From NCBI GenBank assembly GCA_947561395.2, contig OX387183.1:31174853-31238852 (forward strand): DNA of 64,000 bases. Direction: 5' to 3'. Source of the stretch: Buxus sempervirens. Its lineage: Eukaryota; Streptophyta; Magnoliopsida; Buxales; Buxaceae. Under the pieces are notes generated by a model. The model saw only the letters and a list, made by a program, of their open reading frames with translations. It did not search any database and had not been told where the DNA came from. Positions 1 to 64,000 of this stretch are shown here, one piece after another. The translations under genes and the position numbers were made by a program. Every line of letters starts with the position of its first letter. Positions within the stretch are counted from its first letter, which is position 1.

Positions 1-729
1 CGCTCCTAGGGCTTGATGCGATTTGGAAATAGGGTTTGGGGAAAGTTCGAACGACTCCGGAGCGAAGGCCTCTATAAAATGGTGTTGTGACAAAATGACC
101 CCTTTTGTCAGTATCGCCGGTAACAACCGAAAAAAAAAAAGAAACTTTGGAGGCTGTTTGCTAATATATTTTGAGAAGCAGTTAATTTTTCGCAATGAAA
201 ACCCGTGTACGGTAAAGACAATTTTTAAATTAGTCATCAAAAAGTAAATTAACAATAGCTCTATTTTTAGAAGCTAAAAATCTTACAACCTGTTTGGGAA
301 CATTTTAAAACTAAAAACTTTTTAAATTATTTTGAAAATTATAGAAACAAGTGAAGAAAAATCCATTTGGTAACATTTATCAAGTGTTGTTTGGTATAGC
401 TTTGCAAAGTCACTTTTCAACTTTAAAGTATAAAAATTTTAAAAAAAAGATAAAAGCCAATTTGATAACATAAATTAACACTAACTTGCAACCATCCTCT
501 ATCAAAATAGGGATTTTGATAGAGGATTTTGGTAGAGGCTAAACTTACACAAATCTTGGCATCATTAGAAAGAAGACTCCCAGACGATCACAATTGCAAG
601 AAACTGTGTATGAACTGGAGTTCAAAGATATGTCTAGGATATCCCAAATAGCAATTTTTTAAAATTGCACGAACGCGTGTGTGTTGCACATTTACCTCAT
701 GGAAAATTAAAGTGAAGACACAAAAAGAG
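1..729. other. Unclassified AT-rich DNA left of the first LTR
   Basis: No gene, domain or LTR end is recognisable here. The only sizeable open frame (23-247) has no recognisable motif and runs through an A-rich tract, so I do not call it. The stretch holds one perfect hairpin at 495-526 (listed separately) and ends with AAGAG at 725-729, the left flank of the first family-1 LTR. It may be older host DNA or a decayed element. Confidence 0.4.
495..526. repeat. Perfect 14-bp-stem hairpin
   Basis: The arm TCCTCTATCAAAAT (495-508) is followed by AGGG and its exact reverse complement (513-526). It lies outside the LTRs. It could be the remnant of a small inverted-repeat element or a chance palindrome; no flanking duplication is evident. 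Confidence 0.6.
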
Positions 730-2041
730 TGTAGAATCCTGGATTTTCCTAATACAGAATAGATAAATAATTAATTAATAAATAAATGAATTAGAAAGAA
801 TTAAGAGAATAAATAAATTTAAAAAAGGAAATAGGAACTAATATAGGAATTTAAATTTATATTATAAGTGAGAATTCGGAGAATTAATATTTAGGATTTA
901 AATTTCAAATTATGAAGAAGAATAATAAGAAAAATAGAATTTGGAAAATTATGGAGAAATTTAATGATTAAGTGTGGAAAATAAAGAAAGGCCATTTTAG
1001 TCATTTTCTAATTAGTCAAACCCATAAAAGAATAAAATAATTAATTATTAGATTTGGAAACTCAATTAAACCAAATTTGAGTTTAGTTCGATTTAAATAA
1101 TAAATTTAAGGGTTAACATAAGGAAAATGGCCTATTTGTAATTATGTTTATTTAAGGGCCTTAGTTTTAGAAAAATGAGAGATAATAGAGTGTTTAGGTA
1201 ATATTTAAAAATAGAAGTGACAAATAGCATGAAAATTAATAGATTAGGAATTTCTAATTGTAGAAGATTCAAGAGATGAGTTTAGAAAGGAGAATTAAGG
1301 AAAGATATGCAAGTGGGAAAGTTAGGTATTATCCAAATTTAATTAGGACTTCTAAATAGGAGAATCTATAAAAGAGAGAATCATAGGTGAATTTAGGTTT
1401 CTTAATATCTCAAACGTATGGAGAGAGAAGGGGAAAAATAAGAGTTTACACAATTGGAAAATATAGAAAGATATATAGAGAAGAAAACAAGATTTACTTT
1501 GGAGAAGAAGACTTGCTGCAGAATTCTGACCAGCAGTCATCAAATTAAGATATGGAGATTTTCAACCATTGAATCAACCTCAATTTGGAGGTTATGTTCA
1601 TGACTCGTAGGGCTTCAATCTGAACGATGGAGATTTAATTTGGTGATCCTTAAAGTGGTGCAAAACTTCCAGAAAGTTGGTGAACATTCGTGTTTATTGG
1701 AAAGAAGGATTTCGTATGATGAGGCAAGTAGCAAAAGCTTTGAAAACTGAAGTAATTGTATGTTTTCCATATGATTTATATGTTTGTCTTGATTTGTTTT
1801 GATTCAGATTTTGGTTTAAAGTGTTGAGAATTTTCTAAGAAGGTTTTGTTTCCATATACTTTAAGAAAAATCAAGAAAAGTGATGATCTTAAGTAGGAAA
1901 ATCTAGATCAATATATAATTGATGGGAATTGTTTTAGAAGTGATTAAGAATGAAATTATGTTGATTAGAGTCAAATAAAGTCATAGAAATTATGTTAGAT
2001 ATTGAAAATTCATAAAACCCATAAAATATGTTGAATTTTAC

Positions 2042-2225
2042 CAAAGCGCTCGTTGACACTCGAGCGCTATTGTAGGCGTCTCGCCTGTGTATTTTAAAAA
2101 CAGAAATAACAAAACCTGGATTTTAAGCGCCCAAGATATGGCTCGAGCACCATTCCGAGCGGCTAAGAAGAAAATTAACTCGGTAGTGAATGCCCAACAT
2201 GTTGCTCGAGCGCGACACCGCGCGC
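2042..2225. repeat. CTCGAG word block of copy A
   Basis: Degenerate repeats of CTCGAGCGC and GCGCCC are spread over about 180 bp and overlap in both orientations, because CTCGAG is self-complementary. Equivalent blocks occur at the same relative place in other family-1 copies. Frames at 2038-2265 (minus) and 2087-2329 (plus) are by-products of this repeat, not genes. Confidence 0.7.
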
Positions 2226-5200
2226 CCACTGACAAAATTTTTGTAAATTTAGAATTCAAGCCCAAATCAATTTTTAATGATTTTTCTAAGAATTCTAAAG
2301 TTGTAACACCTGTAATTAGAATAATTTGAGATGTAGGAAGTGGTGGAATTAAATTTGAATAAAAGAATATTAATTTGGAACGATGGATGTAAAGATGGGT
2401 TTTAAATAGGTATTTGAAGGAATAAGTGGACTTGACCTATTTAGAGTTGGTTTTGGTTAACATTACATATTCGTAAACTTCACCATAGACATAAATTATC
2501 CTCTGGAAGGATTAAATATCAATGTTAATAGGTTTTGACACCTTAGGCTCTTAAATGAGGAAATTTGGACATTATTGAGTAAATTATTAAGAATAACAAC
2601 CAACTAGGGGATGAATTTTAGTAGAACCTAATGTATTGATTTGGTAAGTTATCTAACACTTAAATATAAGTAATTTAAGAGTGTTCATATTAATAAATTA
2701 CTGTTTAGGCTTTTGATCAAAGAATTGGACATATTTTTTGTAAAGATGACATGGTTTTAAGGTTTGGGTTAAGCTTTAAATATATTTCTAGATTTGAGCA
2801 ATTTCTTACATTCAATATTATATTTCTAAATATTTGCATGTGGTTTTATGGATAATATGGCAAAATCATTATTTTTCCTCCGTGTATCTTGGAGTGCTTA
2901 AATTCATCTCCCATGTATCTTGAGATGAGTTGTTTATTGAAGAATTAGAACTTATTACATTGTTGAGCATATTTTACTTTTGAGACAAGTTATTATTAAA
3001 TGCTCTTGGTTGTGAGTTGTGTCTAGCGGGCAATGCTTAGTATGGATCCATAGTATAGCTAAGAAGTGAAATGGAATTATCTTTGTTAACTTAAACATGT
3101 CTCCCACTTATGCTCCCGTCGTGTATCTCGACGAGGCCTTCCTGTATCTGGTTGTGCTACACAATCCTTACCCGTTGTGTATCTCAACGTGATCATTCTT
3201 GGTTATTAGCCATGTATCTTGGCATCGGATTATATTGGATTATCCATCATGTATCTTGGTCTGGTATATCCCCCGTTGTGTATCTCAACGTGGTTTTCAT
3301 GGGTTACTACCATGCGCTTTAATGGAACATTGGCATACATGTGCTTTATATTGGTCACGCTTGTACCTTACTTGTGACTCACACATGAGAGCTACATTTT
3401 GGCCTTGCTTGTAGTTCACCCGTGGCTCACACATGTACTGGTATTAGCCATGAATTGTGTAGCGCCCCAAATCCGGATATATTATTTATGAACAATCCAA
3501 ACCCGAAGTGCTAGCTTTGTGGGCCCAAAGCAACTAATATCCAAACAAAATTAAATCAATAATAATTAAATGAACATCGGAGTAAGCTATCAAATTTAAA
3601 TTCCATTAATATTCTCCAAATAAATGTAGAAACATGATCAACTAATTCATAATCAAATAATAATAAGTTTGGATAACAAGAAAATGTCAACTAACTCTCA
3701 ACTCACTAAACAGACCTCAAATCAGATAATATCCTGTAATAATAACTGAATAAAATCCTACTACAATCCATCTACTCAAAAATAAAACTCCTACACAAGA
3801 TCAAAGTAATTGTCCAGATGATCAACACCTTGTGGCTTTACCGCGTCAGTATGGTCCTCACTAATAGGATCTAAAAACAAAACATCAAAAACACATGATG
3901 AGATATAAAATCCCAGTAAGTAGCAACATGCATGGATAAAAACATTCCACATGTTATTATCATAAAAATACAGTTCATGAGTTATATCAATTCAACAAGA
4001 AATATGACTAATCACAATCTCAAGCAATAAGCATATAACATTTATTTTCAAAACAAAATCTGCAAGTAATCTCCTCATGAAAATCAGAACAAATACAAGT
4101 GTATGTGATTTCACAGGACTTATGAAATATGACCACTTTGAAATGTCAAAACCTAGTCCAACAATCCAATCTAAGAACAAATTGCAACATATCCAGCCGT
4201 ATCATTACCTTCATGGTGGAATATAAGAGACCTAACTCTCATGGTGGAAATGGAATTACTGCAGCTCATCCCTCATGGAAGGCTTCTCCGTTATTGAAGA
4301 AATGCATAAAGGAACTAGGCTTAATCCTAACAAAGTGTAAAATCCCAAAATTTTAATTAATAAAATTTAAAATTTGATTTTAGTGGTATTAATTATTATT
4401 ATTGGTGGAAATTTTAGAAAAAGGAGAATGAGGATATTTAAGGAAATTTTCAGGAATTATGTAAGAGGATTTATTTAAATGAGGTAAGTGGATATTATTT
4501 AAAATTTGGTGATATAGTTATGTATATAAAATAGCATGAGTTATTTAATGAACTAATGTTGGTGGTGTATATAGGTTATTGTGGAGTGGCATTACAACGG
4601 ATCATAAAGTGTTTTGAAGAAGGTGTTTGGGCAGCAAAGCCTCAAGTATAAATAGGAGAAGTTAGTTATATTATTGGTTTGATTAGTAGAGAAGTTTCTG
4701 GAGAGGAGAAGAAGAGAAGAACTCAGATCTGGTCGTCTGAGCTGGGGAGAAACAAGAAGAAGGAGGATTCTACCCTGGCCGATTGGTCTAGAAGTGGATT
4801 TCCAAAGAGTGTAATTGCTGAAATAGTGGAGAATTGGTGTAATTTCATCTAGATCCAAAGAAGACTCAATAGATAGAGGAGTGAATTGATTGTAGCAGAG
4901 GAGATCTGGAAGTTCAGTCATATCAGGAATTGATCTAAGCTTCCTAAAGGTAAGTAGTACCTTTCTAAACGAGATTATGTTGGAATTTTCAAATTGGATG
5001 CATGTGTTTTGAGAATGAAAGGTTGAATTCGGATTATGAGTTTTTGAGCTTATTGAGTAGAAAATATGGATATGATCTATAAATAATGTTAAATTGTTGT
5101 TTATTTAATTAGAAAGCTCCTATTAGAGTTTTAGAAGATGTTTGTATGATTTTAGAATGATTAAATTAGGTTTTGGTAGTTTAAATTTCGAAAACTTAGA

Positions 5201-5589
5201 AAATTTATGAAACTGTTCACAAATCTGTGTTTTGGCTGAGTGCTTGGAATCGCACTCGAGCGCTATCCCAAGCGCCCCACCTGTGTTTTATTTTAAAACT
5301 CAGAACCTGAGAGTTGTCAAACCCATATTAGCCAAGCGCTCAACCCGAAGCTCAAGCACTCTATCGGGCGTCCATTTTCAGATTTTAAAACCTTCTAACG
5401 TCTTCACGGACCCTTGAGCGCTATGTCGAGCGCCCAAGACAGAAATCCTTATTTTTCCAATTTAAGGTGATGTTAACTATGGAATTTTTTTTAATCAAAT
5501 CCAACCTATGTGCAAATAAGATTTAGATATTCAGGAAGTGATTGCACAGCATTTATCTTTAAATTCAATTCAATAAAGAGTTTGGGTAT

Positions 5590-8348
5590 TGTAATGCCCC
5601 GGATCCGAGTTACGTAGTGAAAACCGTAACTCATCTCCGAAGGATTAATATTTCACCCAAGATCAATATATTAGAGTGAAGGAAAACATGAATAAAACAA
5701 TAAACTACAATACCAGAGTCAACTATAATCCCAAGCTCAAATATAAAAATACTATATCTCAAGTCTAACTCACATGATCCAAGCATTTACCCATAGAGTA
5801 TCGTCCTCTCCAAGATCTAAAAACAAAACAAAATAAAACGGAATGAGATACGAATATCCCAGTAAGTAGCACCTGCATGCTCAAATACATTTTATTCAGT
5901 TCTAAAACATGAATCAGATATACAATATATAACAGTGACGATAACACAATTAATCCGAATAATTCAACGATAATCCATCAATCAATGTGAGATAAACCCA
6001 AGTAATCCAACATGTCAAACAAATCTATGGTATCGAATTAGAAAATCGATAAGTCACAGCAGGACTCAAGAAATAAGACTGCCTTTAACTAGGGTAATTT
6101 CAATGTCCACTGTTCTACCTCCCGGCTTATGTACGAAGCTGAGTACACGATCATCGTCTTATTGCGGGAGAACCCAACCAGTACAGCGAAGGGTTGGCAA
6201 GTACTAACCAGTCATAGTCCAAGTACACGATAAAATGAGGGAAAACCGTAACCCACCAATACAGAGAAGGCCTCATCGAACACACGATAGAAACGCGTGC
6301 GCGAACAAAGAATTAAAACTAGCAAAGAACAATCCTTTTCACTATCTAGCTCTTAAATGGATCCATATCGAGCTATGCCCACTAGACTCTAAAACAAAAC
6401 CAAACACGATGTCCAGCAAGCACAACTCATCTTAAGCTCAATCATATCATCCTGAGTACATGGGGCATCTATGAGTACACAGAGGTATCAACATCCCAAG
6501 TACATGGGGCATCCCCGAGTACACAGAGGTATAATATCTAACCATTTGCATAAACATGCCAAAACATCTCTCCAAGTACATGGAGGAATCAGATCCAACC
6601 CAAAATCAAATCCTTCATATTTAGTTTAAAATTCTTTTCATAAAATTCGCATAAAACCCAATTCGACACAAACTTCCATAATCGTGTCATTTCCGATTAA
6701 TCCAATATAAACTCAAATGCTAGAAATCTGTGTTTGACCAAATTAGAAGAAAAATCAAAATTTAATAGATGTACTTTAGTCTAATCAATTAAGTCTTATA
6801 AGTATTTATTTATAATTTTTCCGCTTCCAAATAAGTCCCTAACACCCCTCTTCAAAAGCCTACAATCTCAAAATCATGACACCAACTTCTTAACTAACAT
6901 AGCTTTCTGTAGGTTTCTCCTAGAACAACTCCAGCTTAATCTCAGAAGTTTGTTACAAATGCCAATATTACTAGAAACCATTATTTCGAAATTTTTAGTC
7001 ACATACATGTAAGAACATATTATTTAATAACATTCACCTTTATTTCATTTTAATAAAACTCCCCCTAATTTCCAGAATTAACCCACCTTCCGCTTATCCA
7101 ATTTCCCTTGATCACCCCCTTTTATTGATTAAGATTAATCCATGAAATAAACCAAGTTATATAAATTAATTAAGATTTTTCACCCATGGTCGCCTACCCT
7201 GGCCGCTTGGGCGATCTTTCCTGGGCGTTCAGGTTTGTTTTAGAAGACTAGGTCACCTGGTACATCACCAGGCGATGTACTGGGCGGCCATGTATTAATT
7301 TAACAGACTTGATCGCCTAGCCGGGGCACCTAGGCGCTCTGGCTGGGTGATCTTATCTTTCGCGATTGCACAATTCTGCAACTCCTCCATTTCCAACTCT
7401 GACTTGGTTTTCTTTGCATAAACGACTTCAAGATCATTCTATAACCTCTCAATGATCCAAAAGAACATTCCTCTATTTAATTGATTCCATAATTCAACCA
7501 ATATCAGATTAGCCGCAGATATACATGTGAAACCATAATTAAATTTGTATAGAACAAGTTCAAGCTCTAGATGAGAAAACAAACGATAATTCAATCATCT
7601 AAAAGTGCTACTTACATCTAGAGCTCCAATTTGGGCTTCAACAACTTGAGCTTCTACAGGTTCTTCTTCATCTCTCATTCAGAATTGTTGTTGATCCGAA
7701 ATGACCAGATCTGTTCAGAATTGCTCCGAATAACTCCTCGCCACTAGATTTGATAGAGAACAACAAATACTAGATTAAATCTTACCTGTTCAACTCCAAT
7801 TCTTCACAAAATTCCAGCTACTCAAATCCGATCAATACTTATTCTCCCTTTTGTTCAATCCAGCAACAACACATTACACTTTTCCTTTGCTGTGATCAAC
7901 TTGCTCTAAATCCTTTCCTTCTCAAACCCTAGATCTAGGTCTCTCCTTCTTCTTCTTCTCCCAGCTCCCTCTAGAAAATTCTAAATCTCCTCCGATCAAC
8001 TGTAACGTCCCCTATTTATAGCTTCAATCTTGCCGCCAATAACAACTAATTTGTCTAATGATAATGTGGTCGCTACACCACATTACTATTACCTGCATAG
8101 ACAATAACATTAATATATATATATATATATATATATATTTTGATCATGTGCATGCCACACCACCTAACCATATAAATTTAGCCAATGAAACTCAAATAAC
8201 CAATTTACCATTTTAATAATTCATCATAACTTAATTTCTGAAATTTTACTCTAAATAACTTCATTTTCTCCTTTCCTAAAATTTTTCCACCAATTAAATT
8301 GATTAATAAACCTAAAATCCAATTTTTAATATTATTAAAAATTCAACA
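5590..8348 (-). mobile_element. Family-1 LTR copy D, reverse, inside copy C
   Basis: The left terminus TGTAATGCCCCGGATCCGAG is at 5590. The right end near 8348 is uncertain because element end and host DNA look alike there, and I see no matching 5-bp duplication. A reverse TATA box is at 8011-8021 and the reverse donor (GTGCTACTTAC) near 7607. The GATCGCC / GGGCG word block is at 7180-7360. The minisatellite of GTACATGGGGCATC units is at 6440-6600, and the BamHI-type box at 6357-6367. An (AT)13 run lies at 8113-8138. Confidence 0.8.
8113..8138. repeat. (AT)13 microsatellite
   Basis: An uninterrupted alternating AT run within the U3 part of reverse LTR copy D. Confidence 0.95.
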
Positions 8349-10260
8349 TTCTACTAAACTAAGTTCTTGAGAGAGTTTTGGTTCCAAATTATTATAGAAT
8401 GAGTTTATTTTGATTCCTCCACTTATAACATCTTTCTGAGATCATTTCTAAGGTGTTTCTAAAGGCCAATTGTATGAATGAGTTTCTACTAAATACTTGT
8501 CCACCTATTCCTCCAATTTAATTCATTTTGGGGTTTTAATATGGACTTTTGGTTTCACTCTAAGCTCTAAGGAATCTAAGTATTTCTATTCATGTGAACC
8601 TCATAATTATTATTGTAAGGTAAATAAACCTTTGAGATCACAATTATGGTTAGATTTGAGAAATTGGTGTTTTGAGCTCAAATTTGCATTGTTTTGGTTT
8701 GATATGGTTTAAATTGAAACTTGCATTGGATTTGGTATATTGTGAGTGATTTCTACATATTTGGATTATTTGTTGTATCTCATGAATGAGTTGTTGTAAG
8801 ATCTGTTTTGGTTATGGTATTCACCTTGAAGGGCATTATTTGAAATCCTCCATGATAGAGTGGATTTGGTCATGATTGACCCACGATTTCATGTTGAGCA
8901 CATTTGATTACATATTGATTTTGTTTTAAGCTATTTTAGTCTAACTTGTCTTGGATCCATTACTGAAGCTTAGTAATGTAATGTGTTGACTTTATTGATG
9001 TAATTGCATGGCCATGAGTATTGCCACGATCGGTGTAGAGCAACACCGAAACCCTGAGTAGGTCGGTGTTGTCAATGACAAAACCTGAAGTAAGGCGGCA
9101 TTGGATGACGAAACCCTGGTTAGGCCGTCATTTCAGAATCCGAAACCCTGAGTAGGCTAGATTGTGTACATGGAGGTATGGGTTTGGCTCTGGCATGTTA
9201 ATTACTCAATTAAAGTGACCTACATGACATTGGCTTATGTTGATATTTGATTCGACATGAGAATGCAACAATATGGTTTGATTTGACAGTTGGTTCATGG
9301 GTACTTGTTTATTATCGTATTTGGTTTTGTTGGTATTTGTATCTCTATAGTCAATGTAGAACAGCACCAAAACTTTGAGTAGTTCGGTGTTGTCAATGCC
9401 GAAACCTGGAGTAGGCCGGTATTGGATGACGAAACTCTGCGTATGCCATCATTTCAATATCTGAAACCTTGAGTAGGCCAGATATACACATGGAGGAGTG
9501 GACTTGACTATGATGTGGCTATTATCTATGTTGACCCTTGTTTTGATCGAAGTTATATCTATTGGGTTGTTTTTGGATAATTGGTTTCATTGACACATTG
9601 TTACATTGATATGTTTGGTTTTATCATTATTTATTTGATTTGATATTGATGCTACTGATTTGGTTTACATGATGGATTACACGAATTTATATCGTACTTG
9701 TCTGCTGAATTATTGATTGGATTATTCTGGTTATCCATGTTATCGTCACTTTTATTTATTTTACATTTGATCCATGATTTAGAACTAAATAAAATGTATT
9801 TTATCATGCATGTGCTACTTGCTAGGATATTCGTACCTTATTCCAGTTTTATTTTGTTTTCAAATCTTGGAGAGAACTATATCGAAGGGTAGATTCTTGG
9901 GATTCTACGAGTTTAGATTTGAGATATGGTATTCTATATTGAGTTTAGGTTTTAGTTGACTCTGATTTTTATGGTATATGCTTGAATCATGTTTTCCTTT
10001 ACTCTAATATATAGATTATGTGTGAAAAGTTAATCCTCCAGAGACGCGTTACAGTTTTATTACGTAACCCGGATCCGGAGCGTTACACAAAGATGGACAG
10101 ACTTGACTACTAGCTAAACTATGGATCCATGACAAAGTAAGCCTGCTAAGACACAAATCAAATCAAAAACAAACATATGGTCCTCATGACTAAAACATAT
10201 GTGTAATGCTCTCATGTCAAAGTATTCATAGCCCTCTTGGCTAATTATCAATATCAATAG

Positions 10261-13200
10261 TGTAAAACCTTGGATTTTCCTAAAAAATAAAATAAATAAT
10301 TAAAGATAAATTACAGAGGAAAATACTAAGGAATATAGTAATAGGAGAATTAAAGAGAGATATAAGGGTTAAAATAGGAATTTAAAGAGGAAGGGTAATT
10401 TGGTCATTTCAATTTGTTAAATTCATGAAAGAAGAAAAGACAATTAGTTATTAAGTCAACAAAGTCAATTAGACAAAATCTTAGCTTAGTTGGATGTAAA
10501 ATAATGAAATTAAAGCTTAAAGGGTGGGAAAAGGGCCTAATGGTAATTATACTATTTAGGGTCCAAAATATAGGTAATTTGAGTGAATAATAAAAGTCTA
10601 AGTTCAATTTCAAATTAGGAATAAGATTAAGCACGAAAATTAATTAGGAGATCCTTTAAAAGAGAGTTAAAGGAGTTAAATTAAGGAGAAGGGTAGAAGA
10701 GGGAATACACTTGTTATATTAGAACAAGCTAAACCTAATTAGAGTTGGACTATTAGAGAGGTTATAAAAGAGAGGTTTAAAGAGTGTTTTAGGTTTTGAA
10801 AATAAGTTAGAAGGAGAGGGAAATTCGTGCATAAGTGATAGGAGCCAAAATAAACAGAGAGAAGAGAGAAAAATCATCTAGTCCGCCATATTTTTTCTTG
10901 ACAGAAAGATAACTAGATGGCTCCATGTGCTCTGATTCATTATTTGGATTCTGATCCAGGAGCAATACCAAAGTGTTTCAAACTGAACGGTGGAGATCTA
11001 AATTGGAGAAGTCTAGAGGGGTGCAGTCAAGCGTCAAAAACAGGCACAGACGAAGTTTCTGAAAATTCTAGGTTCATCATAAGGCAAGTAGCAAACCCTT
11101 GAAACTGGAGGAACTGCATGTTTTCTTGTGATTTTGATGTTTGATCGTATTGTTTTTTAAGTTGGATTTCATGGGAAAAGCTTACTTGTTTATAAGGAAT
11201 TGTTTGGTGATTTATCTTTCTTTTGGAAATCAAGAAAAGGTTGATCATGGTGAGTTTAAACTTAAAAAGAAACTCAAAGATAAGTGGAACGATGATGGGA
11301 TTAGTTTAGGGTTGTCTCAGAATTAGTTTAGGATGGAAATTAGATGTTTAGAATCAAAACAAGTAATTAGTATGTATAGAAAGTTCTAAAATTTCCGAAA
11401 ATTGAAGAAAAACAGTATTATAGCTGGAGCGCTCGATACACTGCTCGAGTGTTTCCTCAGGCAATAGGCCTTTGAAAAATAATAGAACCTGAAAACCGAA
11501 CCGCTAGAGCAGTCGCCCGAGCGACCAACTGTAAAAAATTTCTAAACTTGGGAATTGTGCCCAGATTCAATTTCTAATGATTTTTCTTGGAATTTTAATG
11601 TTGTAACACTTGTAAAAGGGTAATTTGAGATGTAGGAAGTGACGGAATTAAATTCGGATACAAAGATAATTATTTGGGACAATGAATGTAATAACAATCC
11701 AAGAAGACTAGTTAAGGTAAACCTATGCACTCAGACCATTTCCATTAGGAATCAAGGTATGAACCCTAGTCTAACAAGTCATAATAGACCTAAATTAACT
11801 TCTGGAAAAAATCAACAACATAACCCAAAGGTTTTAGAGATTTAGGGTATTAGTTGGTAAATAAGGATTTAAACGTAAGGATTTTAGGATGAACCAAAGT
11901 ATAGAATTTGGGGTAAACTTTGTAGGAAATAAAGAATAACATGAATACTGAATTAGAATGATAAACTAAGTATGCTCACGCTAACACGACTCAAATCTGA
12001 ACCTTTTATTTAGAATTTGTGTATACACTCGTACTTTTCCTATTAAATGATCTGGAACTTTGTTTATAAACTGTTTAATGATTACTTTGAACATCTTTTG
12101 GTTGGATACCGTGATTTTGGAAATTATTGCTGGACACAGCACTTGGGACATGGTTGTGATTATTGGTACGAGGTTTATCACTGAATATTGTATTTTTGAG
12201 TTATTCAAGGTTTTGATTGTGAGTTGTGTTTAGTGGGCAATGCTTAGTATGGATCCATAGCTTAGCTAGGAAGTGAAAGGGAATTGGCTGGTAAGTTATT
12301 CTTGTTCGGAGCTCCCCAGTATGCGGTCCGTCGTATTAGCAGGTGCGGGCGACGTAGGCAGCAATCCTAGACCACTGCAGGTGCAGCCTGGTCTTAGCCG
12401 AGGTTGCTTTCGGTAAACGGTTTTTATTTTGTTTAGGTTACCATCCACATGCTTCAATGAGACATCAACTTTCATGAGCTTTATATTGGTCATGTTGGTA
12501 GGTTACTTGTGACTCGCACATTGGAGCTATGATTTGGCCGTGCTTGAGGATCACTTGTGACTTGTACTTGCACTGGTATTCGACGTGTTTGTTGTGGGTC
12601 CATTAATCTTTGATCGGATTGGTATGGCCTCCGCGGAAGCGGTACCCTTTTATGGGATTTTATTTGGACTGTGGATTGTACTCGCCAACCCATGCGTGGG
12701 TGGTCCGCATTGATGGTTAACAGAGGAGATGGTAGTGACTGCAGGTGCGGGCTCCATCTATCATGTAAGTCGTAATGTGGTGAACTATGGGGGCAAGAAT
12801 ATCTTATTAAGTGGTTTCAGTTCATGAGTCCTATTATGTCACACGTGTTTGTTATGGTTTGGTAATTGTTATTGTTATATCAAAGTATTATTGTGGTTTT
12901 GGTTTATCGTTCACCTCATGACTAGTATTGTAAAATTATGGACTGTTTTACATCATGCACCTTGCTACTTGTTGAGATTTATTCTCACTCCAGTTTCTCC
13001 CCATTTTTCAGGTACTCTTGGCAAGGACGTCAAAATTTGGGCTAATTGTAGATGGGTAGTTTATATAGTTGTAGGTTGTTTATGGAAATTGAGATCCTTG
13101 TATATCATGTTTATTGATTAATAAAGAGAATTTGAATTCAAGTTTCCGCATTTACTCTGATTATAAAGTTAGAAAAAGTTTTTAATTATCCGGTTTCTTA

Positions 13201-13265
13201 GGTTGCTTTGTTTGATTACCATAACACCTCGGGTTTGGGAATGGACCCGGAACCGGGGCGTTAAA
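10261..13265 (+). mobile_element. Family-1 solo LTR copy E, forward
   Basis: It starts TGTAAAACCTTGGATTTTCC and ends GGAACCGGGGCGTTAAA (C to A in the terminal triplet). AATAG flanks both sides (10256-10260 and 13266-13270). Length is 3005 bp. A TATA box is at 10763-10770, a donor-like GCAAGTAGCA near 11083, a CTCGAG word block at 11424-11525 and TATGGATCCATA at 12248-12259. GC-rich variable repeats fill 12300-12420 and 12590-12740. The acceptor CCATTTTTCAGGT lies near 13013. The frame at 12849-13121 spans the acceptor region and is not called. Confidence 0.92.
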
Positions 13266-14967
13266 AATAGTGCCCCTCTTGGCAAATCACTCCTTCATGG
13301 AGATAAATTTTATTTACTTTCCTTATGGCAAAGATACACTCCATTATAGAGAAAATTAATATGTAGAAAACATCTCCCTCATGGAGAAAGCCAATGTTTA
13401 TTAAAATTGTCAAATCCAAGAAATAGGCTCAATCTACCCAAATCTGTAAAAAAAAAAAACCTTCTTATTGTTCCAGAACTTAAAATATATTTAAAACATA
13501 CTTTTACAAATGTAGAAATCAACCAATTCACAAACAAATCAAATCTAAAGTTAAATTCTTTCTTGGAACCAAAACAAAAGCTATTTCAATAGAACGTACC
13601 CAAAATCTTGTAAAATTTTTATAAAATTATTTGGCCACTGAAAACCACTCATAAATACCCAAATCTTATTTATCCACGTGTTGGATTTGCCCAAAAATCA
13701 TTTTATAATTAAAATATGGAATAATTCCTCAAAAATCAGAAAATTGGGTTGGGCGCTTGACATGGACGCTCAACCCCTTGTGTCAAGCGGTCTATCAAAA
13801 TTCGTAGTAAAGAGGGTGCTCAATAGATCACTCAAGCGGTCTATCTAGCGGTCTAGAAACTAAGCAAAATATAAATGGCGCTCAACATGGGTGCTTGAGT
13901 GGTGTGTATAGCGCTCGTGTAAATTCGCAAATTCGGGGAAATCTTCAGAAATATGATTTTCTCGTAAATCTTCAAAAATTTATTTCTATCATTCCAGATC
14001 AATTCTAACTTGTCTAAATCATTATTTACATTGATAAAACATCTCAAACACAATTAATAACAAATCCTTGCTATGGCATCATGATTTTTCATCAATATCA
14101 AAGTAAACAGAAAAATCTAACGACAAGAACAAATATCTTTTTCCCATGGTTTAATCTCAATCAAATCCATCTAAAACATCACCAACATGTTTCTAAATCA
14201 TCACAAGTTCGAAGAACAAATTTTTATCGTCTAAACATTAAATCATGCAAGTTTGCTGAGAGAAGGGTTGCTACTTACCTCTTTTGCAAACCAAACAGAT
14301 TAAATCCTCAAGCTTTTTGATCTCTTCTTCACAGGACAGCAAAACCCCACGAAAATCCACACAAACACTGCACGATCAAGCCTTCTCTTTCTCCTCCTTC
14401 AGCCGTTCAAGCAACAATAGGGTTTTAGAAACTTTTCTCAATAATAACACAAATGTCCGAATCTACCAATCCTATTTAGAAGTTCCATATATTAGAAACT
14501 CTCCAAAGAATTCCATTCCATACAAACACACATGCACACCCATCTCTCCAATAATTTTAATTTTAATTTTAATTTAATTAATCATGATACCCTACAACAC
14601 CCACATATCATGCCTCATACACTTGACCAATCATATTAAAAATAAATACCAATATCTTTCTTACCTCATATCTCATGATCCAACCGTCGGATCAACTTCA
14701 AATTTTGGATTTACCTCCTCCACATGATTCCCTATTTAAATCAAATCTTTGATTAGCAATCAATCTCAATAAATTATAGATTAAAATTAATAATAATTCT
14801 GGAAAAATTCAAGGTATTACATATTTTCCAGTGTATATATTTAATTGGATTGGTATTCCCACTTGTTGGATAGTTGCAGTTGATTGGATTGTATGCGCCA
14901 ACCCCCTCGTGTATCTCGGTTGGGTGATCTGCATTGATCGTAGGTGGAGGGAATGGTGACCGTGTAT

Positions 14968-15878
14968 TATAATACCCTGAATTTTTCCAGAATTAAATAT
15001 TAATTTTAATCTGTAATTTATTGGGATTAATTGCTAATTAGAGATATGATTTAAATAGAGAATCATGTGGAGGAGGTAAATCCAGAATTTGAAGTTGATC
15101 CGATGGTTGGATCATGAGATATGAGGTAAAGAGGATATAAAGCAATTATCTTTAATTTTATTGATCAAGTGTATAGAGCATGATGTAGTGGCATGTATTG
15201 GATCGTATTTTAATTAAATAAAAATAATAATATAGAGAGAATGGGCATGCGTTTATTTATGGGGAAGAGATTATTTGTTTTGGGAAACTCCTAATAGAAT
15301 TAGACTTGGACTTTTGGGTTATTATTGAGAAAAGTTTCTAAAAACCCTATTGTTGCTTGGATGGCTGAAGGAGGAGAAAGAGAAGGCTGGATCATGTAGT
15401 GTTTGTGTGGATTTTCATGGGGTTTTGCTATGGTGTTGAAGAAGAGATCAAAGCTTGAAGTTTTACTTGGTTTGGTTTGCGAAAAGAGGTAAGTAGCAAC
15501 CTTTACATGGCGAAAACTTGCATGATTTAATGTTTAGACGATAAACATATTGTTCTTCGAATTTGTGATGATTTAGAAGCATGTTGATAATGTTTTAGAT
15601 CGATTTGATTGAGGTTTAAACCATGGAAAAATATATTTGTTCTTATCGTTAGATTTCTTTGTTAACTTTGATATTGATGAAAAATCATGATTCCACAGTA
15701 AGGATTTGTTATTAATTGTGTTTGAGATGTTTTATTAAGTGTAAATAATGATTTAGACAAGTTAGAATTGATCTGGAATAATAGAAATAAATTTTTGAAG
15801 ATTTACGAGAAAAATCGGATTTTTGAAAATTTCCCAGAATTTGCGAATTTACATGAGCACTACATACACTGCTCGAGC
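14968..15878 (+). mobile_element. Family-1 LTR copy F, forward, 5' half
   Basis: It starts at 14968 with TATAATACCCTGAATTTTTCC, where TA replaces the usual TG. The 910 bp to 15878 match the reverse complement of copy B (13905-14821) closely along their length. Donor GTAAGTAGCAAC is at 15489, and the word block begins near 15853. It stops where copy G begins. Its 3' half is not found in the window. It could be an independent insertion cut by G, or an inverted duplication of part of copy B. Confidence 0.75.
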
Positions 15879-16766
15879 TGCAACACCTTAGAAAATTAAT
15901 AGGGGTATTTTATTTTTTTTCTAAATAATATAATTAATTAATTAAATTCCTAATAGGCTTAAAATTTAATTGGAATTAGTTTAGGTTTAATTTGAATCTA
16001 GATATGTAGTTTAATCATAATTAAGAGAGGAAAGGGTATTTTAGTAATAATATATTTTAGGGAGTCATGATTTAGTAAATAAATTAAGTTAAAGTGGAAT
16101 TAGCTATTATTTAAATTATTAAATAAAATAATTACGAAAATTGGGTTTTAAGTAGTTGTTTGGAATTCTAATAGAATTGGGTAACTTAATAATTTTAATT
16201 CAATTAGGAAATCTAACACTCTATTATAAATACTAGATTAGGATTTATTATTAGAACTTTTTATCAACCCTAGAAGGGAGCTTGGGCATTGGAGAATTTG
16301 GAGAAGATGATTTGAAAAATCTGTGGAGAAATTCTTCAAAAGGTAGGTAGATCATAGACTTGATTTCCTTTGGAAACTTTATATTATAGAATGAGTTGAT
16401 AAATTATGTATTAGTATCATTCAAAATCTTCTTATTTGTTTTCATCAATTGAAACAAGTAAAATAATTGTAACATGATGAAATCTACATGAAGTTTGCAT
16501 CTAATTATTTAGAAGGAAACTGATAAAAGTATGGTGTAATGGATTTGATGATTAAAGCATTGTGTAAATTCTATAGATGGAGTGGTTCGGATGGTATTTG
16601 GTTTCTTGGAACAATAATAGTTAATTGATGAACTTAGATTTAGAATTATTTAATCAAGTTGTTTATTAATTTCAGTTTTCAGTAGATTATTTATCTTCAA
16701 GATTTACCTATTGTGATTGATACCTTGAGAATTATTGATGAGAGAAAATAAGCGTGGTTACCGTAT
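15879..16766 (+). mobile_element. Family-1 LTR copy G, forward, 5' third
   Basis: A TGCAACACCTTAG terminus at 15879 is followed by AT-rich U3, a TATA box (TATAAATAC, 16225-16233) and a donor-like AGGTAGGTAG near 16343. It is more diverged from the other copies than they are from each other. It ends where reverse copy H starts at 16767. No 3' portion is recognised downstream. Confidence 0.6.
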
Positions 16767-17081
16767 TGTAACACCCCAAATCCGGGTTACGAAATGAAAC
16801 CGTAATCCGATTCTGGAATGTTAGTCAAAATCATAGGATCTATACCACAGTAATGGAAAACATGAATCTAATATGATCCAACAAAAAACCATCAATATCA
16901 GAGTCAACTAATCACAATCACCAATCCAAATGAATTCATATCAAGTATCAATACAACTACTCACAATATCAAGATAAAATCCTATTATAAGTCTATACAA
17001 ATCAATAATACGACAACTACTCCACGTAGTAGTCCTCCTCTCTATACTCTGAAAAATCATCAGCATTATCTACCCGCGTAG

Positions 17082-19344
17082 TGTAACGCCTCGGATCCGT
17101 GTTGTTCAATAAAGATATAGCACGTCTCACGGAGTGTTAGGTAAGGATTTTAATTATTTGTGATTGCTGGATAATCACCTAAACTAAACCATATCAGAGT
17201 GCACAATCATACTTTATTTAAGAATTCAATATTCAACTTAACTAAGATCAAATGGTTCAACCTCAAACTACTTTATTACACCTCAAAAGTTCAATTCAAA
17301 AATAACCTACAGGTCTAAGGAATGTAATAGTAATCTTCCTCCCTATATGTCTCAGTCGGATCTACCCCAGTAGTCGCCTCACTTTGAGTATTTGAAAACA
17401 AAACAAAAACAAAAGAGTGAGATACGAATATCTCAGCGAGTAGCATATGCATGCAGAAAATAGTTAACACAGTTCAAATTTATGCATCGATAAATAACCA
17501 GTACGATTAAGCAACCAATACAAGCTCCAAGTTTAAATCCAAAACCAATAATCATTTCCAATCACATTTCAATTCAATACCGACAACACATCGATTGGTC
17601 AATGTCATGACTATTGTTAAGTTGATAAATTAACATGCCAAGTAGACACTCCACACCTCCATGTACACAGTTCCGGCCTACTCAGGGTTTCGGAAACTCT
17701 GAAATGACGGTCTACTCAAGGTTTCGTCATCCAATGCTGGCCTATTCCCCGGGTTTCGGCATTGACAACCAGGCTTACTCAGGGTTTCTGGTTGCTCTAC
17801 ACCGGTCGTGGCAATACACAAGGCCATGCAATTACAACAACCAACAATAACATTACATTACTAAGCTTAAGCATGGATCCAGGACAAGTTAAACCAAAAT
17901 AGCAAACCATCGTATAATCTCAACTCTGACATCACAATAAAACAATACGTTTAACATCATGTATAACTCAACACAGCTCACCACATGTTCCTCTGGACCA
18001 GAACAGTACCTCATGTACTTTTAGTATTTACTCAAATCTCATAACACATGACCATTGGTAATAAAACCCATTTACTCACACCAAGAGAAATCTTTACAAT
18101 ACATTTCAGAACTTACAATTAAGTAAACCAGGTTAAATAAATTCTCAAACAAGTACAGTGTATAAACAAAGAGAAAACTAAATCATGAACTCCTAGTGTT
18201 AGGAACAGTAACATCAACTACCGATAGCCCTAAAATTCACCTTGGAAGCTCCTAAGAATTACCAGAAATTCCACTTGATATTCTTAGAGTATTTGAATAG
18301 GTAATAGTATTTCTAAAATCCTAAACAAGTCATTAGTTAAGTGATTGAACCCTCAAATCATCAAAATCTAGCTTGCTTTGGTCAAAAATCCCTCCCGGCA
18401 AAATATTGGGGCTTGCACTGACCTCTGGCGCTTGGCGTAAGGTCGGCGATAGGTCATTAGTAGAGACTGCACGTTGCGCTTAGTCAAATTACACTAGGCG
18501 AGAGCTAGGCGCGAGATAGGCGTTAAGGAAATTAGGTCTCGCGCTTAAGTAAACCACTCGGCGTGAGATGGGCGCGAGCTTGGCAGTAAGGAGAAATCGG
18601 TCTCTCGCCGACTAAATCTAGTTGGCGCTAGGTAGGAGCCAACCCGGCGGATACCCCTTATGATTTTTCAACTCTCTGTTAATTCAAGATCTCCATGACT
18701 GACTGAAATTTTTATGTCTGTAACAATTTTCCTAGCCTCCTACTATCCCCAGAAAACGTTTAAATGAGTTTCGAAATTATTCTAAACACATTAATATTTA
18801 TCTCTAACAATCCTTAAAAAAACTCACGCTCGAAATGTATTTTCCAGAATCATATGCAACTCGACCAAACTCACAGATCAAATCCAAAACCCAGTTTTAA
18901 AACGATGCTACTCACCTCTTGCATTCTTAAATCCCTGCAACAGCAACTACTTGAATCTGAAAAACCCTCAGTCGATCACCAACAGTCGCTTGTCTGCTTG
19001 CTATCGTCGCCCACTTGCTCCTTTGTTCGCAAGAGGAAAACTCTTCTGAAAACCTTGATTCGAACACACAGATCGGCAGGAAAAACTAACAATCTTCTTC
19101 TCTTCCAAAAACCTAGATGAATCGCCGCAATCATCTTCAACACAAATATACGAGTATTGCAAACCCTACGAATCTAATTCCTTAAGTATTTATACTTACC
19201 ATACTTATATTGCTGCTCGACGAGTTTTGAAAATCCCTGATTCCGTACATGCTCTCCCACCGAAACTTTTTACATACACACAGGTTATTAAGCTTATTCT
19301 TCCAAATAAAAATAAAAACACGTAGAAAATATCGGGGTTTTATA
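17082..19344 (-). mobile_element. Family-1 solo LTR copy I, reverse
   Basis: The termini are TGTAACGCCTCGGATCCG and AATATCGGGGTTTTATA, flanked by CGTAG on both sides (17077-17081 and 19345-19349). Length is 2263 bp. CTACTCAGGGTTTC minisatellite units fill 17640-17810 and produce the proline/serine-rich frame 17635-17850, which is not a gene. The word block of GGCGCGAG / TTGGCG units is at 18405-18650. A reverse TATA box is at 19186-19195 and the reverse donor near 18910. Confidence 0.92.
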
Positions 19345-19885
19345 CGTAGTATTATCCTCACCAGGATCTGAAAACAAAACAAAACCGAATGAGATACAAA
19401 TATCCCAGCAAGTAGCACATACATGCTCAAATATAGTTATATAGTTCTAAATCATGAATTAGTCATAAAGCATATAACAGCGATGATAACACAGTTAATC
19501 CAAATAATTTGAGTAATCATGTTCACAAAACAATTTACATAAGAAGATTCTCAATAATCCAGCAAGTAAATCCAATCAGCAGTATTCATTCAAATCATTA
19601 AGTTACAGTAGGACTCATGAAATAAGACTGCCTTTAACTAGGGTAATATCAACGTCCACTATGCTACCTCTTGGCTTATGTGCGAAGTCAAGTACACGAT
19701 CATTGTCTTATTGCGGGAGAACCCAACCAGTACAACGAAGGATTGGCATGTACCATTTAGTCATAGTCCGAGTACACGATAAAATGAAGGAAAGCCGCAA
19801 CCCACCAGTACAGAGAAGGCATCATCGAGTACACGATGGAACGCGTGCGTGAACAAAGAATTACAACTAGAAAAGAATAATGCTT

Positions 19886-22173
19886 TGTAACGCCCCGGAT
19901 CCGAGTCACATGAAAACCCGTAACTCGTATCCAAAGGTTAATATAAATAACAGGATCGCACTACCAGAGTAAGGAAAACATGAATTAAATAATGCTATGT
20001 AACAGAGTGCGTTAAAATAATCCCAAAGTAAAACTAACATGACCCAATTTCACTACCCGCAATTACCGGCTCTCCATATGTATCTGAAAAACAAACAGAA
20101 ATAAAAGAGTGAGATACGAATATCTCAGCGAGTAGCACATGCATACAGCAATACACATCTTCTAGTTGTAAATTTATGATCGAATAATCATACGAGAAAA
20201 CAAGAATAACCCGGTGAAATCTGCGTAAACCCTTTTAAAATTTGTTTGACCCAAGGGTCTAGGAAACAATTTAAACTATACGAAATTAACATCGGTAATT
20301 CCTTCGTCAACAAAACTCCGATCAGTTCCAGAAACTATATCATTATAACCATGCTCCAAGAAGGACAAATTCCCCTATTTATTCCATAGTACCTAAAACA
20401 GACAAATGAATAATAAATTCACATGGTCAATGTCATACAAATATTTGATTAGTTAATCAACATGCCAGAGCGACCTCCACACCTCCATGTATACAGTTCC
20501 GGCCTACTCAGGGTTTCGTCATCCAATGTCGGCCTACTTAGGGTTTCGACATTGACAACCAGGCCTACTCAGGGTTTTTGGCTGCTCTACACCAATCGTG
20601 GCAACACTCCATGGCCATGCCATTACTCCAATAAAATAAAAGCATCCCATTACTAAGCTTAGACTCTGGATCCAGGACAAGCTAAACCAAAACAGTAAAA
20701 CATCGTATAATCTCAATTCCAACATCAAAGTAAAACCATTCATTCCACATCATGTATATCTCATCACAGTTCATCACCTGTCCCTCTGGACCAAGCAGTA
20801 TCTCAATACTTTCAGTATTTTCTTATTTCCGCAACCCATGCCATTTAAATACAAAACACAGTTATTTATACAAAGACAATACATTCAGAATTTTCCAAAC
20901 AAGTGAAACTAGAAGTCAATAATTTCTCAATCAGAACAGTGTATAAATTCGAGGAGAAAACAAACTAGGAACTCCTAGTGTTTTGGTATCCAGCACAACA
21001 TATACAAATAACCTAAACTCAACCTTAGAAGCCTTTAAGAATTTGCCACTAGAATTCCCCTAGGAATTTAATAAGAAATGCAGGTTCCAAGGTTCCCAAA
21101 CAAGTGACTTGTTAAGTGGTATAAACCTCAAGACATCAAAATCGCCCTTGGTTCAGTCAAGAATCAATTTCGGTAAGTTAAATTGGGTATGCGCTCACTT
21201 CCTGAAGTGAGCGCCAGTCGGCGGATAGGAAACAGACAAAATTTGACTATGCGCTCACTCGACACTAAGTAAGCGCGAGCTGAGCGAGAAAAGGGCGCGA
21301 GATGGGCGCCGGCTTCGCGCGAGACTCGCGCATGGTTTTTAAGTGCGAGTGAGCTGAGCGCCAAGTGGGTGCCAGCTCGGCGGATAGTAGTGTTTCAATA
21401 GGGCACCTACCTCCTAAGTGAGCGCGAGTGGGCGCCAACTCGGCGGATACCCACAGCGATTTTTGGGTTTCTGTTATTTCGAGATCTCTATGTCTGGCCG
21501 ATTTGTTTCGGTCTGTAATTGTTCCAATACACTCCCAATGTTCCCAGAATACTTCCCAACCAGTTTTGGATTTAATCTAAACACATTTAATTTCAAGTTG
21601 AATTTCAATCTTATGTTCGGACTCATGGTATTCCAGAAAACCCAGAAAACTCACAATACAACCATGCAATCAAAATACATCACGAATAAACTAAAACCTC
21701 AGTTGTAAATCAGTGCTACTCACTTAGTATTGAAAACATTCTTCAAGCTTCCGGCCATTCTTGGTGGATTTCATCTCGAGACGTAAGCTGCTTGGCTGCT
21801 GCCCTAATTTTTCTCCAGAGCAACAACCTTTCCCCAAATCTCCGAAAATTTTATAGGAGTTACCTATTTATAGACACCGCCAGGGTTTAACCTAATTCAC
21901 CCTTAACCCTCGGAATCCCCTTTCTACCCCTCATTAATGTAGGGCTTTCACGGGTTTTAACTATTGACCAATTTCTATTTATTTCCGGTTCGAATATGAC
22001 TTACATATTAATATTTCACCTCATTCTCTTTAAAAACTAATGACCACCAATTTCTTGTAAAAATAAATTTGATTTAACCTGTCCATAAATCCATATGTTC
22101 ATACTTTTGCATATATTTTTATTTTATTATTATTATTATTATTATTTTTTTTACTCAAAACTGGGGTTTTACA
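19886..22173 (-). mobile_element. Family-1 solo LTR copy J, reverse
   Basis: The termini are TGTAACGCCCCGGATCCGAG and ACTGGGGTTTTACA. TGCTT flanks both sides (19881-19885 and 22174-22178). Length is 2288 bp. CTACTCAGGGTTTC units lie at 20465-20600, and the GCGCGAG / GGCGGATA word block at 21185-21460. A reverse TATA box is at 21863-21873 and a TTA microsatellite at 22124-22146. Frames at 20462-20656, 20534-20743 and 21418-21708 are repeat by-products. Confidence 0.93.
22124..22146. repeat. (TTA)n microsatellite
   Basis: About seven TTA units followed by a T run, near the right end of reverse LTR copy J. Confidence 0.9.
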
Positions 22174-22307
22174 TGCTTCTCATTATCTAGTTCCCAAATG
22201 GATCCACATTGAGCTATGCCCACTAGACTCTAAAAACATAAAACCAAGTACGATGTCCAGCATGCACAACTCATCTTAATCTTAATCATCTCATCCCGAG
22301 TACACGG

Positions 22308-25282
22308 TGTAAGACCCCAAATTTTCACATAATAAATAAATAAATAATAAATAAAAGAAATATTAGTTTAAGTCCTAGTTGAAATAAAAAGTGAAGATTA
22401 AAGGGTAAGTAATTCAAATAAGTAGTAAGTTGTAAATAAAGAAGGAATCTTGAAGAAATTAGCCAAAAAGGGTAAAAGGGTATTTTGGTAATTTTCAGAA
22501 AAGGGTAATTAATAAATAAAGCATTAAATAATAACTCGGAATAGAAAATAGAAGAAAATAATTTATTTAGATAAGTTAGAAATTAAAAGGAATTAATAAA
22601 AGCCCAAATGAGGAAAAAGGGTAATTAGGAGATTTCAAGTCTTAATTTGGAGAGAATAAGGTTTTATGTGACATTAAGGTTTAATTAATTATTATGCACG
22701 AAAATAGGTTGTAAGTAGGAGTTTAGATGATAAGAGGTTTAATTAATAATGTTTTAGTAGAAAAATAGAAGGTGGAGAAAAAGTAGGAATTAATTAGAAT
22801 GGGTTAGACTTTAATTAGACCTTGGTTAGGTTAGCCCAAATTAAAGTAGCCTATTAGGGTTGGTTTAGGACTTCTAAAGCCTAATATAAGTAGGAGATTA
22901 AGATTAGACAGGAGAGAATTTTCGTGGGTTTATTATTGAGAGAAAAGAGGGAGAGAAAGGAAGAAGGCTGCTAATGGAGATGTTTGACCAGCCATCATCA
23001 AATTATGATCGGGGAAAATCCGTACGGTGGATCGCCTTTAAATTTGGAGGTTTTGATCTTCACTGATGGAACTACAATATGTACGGTGAAGATTTGAATT
23101 GGGAAACTATAGCATGGTGCATTTGGGAGCAAAAGTTAGGTCCAGAATTAAAAGCTTCAATGGAAGAAGGATTTTAGCTTATAAGGCAAGTAGTAACCCT
23201 TAGAAAACTAGAGGAACTGCATGATTTTGTTTTCTGTGATTTCATATGGTTTGAATGGATTAGTTGGAACTGTATTTACATGGAATCAAAGTGCTTATAT
23301 TTTAATGTTTGGTATTCTTGATGGATTTGTCAAAGTAAAGAAGAAAACTTAGTTTGATTATGCAAATAAATGTAGGAGGGTATTTAATTAATAAGAATTA
23401 ATCTAGAAGGCTTTAGGTATGTTTTAGAATTTTAGTAGATTAATTTAGATCAAGGAAACATATAGCAAAAACCTAAAAATCCGAACTTTGTAAATCTGGA
23501 AATTTCTGTTAAAATTTGCACGAGTGCCTAGGATCACTCAGGATCGCCTAGCCTTGTAGAGGTAGGCGATCTAAGCAAAATTTGTAGATTTTGTAATACA
23601 AATAAATATCCAACAATTTTTCTGATTAGTTAAGCATATTAGCATCTTTATAGGGACCTAATTAAGGTATAAAAATTATAAAATTAAATTGGAAAAACTA
23701 ACCAATAAATTGAAGGTTATAATGAAAGGTTTGTTCGTAAAAGGGTCAAATGGTATGGGATATTGATATAAATAATATTACTGGAATTTATAGGATAAAA
23801 ACACTTTCCTAAACTTTATTTCAGGTCTGTAGGACATGCTGGAGAATAAAAATACAGAAAAACTAAATCGAAACTATCTTAGGTGTGAAGATAGGAAATT
23901 GGATTCTAACAAAGGGATTAATTAAAGGAAACTCTAAGTAAGATTTGATTTACTTTATTTGAGCTTTCAATATTAATGTTGACTACTGGAATTGCATAAA
24001 CTCTGAGTTTTATCAAACATATGATACATGAGTTTTATTTTGAATATAATTGGGAAATTGCGTATGTTATTCTGAAAAAGCTTTTAATTGGATTTGTAAG
24101 GATTGAATCATGGTTTTCCCATGGAATGGAATACTTGGGTATGGATTGGTATGTGGTATGATGTTGTTCACTTTACTTTTACGGTTGGGTGATACTGCTT
24201 CTGTGGTTGAGTTGATACTAGCTTTTACGGTAGAGATGGGTAATCCTCTGTGTAGAGATGTGTAATCCTTTACGAGTAAAAGTGTGTATGCCTCCTACAG
24301 TAGTGTGTCCTCCTGTATGTGGTTTTATCGTGGTTTGTGTCAGTGGGCTTAGCTGTATATGGATCCATAGTTTTGGCTGGTTAGCTAAGTGGTATTTAGT
24401 TTGGGTTAAGTTACTCCTATATGCGAGCGCTCTTCCCTTGCAAGTTAGTTTGCTCTGGGAAAGTCCTATGTCTGGAGGGACACCCGGTGTGCCGCTGGTG
24501 ATTCCCTGTACATGTGGATAAGCTACCATCTCCATGTATTGATTTTGGTGCTGCATGCTGGTGGTACATGCTAACTCTATTGAGTTCGTGCGTAATAAGT
24601 CGGTGACTACAACTCTTGTCTATAGTTGCGCTGAATCGGGCTTGAGTATCATCAAGTAGCACTACCCCTAAGCCGCACGGTGGTATAGCAGTTAGTTGAG
24701 TGTCATCTCAAATACTTATCATCTTTGTGAGTCCTGCAATGACACGTGTTTTATTGCTTTCATCGGTTTTACCTTGATAACATCTAATTGTTGGTATTTA
24801 TACATGATTATCTATTTAATCGCTTTATTGGGAATTTCCATGGATCTTATCGTTGATTAATCGAATACCTCATGACTATTTGCTTACATTGGACTGTTTC
24901 TAATTACATGCACCTGCTACTTGTTGAGATGTAAATCTCACTCCATTTTCTCCTATTTTTCAGGTTGCTTGGAGAGATCGCGAAGATGGGGTTTTATTTG
25001 ATGGGTAGAATTGTAATCGATATAAATGTTCACATGTTGATTAGATAAATGTGATTGTAAAATGAATTGAATATATTGATTAAAGAATTGTTTTTTTATT
25101 TGGCCACCAGAACTCTGATGTAATTAATAAGTTTAAAATTATTGTGAATCGTAGTTTGTATTTGACCCCAGCTTCGTGGTAACACCACGAGTTTGGTTGT
25201 TGAACCGGACTTGGGTTGTTACAGTAGCGAACTGGGTTCGGGTTGGTGCCGGTTTGCACTGACCCGGGTTCGGGGCGTTACA
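22308..25282 (+). mobile_element. Family-1 solo LTR copy K, forward
   Basis: The termini are TGTAAGACCCCAAATTTTC and GGGTTCGGGGCGTTACA, with CACGG on both sides (22303-22307 and 25283-25287). Length is 2975 bp. TATAAGTAGG is at 22885-22894, and a donor-like GGCAAGTAGTAACC near 23187. The word block at 23517-23575 is built on GATCGCCTA. TATGGATCCATA is at 24358-24369. The acceptor CCTATTTTTCAGGT lies near 24962. Short frames around 24.2-24.6 kb lie in the variable repeat and have no recognisable domain. Confidence 0.93.
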
Positions 25283-26574
25283 CACGGGGCATCTCTAAAC
25301 ACACAGATGTATCAACATCCCAAGTACATGGGGCGTCCCCGAGTACACGAAGGAAAACCAAATCAGAAATCAAACCTCAATCTTAGGATTAATATAAACC
25401 TCGAAACTCTGGAAATATCTCATAATAATTGAAAACAATGCAAGTCTTTCCACAAAGTCAAGTTATTCCAAAAACAATCCAAAATAGAGTTCAAAATGCT
25501 AATTTTTCCAAATATGACCAAAAAAGCAATTTCAGAAGTTTATTTATCTACAACATGATTAATTACAATGATCTCATATAAGAAAGTACTTATAATCTTT
25601 CCAATCTAAAGTGGAACCTCAAAACACCCTTTTTAGAACCACAAAATAGACTATATTGAAGAAATAAGTGGCCAAATATTTAATAAAAGTCCTTTTATGT
25701 AATTTGCCTTTGGAAACACCTTAAGAATGATCTCTATGATATGTTACAAGTGGTGGAATCAAAATAAACTCATTCGATAATAATTTGGAACCAAAAGTCT
25801 CTCAAAAACCCATTTTAGTGGAATGTGCACAAATTCTTTGTTAAATTGAATTATAAGATAAATCTTGTGCAAATACTTTCTAAATACCTAAATCTTATTT
25901 GTACATAGGTTGGATTTGATTAAAAACCAATCCGTAGTAAAAATATCATTAAATTGGAAAATCAAGAATTTCTATCATGGGCGCTCGACATGGCACTCGA
26001 GCGTCTTTACAGGCATTTGTATTAACAAAATACAAATAGCCAATGCTCGGCATAACGCTCGAGTGTTATGCTGGATGCTCGGCTTACCTGGAGTTTTCAA
26101 TTTTCGGGTTCTGACAATTTTAAATTACACAGGTGGGCACTTGGGATGGCACTCGAGCGCGATTCCAGGCGCTCGGCAAAAATCTCAGTTCACGAACAGA
26201 AATGCAATTTCTCTGATTTTTCAATATTTAAACTACCAATTCATGTCTCAATCAATCTAAATCAATGTAATTACTTTCTAAATCATTAATAGAAGTTTCC
26301 TAGCTGAATAAACATTCACTAAACACAATCATAGATCAGATCCATCAAATTTCTATATTCCAAACTCAAAACTCATAAAATCAGTATTTAACACCTCAGA
26401 TTTAATTTCTCATGCGATTAATTCAAATTTTTCCAATGGAAATTCATTTTGAAAGGTGCTACTTACATATTAGGGCAAAACACAACTTTGCCTAATACGT
26501 AGAGGACGAAGGAGAGAAGAGCTCAAGGTTTGCAAAAAGAGAAGGAGAAAAAGTGAAGAAGGGGAAAGCCTTGG

Positions 26575-29207
26575 TGTAAAACCCCGAATCTTCGACTAAT
26601 GTTAAGTTCGAAGATTTCGTAGTAATTTTAATAAATTTATTAAATGAATAATTCAGGTAATGGATAGGCAAGGGTAATTTTGGAATTTCGGGAAAGGGCG
26701 TAAAATATAGTAAGTGGTGGATAAAAGTTAATTGAAAAATTTATAATAATATGTATAAGTTATTTAAATTGGGTAGGGTGAGGGTAAAATCTTGGTTAGA
26801 AATTTAGTTCTATAATTAAGAGTTAAAAAGATTGGGTAGAAACATTGGGTGGGCGAGTAATCAGCAAATTAGGATAAGAGTGGATCTCAGCGAAGCCTAT
26901 AAATAGGCTGCTCAATTCAAACTTCTGGTTTGGTCAGAGGAAATCAGAAGCAAAGCTCTGATACCGGTTTGCTGGAGAGAGATGGATTTTCCAAGGAGTT
27001 ATTTAAGGGAGGTTGAACTCAGATCTAAACAGATCTAGAGGTTCGTGTAGATCGGAGACCATTGGTTGTTAAAATTCTCCATTCGGAGTTGATGATTAGG
27101 AAATTGGGAAGCTAGAAGAACTGCTCGTCAAATTAGGTAAGTAGCACCAGATTTCTACTTAGTTTTGCAACTGATTGCATAAATTGATTTGGTTCTATGT
27201 ACTGCAAGTTAAGACTATCTACGGGAAACTATTTTACGAACAAAGTGTTGAATCGGAGTAGTAGCTTAGTGGAATTAAATTCGAATTGTTTCTAAAGGGT
27301 TGTGGGAGGTAGTATGAGTATGGATAAGTGATTGTGTAGGTTTAAAATTAGGTCAGTCATGTCGGATTTGAATTAACAGTGACTAAATCAAAGATCGGGA
27401 AAACTTGGGGGTATCCGCTGAGTGCCGCCCACTAACAATGCTCGGTGGTACTCAGCGGTAGTTCATTTTTTTTTTGTATACGTCTACTGCCGCTCATTGC
27501 CTGGAGGTCGGCGCACCCTATTAACAAGTTGATCATGTGCAGCTAAGTTATTTTGAGCTGATTTCTTGAGTTTATTAGTTCCAAAATTTATCTAAGAGGT
27601 TCCTTAAGATGTTAACAATAATTTTAAGCAATTTCGATCCATCAAATTCACACCAATAATGATTGATAGAATTCTAAAGATTAAGGTGTTGAGTTAGGAT
27701 AATTTTCTTTCTAGTTTAGTTGCAGATTAATGTCGATAAGATCTTGAGCAGATTGGTTTCAATTCTTAAATCCAAATTGCTGCCATAAAGGCAGTAAATT
27801 GATCATTGTCTAGTGAATTGAAGTGAGTCTAGAGATAATAAAAATTATAGAACTTAGTATAAAACTGTTGAGAATTCTTTAATAATAAAATTTATAGTTC
27901 CATTTGTTAGTTTTATTCTTGGAACTCATTGAGAATGGTCTTGATATGATTAGATAAGGAAAAGAATTTTTACAGTAATGCAAGTGGGTGATTGGTAAGT
28001 TTTAGCACTGTATATTAAAGAAATAGTTAGAAATTTTTTATTCAAGCTAATGGTGTTAATTAAGCATGACCTTTACTGATTTCCGCTATTGGTGTAAATC
28101 ATGTTTTAGTACTGAATTTAAGATTGAAGCACCTGTTAAATTGGCTTCTTATCTAATTTGTTATGTTGGATAGAATTTATAAAAGTGTTTACTTGAGTTA
28201 ATTGTTTTTATGGATTGATTGAATATTACACTTTGGTTTTGAAAATACATTGGAGTTCCATGGAGGGTTGTTCTGGCCCTGAGTGATCTATGATAAGATG
28301 TTTTGATTAAGGAATTGTGATACTAGAGGTTGGTGTGCTTGTGACTAGAGGTTGGTCTGTTTGCAACCAGAGCTTGGTTTATTTGTTGAGTTATTTTGTT
28401 TTGGTCTAGCTTGTCCTAGATCCAAAGTCTAAGCTCAGTAATGTGATGTGTTGCTTTTATTGTTGTAATTGCATAGCCACGAGTGTTGCCATGACCAGGG
28501 TAGAGTAGCCCATATCCTTGGATAGGCCGGGTTGTTAGTGTTGAAACCCAGAGTAGGCCGACACTGGATGACAAGTTCCTGGGTAGGCTGTCATTTCAGA
28601 GTACCGAGCCTATGTTGGCAGGACTGTGTACCAGGAGGCATGGATGTCGCTTTGGCATGTTGAATTACTCAATTAAAGGGAATGCATAACATTGGCCTCG
28701 GTGGTTGTTGTTTTCAATACTGATAATTGGTTATCATTAAGGATTAGTTTTTGGATCGTTTGACATTGCTATTGTGATTTTACTTATCTGTTGAAGTTCA
28801 TTAACTATATCAACTTGGTCTGCTGAATTAACGTGAGCTTAGTCGGATTAAATCGTGTTATTGACATCGTTTCCTGGGTATTATTCGATCCATGTTTTAT
28901 AACTATGAAAAATGCATTGTGCATGCATGTGCTGCTTGCTGGGATATTCGTATCTCATTCCGTATTATTTGTTTTGTTTTCAGCTGCTCTCGGAGAGGGC
29001 GATGCATGCGGGTAATTGCTTGGTTATGTGAGTTTTAGAGTTGTATTACTGTAGTTGCTATTTTAGTTGGTAGTGTAGTGCACTCTGATTATTTAGTTAC
29101 TGTTGCTCATGTTGTTCCTTCACTTTGATATTGCGATCCTGCGTTATATACTAACCTCCGGAGATGAGTTATAGTTTCCCTATGTAACTCGAATCTGGGG
29201 CGTTACA
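26575..29207 (+). mobile_element. Family-1 solo LTR copy L, forward
   Basis: It starts TGTAAAACCCCGAATCTTCG and ends CGAATCTGGGGCGTTACA. CTTGG flanks both sides (26570-26574 and 29208-29212). Length is 2633 bp. A clear TATA box CCTATAAATAGG is at 26896-26907. Donor ATTAGGTAAGTAGCACC is at 27137 and acceptor TTTTGTTTTCAGCTG near 28982. This is the cleanest example of the family's intron-like layout. The word block at 27405-27510 uses TATCCGCTGAGTGCCGCC. A diverged CCTGGGTAGGC minisatellite lies at 28480-28630. Frame 28833-29015 covers the acceptor tract and is not a gene. Confidence 0.94.
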
Positions 29208-29494
29208 CTTGGCTTTGGATTTGCGAATCTCCAAGTAAGTAGCACCTTTCTACTCCTTGTTTGTAAAGAAATTTCAGGTTTAACAGAGATTCACTGTTCG
29301 TTTGGTTTCATACGAAATTTTCATGGTTAGACATTTGATTTGGGGTTGGGGAATGTATTCTATGTAAATCAAGTTGTAAGTTGTTAGGTTTTGATCATTG
29401 AGTGTTTGTTGGGGTGTGATAAGTGTTTGAGATGGAATAAAACATGTTTTGTAGTTAGATTTATAAAAATGGTGGTTCCGAAAACATTAGGTTT

Positions 29495-29665
29495 CCCGGT
29501 CGCTCATCATGGTCGCTTAAGCGACCAATGTGGCCAAATTACATAGGGGGCGCTCAACTTGATCGCCTAGGCGATGGGTTAGGCGCCCGTGTTAAATAAA
29601 TTATAAAGGGGTGCCCAGCATGGTCGCTTAGGCCACCATGCGAAGCGCCTAACACAGGAAAATAC
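29495..29665. repeat. AAGC/CCTAGG palindromic word block of copy X
   Basis: Several self-complementary words are packed here, among them GGTCGCTTAAGCGACC and ATCGCCTAGGCGAT, with GGCGCCC-like remnants. The block sits about 260 bp after the donor, as in other family-1 copies, but its words differ from the CTCGAG type. Confidence 0.7.
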
Positions 29666-31388
29666 TATTTTGGGAATTTTTGAGTAGATTTTCAGTACGG
29701 AATGTGTTCTTATCAAATTTAATCCATGTATGAATGATTTTAGGTGTTTAGAGACTACTTTTACTTAATTTATCTTGAAATTCAATATAATCAGATTTTT
29801 GGTTATGTTTTATTAAGATTGGTTTTGATTTGGAATTTTAAGGAAATTGGGCTCTTTAAAAGTGAGTTTACGGGCTTGTAAAACGCATTGAGATATGTGA
29901 TTGGAGAATCAAGCTGAGGCTTCTTGTTAATTAAAAAAGGTTGCAAGCCTATGGCATTTCGAAAGGCAATATGGCTTAGGAATTTAATGAGAACTGAATA
30001 TGAGATTTACTTGGATTTGGTTTTGTGCTAGGAGCAGACGATGCCCTTATGAGTTTTGTTTAGTAAAATGTTTCGAGTGGTTGTTTATGAGTTATACAAG
30101 TTGAGTGGGCATAGAGATGGTTGTGGATCCATAGTCAACCTAGTCAGTGTATTAGTGTAACGCCCCGGATCCGGGTTACGTAATAAAACCTTAACTCATC
30201 TCCGAAGATTAATTTTTCACACAAGATCGATATATTAGAGTGAAAGAAACATGAATGAAACAATAACTAGATAATTAGAGTGCATTACAATCCTAAATGG
30301 AAATACAAAATCACAGTAATACAACTCTCAACTCACATAAACCAAGCAACTACCCACTGGTATCGTCCTCTCTAAGATCTGAAAACAAAACAAAACAATT
30401 CGGAATGAGATACGAATATCCCAGTAAGCAGCACATGCATGTTCAAATACATTTTTCATACGATTATACGATTAATCGTATTAATGACAATAATACGATT
30501 AATCCGAGTAATCCCACAATAATCTAGCAGTCAAATATGATGTAATTCGAAATTCCATCATGTAAGTCAAAGCAATAGCATCAATATCAAATCGCACGAA
30601 TAACCATGAAACCCAATATAACCATGTAACCACATGTCGATGAAACCAATTTTCCGAAAGCAACACAATATATATAACTCAAATCGAACAAGTGTCCACA
30701 TCGATTTTGTCACATCATGATCAAGTCCACGCCTCCATGTGTGTATCCGGCCTACTCAGGGTTTTGGATATTGAAATGACGACCTACTCAGGGTTTCGTC
30801 ATCCAATGCTGGCCTACTTCGGGTTTCGGCATTGACAACACCGAACCACTCAGGGTTGCGATGTTGCTCTACACTGGCGGTGGAGAATACCAATACCAAT
30901 GAAGCCCATACGGTGAAATAACAAGTACCAACAACCAACGGACAAAACTTCTCGTGCCAAATCAAATCACATATAGGTCAATGTCATTTACTTTGCTTAG
31001 ATTGGGTAATCGACATGCCAAGGCGACATCCACACCTCCATGTACACAATTCCGGCCTACTCAGGGTTTTGGAACTCGGAAATAACGGCCTACTCAGGGT
31101 TTCATCATCCAATGCCGGCCTACTCTGAGTTTCGGCATTGACAACCAAACCTACTCAGGGTTTCGGGCTGCTTTACACCGATCGTGGCAACACACAAGGC
31201 CACGCCATTATACCAATGAAGCAAAAACATCACATTACTAAGCTTAAACATGGATCCAGGACAAGCTAAACCAGTAATCAACTCAAATCCATTACTTTTA
31301 ACAATAAGTAAACTAGCATGCAAAACTAATATATTATGCAACAACGGCTAAACGCGAACAATGCTTATCATGGGTCACTCAAGACCAG

Positions 31389-33547
31389 TGTCAGCACCCC
31401 ATTTTTGCACCATAAAATTGTCCAAGAAGCGTATCTTAAACCGGCATATATGTGGGCACGTAAATCGAGGTTTTTATAATAGACCCATCTTTTTGAAATA
31501 ACAAGCCCATAATAAAGAGAATTCTGAGCCGATTCCGATGCACCAAATCGTGCTCAAATCGGATCTCAAACGGCTAAGTTATGAATAAAAGAAATAAAGG
31601 GCAGTTTGGGGATTTTTACAAAACCGAAATTGGATGCCACATGTACGCCATGGTGGCTGCCATGTAACCAATGACAAATTAAAATTTTATGGGGTTGTTT
31701 TAGTAAATAAGTAAGTTTCCTAATGGGGTTTCTTATGCAAATAAATAACAAAGTTAATAAAAGTTTAAGATTAAAAAGTAATAATAATAAAAATAAACAA
31801 AGAGAAATGAGTTGGACGAATTTGTCCAACTCATATTCTCTTGAGATATTGAGACAAAGCTTAAAAAAAATATATAAGCCAAATAAAAATGTGGGACAAA
31901 ATAGACTTTGACCAAACCTAAATAAATGAGGGTGTTTAAAAGAGGAAGAGGAAGAGTTAAGGGTTTAAGAGAGTAAGAGGAAGGGTTAGGTGTTTAAGAG
32001 AGGAAGATGAGGAGCTAGGAGTTTAGGTCTTTAAGAGAGGAAGAAGAAGAGTTAAGGGTTTAAGAGAGTAAGAGGAAGGGTTAGGTGTTTAAGATAGGAA
32101 GATAAGGAGTTAGGAGTTTAGGTGTTTAAGAGAGGAAGTTAGGAAGATGAGAGGTTTAGGAGAGGAAGAGGAAAGGTTAGGGGTTAAGAATTTGAAAGGG
32201 TGGGAATTCTTTATAAAAGGGCTTGGAGTTAGGAGCAAAAGAGGAGGAGAAAAAGTAAGAGAGTTCTTTGAAAAAAAAGAGAGCAAGTAAGAGAGTTCTT
32301 TGAAAGAAAAAGCAGCAAGTAGGAAGAAGTGGAGAAAAGAAGAGGGACGTCTACTAGCAAGGAGGGAGAAAGGAAAACTGCTGTTCATGATACTCCAAGG
32401 TTCCAAGACCTGATTTGAAGTGTCAATCCATAACAGGTGAGTCATTTGTTTAATACATTGTATGAGACCTCTCTTTCATTACAATTTTTGAGATAAGATT
32501 ACATGATTGGTGAGAGACATGTATGTATGTTTGATGGCTTTGGGTAATTTTATCAAGTAAAAAAAATAAAAGACAAAGATGTAAAGTTCTGAATTTTTTT
32601 TCCTGCATTAGGTTTGCACCTGTTTTCCAGATAAACCAATTTTTTTTACCTAGCTCTAGTTTGATTCAAGTCTGTAGTCCTTCATGAGATTTGTGGTATT
32701 TTTATTTTAGTTTAATCTAAAAATATGCTCGAGACCCTACACTATGAGTAGGTATTTTATTTTTAATTTTCTTTGGTTCAGATTTCCAATTGGAAATGTA
32801 TAACAGTAAATTTTGGAGCTTCATATCTCTTAAATGAAAATGAAAATTTGAAAACTGCTATAGGTTATTTTAGTGTTTAAAGTCGTGATTCTAAGGAATC
32901 AAATTTCGCACAATTTAGTTAAGAATTGAGGGAGATATGAATCTTTGAATGTGGATAGCGCAGTAATTCAGGTTGTTTCATTTTTTTTGTTTCCTTTGTA
33001 AATTAGTAATTAGGCCATGGTTAAAAGTAGTTCAGGTGGTCTCATTTTCTTACCTTGTAAATTAGTAATTAGTTAATCTTGCATGATAAAAACAATAGAA
33101 AGCAAAACAAAACAAAAATAATAAATAATAAGAAAGGGAAAAAGCAAATGAAACAAGCATTGAAGCGATGATTCTTTCTTGTGATTGAAAATTGTTTTAG
33201 CATGGTTTCATTTTGTTCATATTGTTTTACTTTCAATGTAATTTTGTGGAGGCCTTGTACATATAGATTAATATTTGTTGTACACTTAAAATGATAAAAA
33301 ATTAGAAAAAAAAAAATAAAAATAATAAATAAAAGAGCCCATTAAATATTCAACTAATTTAAGGAAACCCATTTCGGTGGGGCAACCCAGGGTGTTCAAG
33401 GACTTCCCTGAGTTGTAATCGGGTCATTTATCCGGAATCATTGGTGCAGACCAAAAATCAACAAGGTGTCTACCTGCATCATTTCAGGTAGTGGCGACTC
33501 CATAACAGATTGTAACATGCGCTTTTAGTGCGCCCGAGGTACGCACA
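31389..33547 (+). mobile_element. Family-2 solo LTR, forward, in copy M
   Basis: It starts TGTCAGCACCCCATTTTTGC and ends CCGAGGTACGCACA. The flanks ACCAG (31384-31388) and ACCTG (33548-33552) differ at one base. Length is 2159 bp. TTATAAAAGG at 32211-32220 is a TATA candidate and ACAGGTGAGTCA near 32434 a donor candidate. The TAGTGGCGACTCC box lies about 55 bp before the 3' end, and the CTGCATCATTTCAGGTAG stretch before it matches other family-2 copies. A C-poor minisatellite covers 31920-32200; frame 32110-32445 (minus) is its shadow. Confidence 0.88.
31920..32200. repeat. Purine-rich minisatellite, period about 95 bp
   Basis: GAAGAGTTAAGGGTTTAAGA recurs at 31951 and 32046, with further partial units. 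The top strand is almost free of C, built from AAGAGAGGAAG and TTAGGTGTTTAAG. It lies just upstream of the TATA candidate of the family-2 LTR, where other family-2 copies carry palindromic words. Confidence 0.8.
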
Positions 33548-33957
33548 ACCTGATCACTCCCTCATGGAGTTTCCCACATGCCATTTCAACCAATTCTCGA
33601 TAATAATGCAACACTTAAAGTAACTCACTTACTAATAATTCCATACATCAAAATCATTTCAATGCATCAAATTAAGTAACTTTAGAAATAAGAAAAGATA
33701 CAACAATTCTGGGTTTCAGAAATCATACATATCTGTACAGAAAAGAATTTCAAACCCGCAAAACTACGATTAGATGTAAAACAGAAAATAGTATACTAAA
33801 TCACACTTGAAATAGCAATTAATCCAATATGATCCAATTTCCTTGAAAGTGAAAACTAAACCCAAATGAAATGTTATTCACACCAGTAGTTCTAGAAATT
33901 TAGACACAACTCACCTGATTCAAACAGTAGAGAAAAATCCGGTGAAACCATAGTTAG

Positions 33958-33971
33958 AAAGGAAAACCTAT
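33958..33971. repeat. Left target-site duplication of the LINE
   Basis: AAAGGAAAACCTAT here is repeated exactly at 53581-53594, immediately after the LINE poly(A). The 14-bp length suits target-primed reverse transcription. The copies are 19.6 kb apart because LTRs later entered the LINE. Confidence 0.95.
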
Positions 33972-34003
33972 TGAATTAGGTCCTAATTAGCTTGAAGCTG
34001 GTG

Positions 34004-34170
34004 GCTAGGGTTTGAAGGTGGTGGCTTGGGTGGCAGCTAGGGTTTGTAGGTGGTGGCTTGGGTGGAGGCTAGGGTTTGTAGGTGGTGTCTTGGGTGGCAT
34101 CTAGGGTTTGAAGGTGGTGGCTTGGGTGGCGGCTAGGGTTTGAAGGAGGTGGATTGGGTGGCGGCTAGGG
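34004..34170 (+). repeat. 32-bp tandem repeat in the LINE 5' UTR
   Basis: Five consecutive units of exactly 32 bp begin with GCTAGGGTTTG (34004, 34036, 34068, 34100, 34132; the 34100 unit begins TCTAGGG), and a sixth partial unit starts at 34164. Units also carry GGTGGCTTGGGTGG. The period is not a multiple of three, so it is untranslated. It ends a few bases before the ORF1 ATG and may act as a promoter-type monomer array, as in some LINEs; that role is inferred. Confidence 0.92.
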
Positions 34171-34176
34171 TTGTTC

Positions 34177-34710
34177 ATGGCCGCTACTCTTCTCGGAGGT
34201 TCCTCCTCCATTCCTCCTGACCTTCCTAAGACTTTTGCTTTAGTAGTCTCTGGTTCTTCATCATCTTTTATCGTGGAGGATGCTAATATTCCAAGAAAGG
34301 TAGCGTCAAGCTATCGAGGATGTCCAGCGGTGGAGTTCTCAGATGCTGAGATTAACAAATTGATCAATGCCTTTAGTTATTCTCTAGTTGCAAAATTTGT
34401 CTCAGGAAGGCCTCCTGTTGATATAGTACGTGAATCATTATTCAAAGCTTGGGGGTTCAAGGCTGTTTTCATGTTGGCGTTTTGGACAAAAGGCACTTGC
34501 TTTTACGGTTCAAGGAAGAGAAAGACTTCATCAAAGTTTGGACTACGGAAAATCTGATCATCAAGGGTTATCACTTTCGGCTATTTCAATTGAATTATCG
34601 CTTTTATCCAATGAAAGAATCTTCATTGGCTTCGGTATGGATGTCTCTTCCTAATCTTCCAATTAATCTATTCTTGGAATCGTTTCTTTTTTCCATAGCA
34701 GGTCTGGTAG
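34177..34710 (+). pseudogene. LINE ORF1, N-terminal part (DUF4283-like), frameshifted
   Basis: This is the N-terminal half of the LINE RNA-binding protein. The first ATG after the 5' repeat array is at 34177. Frame one gives an N-terminal tail, then the DUF4283-type segment around SLVAKFVSGRPPVDIVRESL. Near 34460 the reading moves to another frame, continuing with FHVGVLDKRHLLLRFKEEKD and ending in VWMSLPNLPINLF...SIAGLV. That order (SGRPP, then LLRF, then VW..LPNLP) matches plant ORF1 proteins. A family-2 LTR interrupts it after codons for AGLV; the protein resumes at 36540. Alternative frames in this interval are shadows. Confidence 0.85.
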
Positions 34711-36534
34711 TGTGAGACATGGGGAAAAAAAATCAAATTCATCTTTTGACTTCCTCCAATCATCACACGGGATCAAATAGAACAAAGAGTCGCCACCATT
34801 CAATTTAGGTATGAATGGACACCAAAATATTAAATAAGCACAAAAGGCAATTTTAGGGTAAAAATAACCCTCCTAAAAAAACAACCAGAGATGGGTAAGG
34901 GGATTAAGTTATGAACAGGGGAAGGTGTTAGGCACCCCTATTCATCCACACAAGGTGGTTGCCCAGTATTGTTCATGTTTAAAATAAAGGAAAAAGCTTG
35001 CTATAAAAATCACACAAAATCACAAAAAGGCAAAAATATATGGTTCTTTCATATGAATATTCTGATTGATCCAGAACTATCAAATATGATCATACCATTC
35101 CTAGGGTTTCATGATCAAAACAAATTGAGATAAAATCAAATAAAATCAATTTAAAGTGAAAAATCCAAAAATCTAGCTTCAAGTCAAAATTCTAGAAATC
35201 TGGAAAAATATGATTTTTATAAAATATTTCAAAATTGAACTTGAATAGTCCAGGACATAGATAAAGCTCAAATTTCACATTAAATTAGAAAATAAAAACC
35301 AAAAATACCCACGTTGATGAAAAACACCAAAAGGGGAGAATTTAGACCGTAGGGTCTTCTCTCAATAATTAAAAACAATTTAAAAACCATATCATGAAAC
35401 CCTAGAATTTACTTTCAGGCCTCTAGATCCAGATCTATCATATTGATCATGATAAATCCAAGATCTTAGCCTAAAACCACAAAAATCACGAAAACAGTGC
35501 TGTAGGTGCAAAAGTGGCAAAAATCCAAATTTTATAAAAAAGTGGGGATCTCATGCTATAAACATCATGGATTCATGTTATTCATTCAGATTCATCATAA
35601 AAAGCATTAAAACATGATCAAGATATTTAAAGTAACCACATCTCACAGATTAGAGCACATGGGGGTCTATCCTACGGATCCACCTGTTCTCTTTTCCCCT
35701 AGTTCTCTCTTCACGTTTTACGGCTAGAGAGACTCTTGAGGTACTTGTAGATAGGTTTGGTTACACAAACACAATCACAGGCCTTATTCTATGAAAAAAG
35801 AAAAAAACAGATATGTGGTTCTATTCTAGGGATCCACCTGTTCCCCTTTCCCCTAGTTCTCTCTTCACGTTTTACGGCTAGAGAGACTCTTGAGGTACTT
35901 AGAGACAAGTTTAGGAAGACAAATATAACAGATGGCCTTATTCTACAGCAATAGAGGTGATCCTATTACATCTAGAATTGAAGACAGAAAATAAAAAGGG
36001 ATAGGGGACTTACCTGGATTGAGCAGGCAGGCAGCAGGAGTTCTTCTCTTCTCTTGGAGCTTCTTAGAATTCCTTGAACTTCAAATTTTCGTGGCCCTTA
36101 GCTTAAGAATCTCACCTCTATTTATAGGCAAGCACAGGGGCAAGGCTGGCCCAGAAGGATATATCCTGATCCTCAGGATAGAGTGAAAATTGGAGATAAT
36201 GCCCATCCATAGCCAACCAAGGTGTCTTCAGCGAATAAAATACGTAATTCGCTCATTTAAAGCTATATTGGACTAAAGATAAAGCTCGGAAACCGAGAGA
36301 AGGACAAAACTCGCACGTGTCTTTAGTGACCGTAAATGCACTACGGTCCAATGGTGACCGTATAGTTACTACGGGCGCGCCTGACCGTAGAGAATTTTCG
36401 GGCGCGACGGGCCCGTGAAGGAAATACGGACAAAGCCTGCTTAGTCAATTTTTATGCATTTTGGACCTGTTTTAAGCTCTAATTACATGTTTTTATTATT
36501 TTCTTATTTTGTAGTGCAATTTGGGGTGTCTACA
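34711..36534 (-). mobile_element. Family-2 solo LTR, reverse, in LINE ORF1
   Basis: It starts TGTGAGACATGGGG and ends TTTGGGGTGTCTACA. GGTAG flanks both sides (34706-34710 and 36535-36539). Length is 1824 bp. An AGAGTCGCCACC box lies near 34788. A reverse TATA box (CTATTTATAGG) is at about 36117-36127 and the reverse donor (GGGACTTACCTGG) near 36012. Two near-identical segments, about 35665-35745 and 35820-35905 (GATCCACCTGTTC ... TTTTACGGCTAGAGAG), are an internal duplication. Words based on CTACGGTC lie upstream of the TATA box at 36300-36430. No protein domain is seen. Confidence 0.93.
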
Positions 36535-36539
36535 GGTAG

Positions 36540-37519
36540 GCAAGCCTTTTGCGTCAGATGGTCCAACAAAAAATCTCACACGGCCAAGCCTTGCAAGAGT
36601 CTGTGTTTTGATGGATATTCTTAAGTCTCGCCCAGATAAGATCTGGGTTCGGATGGGATCCGAATATGGTCGTTGGCAAAGAATTTTATATGAGAATGTG
36701 CCTTTGTACTGCGTTGGTTGTTTTCATCGGGGCCATGATATAGCTACATGTTGATTGTCATTGAAAAAGAAAGGTGTTGAAGACATAAAACAGACGTATA
36801 TAAGCATCTGTAGATTTGAGAAATATCCTTCTATGGAAAATACTTTTGATCTGTTATCGCCTGCAAATGAAGGTTTGTCTGTTGAACAAGGTGAAGGTTT
36901 GATTCAAGAACATGTAATGGATAGAAATTTGCATAAGTCTTCCTTTCAAGAAGTCATTCATACATCTTCTGATATGGGGAAATCTCAGGAAAGTCAACAT
37001 AAAATAACGGATTTTGTTATTAATCCCTCTCAAATACTATGTGAAGATGAAACTTTGGCTTCTATGCCATCTAATTTGGAGGATAGGCACGAACAGAATA
37101 ATGAATATGGTTTTCCTCAAAACAGAAAGGGGACGCAGAATCTCTCCAAGTCAGCTTCTTTTCATGATTTGAGTGCTTCATATCTGAATTCAGTTCTAGA
37201 GAATTCTCATTATAAGAAGATGAATGTAGAGCCGGATTCATATTCGATAATTCAGTCACTATCTCTTGGAGTAGTTAGATCAGATCCTTCAAATGGTTTC
37301 TCATCACTGAGCACTGCCAAGATGTCATTGTTAAAGAATCAGATTATATTGTCACAAAGACTTCAACATACTTTTGCTAATTTTGAAATCAGAGAAACTA
37401 ATGTTGATGATGCTTTGGGGTTTAAAGTTCAGAAGAGTAAAAAGAAGTCCAAGGAGGTTTCAAGCAGTAATACAAGGTCAAAGATGAAGGCCACTTCTAA
37501 AACCACCTCTACAGTTTAA
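36540..37519 (+). pseudogene. LINE ORF1, C-terminal part with CCHC knuckle and a premature stop
   Basis: The reading resumes with GKPFASDGPTKNL and ARVCVLMDILKSRPDKIWV, the segment that precedes the knuckle in plant ORF1 proteins. The knuckle CVGCFHRGHDIATC fits CX2CX4HX4C (the nucleic-acid-binding zf-CCHC_4 type). The codon after it is TGA (36752-36754), probably a CGA-to-TGA change; the same frame then stays open from 36755 to TAA at 37517-37519. The 254-residue tail is Ser/Lys-rich with a basic end (KVQKSKKKSKE), typical of the disordered tail of such proteins. ORF2 starts one base after this stop, in a different frame. Confidence 0.88.
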
Positions 37520-37520
37520 T

Positions 37521-38792
37521 ATGATCTCTACTTTAATTTGGAATATCAGAGGAGTTGCAAACTCTGATTCTCTTAATATACTGAAGTCACATGTTTATGC
37601 CAAAAAAGTTCAGTTACTCGCAATCTTGGAGCCTATGTCAAATATCAGAAGATGCAATAAAGTTTCTAAGTCAACAAAGTTGAAGAATTTCTATCACAAT
37701 GGTGACATGGAAGGTAAAATATGAGTTTTTTTGGTCTGATTCAATTCAGTTGGACTTCATTTCTTCTTCTTCTCAGTATATTACAGCCTTAGTTTCTCCA
37801 GTGAACTTAGAAAGTTGCTCTCCTTTCATGATCACATTTGTTTACGCAAAGTGTGATGTTCAAGAAAGGAGGTTCCTATGGGAGGATTTGTTGGAAATTT
37901 CTTCTACTGTTAATTCTCCCTGGCTCATAGGTGGAGATTTTAATGCCATTTTATTTGTTGATGAGAAAATTGGAGGCAGAAACCCGGATACCAGATCTAT
38001 GTATGACTTTCAGGATTTCTCCCATAGAGCTGGCTTAAAAGATCTAGGTTTTAATGGAGATAAATTTACATGGTGTAATGAGCAAGCTCGTCATCGTAGA
38101 ATTTGGGCAAGATTGGATAGATTCTTCATAAATAATCAGGGGTTGAGTATGACTGCTTCTTTAAGAGTTCATCATCTTGCAAGGGTATGCTCAGATCATG
38201 CTCCCATCCACCTTTCTTTTGAGCCAAATTCAAGAACTCCCTTTCCATCTTCTTTTAAATTTCAAAAAATGTGGATTACTCATCACTCTTTTCTTGAAGT
38301 TGTGAGGAACTCATGGGCGGCTAATATTGTGGGAAATCCTTTGACGGGTTTTCCGAGGAAACTCAAGCTTTTGAGATATGCACTTTGTAGATGGAACTGG
38401 GAAGTTTTTGGTAATGTGCATAGGAGAATAGAGCAGCTTTCTTCTAAAGTATTGGAACTGGAGCATAGTCTTCAGCTCCAATGGAATCAGCATAATCTGG
38501 ATCTTCTTCATCAAAGCAAAGTGGAATTCATAAAGAGTATTTCTCACCAAGAGACATTGTATAGGCAGCAGTCAAGAGTGACATGGCTTCAAGAAGGAGA
38601 TAGGAATACAAAGTTTTTTCATGCTTCTCTGCAAGCTAGAAAGCAAAAAATTTTGCAAGGCAGTGAGTGGTTTTCTGAAAACCCAAATATAAAGGATGAT
38701 GCTATGTCCTTTTACTCAAGTTGCTTTACTTCCGAGTCTCATTCTTTCAATAATTGTCTGAATGGGATTCCAAATATTTTGGACAGCCATAT
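37521..38792 (+). pseudogene. LINE ORF2, endonuclease region, frameshifted
   Basis: ORF2 begins with ATG at 37521. The apurinic-type endonuclease that nicks the target is recognisable by LIWNIRG at the N-terminus, LLAILEP, then after a frameshift near 37700-37725 by LIGGDFNAIL, DRFFINN and VCSDHAPIHL. These match the N, GDFN and SDH active-site motifs of the EEP family. The linker toward the RT contains SRVTWLQEGDRNTKFFHASL, a conserved plant-LINE segment, so the frame from about 37700 is real to 38792. A family-2 LTR interrupts ORF2 there, and the RT resumes at 48626. Confidence 0.92.
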
Positions 38793-39476
38793 TATAAGCA
38801 CCTAAATTTTGATCAAACCAAAAAGTGCTGAAAATAAAAACTTAACTGAAAAGTCAAACCCTAAGGGGACAAAAGTTGACTTTTGATCAAGTGCTAATTG
38901 GCCACCATAATTCTTCATAATGATTAGGAAATTCCGACACGATTCCAACGCAACTGAGTTTGCTCAGATTAGGGTCTGGATGAAGAAGATATGAGCCGGT
39001 CAAACTGGAGGGGAGCAGAAATTGACTTTCTGCTAAACCCTAGATCAGCTGCTTAACCCTGTCCCAATGGATAGAGGAGCTTGACCTAGTTCCAACGCAA
39101 CTGAGTTTGCTAGAATCGGAGTCCAGATAAATAAGTTATGAGTAGTTTTTGATCCTGGGCAGAATTGCTGAAAACTGCCTACGTGGCAAAAATGCAGAAA
39201 TCTGCCACGTGGTGAAAAAAGAGCAGATAAAAATATTTGGGGGCAAATATGCAAATATCAAAAGATTAGAAAATATCTAAGGGCAGATCTGTCAATAATC
39301 AGGAGAGAATCTGTAAAAATCCAAAAGTATCTGGGGATGAATCTGTGAATATCAAATTGATGAGAAAATAGCTCAAGGGCCAATCTGCAAATATCAAGAT
39401 TTATCCCCATGTGCTCTCTCCCTCTCTCATGATTAATGTTCCCCATGTGCATGCATGTGCATCCCATCATGCATAC

Positions 39477-39478
<2 letters not shown>

Positions 39479-39523
<45 letters not shown>
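39479..39523. repeat. (CT)n microsatellite
   Basis: A near-uninterrupted CT run, followed by shorter CT runs and CATGCATG repeats to about 39660. It creates Leu/Ser frames on the plus strand and Glu/Arg frames on the minus strand, none of which is a gene. Confidence 0.95.
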
Positions 39524-40799
39524 CCCCATGAGCACCCATGCATGCATCATGCATACACCTATCTCTCTCTCCCCCATCATACATGCATGCAACACCCCAT
39601 GCATCTCTCTCTCTCTCTCCCCCCATGCATGCATGCATCTTACATGCATCTCCCACATGATAAAACCACTCCAACCCCATAGGTATGGAGGGGGAGAACA
39701 CTTTTGCTCTCCATTCTTCGTCTCCAACCTCTCTCCCAAGTTCTCTTGACCTCTCCCACAAGTTCACCCTTCTCCCAAGCTCATCTCACCATCTCTAACC
39801 CCCTCTAAGCTCCCAAAAACCCCCTAGAATCACCTTCAAACCCTTCCCCATCTCCTCTCCTTCCACTTGCCTCCAAGGAGGAAACAAGGAGGTGTTGTTA
39901 GAGCCCAAGAAGAAGGCTCCAAGGTGCTGTCCAAGCCTTCAAGAGGCTTCCACACGCTCCAAGGAAGTTCACTAACACCAAGGTTGTGAAACCCCGTTCC
40001 AATATCCCTAGCACATCCTAATCAGTAAACTTGATGTGTAGGTAGAGCTGGAGAAGCTCAAGCCTAAAGCCAATCAAAGTGGCTAAGTCTCGGCTAGGCA
40101 GTGCCTATTGAGGTGAGCAACTTCTATTTGGTTAATGAGTTTCCCTAAGTGAGAAAATAGCTAAGTGTTGTTTAGTTATGTGCAATGTAGGAGGAGAGTG
40201 GCAAACTTGTAAATATGGTGTCTTGAGGAAATCATTTAAGTGGAGAAACAAGGGGAAAGAGTGCCATTCACGACCAAACCCTCACCCTTCTCCCATTCTC
40301 TTCACTCTCTTCTCCCACTCCTATCTTCTTCATCTCCTTCTTTTCATTTGCCTTCCCTCATCACCCCATTTCGTCCCCCATCTATTTGGAACCCATTTGA
40401 AGAGTTTGCTAGCAAGGAAAAGAAAGAAGAACACCAAAGGAACCATTTTCGTGTGGGTGTTCTTGGTGTAGATTTGAGGAGGAAGTCAAACCAAGGAGAT
40501 CAAGTGCTATTCGTGAGTTGCATTGGAGGCTATACAACTTGCTTAAGAGTTGGCAAGAGGTAAGCAACACCGTCCCAACCTTGTTTTCCCATTTTCGGCC
40601 AAAAATCGCATGTTAGATGAATGTTAGGGTTGAGATGTGAAAATGAGTCCTAGACCAAATGGGAGGGATTTCTTTGAGGGGTTTTGTTGGTAGTAGGTTT
40701 CTACACATGTTAGGAGTGATTTAGAGCCTAAAAATACCCATAACAAGTGAGATTTGAGAAAAACAAAAATCCCCAAAAGTTCAGATTTCGCGAACTGTC

Positions 40800-40995
40800 A
40801 AGAGAATCCAACCGCCTGAGCAGCCGCTCGAGCGCGGCATCGGGTGGTGGTTTTAGGCAGTTTAGGTAAAATTTTAAGGCATGGCCGCTCGAGCAACACT
40901 CGAGTGACTGTTTTAGCGAGTGTCTTAACAGAGAAACCCGAGAGCAAATTCTTGGCCGCTCGAGGCAGGCTTGAGCGATCCATTGAGCGCCTTTA
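40800..40995. repeat. CTCGAG word block of copy P
   Basis: GCCGCTCGAGCG, GCCGCTCGAGCAACACTCG and TTGGCCGCTCGAGGC are spaced by about 60-80 bp, with TTTTAGGC-type spacers. The block starts about 240 bp after the donor of this LTR. Confidence 0.7.
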
Positions 40996-41429
40996 CCAGA
41001 AATTCCAAAATTTGAGTTTTTAGCCCAGATTGAACTACCCTTTGTTTTTATTCAATTCCAACCTATGTATAAGTGAGAGTTAGGTGTCTAGGAGGTGTTC
41101 CAACTGGAAGTGTCTCAAAATTCCAAATAACAAGGATTTTGGGTATGTTTTGCCAAAGAAAGTCCTAGAAAGAGTTTCTGTCCCAGATTACTGTAGAAAT
41201 AGGATAACTTGACTCCGTCACTTCAAACACCTTCCAAATAACCCTTAGAAGTATAAGTCAAGAACCGAAACCAAATTGTTCAAGTAACAAAAGAGTTGGG
41301 GCATAGGTTGCCCAAAATGAGTCAAGAAAGGTAGAAATCTCTGGAAACCTAACCTTTACCATTGGTTATCAATGTGAGTACACCACACCTGAAATTATGG
41401 GCTTCGGCCTAGTATTTGACACATAGTAT

Positions 41430-41615
41430 GAAGGGCATTGGCCCGTATTACATTTGCACCACATCAAGGGCATTGGCCCGTATTACATTTGCACCACATC
41501 AAGGGCGTTGGCCCGTTACTTGTACCATGAGATAAAAAGGGCAGTGGCCCGTTGTATTGATATTGAATGGAGGGCAGTGGCCCCAATGACATTGAGATGT
41601 ATTGAGCAGAGGGCT
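41430..41615. repeat. 35-bp minisatellite in copy P
   Basis: GGGCATTGGCCCGT or variants start at 41433, 41468, 41503 and then at 34-35-bp steps to about 41605, roughly six units with growing divergence. The units are directly contiguous, so this is not a CRISPR array. It sits where other family-1 copies carry a different minisatellite. Confidence 0.88.
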
Positions 41616-42075
41616 TGGCCCAAGATTGACTCAGGTACGGCCATGGGCTACCCTTGAGCATTTTCCAGGCAAGTGTGCATGAGGTATTGACATGAGTATC
41701 TGACTAGTAAGACTTGGTGGGTTGTGAGCGGTTCATCTCAGTTGGGGTAGTGGACTGTTGTTCCTCCCAACTTGGAGATGGAGAACTAGCATCCTCCACT
41801 CAAGCTTGGATATAATTGATGTGTTATTATTCCGTACTTTGTTGCTATAATTGTTGTGAATTGATAAATGAACACATCAGCATAATGAACCCTTAAGGTA
41901 TGGATCCATAGTCTTAAATGGAAATGTTTGTATATATATGCCATGGCCAGTGTTAGTGTTACTGTACTGCTCTATATTGTGATATCATCTCGGCACCAAC
42001 ATCATCGGTGGCCGATGCCCACTTGCTACAGGGAATCGGCAGTGGATGTTTGTACGTCAAGGGGAATCGGCGTAT

Positions 42076-45000
42076 GTGTAAACACCTCATTTTTGCGCTT
42101 CCGGAAGAGCCTGAAATGCAAACCCTAAATAGAAAGTCAAATCCTGAGGGGTCGAAAATTGACCTTTTGATCAAGTAAAAATTGGCCACCTCGCTTTATC
42201 TCAATGGATAGAGAATCCCGACACGAGTCCAATGCAACTGAGTTTGTTGGAATCGGAGTCCGGATGAAGGTTTTGCGGGTCGGTCAAACTTGAGGGTGAG
42301 CCGAAAGTTGACTTTTTCCAAACCCCGAGCCAGGTGCTTAGCTCTATATCATTGGATAGAGGGCTCTGATACGAGTTCAATGCAACTGAGTTTGCTTAAA
42401 TTGGAGCCCGGATGAAAGAGATATGAGCTGTCGAAGTTTCCGAGCAGCAAAACCCAGAAAGCTGTACACGTGGCAAAAAGCCGCACACGTGGCAAGAGGC
42501 GCAAGAAAATATCTCGAGGGGCAATCTGTAAATATCCAAACATGCCAAATATCCCAGGGTTTAAAGCAAAATTTCGCAGGGACTAAATCTGGGAATATCT
42601 AAGAGTATCGGATGAATCTGTGAATATCCAGGGGCAAATCCATAATTTTTCGATTTGTATCCGACCAAGTATGTTGGATACACATACCCTTGTGTATATC
42701 CGACACTATTCATCGGATACAAGAAGATCAATCAGCGAGATTCGCGCCGGACGCCCGACAAATTCGCAGCGGCATTTAATTTTCGAATTATTATGTCTTG
42801 TATCCGACATTTTATGTCGGATACAAATAGGGCTTAGTGTATCTAACCTATATGGTCGGATACATTAACTTTGCTTATTTAAAGGGCCAGCAACCCCCTT
42901 CAAGATGGTTGGCTCTTTTTGCTGGTTCGAGGCTTTCTTCCCCCACTTGTGCTGGTGTGAACCTCCCTCCTCTCAGCTCCCTTTGCCTCCCATTGCCATC
43001 CCACCCTCTTGCAAGACCTTCCCATCCTTGTTTCTCTCTTCTTCTTCACTACTTTAACCAAGCTAAAGGAGTCTAGTTGCTGTTGGAGTGGAGCTTGGGC
43101 ATCAGAGGACTTTCCAGCAACATTTTGGCCTCAAGGCAGAGGCTCCACCTTGTACAAGGATCTAAGAACCCTTAGGTAAGGTTCCTCAACATATTGCGAT
43201 TCATATATATTAAAATCAGAATTTTCTGAAATTTTCCTACACGTGTTTCTTTCTTTGCATGGGCTTGTTTCCATGTATCTTATGCATGCATTTGGTTTTC
43301 TTTTCATGGCATGAAGCCACCACAAGTAAGAGGTTCACGTAGGTTCCTTTAGGGAGCATGGGAGTTCTTTTTTTTACATTTTGAATACCCTTTAGTTGCT
43401 GTCCTTGGGTTTTGTTTTAAGCTTTTTGCAAAGGGGAGCTTGTTCCTCTATAATTTTATCTAATGTATCCCCTATGAATCCCCCCCCCCCCTCCTTCACC
43501 TTCCTTTTTTCGTTTACTTTCCTGTAAACTTGGTAAGCATGTGGGTCATCCTTGGGCTTACGGTTGGCAGCAGCCGTATCAAGTCTTCCTCTCAGCAATT
43601 TCAACTCACATGCCATGCTTTTCTTTCCCTTTATCTGGTTTTTTTAAGCATGGATGCATGCCCCCTTCTCCCCAAGCTTGCTGCCCCCACTGTTTTTACA
43701 GCATGCTGTGTTTTCTTTCTTTGTGTGTAAATGTGCATGCCATGCTATTCTTGCTTGTTTGATTACATGGGCATGTGTTCGGTTTCCTCATTCATACACC
43801 GTAGTCACAAAGGCCTCCCATTCTCAGTGGATAGGAAGCCCATTTTCATGGATGACCTCCAGCACCATAAAGGAAAGATCCCATTGCTATGCTCCCCCAC
43901 CCCACCTTCTGCTATGCCTGACCATCCCCTTATTGCTTTTGCTTGGAAAGGTCGACTATGTGAGGATGCATGTTAATATTAGTATCAACTTCACATCTCC
44001 TTTGTACGTCAAGTTGTTTGCTTGCTTTTGTACTTGTAATTTTCTGCACCAATGTTGTTGCCCAGGGTAATGATTTCAGCATGATCCTGTCACCCCTTTT
44101 AACCCGCTATTGTGGCCCACATAAGCTGCTGCCGGAGGCAGCATCAGCATCCCTTTGGCCTACCCCAATGAAGCTGAGTAGCTTACCATGCTTTAACTTG
44201 TGTATCATGAACAAGAAGCCCTCTTTGTCATGTTCCCTTCACTCATAGCCCAGGGTGAGAACTCCAGGAAGAGCTGCTGGAGGCAGCAGTAAGATTTCCT
44301 CCCCTTTTCTCACCATCTAACCCTACCACCCACCCCTTAAGCATGTGTGAAGCCCCCTACTGGTGCTGTCCCAGAAAATTTAGAAACCCAAGACCATGTT
44401 CAGCCTTAATAGCATGTTCGAATGTTTCCCTTTGGTTGCTGCACTGAGTCACTACAGCATGCAGTTCCTTGGCTCTTGGATGTAACTTGCTTGCCACCAT
44501 GACCATTGAGTGCATCCATGGACTTTCCCACCACCCTAGTGGCATGCCAGGTAATTCCCAACCCAGCCATCCATCCTATTTTGCTTAAACTGGGAGCCTA
44601 ATTCTTGCTGCCCCTATATGGTGTATGAGAGTTTACTAATGGATTTCATGATATAGAGCATGCTTCAAGCCTCTTTGTTTTCTGATTTCCATCAAGAGTC
44701 ATGCTTGCTACTTGTGGAATCCTAGAGACCAAGTAGGGCACCTTGGTCCCTACTATATTAAGGAACATGATCCAAAGTGGAAGGAGGGCAGCACCTCCAA
44801 GCACCATTGCCCATCTGCTTACCTTTGCTGGAAATCCCCGGAGGAAGCCAAAGGGGATGCCTTCGCAAATCTGAACCAATGTGGGCCCTCTCTGGGGCCC
44901 ACATGACTTGTAGGAAGCCCCTAGGAACCCCTGGAAGTCACCCCAATGGCCAAACTTCGAAAGAAGGCATTTTTGAGGTGATCCGGCAACTCAGGCCGGA

Positions 45001-46073
45001 TCATCTATGGGCTGTGTGTATTTGGCAACTAAGGCCGGATACACAACAGAAATGCAATTTTGATGTCTTTTTTGATCCTTGCCGAATTTTCATGCTACTT
45101 TCAACAAAACCAAATGAACCAATAGGGTTTTCGGGTCACCCGGAAACCCAACTTGGGACATGGACCGCCGGTCCAACTTGGAATACCCATGGGCCTTCCA
45201 ATGAGGCCCACCTAGCCCAATAAAATCTGTTTGCATGCAAATAAACCAAATAAATAAATCAACCAAACCAGGTGGGCCAAACCCAATGCGGCCCACCCGG
45301 ACCTTGTTTTGTGGAATAATGTTTAAATTGCGTGGTTTGGCCGAGACCCCAGGCTAGGGTTTATCGGGCCCGCCAAAGCCCATTAATCGAACCAAGGAAG
45401 GGTGCAAACCCTAAACCTCAAAGAATCGGGTTTTCAAGCCCAAATCTGGATCATGGGCCCCAAGCCCAGTGGCCAGCCCATTTTGGCAAAGCTAAATAAA
45501 ACAAATCCAAAACATTCTTGGCAACCATCATGGGGGCCCACCCCAGGGCCCGCCAACCAATGCAGACCAACCTTTTGCATGAAAATCACCTAAAATTCCA
45601 ACTTAAATAATTAAGTAAAATCAACTCACTAACCTAAGCCCAAAGGGCCTCCTAGGACTAGACAGAGGCCCACCAGAGGCATGTGGGCTTAACTAAGCCC
45701 ACCAGGGACACCGTGGGCCTTCCAAAGGGGCCCACCCAATAAGACTCAGATCACCTAAATTAAGCAAGATAAAATCAATTAAAGGGACCCACACCATTTA
45801 GGTAGTCCCGCCAGACTTAACCAAGTTGCATTAGGAATCGGGTGAGAAACCAAGGCCAGCTGACTCAAACCAGGGAACCCACAGGGACCCGTCATTTGAC
45901 GGGATGGACTGGGGTGTCTACGGACTTCCCCAGACCACAACCGAGACCCTACTTAGAATCTCAAGCCACAGACCAGCCCAATAGACAAGATTAGACACCC
46001 AGGTGTCCGCCTGCACCCCATCAGGCGGTGGCGACTCCGAATTTTCCCGTGCGGCGTTTTCGACGTGCACACA
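42076..46073 (+). mobile_element. Family-2 solo LTR, forward, innermost insertion
   Basis: It starts TGTAAACACCTCATTTTTGC and ends TTTTCGACGTGCACACA; GTATG flanks both sides (42071-42075 and 46074-46078). Length is 3998 bp, the longest family-2 copy. TATCCGAC words fill 42655-42862, just before the AT-rich TATA candidate near 42876. A donor candidate TTAGGTAAGGTTCC is at 43175. A C12 run is at 43480-43491. A second block with GGCCGGATAC lies at 44977-45050. The GTGGCGACTCC box is near 46030. The 43.5-45.2 kb frames have no recognisable domain. Confidence 0.94.
42655..42862. repeat. TATCCGAC palindromic word block (upstream of TATA)
   Basis: GTATCCGAC and GTCGGATAC alternate, so that several copies can pair, for example TATCCGACATTTTATGTCGG near 42800. 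The block ends about 15 bp before the TATA candidate of the family-2 LTR at 42076. The related word CCGGATAC returns at 44977-45050. Confidence 0.85.
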
Positions 46074-47867
46074 GTATGGATGCCTACGTCAAGGGTAATT
46101 GGCGTAGATGCCTAGCTACCATGTGGAATCGGTGAAGCTAGACGAAGCCATGTATAGTATATATAAACATCCCTGATAAGAAGTGATAATATTGAATACA
46201 TGATTGCTATTAAATGGATTATCCATACACTGAGGCACATGCATGCACTATTGTCTGACACATAAGATGCGGTGGATTTTGTAGTATTAGAACTACCTGC
46301 ATGCCATGGTTTTATCGAAAGATATTTGTATAAATTATGTTTTCACCGAATCATGCATGTGTTGCTTACTGAGACATTCGTCTCACAGTTGCTGCTTATC
46401 TTATTTTTCAGATCCATCGTCGTCCGGTGTGAAGGACTGGGTTGGGTATAGAGGCAAAGAGAAAGCCATTGGGTATAGAGAGGAGGATTTCTATAGGCTT
46501 TAGGTTTCTTTCTTTATTGTATATGTATAGTTCATTTTGGACTTGTAACCCTTACCTTTGAGAGATGAGATTAGTCACCCAATATTTTGTAACTAAACTC
46601 TTGTGTCCTATTTCATTTCTTTCATATATATATATAGAGCACACTTTTGATATGCACAAGCATGAACAGTTTGCACTTGCACTTGTATAGAAAAAGTTTT
46701 AAAATCCTTCGTGTTTTGTCAAGTAATTGGCCCACTTGCCACGGTCTCGGACGGGTTGTGCCTTGGAGGGGCAGACCTGGTTCTAGGTCATGACAAAGGT
46801 AAGCTTCCTAAAACCCTTTTGTATGACATAAATGAATCTAAGGGTAATGTGAGCATGTTTGTTATATACACTGTTTCTTCCACTTAAGCATGCTTCCTCC
46901 CCCCTTCTTCTTCATTGCTTCTTTATTTCCTTCGTAAGATCGAACTCCCATGGTAAGGGGAGATAGGTTGGTCGAATGGAGGGGAAGGTGAGAGCCCTCT
47001 TAGTGCAAGGAAAATCATGTTTAAGTCTTCACTTAATGTTTTGCCATGCTTTCATTTTATGATTTTAGGGGAGAGCATGTTCCCCCCTCTTTCTCTCATG
47101 TCTAATGTATCCCTTTAATCCCCCAAGTCCCTTCCTTTTATCTGCTTTCAAGCTACCTTCACGTGCATTATTTCCTATGCAATATAATTGTACGGATTAA
47201 TGGATTGGCACACAAACAAGTAGCACACCTCATGAGCATCTCTACCATAATCTTTTGTCTACTTATTCATCTTTAGGCCCACTTGCATGACCATTCCCAT
47301 GTTGTGTGCACAAAGGCATCATGTGTGTGCATGAAACCCTTAGAACACTTGCATAGGTCTTCCTCTTAGTTACTTTATTTGCATGTACATTAATATGAGT
47401 AGTACACACACACACACTACCTCATGGTTTCACAGCATGTGATAAGCCCATCTTATCTTGCTTTTGCTCATCCTTGATTACTCCTTTGAATGAATGCATT
47501 GTGTGGCCATATGGGACTTGTACATGGGCCAATTGGGCCACCCCCTTTCCCCTTCTTTATGGAGAAAGGAGGGATGTCATGAGTACCACAACAGGGACAC
47601 CAAGGGTCCCTGTTTTGCTTCTTGAGTTTCACCTCAAGGAGGGGGACAAGGCCCAAGCCTAAGTCCCCCTCCCCTTGGATCCAAAAAAAAGTAAATAAAG
47701 GTAGCCCTCTTTGGCTCAATTCACAATCACAGACCACCGTGGGCCCACATAGTCCCTGTTTTCCCCATGAAACCAGAGAACCCAAGCTCCTAACAAAAAT
47801 TGCAAAAAACAAAATTTTAAGCTTGATCAACAACTCAGGTTGGTCAAGCAGGTTTTTTAGTATATCC

Positions 47868-47965
47868 GAAATCATATTTCGGATACACTGATTTTTAGTG
47901 TATCCGAAACCATATTTCGGATACACTGATTTTTAAGTGTATCCGAAATATAATTTTGGATACAG
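47868..47965. repeat. Three tandem palindromic units
   Basis: The unit GTATCCGAAAYCATATTTCGGATACAC-type, itself nearly self-complementary, occurs three times, spaced by CTGATTTTTA. The third unit has decayed (TATAATTTTGGATAC). It sits in the 3' half of the family-2 LTR 38793-48620. Confidence 0.9.
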
Positions 47966-48625
47966 CCAGAAAAATACAAAAAAATGCATATTTTGTTTTC
48001 TTTGATAATTTTTAACCTTTTTTTCAATAAAATCAAATAAATCCCATTGGTTTTGGGTCGACCCATGACCCAAGACGGGCTTCGAGCCCAATAAGCCCAA
48101 ATCAAGTATCCATGGGCCTTCCAACGGGGCCCACCCATTCCAAATCAAATCAACCAAAGCCAAAAGGGGTTCTCCAACGCAACCCCAAACGGGACTTGGG
48201 CTTTCACTAAAGCCCAAATTGGCATCTTGTGGGTTTTCCAACGTGGCCCACACACCAGACCCAGATCATTTAGGTTAAATAAGATAAAATCAAGTAAAAA
48301 AGGGACCTACACCACTCAGGTGGTCCTGCCAGACTTAACCGAACTGTGCATGCTTTGACTTAGGAATCGGATGATTGTAGAGCCAAGTTGACTCATAACC
48401 AGGAAACCCATGGGACTCGTCATTTGATGGGATGGACCAGGGTGTCTACGGACTTCCCTAGACCGTAACCAAGACCTTGCTTAGAATCTCAAGCCGCAGA
48501 CCGCCTACTAGACAAACCTAGGCATCCAGGTGTCTGCCTGCACCCCATCAGGCAATGGCGACTCCAACCTTCCTGAATTACCCTTTAGGAGGCGCGCCCA
48601 CCCGTGCCACCATGCGCACACATAT

Positions 48626-50180
48626 TAATGAAGGTCTCACTTTGGTACCCTCTCTTGAAGAAGTCAAAAAAGCTGTTTTTGATCTTAATCCGGATAGTGC
48701 TCCTGGTCCAGATGGTTTTATAGGTTGGTTTTATCAAAGCTGTTGGGAAATAATTGCTTCTGATTTGTATGCTGCGGTAGTGAATTTTTTTAATGGAAAC
48801 ACCCTTCCAACCTCCTATATAGCCTCTCACATTGCGATTATACCTAAGGTGAATCATCCAAGTTAATTTTCTGATTTTCATCCCACAAGTCTTTGTAACT
48901 TCTCTTATAAAGTCATTTCCAAGATTTTAGCTTCAAGACTTTCGGGTGTGCTTCCTCTCATAATTAGCCATGAACAGAGTTCTTTTGTCAAAGGAAGGAA
49001 CATCTCAGATAGCATCTCTCTAGCTCATGAGTTATGCCAAGACATTAACAGAAAATGTTTGGGGAGTAACATCATGCTTAAGATAGATATGGCAAAGGCG
49101 TTTGATAGAATGGAATGGGACTTTATAATTGAAGTTTGTAAAAGATTTGGCTTCTCCGACTCTTGGTGTGGTCTCATTCAAAGATGCCTCAATAACTGTT
49201 GGTTCAGTGTTCTCTTAAACGGAGAAGCTTGTGGTTTCTTTAAATCCTCCAGGGGCCTCCGGCAAGGGGAACCTTTATTCCCTTTGCTTTTTATTATTGC
49301 TGAAGAAGTTTTGAGTAGAGGTCTTCATTCATTGTATCATGAGGGTAAGCTGGGTTATTTTCACACAGGTAGAACTTTTGTTAAAGTATCTCATTTGTTG
49401 TTTGCTGATGGCATCCTTATTTTTTCTAATGGGAGAAGATCCTCTATGACTAATCTTCTAAAGTTTCTTAGCCTTTATGAAGAAGCTTCTGGCCAACAAA
49501 TCAATAAAGCAAAAAGTTGCTTAATTGCTTCCTAAAAAATGTCAGCTCCAAGATTAGACATGCTGCAAACTCTTTCTGGATTCCAAAACGCTAGCTTACC
49601 AATCAAATATCTGGGTGTTCCTCTATTTTATGGGAGAGCTAGATTGCCTATGTTTGCAGAATTGTTTGAGAAGATTCAAAAGCGTATTAGTGGCTGGAAA
49701 TCAAAGTTTTTATCTCATAGAGGTAAACTAACTCTCATCCAAAGTGTGCTCTCTAGTATTCCAATACATTCTCTATCTGCCATTCCTTTTCCAAAAGCTG
49801 TTCTTAGAAGAATTGAGACTTTATTTGCTAACTTCTTTTGGGGAGAAAGTTCTGAACATGGGTCCAGAAAACATTGGTTGAGTTTGGACAAAATCACAAA
49901 ACCCAAGTTAGAGGGTGGACTGGGTATAAAATCAGTGGCCGATGCTATGATTAGTCTTCAAATTAAGCTGGGATGGATGGCTTTTTACGGTGATAGTCTA
50001 TGGTCTCAATTCATGCGTGCTAAGTACTGTTCTCAGAGTAATTTTCATAATATTCAAGATAAAAGTGGCAGCTCAAAAATCTGGAAGGGAATTTTAAAAG
50101 TGAAGGATATAATCCTTGTAAATACGGCATGGTCTTTGGAAGAAGGGTGTGTGAGTTTCTGGTTTGATCAGTGGTCTCAT
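48626..50180 (+). pseudogene. LINE ORF2, reverse transcriptase region, inactivated
   Basis: RT motifs appear in order: SAPGPDGFIGWFYQSCW, HPTSLCNFSYKVISKILA, HEQSSFVKGRNISDS, motif A in KIDMAKAFDRMEWDF, RGLRQGEPLFPLLF (family RQGDPLSP), motif C in HLLFADGILIFSN, then the thumb segment LPIKYLGVPLFYGR and ISGWKSKFLSHRGKLTLI. It would copy the LINE RNA at the nicked target. It is broken: TAA at 48864-48866 and 49533-49535 (same frame throughout), and the FADD box reads FADG (49401-49412), losing a catalytic aspartate. A reverse family-2 LTR interrupts after WFDQWSH. Confidence 0.95.
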
Positions 50181-50716
50181 TGTGCGCACGTCGTACCTGT
50201 GCGAGGGCACGCGCGAAAGCGAGGGGAGAATGGGGGTTAGGAGTCGCCACTGCCTGATGGGGTGCAGGCAGACACCTGGATGCCCTAAGGATGTATATTT
50301 TGGTCTGCGGCTTGAGATTCTGAGAAAGGGCTCGGTTACAGTCCGGGGAAGTCCATAGGCACCCCGGTCTGCCCCGTCGGTTTGACGGGTCCCTTGGGTT
50401 TTCCTGGTTGCGAGTCAACTCAATTCTAAATTCACCCAACTTCTATGCCAGCATGCACATTTTATTGGTCTAGGTGGGGGCCACCATGGTGGTGTGGGTC
50501 CCCTTTTCTTTTTATTTGATTTTATTTTTTTATACAGGTGATGTTGATCTGGCATGGACCCTGTTGGAAGGCCCACAAGATGCCAATTTGGGCTTTAGTG
50601 AAAGCCTAAGTCCCATTTGGGGTTACGTTGGATAACCCCATTTATTGGATTGGTAATTTGGTTTGGGGGTTGATTAATTACACAGAATTGGTGGGTTTAC
50701 TGGGCCTAACTGCAGA

Positions 50717-50795
50717 ACAGGTGCGGTTTGGCCCGAACCGCACATACTGTGCGGTTAGAGCCAAACCGCTCTGTGTATGCGGTTTTGGCACAGAA
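50717..50795. repeat. GCGGTTTGG word block, distal copy
   Basis: GTGCGGTTTGGCCCGAACCG, TGTGCGGTT, AAACCGCTC and ATGCGGTTTTGG lie within about 80 bp in both orientations. The same word returns about 1 kb away at 51730-51910 in the same LTR. Confidence 0.85.
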
Positions 50796-51729
50796 AGCCC
50801 AAAAGACAGTTTTCATGGGGCTTTGGGTTCCTGGGTCTCTTGTGATGTCTTAGCAAGGTCTGGGTCCCTTTGTGGGCCCACGATGGTTCAGAGAGGGGAA
50901 TACCCCTCCTTTGGTCTCTTTTGAGCTCTACGATTCAAGCAAAGGGGGAGGGGAGAAGGCCTAGGGCTTGCCTCTCCCCTTCTTGGGATCTTTCGCACAG
51001 CGGGGTAGGGACTTGAGTACCCCTACCTTTGTTCTTTCAACTTCACACAACAGTAAACAAACAAGTCAAACAGAAGCATTTAAGCAAGATTATAAAAGAA
51101 GGGAAAGAGAGGGGGGGTTAAATGGGGTACATGAGAGGCACAAAGTAGAGGGACAGATTCCTCATTCGAATGGGACCAACCTATAGCAAAACAGAGCATA
51201 AAGTGCTCCTAAAAGTGTAGGAGGGCACTTTCTCACCCCCTTCCTTCGCTATCATCCATGTACCATCCCCTTACCATGGGAATTTCCATGTTTAGTAAGA
51301 AGAGGAAAATGGACAGAAGAGACACTACTCATACTAGAAATGAAGGAGATAACAAGCTAAGACTAAGGAACACCAAACATACTCGGAACATGCTCATTCT
51401 CACTTATGTCAAATACAATGTCATAAGGAACATTACCTTGGGGTTTTGAAACCCTGGAGAGGTGTGTTTGAGCCTCCTTCAGGCAAATCAAGGGCTGGAG
51501 CAGCTCCTCTTGGCACCACAAGCAAGTTCCCTTCCTCCTTCTTCAAGTTGGGTAGTGATGGAGGAGGGTGGAGGAAGGCTAAAAAAAGGTCTTGGGAGTG
51601 GGGCTTGGATGGTATGGAGGCAAAAGAGGTAGTTTCATACCAGCAGCAATGGGGGAGAAGGGGTGGAAACAACCCAAAGGCAGCCAGCCCCTGTCCAGAG
51701 TTCGGGTTTGCTATTTATAGAAAACAGGG

Positions 51730-51910
51730 ACAAAACCGCATAGTAGATGCGGTTTGGTCTAAATCGTAGGGTATGTGCGGTTTGGCCACGTCTTTTCAGC
51801 AATCATTAGGGGACAAACTGGTTAGGTGCAGTTTGACGCACCACAGTACGGTTAATTTTCGAGCGTCGCTTGCTCTAATTGGCTCGCGCGAGCAGTGGCC
51901 GAAAAATCAA
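51730..51910. repeat. GCGGTTTGG word block, upstream of TATA
   Basis: AAAACCGCATAG, GATGCGGTTTGG, TGTGCGGTTTGG, GGTGCAGTTTG, ACGGTTAA and AACCGCACACC-like words are spread over this stretch, which begins about 10 bp from the reverse TATA box at 51711-51720. Confidence 0.8.
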
Positions 51911-52066
51911 CCGCACACCATATTTTTCTCTCCCCTTTTGGCTTGAGTTGACGGCTGAGGTGACTTAGCCGCCCACTCGGACGAATCATGCTCCTCCAAT
52001 TTTTTTATTATTTCCCATTTATCTTAGCATATTTGGTTTGATCAAAATTTGGGTGCTTACACTCAT

Positions 52067-53387
52067 CTTGGTATTTTGGCAGGTCATGTTCTGATGGATC
52101 CAATCCCGAATCTGGATTTACAAGTGGTTGATCTCATAAATGAAAATGGTTCTTGGAATGTTCCTTATCTCCCTCAATTACTTCCCCAATCTATGGTTAG
52201 GCAAATTGTAGACATAAAATTTCGTCCATCTTCCTTAAAGGATAGGGCGTTGTGGATGGCTACTTCTTCTGGGTTTTTTTCCACAGCTACAGCTTGGAAC
52301 TTAATCAGAAAAAAGGATAATCCTCATTCGTGGGGGAAGAATTTATGGCCTAGTTTCATTCCTTCTAAGATAAATGTATTCACTTTGAAATTTCTCAAGG
52401 GTGCTTTGGCTACTGATGATCGAATTCAAAGAAGTGGCATCAATATTTGTTCTCAATGCAATTGATGTTCTTCAAAGAAAAGGGAGACCTTGAATCATCT
52501 TTCTCTTTTGGAGAGGTTGAAAATTTGGTATGGGAGTATTTTGTTGGTTGTTTCGGTTGTCATCATCATCCTTTACACGATTTGATCACCAGGATTTCCT
52601 TCTGGTTTTCAAGTCCTAATGTTAATGATCAACTTGGAATTCGTTTTAAAGCTACTCCCATACTAATTTTCTGGGAATTATGGACAACAAGGTGTAGAAG
52701 TAGATTTGAGGATGAAAGCATGTGTACAAACCAGATTATTCAAAAGGTGCAGCATTGGCTTCAAGAGGTTTCTTACTTCACCAAACCAGCAAGAACATGT
52801 GATTTTAAGAGGGCTATAATTCTAGAGCATTTGAACATTTTCTCACCTTCGATCAGCTCCCCAAAGTCCAATTTTGTTCGATGGAAGAGACAAAGAAACT
52901 TCCCTTTTATTTTGAATGTTGATGGTGCTTCAAAAGGAAACCCAGGAGTAAGTGGAGGAGGTGGAATCATTCGAACTTCTTTAGGTCATTTCTTTGCTGG
53001 TTTTTTTTAGCTTTTTAGGGATATAACTCAAATCTCATGGCAGAATTTTTGGCGTTAAGAGATGGGCTGCGATTGGCTGACAGGTATGGATCACAAAACC
53101 TCCATATAGAATTTGATTCCAAGGTTTTTGTGGACATAATTGCAAGCTTGGCATCTGTTCCTTGGAAATTTCTCCTTTGGTGGAAGGAAGTGAAAGAAAG
53201 GCTAGATTCTTTTAACCGAATTGTGCATCATGTATACAGAGAAGCAAACTCAGTAGTTGACATGTTAGCTAACGAGAGTTGCGTCAATCTTAACCAAAAT
53301 GTTTATGATTTCTATTTTGAGCTATCTCCTCAAGTTAAGAATTGTCTTTTTCATGACAGAACAAGATTATTTTCTATTAGATACTAG
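52067..53387 (+). pseudogene. LINE ORF2, zf-RVT and RNase H region, frameshifted
   Basis: The first frame (to 52465) gives LKDRALWMATSSGFFSTATA, SKINVFTLKFLKGALATDDR and the zinc-binding NICSQCN start of the zf-RVT motif. A TGA at 52463-52465 and a shift near 52500 follow. The next frame carries an RNase H start LNVDGASKGNPGVSGGGGII (first Asp). A third frame after a shift in the T8 run near 53000 carries MAEFLALRDGL (Glu), IEFDSK (Asp) and HHVYREANSVVDMLAN (final His/Asp). This is the plant-LINE RVT_3-type RNase H. The stop is TAG at 53385-53387. Confidence 0.92.
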
Positions 53388-53580
53388 TTTCTGTTTCTTT
53401 GTTTTGACATGGGGTAAGGTTTTATGTCCCCCCCCCCCCCCCCCCCCCCCCATAGAAGTTTTAACCTTTTTGATAGATTTGATATATAGGTCAGGGTCTG
53501 CCTCAACCCTCCTCCTACCGTTGGAGTGCCACTAAGGTTATTCATGCCTTAGTGGGTTTTCCTTAAAAAAAGAAAAAAAA
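53388..53580 (+). other. LINE 3' UTR with C24 run, terminal hairpin and A-rich tail
   Basis: A run of 24 C occupies 53428-53451. Just before the A-rich tail, CCACTAAGG (53529-53537) and CCTTAGTGG (53547-53555) form a perfect 9-bp stem around a 9-base loop. Then TTTTCC leads into the A-rich tail at 53564-53580. Hairpins at the 3' end are used by some LINE reverse transcriptases for template recognition; that role here is inferred from position. Confidence 0.85.
53428..53451. repeat. C24 homopolymer
   Basis: An uninterrupted run of 24 C in the LINE 3' UTR. Its length could be affected by sequencing or assembly. Confidence 0.95.
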
Positions 53581-53594
53581 AAAGGAAAACCTAT
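53581..53594. repeat. Right target-site duplication of the LINE
   Basis: AAAGGAAAACCTAT, an exact match to 33958-33971. The first bases may also be counted as part of the A tail. Confidence 0.95.
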
Positions 53595-56500
53595 AGATAT
53601 TGCATTTCCCACTTGGCATTCAACTCATAATCATATAAATTCCTCCCTATTATAATCACATGACATAGATGGCTAGAAACTAATATAGAGCACTTCTGTT
53701 CCTTAATCAAATCACATGGAAGTAGATTTAGAGGTTAAGATTGCAAGAATTTCACTACGGGAAATTAGCTGCACAGGTCATTTTTAGCCAAGCTGGGCGC
53801 CTACTGCCTGAGGTAGGCGCCCCCTGAGCAGCCTCCTAAAACTAACCAGCCACCAACCCTTTTGCAGTAGGCACTGGTAGGTGCCCAAATGCTGATTTTT
53901 CAGAATGAAATTAACTCGTTGCAATTCCTATTTCCACCATGTCTGAACCGTAATTCCACCTAAAAACAGTTTGATTCTCCTCTTACCTCTTCTAACAACA
54001 TGCTCAACATCAATCGAATTTAATTTAATCTTAAATCGGCCACAATTCAGAAAATTCATTCATAAATGTTCACAGTTGTTAAAGCTCATATGCAACAAAT
54101 TAAATCACATTTCTAATCAAAATTTCGTTTGCAAATCTGAGAGAAAGCGAGTGCTACTTACCTGTTCCATATTAGATCCAACGCCTACAGCAACCAATAA
54201 GTAGATTTGGAGTTTCCATGACCAATCCTCTCTTCAGAACTTTTGAGATTCTAAGTAGGGTCTCGGTTGTGGTCCGGGGAAGTCCGTAGACACCCCGGTC
54301 CACCCTGTTGGGTGACGGGTCCCTTAGGTTTATCCTGGTTTGAGTTAGCTCACTTATTTTCCCACCCGATTCCTAATCCGATATGCAGCTTGGTTAAGTC
54401 TGGTGGGACCACCTGAGTGGTGTGGGTCCCTTTGATTTCTTTTATCTTGATTAATTAGGTAATCTGAGTCTAGTTGGGTGGGCCCCATTGGAAGGCCCAC
54501 GGTGTCCTTGGTGGGCTTAGTCAAGCCCATGTACCCTTGTAGGCCTCAGTCTAGCCTGAGAGGCCCTTTGGGCTTTGGTTAGTTTAATTGATTTTACTTT
54601 TGGTTTCAAATTGGATTTAAGTGGTTTTCATGTAAAGGTGGGCCGGATTGGTTTGTGGGCCCCTTAGGTGGGCCCACATGGTAGCCAAGTAATTTAGTGG
54701 ATTTATCTTTTTAAGTTTCCAAAAATGGGTTGAACACTGGGCTTGGGGCCTGTAGCCCTGATTAGGCTTGAAAGCCCAAGTTACGGGAAGTTAGGGTTTG
54801 CACCCTTCCTTGGTTCGGTTGGTGGGCTTTGGCAGGTCCGGTAGGCCCTTGCCCTTGGTCTCGGCCAAACTACGCATTTCAAACATCAATTCACCAAGTT
54901 TGGTTCGGGTGGGACGCATTGGGTTTGGCCCGCCCCAATAGATTGGTTCATTTATTTATCTTGATTAGGCCACATGCATGCATTCCATTGTGTTCATTGG
55001 GCTTGGTGGGCCTCGTTGGAAGGCCCACGGAAAATCAAATTGGACCGGGGGTCCAAGTCCCATGTTGGGTTTCTGGGTGACCCGGAAACCCTATTGGTCC
55101 ATTTGGTTCGGTTTGAAGAAGTCACCCATATCCAGCAAAATCACAGAATATACAGAAATTCGGTAATAATAAAAAAACCGAATTGCTTGTTTCAAAAAAA
55201 ATAAGCAATTTGGTAATAATAAAAAAAAGGCATCTGCGCACGCGCTCGACGCGAGCTCAGCACGAGCTCGGTGGATGCAAAAATGCTCCGCGTGAGCTTC
55301 GCGAGAGTTAGGCGCGAGTTCCGCGCGAGCTCGGCGCATACCCACTACGAAACTTGATCTTTTGTTTCTTCTTAAACTCAATGTCTGGCTTGATTTACAG
55401 TCTCTGTAACACCTCCCAGTGCTTCTTCCACTCCCCAGAAGGCCTTTAAACATGCATCAAATTTAATCTAAGCTACTTCGAACCACGACCCAAGATCCCT
55501 TTACGAAAAAAAAACGAACCCGACTATTATCAAACAACTACAGACACCTAGTAATGGGGGTGATGGGAGCATGCTTACAGGGACACAAGAAGCAATCAGC
55601 AAGTGGCAGGGGGTTGGGGGAGCATGTTGGCAAGTCTAGCAACATAAAATAAAAAAAACAACAACCGACAGAGATTGCATGCATAAGAAAAAAAACAAAC
55701 TTCCACCCACACCTGGACCGGACCTCCGAGCATGCACACTAACATCCGAAGAAGGGAAGGAGGAGGGGGGTTTACAGGGATACATTAGATGAGATGACTG
55801 ATAAGGAACACGCTTCCTCTTACAACAAATCTGATATTCCCCAAAACCGTAGCCTGGGAGATCCTCTCATGGTCGATGAAGAGTAAGTGTATGGAAATCC
55901 CATGTGGCAGCGACTTGAAACATGGTGGATACTATACTTTCACAAAAATCATGCAAGATAACCAGTTTTCATATATATGATATAAAAGCTAGTGGGGAAC
56001 AATACCTGAGAGTTCCTAGCTCTTTTGTGGAAGTGTGTGATCTTCTCGAAGCAAAAACACTGCTATGAGCTTCTTCTCCAACAGCCACCGTAAGTAGCTC
56101 CTCCGGTCTGTGCGCACCTAAAACCTGGATCTTAGATTGCACACCGGGCGCACTTTTCGTGCGTGCCTTGGGACTTTTCGGAGTCGCCACTGCCTGAGAG
56201 TGCAGGCAGACACGGTTTTGCCCTAACCGGGTCTAAGTCTGGTCTGCGGCTTTTTCAGAGTTCTAGCTAAGTCCTCGGTTACGGTCCGGGGAAGTCCTAA
56301 AGACACCCCGGCCCGCCCCGTCGGTTTGACTGGTCCCTCGGGTCTCCTTGGTTTTTGAGTCAAGCTCACCCTTCCTAGACCAGCATGCTGCTTTATTTGG
56401 CCTGGTGGGACCCTCTGAAGGTGTGGGTCCCTTTTATTTGGATTTTATCTTTTTTATTTAATGGAGTGGGTCGGACTCGGGTCCCGTTGGAAGACCCGCA

Positions 56501-56847
56501 GGTTGCCATGGTTGGGCCTTGGGCCCTATTGGGTTATTGGGTAACCCATTTGGTTATTTATTAAATTAAACCATTTAACACATGCAATGGACTTAGTGGG
56601 CTTGGATTTGGCCCATTAGCCAAGGGTCAAGGGGCCTGGGCCTGTTTATTGAAAACAGGCCTGGTATAGGCCAGTCTAAGGGGGGCCCCACAAGTGGGCC
56701 CAAGGTGCCTTGGTGGGCCCATTTAGGTCTACAGCCCATAAATGGGCTTAAAATGGCCCAGGGAGTCTAAAGGGTTGGTTCAGGCCGGTTCAAGTCGGAT
56801 CAAGTCCAACCAGGCCAAAAATTAAGTTTTTTAAGTTATAATTACAC

Positions 56848-56945
56848 TGGCCCGTATTTGTTATACAGATTGCCTTTGCCCGTGAATGAATGCCGGTTAG
56901 GCTTGCCCGTGAAGCAAACACGGGCATGCCCAAACCGCTCTGAGT
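56848..56945. repeat. CCCGTATTT/CGGGCATGCC word block, distal copy
   Basis: GGCCCGTATTTG, TTGCCCGTGAATG, TTGCCCGTGAAGC and AACACGGGCATGCCC lie within 100 bp. These repeat the words of the block near the TATA box of the same LTR. Confidence 0.82.
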
Positions 56946-57734
56946 TTACGGACGCCACTAATTTTGCATTTTGGCCGCCGATTCTGCTTGGGATTGCTCC
57001 GGCGACTTTCTCAGGTGTTCCGGCAACCTTTGTGATGGATCTAGTGCCTTCTGTCACAGCATATTCAATTCATTTGCCTCTGCAAGTCTTCTTTTTCCTT
57101 AATTTTGCCAAGCCACTTTCTTGTTGCTCCAAAAGAGAAAGGAATGGGGGGATGGGATTACATTGAAGAAGCTTAAGAGGACAATCCCCTCTTATATTTA
57201 CAAATGTAATCAATGAAGCAAGATATGTCAATTTTCTTCTTTTTGTTTGTTTTATGAGTCCATTTTTTATGTACTTCACAAAGTGTTGCTCATTTGCATG
57301 GGAGTATTTCACCAAAACCAAACAAACCGATTAGTAATCTGGTGATAAAATAAAAGGAATCCAAAGTTGCTTTAATGAAGAAATTTACATGCATATTAAA
57401 AGAAAGAGGTAATTAGAGACATTACCACACCTTTGACTCCTTAGTTTGTTGATGTTTGGGTCCTCCGATGATTCCGGCAGCGCTTCCGCGTCCTTCAGAA
57501 ATTCTTGAATTGGTTTTGACAGGGGTTTGATAGGTTGTTTATGTTTACAAGGTGAAAGAGGGAGGTTGGGCAGTATCTCAGGGGTATTTTGGGTATTTTG
57601 GTGTTTGGGATTGGGGTGGCATCACTTGGACAGAGGTCGGGCGTGGTAACAGCAAGGAAGAAAGGGGGTGGAGGCCCTGGGAGTCAGCTTGTTCAAATGA
57701 GGGGGGTGGCCTCTTTATTTATAGCCAAAATTTT

Positions 57735-57955
57735 CGTGCTCGTATTTGAAGTACGGGCATGCCTTGCCCGTACTTCAAGTACGGGCGTGCCTTGTCTGTA
57801 ATTCAAATACGGGTGAAAAACGCACATTTCCAAATCTCGCAAAATCGGCCGTATGGGACGCATGTCCCGCCGTACAGCGACACGCATCCCCTTCTAGAAG
57901 CTTGCCCGTATTTCAAATACGGGCATGCCTCGTCCGTACTTCAAATACGGTCTAG
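57735..57955. repeat. CCCGTATTT palindromic word block (upstream of TATA)
   Basis: GAAGTACGGGCATGCC, GCCCGTACTTCAAGTACGGG, CAAATACGGG and GCCCGTATTTCAAATACGGG form repeated perfect or near-perfect hairpins. The block begins about 10 bp from the reverse TATA box. It generates the recurring CLARTS / YFKYGHA-like peptides in several frames, which are translation artefacts. Confidence 0.9.
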
Positions 57956-60107
57956 CACGTTTTTTTTAAAATGTTTGGATTTCAAACCTTTATTCAATTT
58001 GATTTTTGGTAAGATTTTCATTCGATTTCTTTGATTATTTTATTATAAAACGAGATTCTTTGATTAAAATATTATTTAAAGTATTTAATACATTTATCTT
58101 ATTTGTTTTATTGATTTATTCTATTTTTTGCTGCCTTTTTGCCGCATGGGCAGTTTTTCTGAAACTTCAACTGCCCATAACTTCTTCTTCCGGTGTCGGA
58201 TTTCAGCAAACTTAGTGTCGTTGGAACCGGCTCGGAACCACCTATCCACTGGGGTCAATTTGGGTAGTCGAATTGGGGTCGACCAAAAAGTCAACTTTTT
58301 GCCCCTTAAAAGTTTGACCGGCTCATAACTTCCTCATCTGGACTCCGATTTCAGCAAACTCAGTTGCGTTGGAATCGGGTCGAAGTGTTCTTTTCAATGA
58401 GATGAAGTTTAATGGCCAAATTCACTTTACTCAAAAAGTCAATTTTTTGACCCCCTCAGGGCTTGACTTTTCATTTTTCTTCATTTTGGGGGTGCAAAAA
58501 GCAGGTGTCTACACGGTCTTTGGTAGAAGAATGAAGGAGAAGAAGAGAAAAGAGAGTCGGAAGGCACGGTTAGGTGTTCGGGTGAAGTAGGCAGGGGAGA
58601 AGGGAGTCGGTCCGGCGATCCTAAGGGAGCCAACCAAAGGAAAAACCCTCGACCAAGAAAAGCTTTTGACCGAAGAATTTCCCAACAAGAAGAGAGCCCA
58701 CCGAAAAATTTTCCAACCCTTTGCACAAAGAGTCGCGCAGCTTTCATAGAATGGGAAGAAGGGTATCCGCTGAGCTTGCGCTGAGCACGTTTTGCGCTCG
58801 CCCCGTTCGCGCGAGTGGCATAATGATTGAAAAACCATTAATGCGGCTGCTAAATGGTCGAAAAATCAAATATTTTTGGATTTAGTCCCTGGTCATTTTT
58901 GATTTAATCCGATATTCTTGGATTTTTACAGATTTAGTCCCTGGGATATTTCGTACGTTTGGATATTTATGGATTTGATCCCCGAGGTATTTTTCTGCAC
59001 AACTCGCCACGTGTGCAGTTTTTGCCATGTGTGCAGTTTGCCGGCTTTGCTGCTCGGAAACTTCGTCAGCTCATATTTTCTCCATCCGGACTCCCATCTG
59101 GGCAAACTCAGTTGCGTTAGAATCGTATCGGAGCCCTCTATCCAATGACATAGGGGTAAACATCTGGATCGGATTTTAGCAGAAAGTCAACTTTCGGCTC
59201 ATTTCAAGTTTGACCGGCCTGTAGAACCTTCATCCAGACTCCGATTCCTGCAAACTCAGTTGCGTTGGAACCGTGTCGGGATTCTCTATTCAATGACATA
59301 AAGTGAGGTGGCCAATTATCACTTGATAAAAAGGTCAACTTTTCACCCCTTAGGGTTTGACTTTCCGTCCAGGGTTTGCATTTCTGGCTTTTCCGGGAGC
59401 GCAAAAATGAGGTGCTTACACCATGCTTGACACACCACCAAACCACCATAAACCAACCAAATAAGAATTCCTATAATGTCTCTTACCTATTTAATAGAAT
59501 TGTCCAATCTTGTTCGCCCGAGAACTCCGGTTTGACCCTTTTTCTCCATTTATGAAATTTTTTCATCAATTAAATCAATTAACAACCAAAAATCCAATTT
59601 TTAATGTTATTAAAAATTCGGGATTTTATAATTAGTGATGGCTTGTCGAGTTAACACCCGGGCCATATCCGTGTTCCAACATGTGGGATCGGTGAGGCCT
59701 TCTTGTGGGATAGTTGAGTTGCGCAACCTGTTTTGTAAATTCCTAGATTTTAGTAATAAATAAACTGATTAAGTTAATATTATGCAGTGGTTGAGGCATT
59801 GGTTCAACCCGGAGAAGTCCAAGGTGAACCGGAGGAGAACTTGGAAAGCTAACCTAAGGTGAGATTTTTTTTAAGTTTAAATTAGGGAGAAATTTTAGTT
59901 ATTATTACTATTCAGATTGTTATAGTGTAGAACTAATTAAAAAATAAAATATAAGAGTGAAAGAGAGTTGTTCGAACCTATAGAGTGGGGGTTGACCCAA
60001 AAGATTGGTTTGGTTTGAGGTTTAATGGGTTGATTATGTTTGTGTTGTAAAGGGGGTATTTTAGTAAAAGGAAATTAATTAAGAAAATAACCTAAAACAA
60101 GTTGGGA

Positions 60108-62603
60108 TGTAACGCCCCGGATCCAGGTTTATTTAAACACATAAACCCAAATCTGGTTCGTTAAGGAAAATGGCCCAAAACAGCTATTCCAGACTTAAAA
60201 AATTTCATTTATTATATCAGAGTGCAGAAATAAAAACATCTTTCAGAAAGCGCGGAATTAAACTACCAAAATAATCCATTTATATTTCATCTATAAAGTC
60301 TGGAAAGGGTTCAACTAAATAACATAAATAACATCCACCAAGGGTGTGGAATAAAGATACTAATAATCCTTCAAATAACATCAAAATCCTCAAATCAAAT
60401 ACTAAAGTTAATTCCTAAGAAAATAAATCTAAATCTCTCAATGTCCTCCTAGACCTACATAGGAATGAAATAGTCTTCTTCCTGGTAATCACAGTAATCC
60501 CCCGGAGTCTCTACCCCTGCAACGTCATCTCTAGGAATATCTGAAAACAAAATCGATAAAACAATAATGTGAGAAACAACATCTCAGTACGCAGTCATGC
60601 AAATAGTTGACCACAATAAAACATGCAACGCTTAATTAGGATAATCACAATAAAATACAAGACAATAATGAAATACAATTTGTCCACCTCATGGGACTCA
60701 TGAAATAGTATACCAGAAAAAGAGAGTAGAAATGTGCCAATATGCTATCTAACCGAATTATGATGGACCAGCTACCCTGCAGTTTGGCTATTCAACACCA
60801 ACGGAAGAACCCAACCATGAGTTAGCATGTACGGCCCAACCAATCCGGGAGTGGGTAACGTAGTGACCGACCAATCCAGGAGCGGTACCATCCTCGAGAT
60901 GATGGAATGCCTCAAACACAGAATTCAAACCCCTTTAATACACATTTCACTTACTAGCTATTCTATGGATCCATATAACTGCTAAGCCCACTCAACAGTG
61001 AGAAAAACCAACCAGGGTAATGGACATACTTCTCAATAACACACACCAAATACAGAACCTTATCTGTGTCACCAAATCTGCCCATACAGGAAACAATAAA
61101 ACAGGCACTAGCCTTGTCACACCAGTGACCTAAAACCAAAACAGAATGCACCAAGTCATATGTCCAAAACTCCAGGTTTCAACGGGCCAATATGTCCCGA
61201 ATGTGTATCGACTCCATCGATGCACAAAATACCTTCATATCATCCAAATACAAGTGTATGAACTCACAAAACCAACCGTGGTTAAAAGTAAAATCTTTTG
61301 GAACAATAGAATCAAGTAAAAGTGCCTCTTTAGAAACATCTACCCAAAATCTTTATAAAATTGAATTTTAAACATCCAACAGTGCAAACACTTCCCAAAT
61401 ACCCCAATCTTGATGGTACATAGGTTAAATTTGGATAAAAACACTTTCGTGGTGAAAAACTAGGTTGAAAAGTAAATTTCCAAAATTTGACAGACTGGTT
61501 GCTCGAGCGGCCAAGGGCACTCAATCGGCCTGACAAAATAGGTTGTTTCAGGGTAGGTCGCTCGAGCGACTATTCTAGCGACAGTTCAATCTGGGTATAA
61601 TTGCTCTCGGGTTTTGGAATAAATACATAGGGTGCTTAAGCGATTGCTCAGGCGGCCTGATACGTGAAAAATCCGTAACTTTGCGAAATTCAATAAAAAT
61701 TCCACAACTCAATATTCAATGCTTCAAAACCATTTTAAATCATTCTAAAATACTTTATAAATATGCTAGAACAATTCCCAAAAATTAAAACATCATAAAT
61801 AACAAAAACAACGCATCAACACACCGAATAACCATGTATATTGAATAAACACAAATTTGTATTTTATGCAAGTGTCAAGGGACTACTTACCTGGTTTTAG
61901 GAACTTAAATTTTCTCTAAAAGCAACGAAATATCACCAAAAATATGCTCCAACAACCTCACAAGTCTTGATTTGGTCTGGGTTAAGAAAAATCATTTTTT
62001 TAGAAACCCAACAACACACGTTTATCTCAAAACAGAACTTCTCTTGGGTTTGCTCTTACTTGAGTTTTTGTGCGCGAAAATCCTCTCTTTTACTTCTCTA
62101 AAACGGCTCCAACAAGTTGTTTAGGGTTTGGTTTAGTCACAAGGGAGCAAAGAAGAAAATAAGAGGAACACTAGAAGTAATGTGCGGCTGTTCTCTATGT
62201 TGTGTTTTAAGCTCAATGCGATTCAATCCATGCAATACTAGGTTTGTTTATTATTTTAAAGTCTTTTTACTATATTACCCTCTTCACTAAGCCAATACAA
62301 ACAAACCATAAAGCCTCAACCCAACTAAACCCTTGGGCCAACCCACTCTCATTGGGTTCGACCAATTCTTTTTATTCTCCTTGTTTATTCCTCAATTAAT
62401 TCTTACTAATACAAACCATGGCACAACTAATTAGTATATTAATATTATACTTAGCCAATAATCATGAACTCACCTTATATAGGCTCTCCTGTCATCTCCG
62501 GTTCATCTTGAACTCCTCCGAGTTAAACCAAAATTTCATTTCCTGCATATTATTAACCAATTATTCTATTGATTTATTTATTACTAAAATCTAGGATTTT
62601 ACA
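60108..62603 (-). mobile_element. Family-1 solo LTR copy O, reverse
   Basis: It starts TGTAACGCCCCGGATCCAGG and ends AAAATCTAGGATTTTACA; TGGGA flanks both sides (60103-60107 and 62604-62608). Length is 2496 bp. The reverse acceptor (CTGAAAACAAAATCG) is near 60540, TATGGATCCATA at 60964-60975, a CTCGAGCG word block at 61495-61660, and the reverse donor (GGACTACTTACCTGG) near 61885. Its right end is the reverse complement of the left end of copy N, so the two belong to one subfamily. Confidence 0.94.
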
Positions 62604-63755
62604 TGGGAGGCTATTCATGTTTAAACATAGGGATCAGCCGCCAACTTCAGTTTTCTTCTCCTATTCTTCTTTATACTTCCCCCAAGATCAAACCCAAATC
62701 TCAAGTAACTGTTAGAGTAGATTTTTCAGAAGGACACAAGCAGATTTTCATTTAGAAAACCCAGGTAAGAACAAACTAGAAGAAGGTTTCTGTTTTGAAG
62801 GTTTATATGTGTTTGGAGATCTTAAAGCATGTGGTTTTTGATCCAGAATAGATACAGAGGGTTTGGATTCGTGTGGATCATCTTTGGGGTGATAGTTCAG
62901 TGCTTTAGAGAAGGTTTAAGCTTCAGGAACAAGTAAGTAGTCCCTTTAAAACTTGCACAAAACAGATTCGTGTTTATTCGATATTCATGGTTATTCGGTG
63001 GTTTGATGAGTTGTTGGCGTGCTTTATGATGTTTTATTTGTTGGGAATTGTTCTAACATGTTTATAAAGTGTTTTAGAATGATTTAGAATGGATTTGATG
63101 CATTGGTTATAAAGTTGTTGAATTTTTATTGATTTTCGTAACTTTTCGGAAATTTTCGTCGTGATAGGCCGCCCGAACAGTCGCTCGAGTGCCCTGTTTA
63201 TCTGTTTAAAACTCGAGAGCAATTTATATCAGAAGAACTGTCACTCGAACAGTCGCTTGAGCGAGCTATTGAGCGACTACCCCTGAAATACCCTGTTTTA
63301 TTTAGTCATTCGGGTGCCCCAATGGCCGCTTGAGCCCTCTTCTGTCAGATTTTAGAAATTTGTCATCCAGCCTAGTTTTTCACTACGGAATTGTTTTTAT
63401 CCATTTTTAACCTATGTACCATCAAGTTTAGGGTATTTAGAGATAGTTTGCATTGGCGGATGTTTAAAATTCATTTTTATAATAAATTTGGATAGATTTT
63501 ACCAAAGAGCCTTTTCAACTTAATACCTTTGTTCCAAACAATTCTATTCTTAACCAAACTTGATTCTAAGAGTTCCTACACCTATATTTGGTCTATCTGG
63601 AGATGTTTTGAGTTTCGAATGATTGTACATATACATGGATTATTTTGCTCATTGAAACCGTGATCTTGAGGCATGTATTTGACTCCACTTGTGTGGGTTT
63701 TTGGGTCACAGTTGTGCAAGGCAGGTTTCTGGTTTATTATTTCCGCAGGGCGGAT

Positions 63756-64000
63756 CTGGTTATTTGTTTATATCCTCAGTCCGTGTACTCTGTGGGATAC
63801 TTCTTCAATCCGTGTATTTGGTGGAAAGCTGGTTATTTGTTTTTATCCTCAGTCCGTGTACTCGGCGGAATACTTCCTCAATCCGTGTACTCAGTGGGAA
63901 GCTGGTTATTTGTTTATATCTTTAGTCCATGTACTTGGAGGGATGCTTCCTCAATCCGTGTACTCGGTGGGAAGCTGGTTATTTGTGGTAATCCTTAGTC
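63756..64000. repeat. 73-bp tandem minisatellite in copy N
   Basis: CTGGTTATTTG recurs at 63756, 63829, 63902 and 63975, exactly 73 bp apart. Each unit has two half-similar parts beginning with CCGTGTACTC / CCGTGTATTTG. The array runs past the window end. Confidence 0.95.

Follow-up and report, generated by a model that had tools for sequence, protein, structure and literature searches.

Most family-2 LTRs of Buxus sempervirens carry two distant arrays of inverted half-sites that share words within one LTR, and the arrays of LTRs A, B, C, E and H have in common a CCG-N11-CGG core whose flanks are class-specific (TATCCGGC, AACCGCA, GCCCGTA, GACCGTA). On the basis of the sequence, we consider that these arrays are probably double-stranded DNA operators of a putative homodimeric (or higher-order) sequence-specific DNA-binding protein. 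The family-2 copies in the window (the whole stretch of 64,000 nucleotides that was analysed) are solo LTRs, A to E, to which H is related. In a typical family-2 LTR, a first dyad array (U) lies just 5' of TATA and a second one (D) lies 5' of the conserved 3' LTR flank, usually at a distance of 1–2 kb from U. The features are as follows.

50181–52061, reverse strand: solo LTR A (TSD CTCAT; word AACCGCA; analysed as 50181–52059)
51724–51910, reverse strand: LTR A, U array (TATA 51712–51719; one exact dyad at 51736–51752, the rest degenerate)
50717–50800, reverse strand: LTR A, D array (a pair of exact CCG-N11-CGG dyads at a 28-bp interval)
42077–46073, forward strand: solo LTR B (TSD GTATG; word TATCCGAC in U, GATCCGGC in D)
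42655–42862, forward strand: LTR B, U array (two exact dyads and degenerate ones; last CGG 16 bp from TATTTAAA at 42876)
44977–45050, forward strand: LTR B, D array (one exact dyad, one degenerate)
56109–58513, reverse strand: solo LTR C (TSD CGGTC; word GCCCGTA)
57735–57955, reverse strand: LTR C, U array (28-bp lattice; TATA 57716–57723)
56848–56951, reverse strand: LTR C, D array (GCCCG and AACCG half-sites mixed)
58519–59420, reverse strand: LTR D, 5' piece (part of the outer element, into which C is inserted; TSD CCATG, tentative)
54221–56103, reverse strand: LTR D, 3' piece (without the final part of the LTR)
58760–58822, reverse strand: LTR D, U block (GC class, GCTCAGC/GCGGATACCC; last CGG 18 bp from a weak TATA, TATGAAA)
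55225–55345, reverse strand: LTR D, D block (GAGCTCGCGC-type repeats, 11-bp period)
38793–39984, forward strand: solo LTR E, 5' piece (TSD CATAT; U region ATGCATGC/CT-rich)
46796–48620, forward strand: solo LTR E, 3' piece (analysed as 46795–48622)
47865–47975, forward strand: LTR E, D array (GTATCCGAAA-type dyads: two exact, 38 bp apart, and a third one degenerate)
34711–36534, reverse strand: related solo LTR H (TSD GGTAG; word GACCGTA/GCCCGTA; analysed as 34711–36529)
36330–36429, reverse strand: LTR H array (four exact dyads, 27–28 bp apart; about 200 bp 5' of the TATA at 36119–36126)

The four block pairs described in a first-pass annotation of this DNA (in A, B, C and D) are all present at the coordinates given there and occupy comparable positions: U ends near TATA, and D lies 5' of a flank that aligns between classes. 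The pairing is not general, since LTR E, which that annotation did not list, has a strong D block and a U region in which no CCG-N11-CGG dyads were found. L036 also has dyads in D only, the array of H stands 200 bp from TATA, and the GC-rich class, with its 11-bp repeats, is a further exception. Each element was also said to have its own word; the classes do differ, but full element specificity does not hold, given the core common to A, B, C, E and H and the presence in the D block of C of one AACCG half-site like those of A.

The geometry emerges from a scan of 64 triplets and 31 gaps over the window LTRs A–E, over G and H, and over 20 genome loci. CCG-N11-CGG ranks first in A–E (17 occurrences, of which 14 are inside the blocks; the median over gaps is 1) and in the genome loci (73 against 7), and fourth in G and H (4 against 0, all in H). 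The outer parts of the same genome loci, with neighbouring copies, carry the signal too (26 against 5). Dyads recur at intervals of 28 or 39 bp, and CGG-N11-CCG appears between neighbouring dyads of the 28-bp lattice; the pattern CCG-N11-CGG-N11-CCG is found at 57,177 places, against 5,101 for a reversed-pattern control. The two intervals differ by 11 bp, which is also the repeat length in the GC class and suggests one helical turn, although neither 28 nor 39 bp is a whole number of turns at 10.5 bp. L035 has eight exact dyads in U and D together, and the other LTRs listed have fewer. When units of the T-class U arrays are compared, agreement is 0.72–1.00 at half-site positions −5 to +1, in part by construction as regards CCG itself, and 0.28–0.52 at the other positions. 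In LTR C, two spacer positions are conserved as strongly as the half-site, and in H few half-site flanks are conserved between units, which slightly lowers our confidence in the operator reading. Part of the constancy of the geometry is explained by common descent.

The arrays seem not to be confined to the U and D positions: TATCCG arrays also occur in five full-length elements at sites that look internal, and another TATCCG subfamily has LTR arrays about 20 kb apart. L003 has two arrays that lie about 1 kb from each other and differ in their outer letters; it was left out of the counts because no anchor was found there to tell U from D.

The spacing bears on the possibility that the dyads act in the transcript as RNA hairpins (in packaging, in contacts between the ends of RNAs, or by templating small RNAs and silencing), as has been argued for maize Sirevirus palindromes. 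Four window segments indeed fold better than all of 200 shuffles each (z = −13.9, −6.2, −3.4 and −4.3), and small RNAs accumulate on Sirevirus palindromes according to the accessible text of PMC10760457. Folding is expected of any dyad, however, and hairpins need neither one word common to all units nor a register to TATA. Changes in the loop would also be tolerated, yet TATCCGG-N9-CCGGATA is present at 28,399 places genome-wide, and its N10 and N7 variants, which serve as spacing controls, at 14 and 6; similarly, AACCGCA-N7-TGCGGTT is present at 3,706 places and its control at 2. We consider RNA pairing, one of three mechanisms offered by the first-pass annotation, improbable.

Protein binding, another of the three, fits best, because of the fixed spacing, the 28/39-bp phasing and the distance from the last CGG to TATA, which is 15–18 bp in 13 of 19 LTRs (16 bp in seven, 15 bp in one and 18 bp in five). 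The 15–16 bp register (8/19) spans two word classes, and that of 18 bp is found in another class. The distance is 20 bp in L051, 22 bp in L039, 44 bp in LTR C (16 bp only if a one-mismatch last dyad is counted) and 49 bp in L034; L036 and H have no array-to-TATA register, and the TATA of LTR E is not clear.

A branch of the operator reading is that the sites are enhancers captured by the LTRs and bound by ordinary host transcription factors, in which case the word classes would track paralogues of these factors. The arrays adjoin TATA, and E and L036 have ATGCATGC arrays at the U position, which are candidates for an RY-like element of the kind recognised by B3 factors. On the other hand, geometry and core are constant across several classes that have different flanks, and TATCCG arrays are found again at the apparently internal sites mentioned above; both are more like a dedicated partner. 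We regard host factors as a serious possibility, though one that we lean against.

Word sharing between U and D is higher within an LTR than between LTRs. This was evaluated by permutation of the words shared between U (320 bp 5' of TATA) and D (1,500–350 bp 5' of the anchor): with 8-mers, p = 1/24 for A–D, 4/120 for A–E and ≤2e-5 for 19 LTRs; the values are 2/24, 4/120 and 2e-5 with 7-mers, and 1/24, 6/120 and 4e-5 with 9-mers. When the set is thinned to one LTR per flank cluster, the median p is 0.002 (8 clusters), 0.004 (7) or 0.07 (4). An LTR scores highest against its own D in no more than 1, 2 and 5 of the 19 rows (for k = 7, 8 and 9), and the pairing is weak in LTR D, whose own U–D score is below its row maximum. 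Six of the 20 loci (L040, L041, L043, L044, L049 and L052) were left out of this test and of the CpG-based version below, either for want of a located TATA or LTR start or because they seem truncated or nested. The starts of L045 and L048 were set by hand, and in the TATA-based test L048 had a wider D window and the TATA position of E was guessed. Content-blind windows placed at CpG maxima gave 2/24, 5/120 and 1e-4, and were replaced by the TATA-based test since they misplaced blocks in L047, L048 and B. The paired, diversifying signal within one LTR that had been proposed for these elements is real.

Could this signal result from neutral turnover of tandem repeats, or from conversion between U and D, without any function? 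The arrays do have a tandem arrangement, and slippage seems to have made the 11-bp repeats found in the GC class. However, in the T class the spacers vary between units and the CpG-bearing half-sites do not, there is a register to TATA, and U and D are often not identical: the blocks of B differ in their inner letters (CCGAC in U, CCGGC in D), those of C differ too, and E and L036 have dyads only in D. Repeated conversion between blocks, the third mechanism proposed earlier, is not favoured, and we find a neutral origin very improbable.

The LTR ends behave differently from the sequence between them. In the pairs B/D, L035/L037 and L035/L039, the two ends can be aligned and the part that separates them cannot. 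Over 2.6 kb of internal DNA, L039 (GC class) and L048 (T class) are 91% identical, and their 3' LTR flanks are 79–86% identical, with no alignable middle (the start of the L048 LTR was not located). Much of the middle also fails to align between L037 and L039, which are both of the GC class, so that word classes are not uniform modules.

Internal DNA was covered to about 3.4 kb past the LTR. The ORF that follows the LTR of L039 matches the plant mobile domain (PMD, PF10536) and DUF7745, both above the cut-off, and two ORF pieces of L048 match DUF7745 below its cut-off; no PMD-type ORF was found behind L041, the third LTR followed by a primer-site-like stretch. The PMD ORF, the one accessory ORF seen, was considered as the specificity factor, an idea that is weakened by the 84–87% identity of the L039 and L048 ORFs, whose words differ completely. 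By eye, no clear link is seen between array coordinates and the best PMD matches among the 117 of 8,447, 150 of 5,546 and 150 of 7,225 first-look candidates that were scored, which are too few to decide.

We favour operators because inverted half-sites with a common CCG core occur at one spacing, are repeated every 28 or 39 bp and end at a short fixed distance from TATA in most of the LTRs examined, because most LTRs, not all, have a second array with related words, and because there are LTRs whose ends align while their middles, which hold both arrays, do not. By binding the arrays, the putative protein would activate the LTR promoter or protect it from silencing. Changes in the half-site flanks (TATCCGGC, AACCGCA, GCCCGTA) would follow shifts in its specificity, so that each subfamily would chiefly recognise copies of its own kind, in the manner of VANC proteins and VANDAL transposons. 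Entire promoter modules may also be exchanged between elements. A broader proposal, which we make tentatively and hold to be rather doubtful as a whole, is that of a Ty3/gypsy-type superfamily whose elements would encode a family of putative dimeric proteins (common CCG core, changeable flanks) reading phased operators at the promoter, in the second block of the LTR and at noncoding sites inside the element; each would activate or unsilence its own subfamily only, and the codes would be exchanged as LTR modules.

Should the operator reading be correct, a single plant genome contains operators by the tens of thousands in its LTR retrotransposons, all of the same geometry and with several recognition words, and it becomes directly testable whether retrotransposons diversify sequence-specific promoter control like VANDAL transposons. 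There would also be a natural series of altered half-sites at fixed geometry, useful for finding the protein. CCG-N11-CGG with its TATA register is a concrete signal to seek in other plant genomes.

The family may belong to the Ogre/Tat-type lineage of Ty3/gypsy, which it resembles by the PMD/DUF7745 ORF after the LTR in L039 and L048 and by its long LTRs. PMD-A clades have been assigned to Gypsy elements (PMC5418596). Among the literature matches listed, mostly open-access, none describes LTRs with CCG-N11-CGG arrays. The dyads do not resemble the host "DOWN" motif CATGCAGTTT as it appears in the accessible part of PMC9899485. The first-pass annotation knew of no described system, which is too strong: Sireviruses (Ty1/copia) have element-specific palindromic repeated motifs with CGG/CCG cores, in 8–32 copies, in the LTR 5' of TATA, and a second cluster upstream of ENV (PMC2829016). 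Palindromic repeats 5' of TATA are common to both, but the Sirevirus core is CGG-CCG with short or no intervening bases, unlike CCG-N11-CGG; the phasing, the TATA register, the second block in the same LTR and the several word classes on alignable LTR ends are features of the present family, whose accessory ORF points to Ty3/gypsy. In Tnt1 (Tnt1A/B/C, Retrolyc1), U3 has diverged or been exchanged while the coding DNA is still similar (PMC1838419), which is like the one pair L039/L048, where similar internal DNA accompanies an unrelated promoter module; the lattice geometry and the paired second block are differences from Tnt1 as described in the accessible part of that paper. Last, the VANC anti-silencing proteins of VANDAL transposons recognise short motifs in noncoding repeat arrays, which change together between related families (PMC5735166, PMC10398659). 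The arrays described here likewise consist of target-like motifs that differ between related copies; unlike VANDAL, which is a DNA transposon, they belong to an LTR element, and they are made of inverted dyads with fixed geometry.

The four pairs of blocks that the first-pass annotation had described in these LTRs are all present in the window (C3:31174853–31238852); these are not single words, but arrays of inverted repeats. In most LTRs, one array (U) lies just upstream of the TATA box, and a second (the D block) upstream of the conserved 3' LTR flank. The family-2 copies in the window are solo LTRs, listed here with two related LTRs near them (TSD, target-site duplication):

50181–52061, solo LTR A, TSD CTCAT
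42077–46073, solo LTR B, TSD GTATG
56109–58513, solo LTR C, TSD CGGTC
58519–59420 and 54221–56103, LTR D, interrupted by C, with its terminal part missing, tentative TSD CCATG
38793–39984 and 46796–48620, LTR E, interrupted by another LTR, TSD CATAT
about 31389–33547, related LTR G
34711–36534, related LTR H, TSD GGTAG

Target-site duplications also give the order of nesting: at 38793–48620, B lies inside F (39985–46795, AAGGT), F inside E and E inside a LINE; at 54221–59420, C lies inside D.

When the 64 triplets were scanned against their own reverse complements at gaps of 0–30, CCG-N11-CGG came first in LTRs A–E (17 occurrences versus a median of 1 over gaps), 14 of the 17 falling inside the blocks. 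At 20 genomic loci, in the 3.8 kb on the upstream side of a conserved anchor, it again comes first (73 versus 7); these loci are the first 20 by chromosome order among 2,040 anchor matches in the 676.5 Mb genome (247 contigs). This dyad ranks fourth in the outer parts of the same loci (26 versus 5), which possibly include neighbouring copies, and fourth in G and H together (4 versus 0), all four being in H. A second array of exact dyads was sought in H and not found, and G contains no CCG-N11-CGG; one perfect dyad, ATGAGTTGGAC/GTCCAACTCAT, is seen in G at 31807–31834.

Successive exact dyads are separated by 39 bp (18 cases), 28 bp (8), 104 bp (4), 78 bp (2), 27 bp (2) and, once each, 38, 77 and 86 bp. 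The step is 39 bp in LTRs of the TATCCG type (38 in E) and mostly 27–28 bp in the AACCGCA, GCCCGTA and GACCGTA types, with a single 39 in L053. Genome-wide, CCG-N11-CGG-N11-CCG gives 28,546 + 28,631 matches and the reversed pattern 2,450 + 2,651. TATCCGG/CCGGATA, searched at gaps 9, 10 and 7, occurs at 28,399 (control 5), 14 (control 2) and 6 (control 1) places, respectively, and AACCGCA-N7-TGCGGTT at 3,706 (control 2). In TATCCG-class U arrays, agreement between units is 0.72–1.00 at half-site positions −5 to +1, CCG itself having belonged to the selection of units, and 0.28–0.52 at the remaining positions. Spacer positions +4 and +5 are fully conserved as well in C, and few positions flanking CCG are conserved between units in H, so that only the TATCCG class shows this contrast clearly.

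The distance from the end of the last CGG to the TATA box was measured in 19 LTRs, leaving out E, which has no clear box. It is 16 bp in seven of them (TATCCG-type B, L035, L038, L045 and L048; AACCGCA-type A and L053), 15 bp in L042, and 18 bp in five LTRs of the GC class, namely D (whose box is a weak TATGAAA), L037, L046, L047 and L050. L051 (20 bp), L039 (22 bp) and L034 (49 bp) are off register; C shows 44 bp, or 16 if a last dyad with one mismatch is counted. L036 and H have no CGG end within 70 bp of the box, the H array sitting about 200 bp away. G-boxes of the ACGTGGC type occupy comparable sites upstream of the U blocks of B (~42460–42500), E (~39175–39220) and D (~59005–59030).

A common core, one spacing, phasing and a TATA register are traits shown by DNA operators, and the arrays are putative operators. 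That host factors account for them remains an alternative, as does their formation of RNA hairpins, in favor of which four array segments fold strongly.

Lattice arrays are absent from D, L034, L037, L039, L046, L047, L050 and L051, which carry the words GCGCTCACC or GAGCTCGCGC. Among the D blocks of these LTRs (seven tested, L051 left out), a repeat lag of 11 is strongest in five, L039 being only marginally above shuffles; lags 11 and 22 are equal in L050, and L046 shows 31 and 33 instead of 11. A tandem pair of GCGCTCACCTC has 524 genome-wide matches (control 0). In E and L036 the D arrays are of the TATCCG type, yet the U regions are rich in ATGCATGC. This stretch (39420–39670 in E), which replaces the dyads upstream of the promoter, presumably resembles the RY elements of B3 factors.

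The proposal that the two blocks of one LTR resemble each other was borne out by permutation: in 19 LTRs (five from the window, 14 of the 20 loci), the sharing of normalised 8-mers between own U (320 bp upstream of TATA) and D (1,500–350 bp upstream of the anchor) exceeded all 50,000 permutations. With one LTR per flank cluster, the median p is 0.002 (8 clusters), 0.004 (7) or 0.07 (4); in the window alone, 8-mer permutations give 1/24 for A–D and 4/120 for A–E. Own pairs share 22.9 words on average, versus 14.1; the mean is 15.9 in the 20 ordered pairs of different LTRs whose flanks are at least 90% identical, which indicates that word sharing does not simply track flank relatedness. Of ten further loci (L024–L033, sequence up to 1.5 kb from the anchor), seven have one or more dyads where D is expected, and four of these have two or more. 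The first 100 listed CCG-N11-CGG-N11-CCG places form 35 arrays, with five pairs 903–1,001 bp apart.

The alignment of B with L035, which belongs to the same class, runs on across U and D, whereas in B/D, L035/L037 and L035/L039 both ends can be aligned and the region between U and D cannot. The GC-class L037 and L039 align at their ends (91%) but over only part of the middle. GC-class L039 shares with TATCCG-class L048 2.6 kb of internal DNA at 91% identity and a 3' LTR flank at 79–86%; the middles of these two cannot be aligned, and no LTR start could be placed for L048. The ORFs of L039 and L048 are 84–87% identical over two stretches; the L039 ORF hits both the plant mobile domain PF10536 (E 1.6e-13) and DUF7745 (3.3e-12), and two pieces of the L048 ORF match DUF7745 more weakly, under its cut-off. 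Twelve same-strand pairs 3.42–3.45 kb apart (for example C4:42315242 and C4:42318696), possibly elements with two such ORFs, occur among the 117 hits to the plant mobile domain that were scored.

There are 1,542 occurrences of one exact dyad taken from a TATCCG-type LTR. In the 100 places listed, 36 same-strand neighbours are less than 25 kb apart, 19 at 20.1–21.2 kb and 12 at 14.9–16.1 kb, as expected for the two LTRs of one element. Five such elements have more TATCCG arrays 3.7–3.9 kb and 14.9–15.6 kb past the first LTR array, read by eye from listed exact TATCCGG-N9-CCGGATA matches; these extra arrays appear to be internal, since no array is found among those matches 3.7–3.9 kb past the second LTR array.

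That the flanks change while the geometry is constant suggests a recognition code that is drifting or being exchanged. Known systems with which the putative operators may be compared are the repeats of Sireviruses (PMC2829016), small RNAs on palindromes (PMC10760457), VANC (PMC5735166, PMC10398659), the U3 modules of Tnt1 (PMC1838419) and, for the ORFs, the plant mobile domain (PMC5418596, PMC7156037, PMC9899485).
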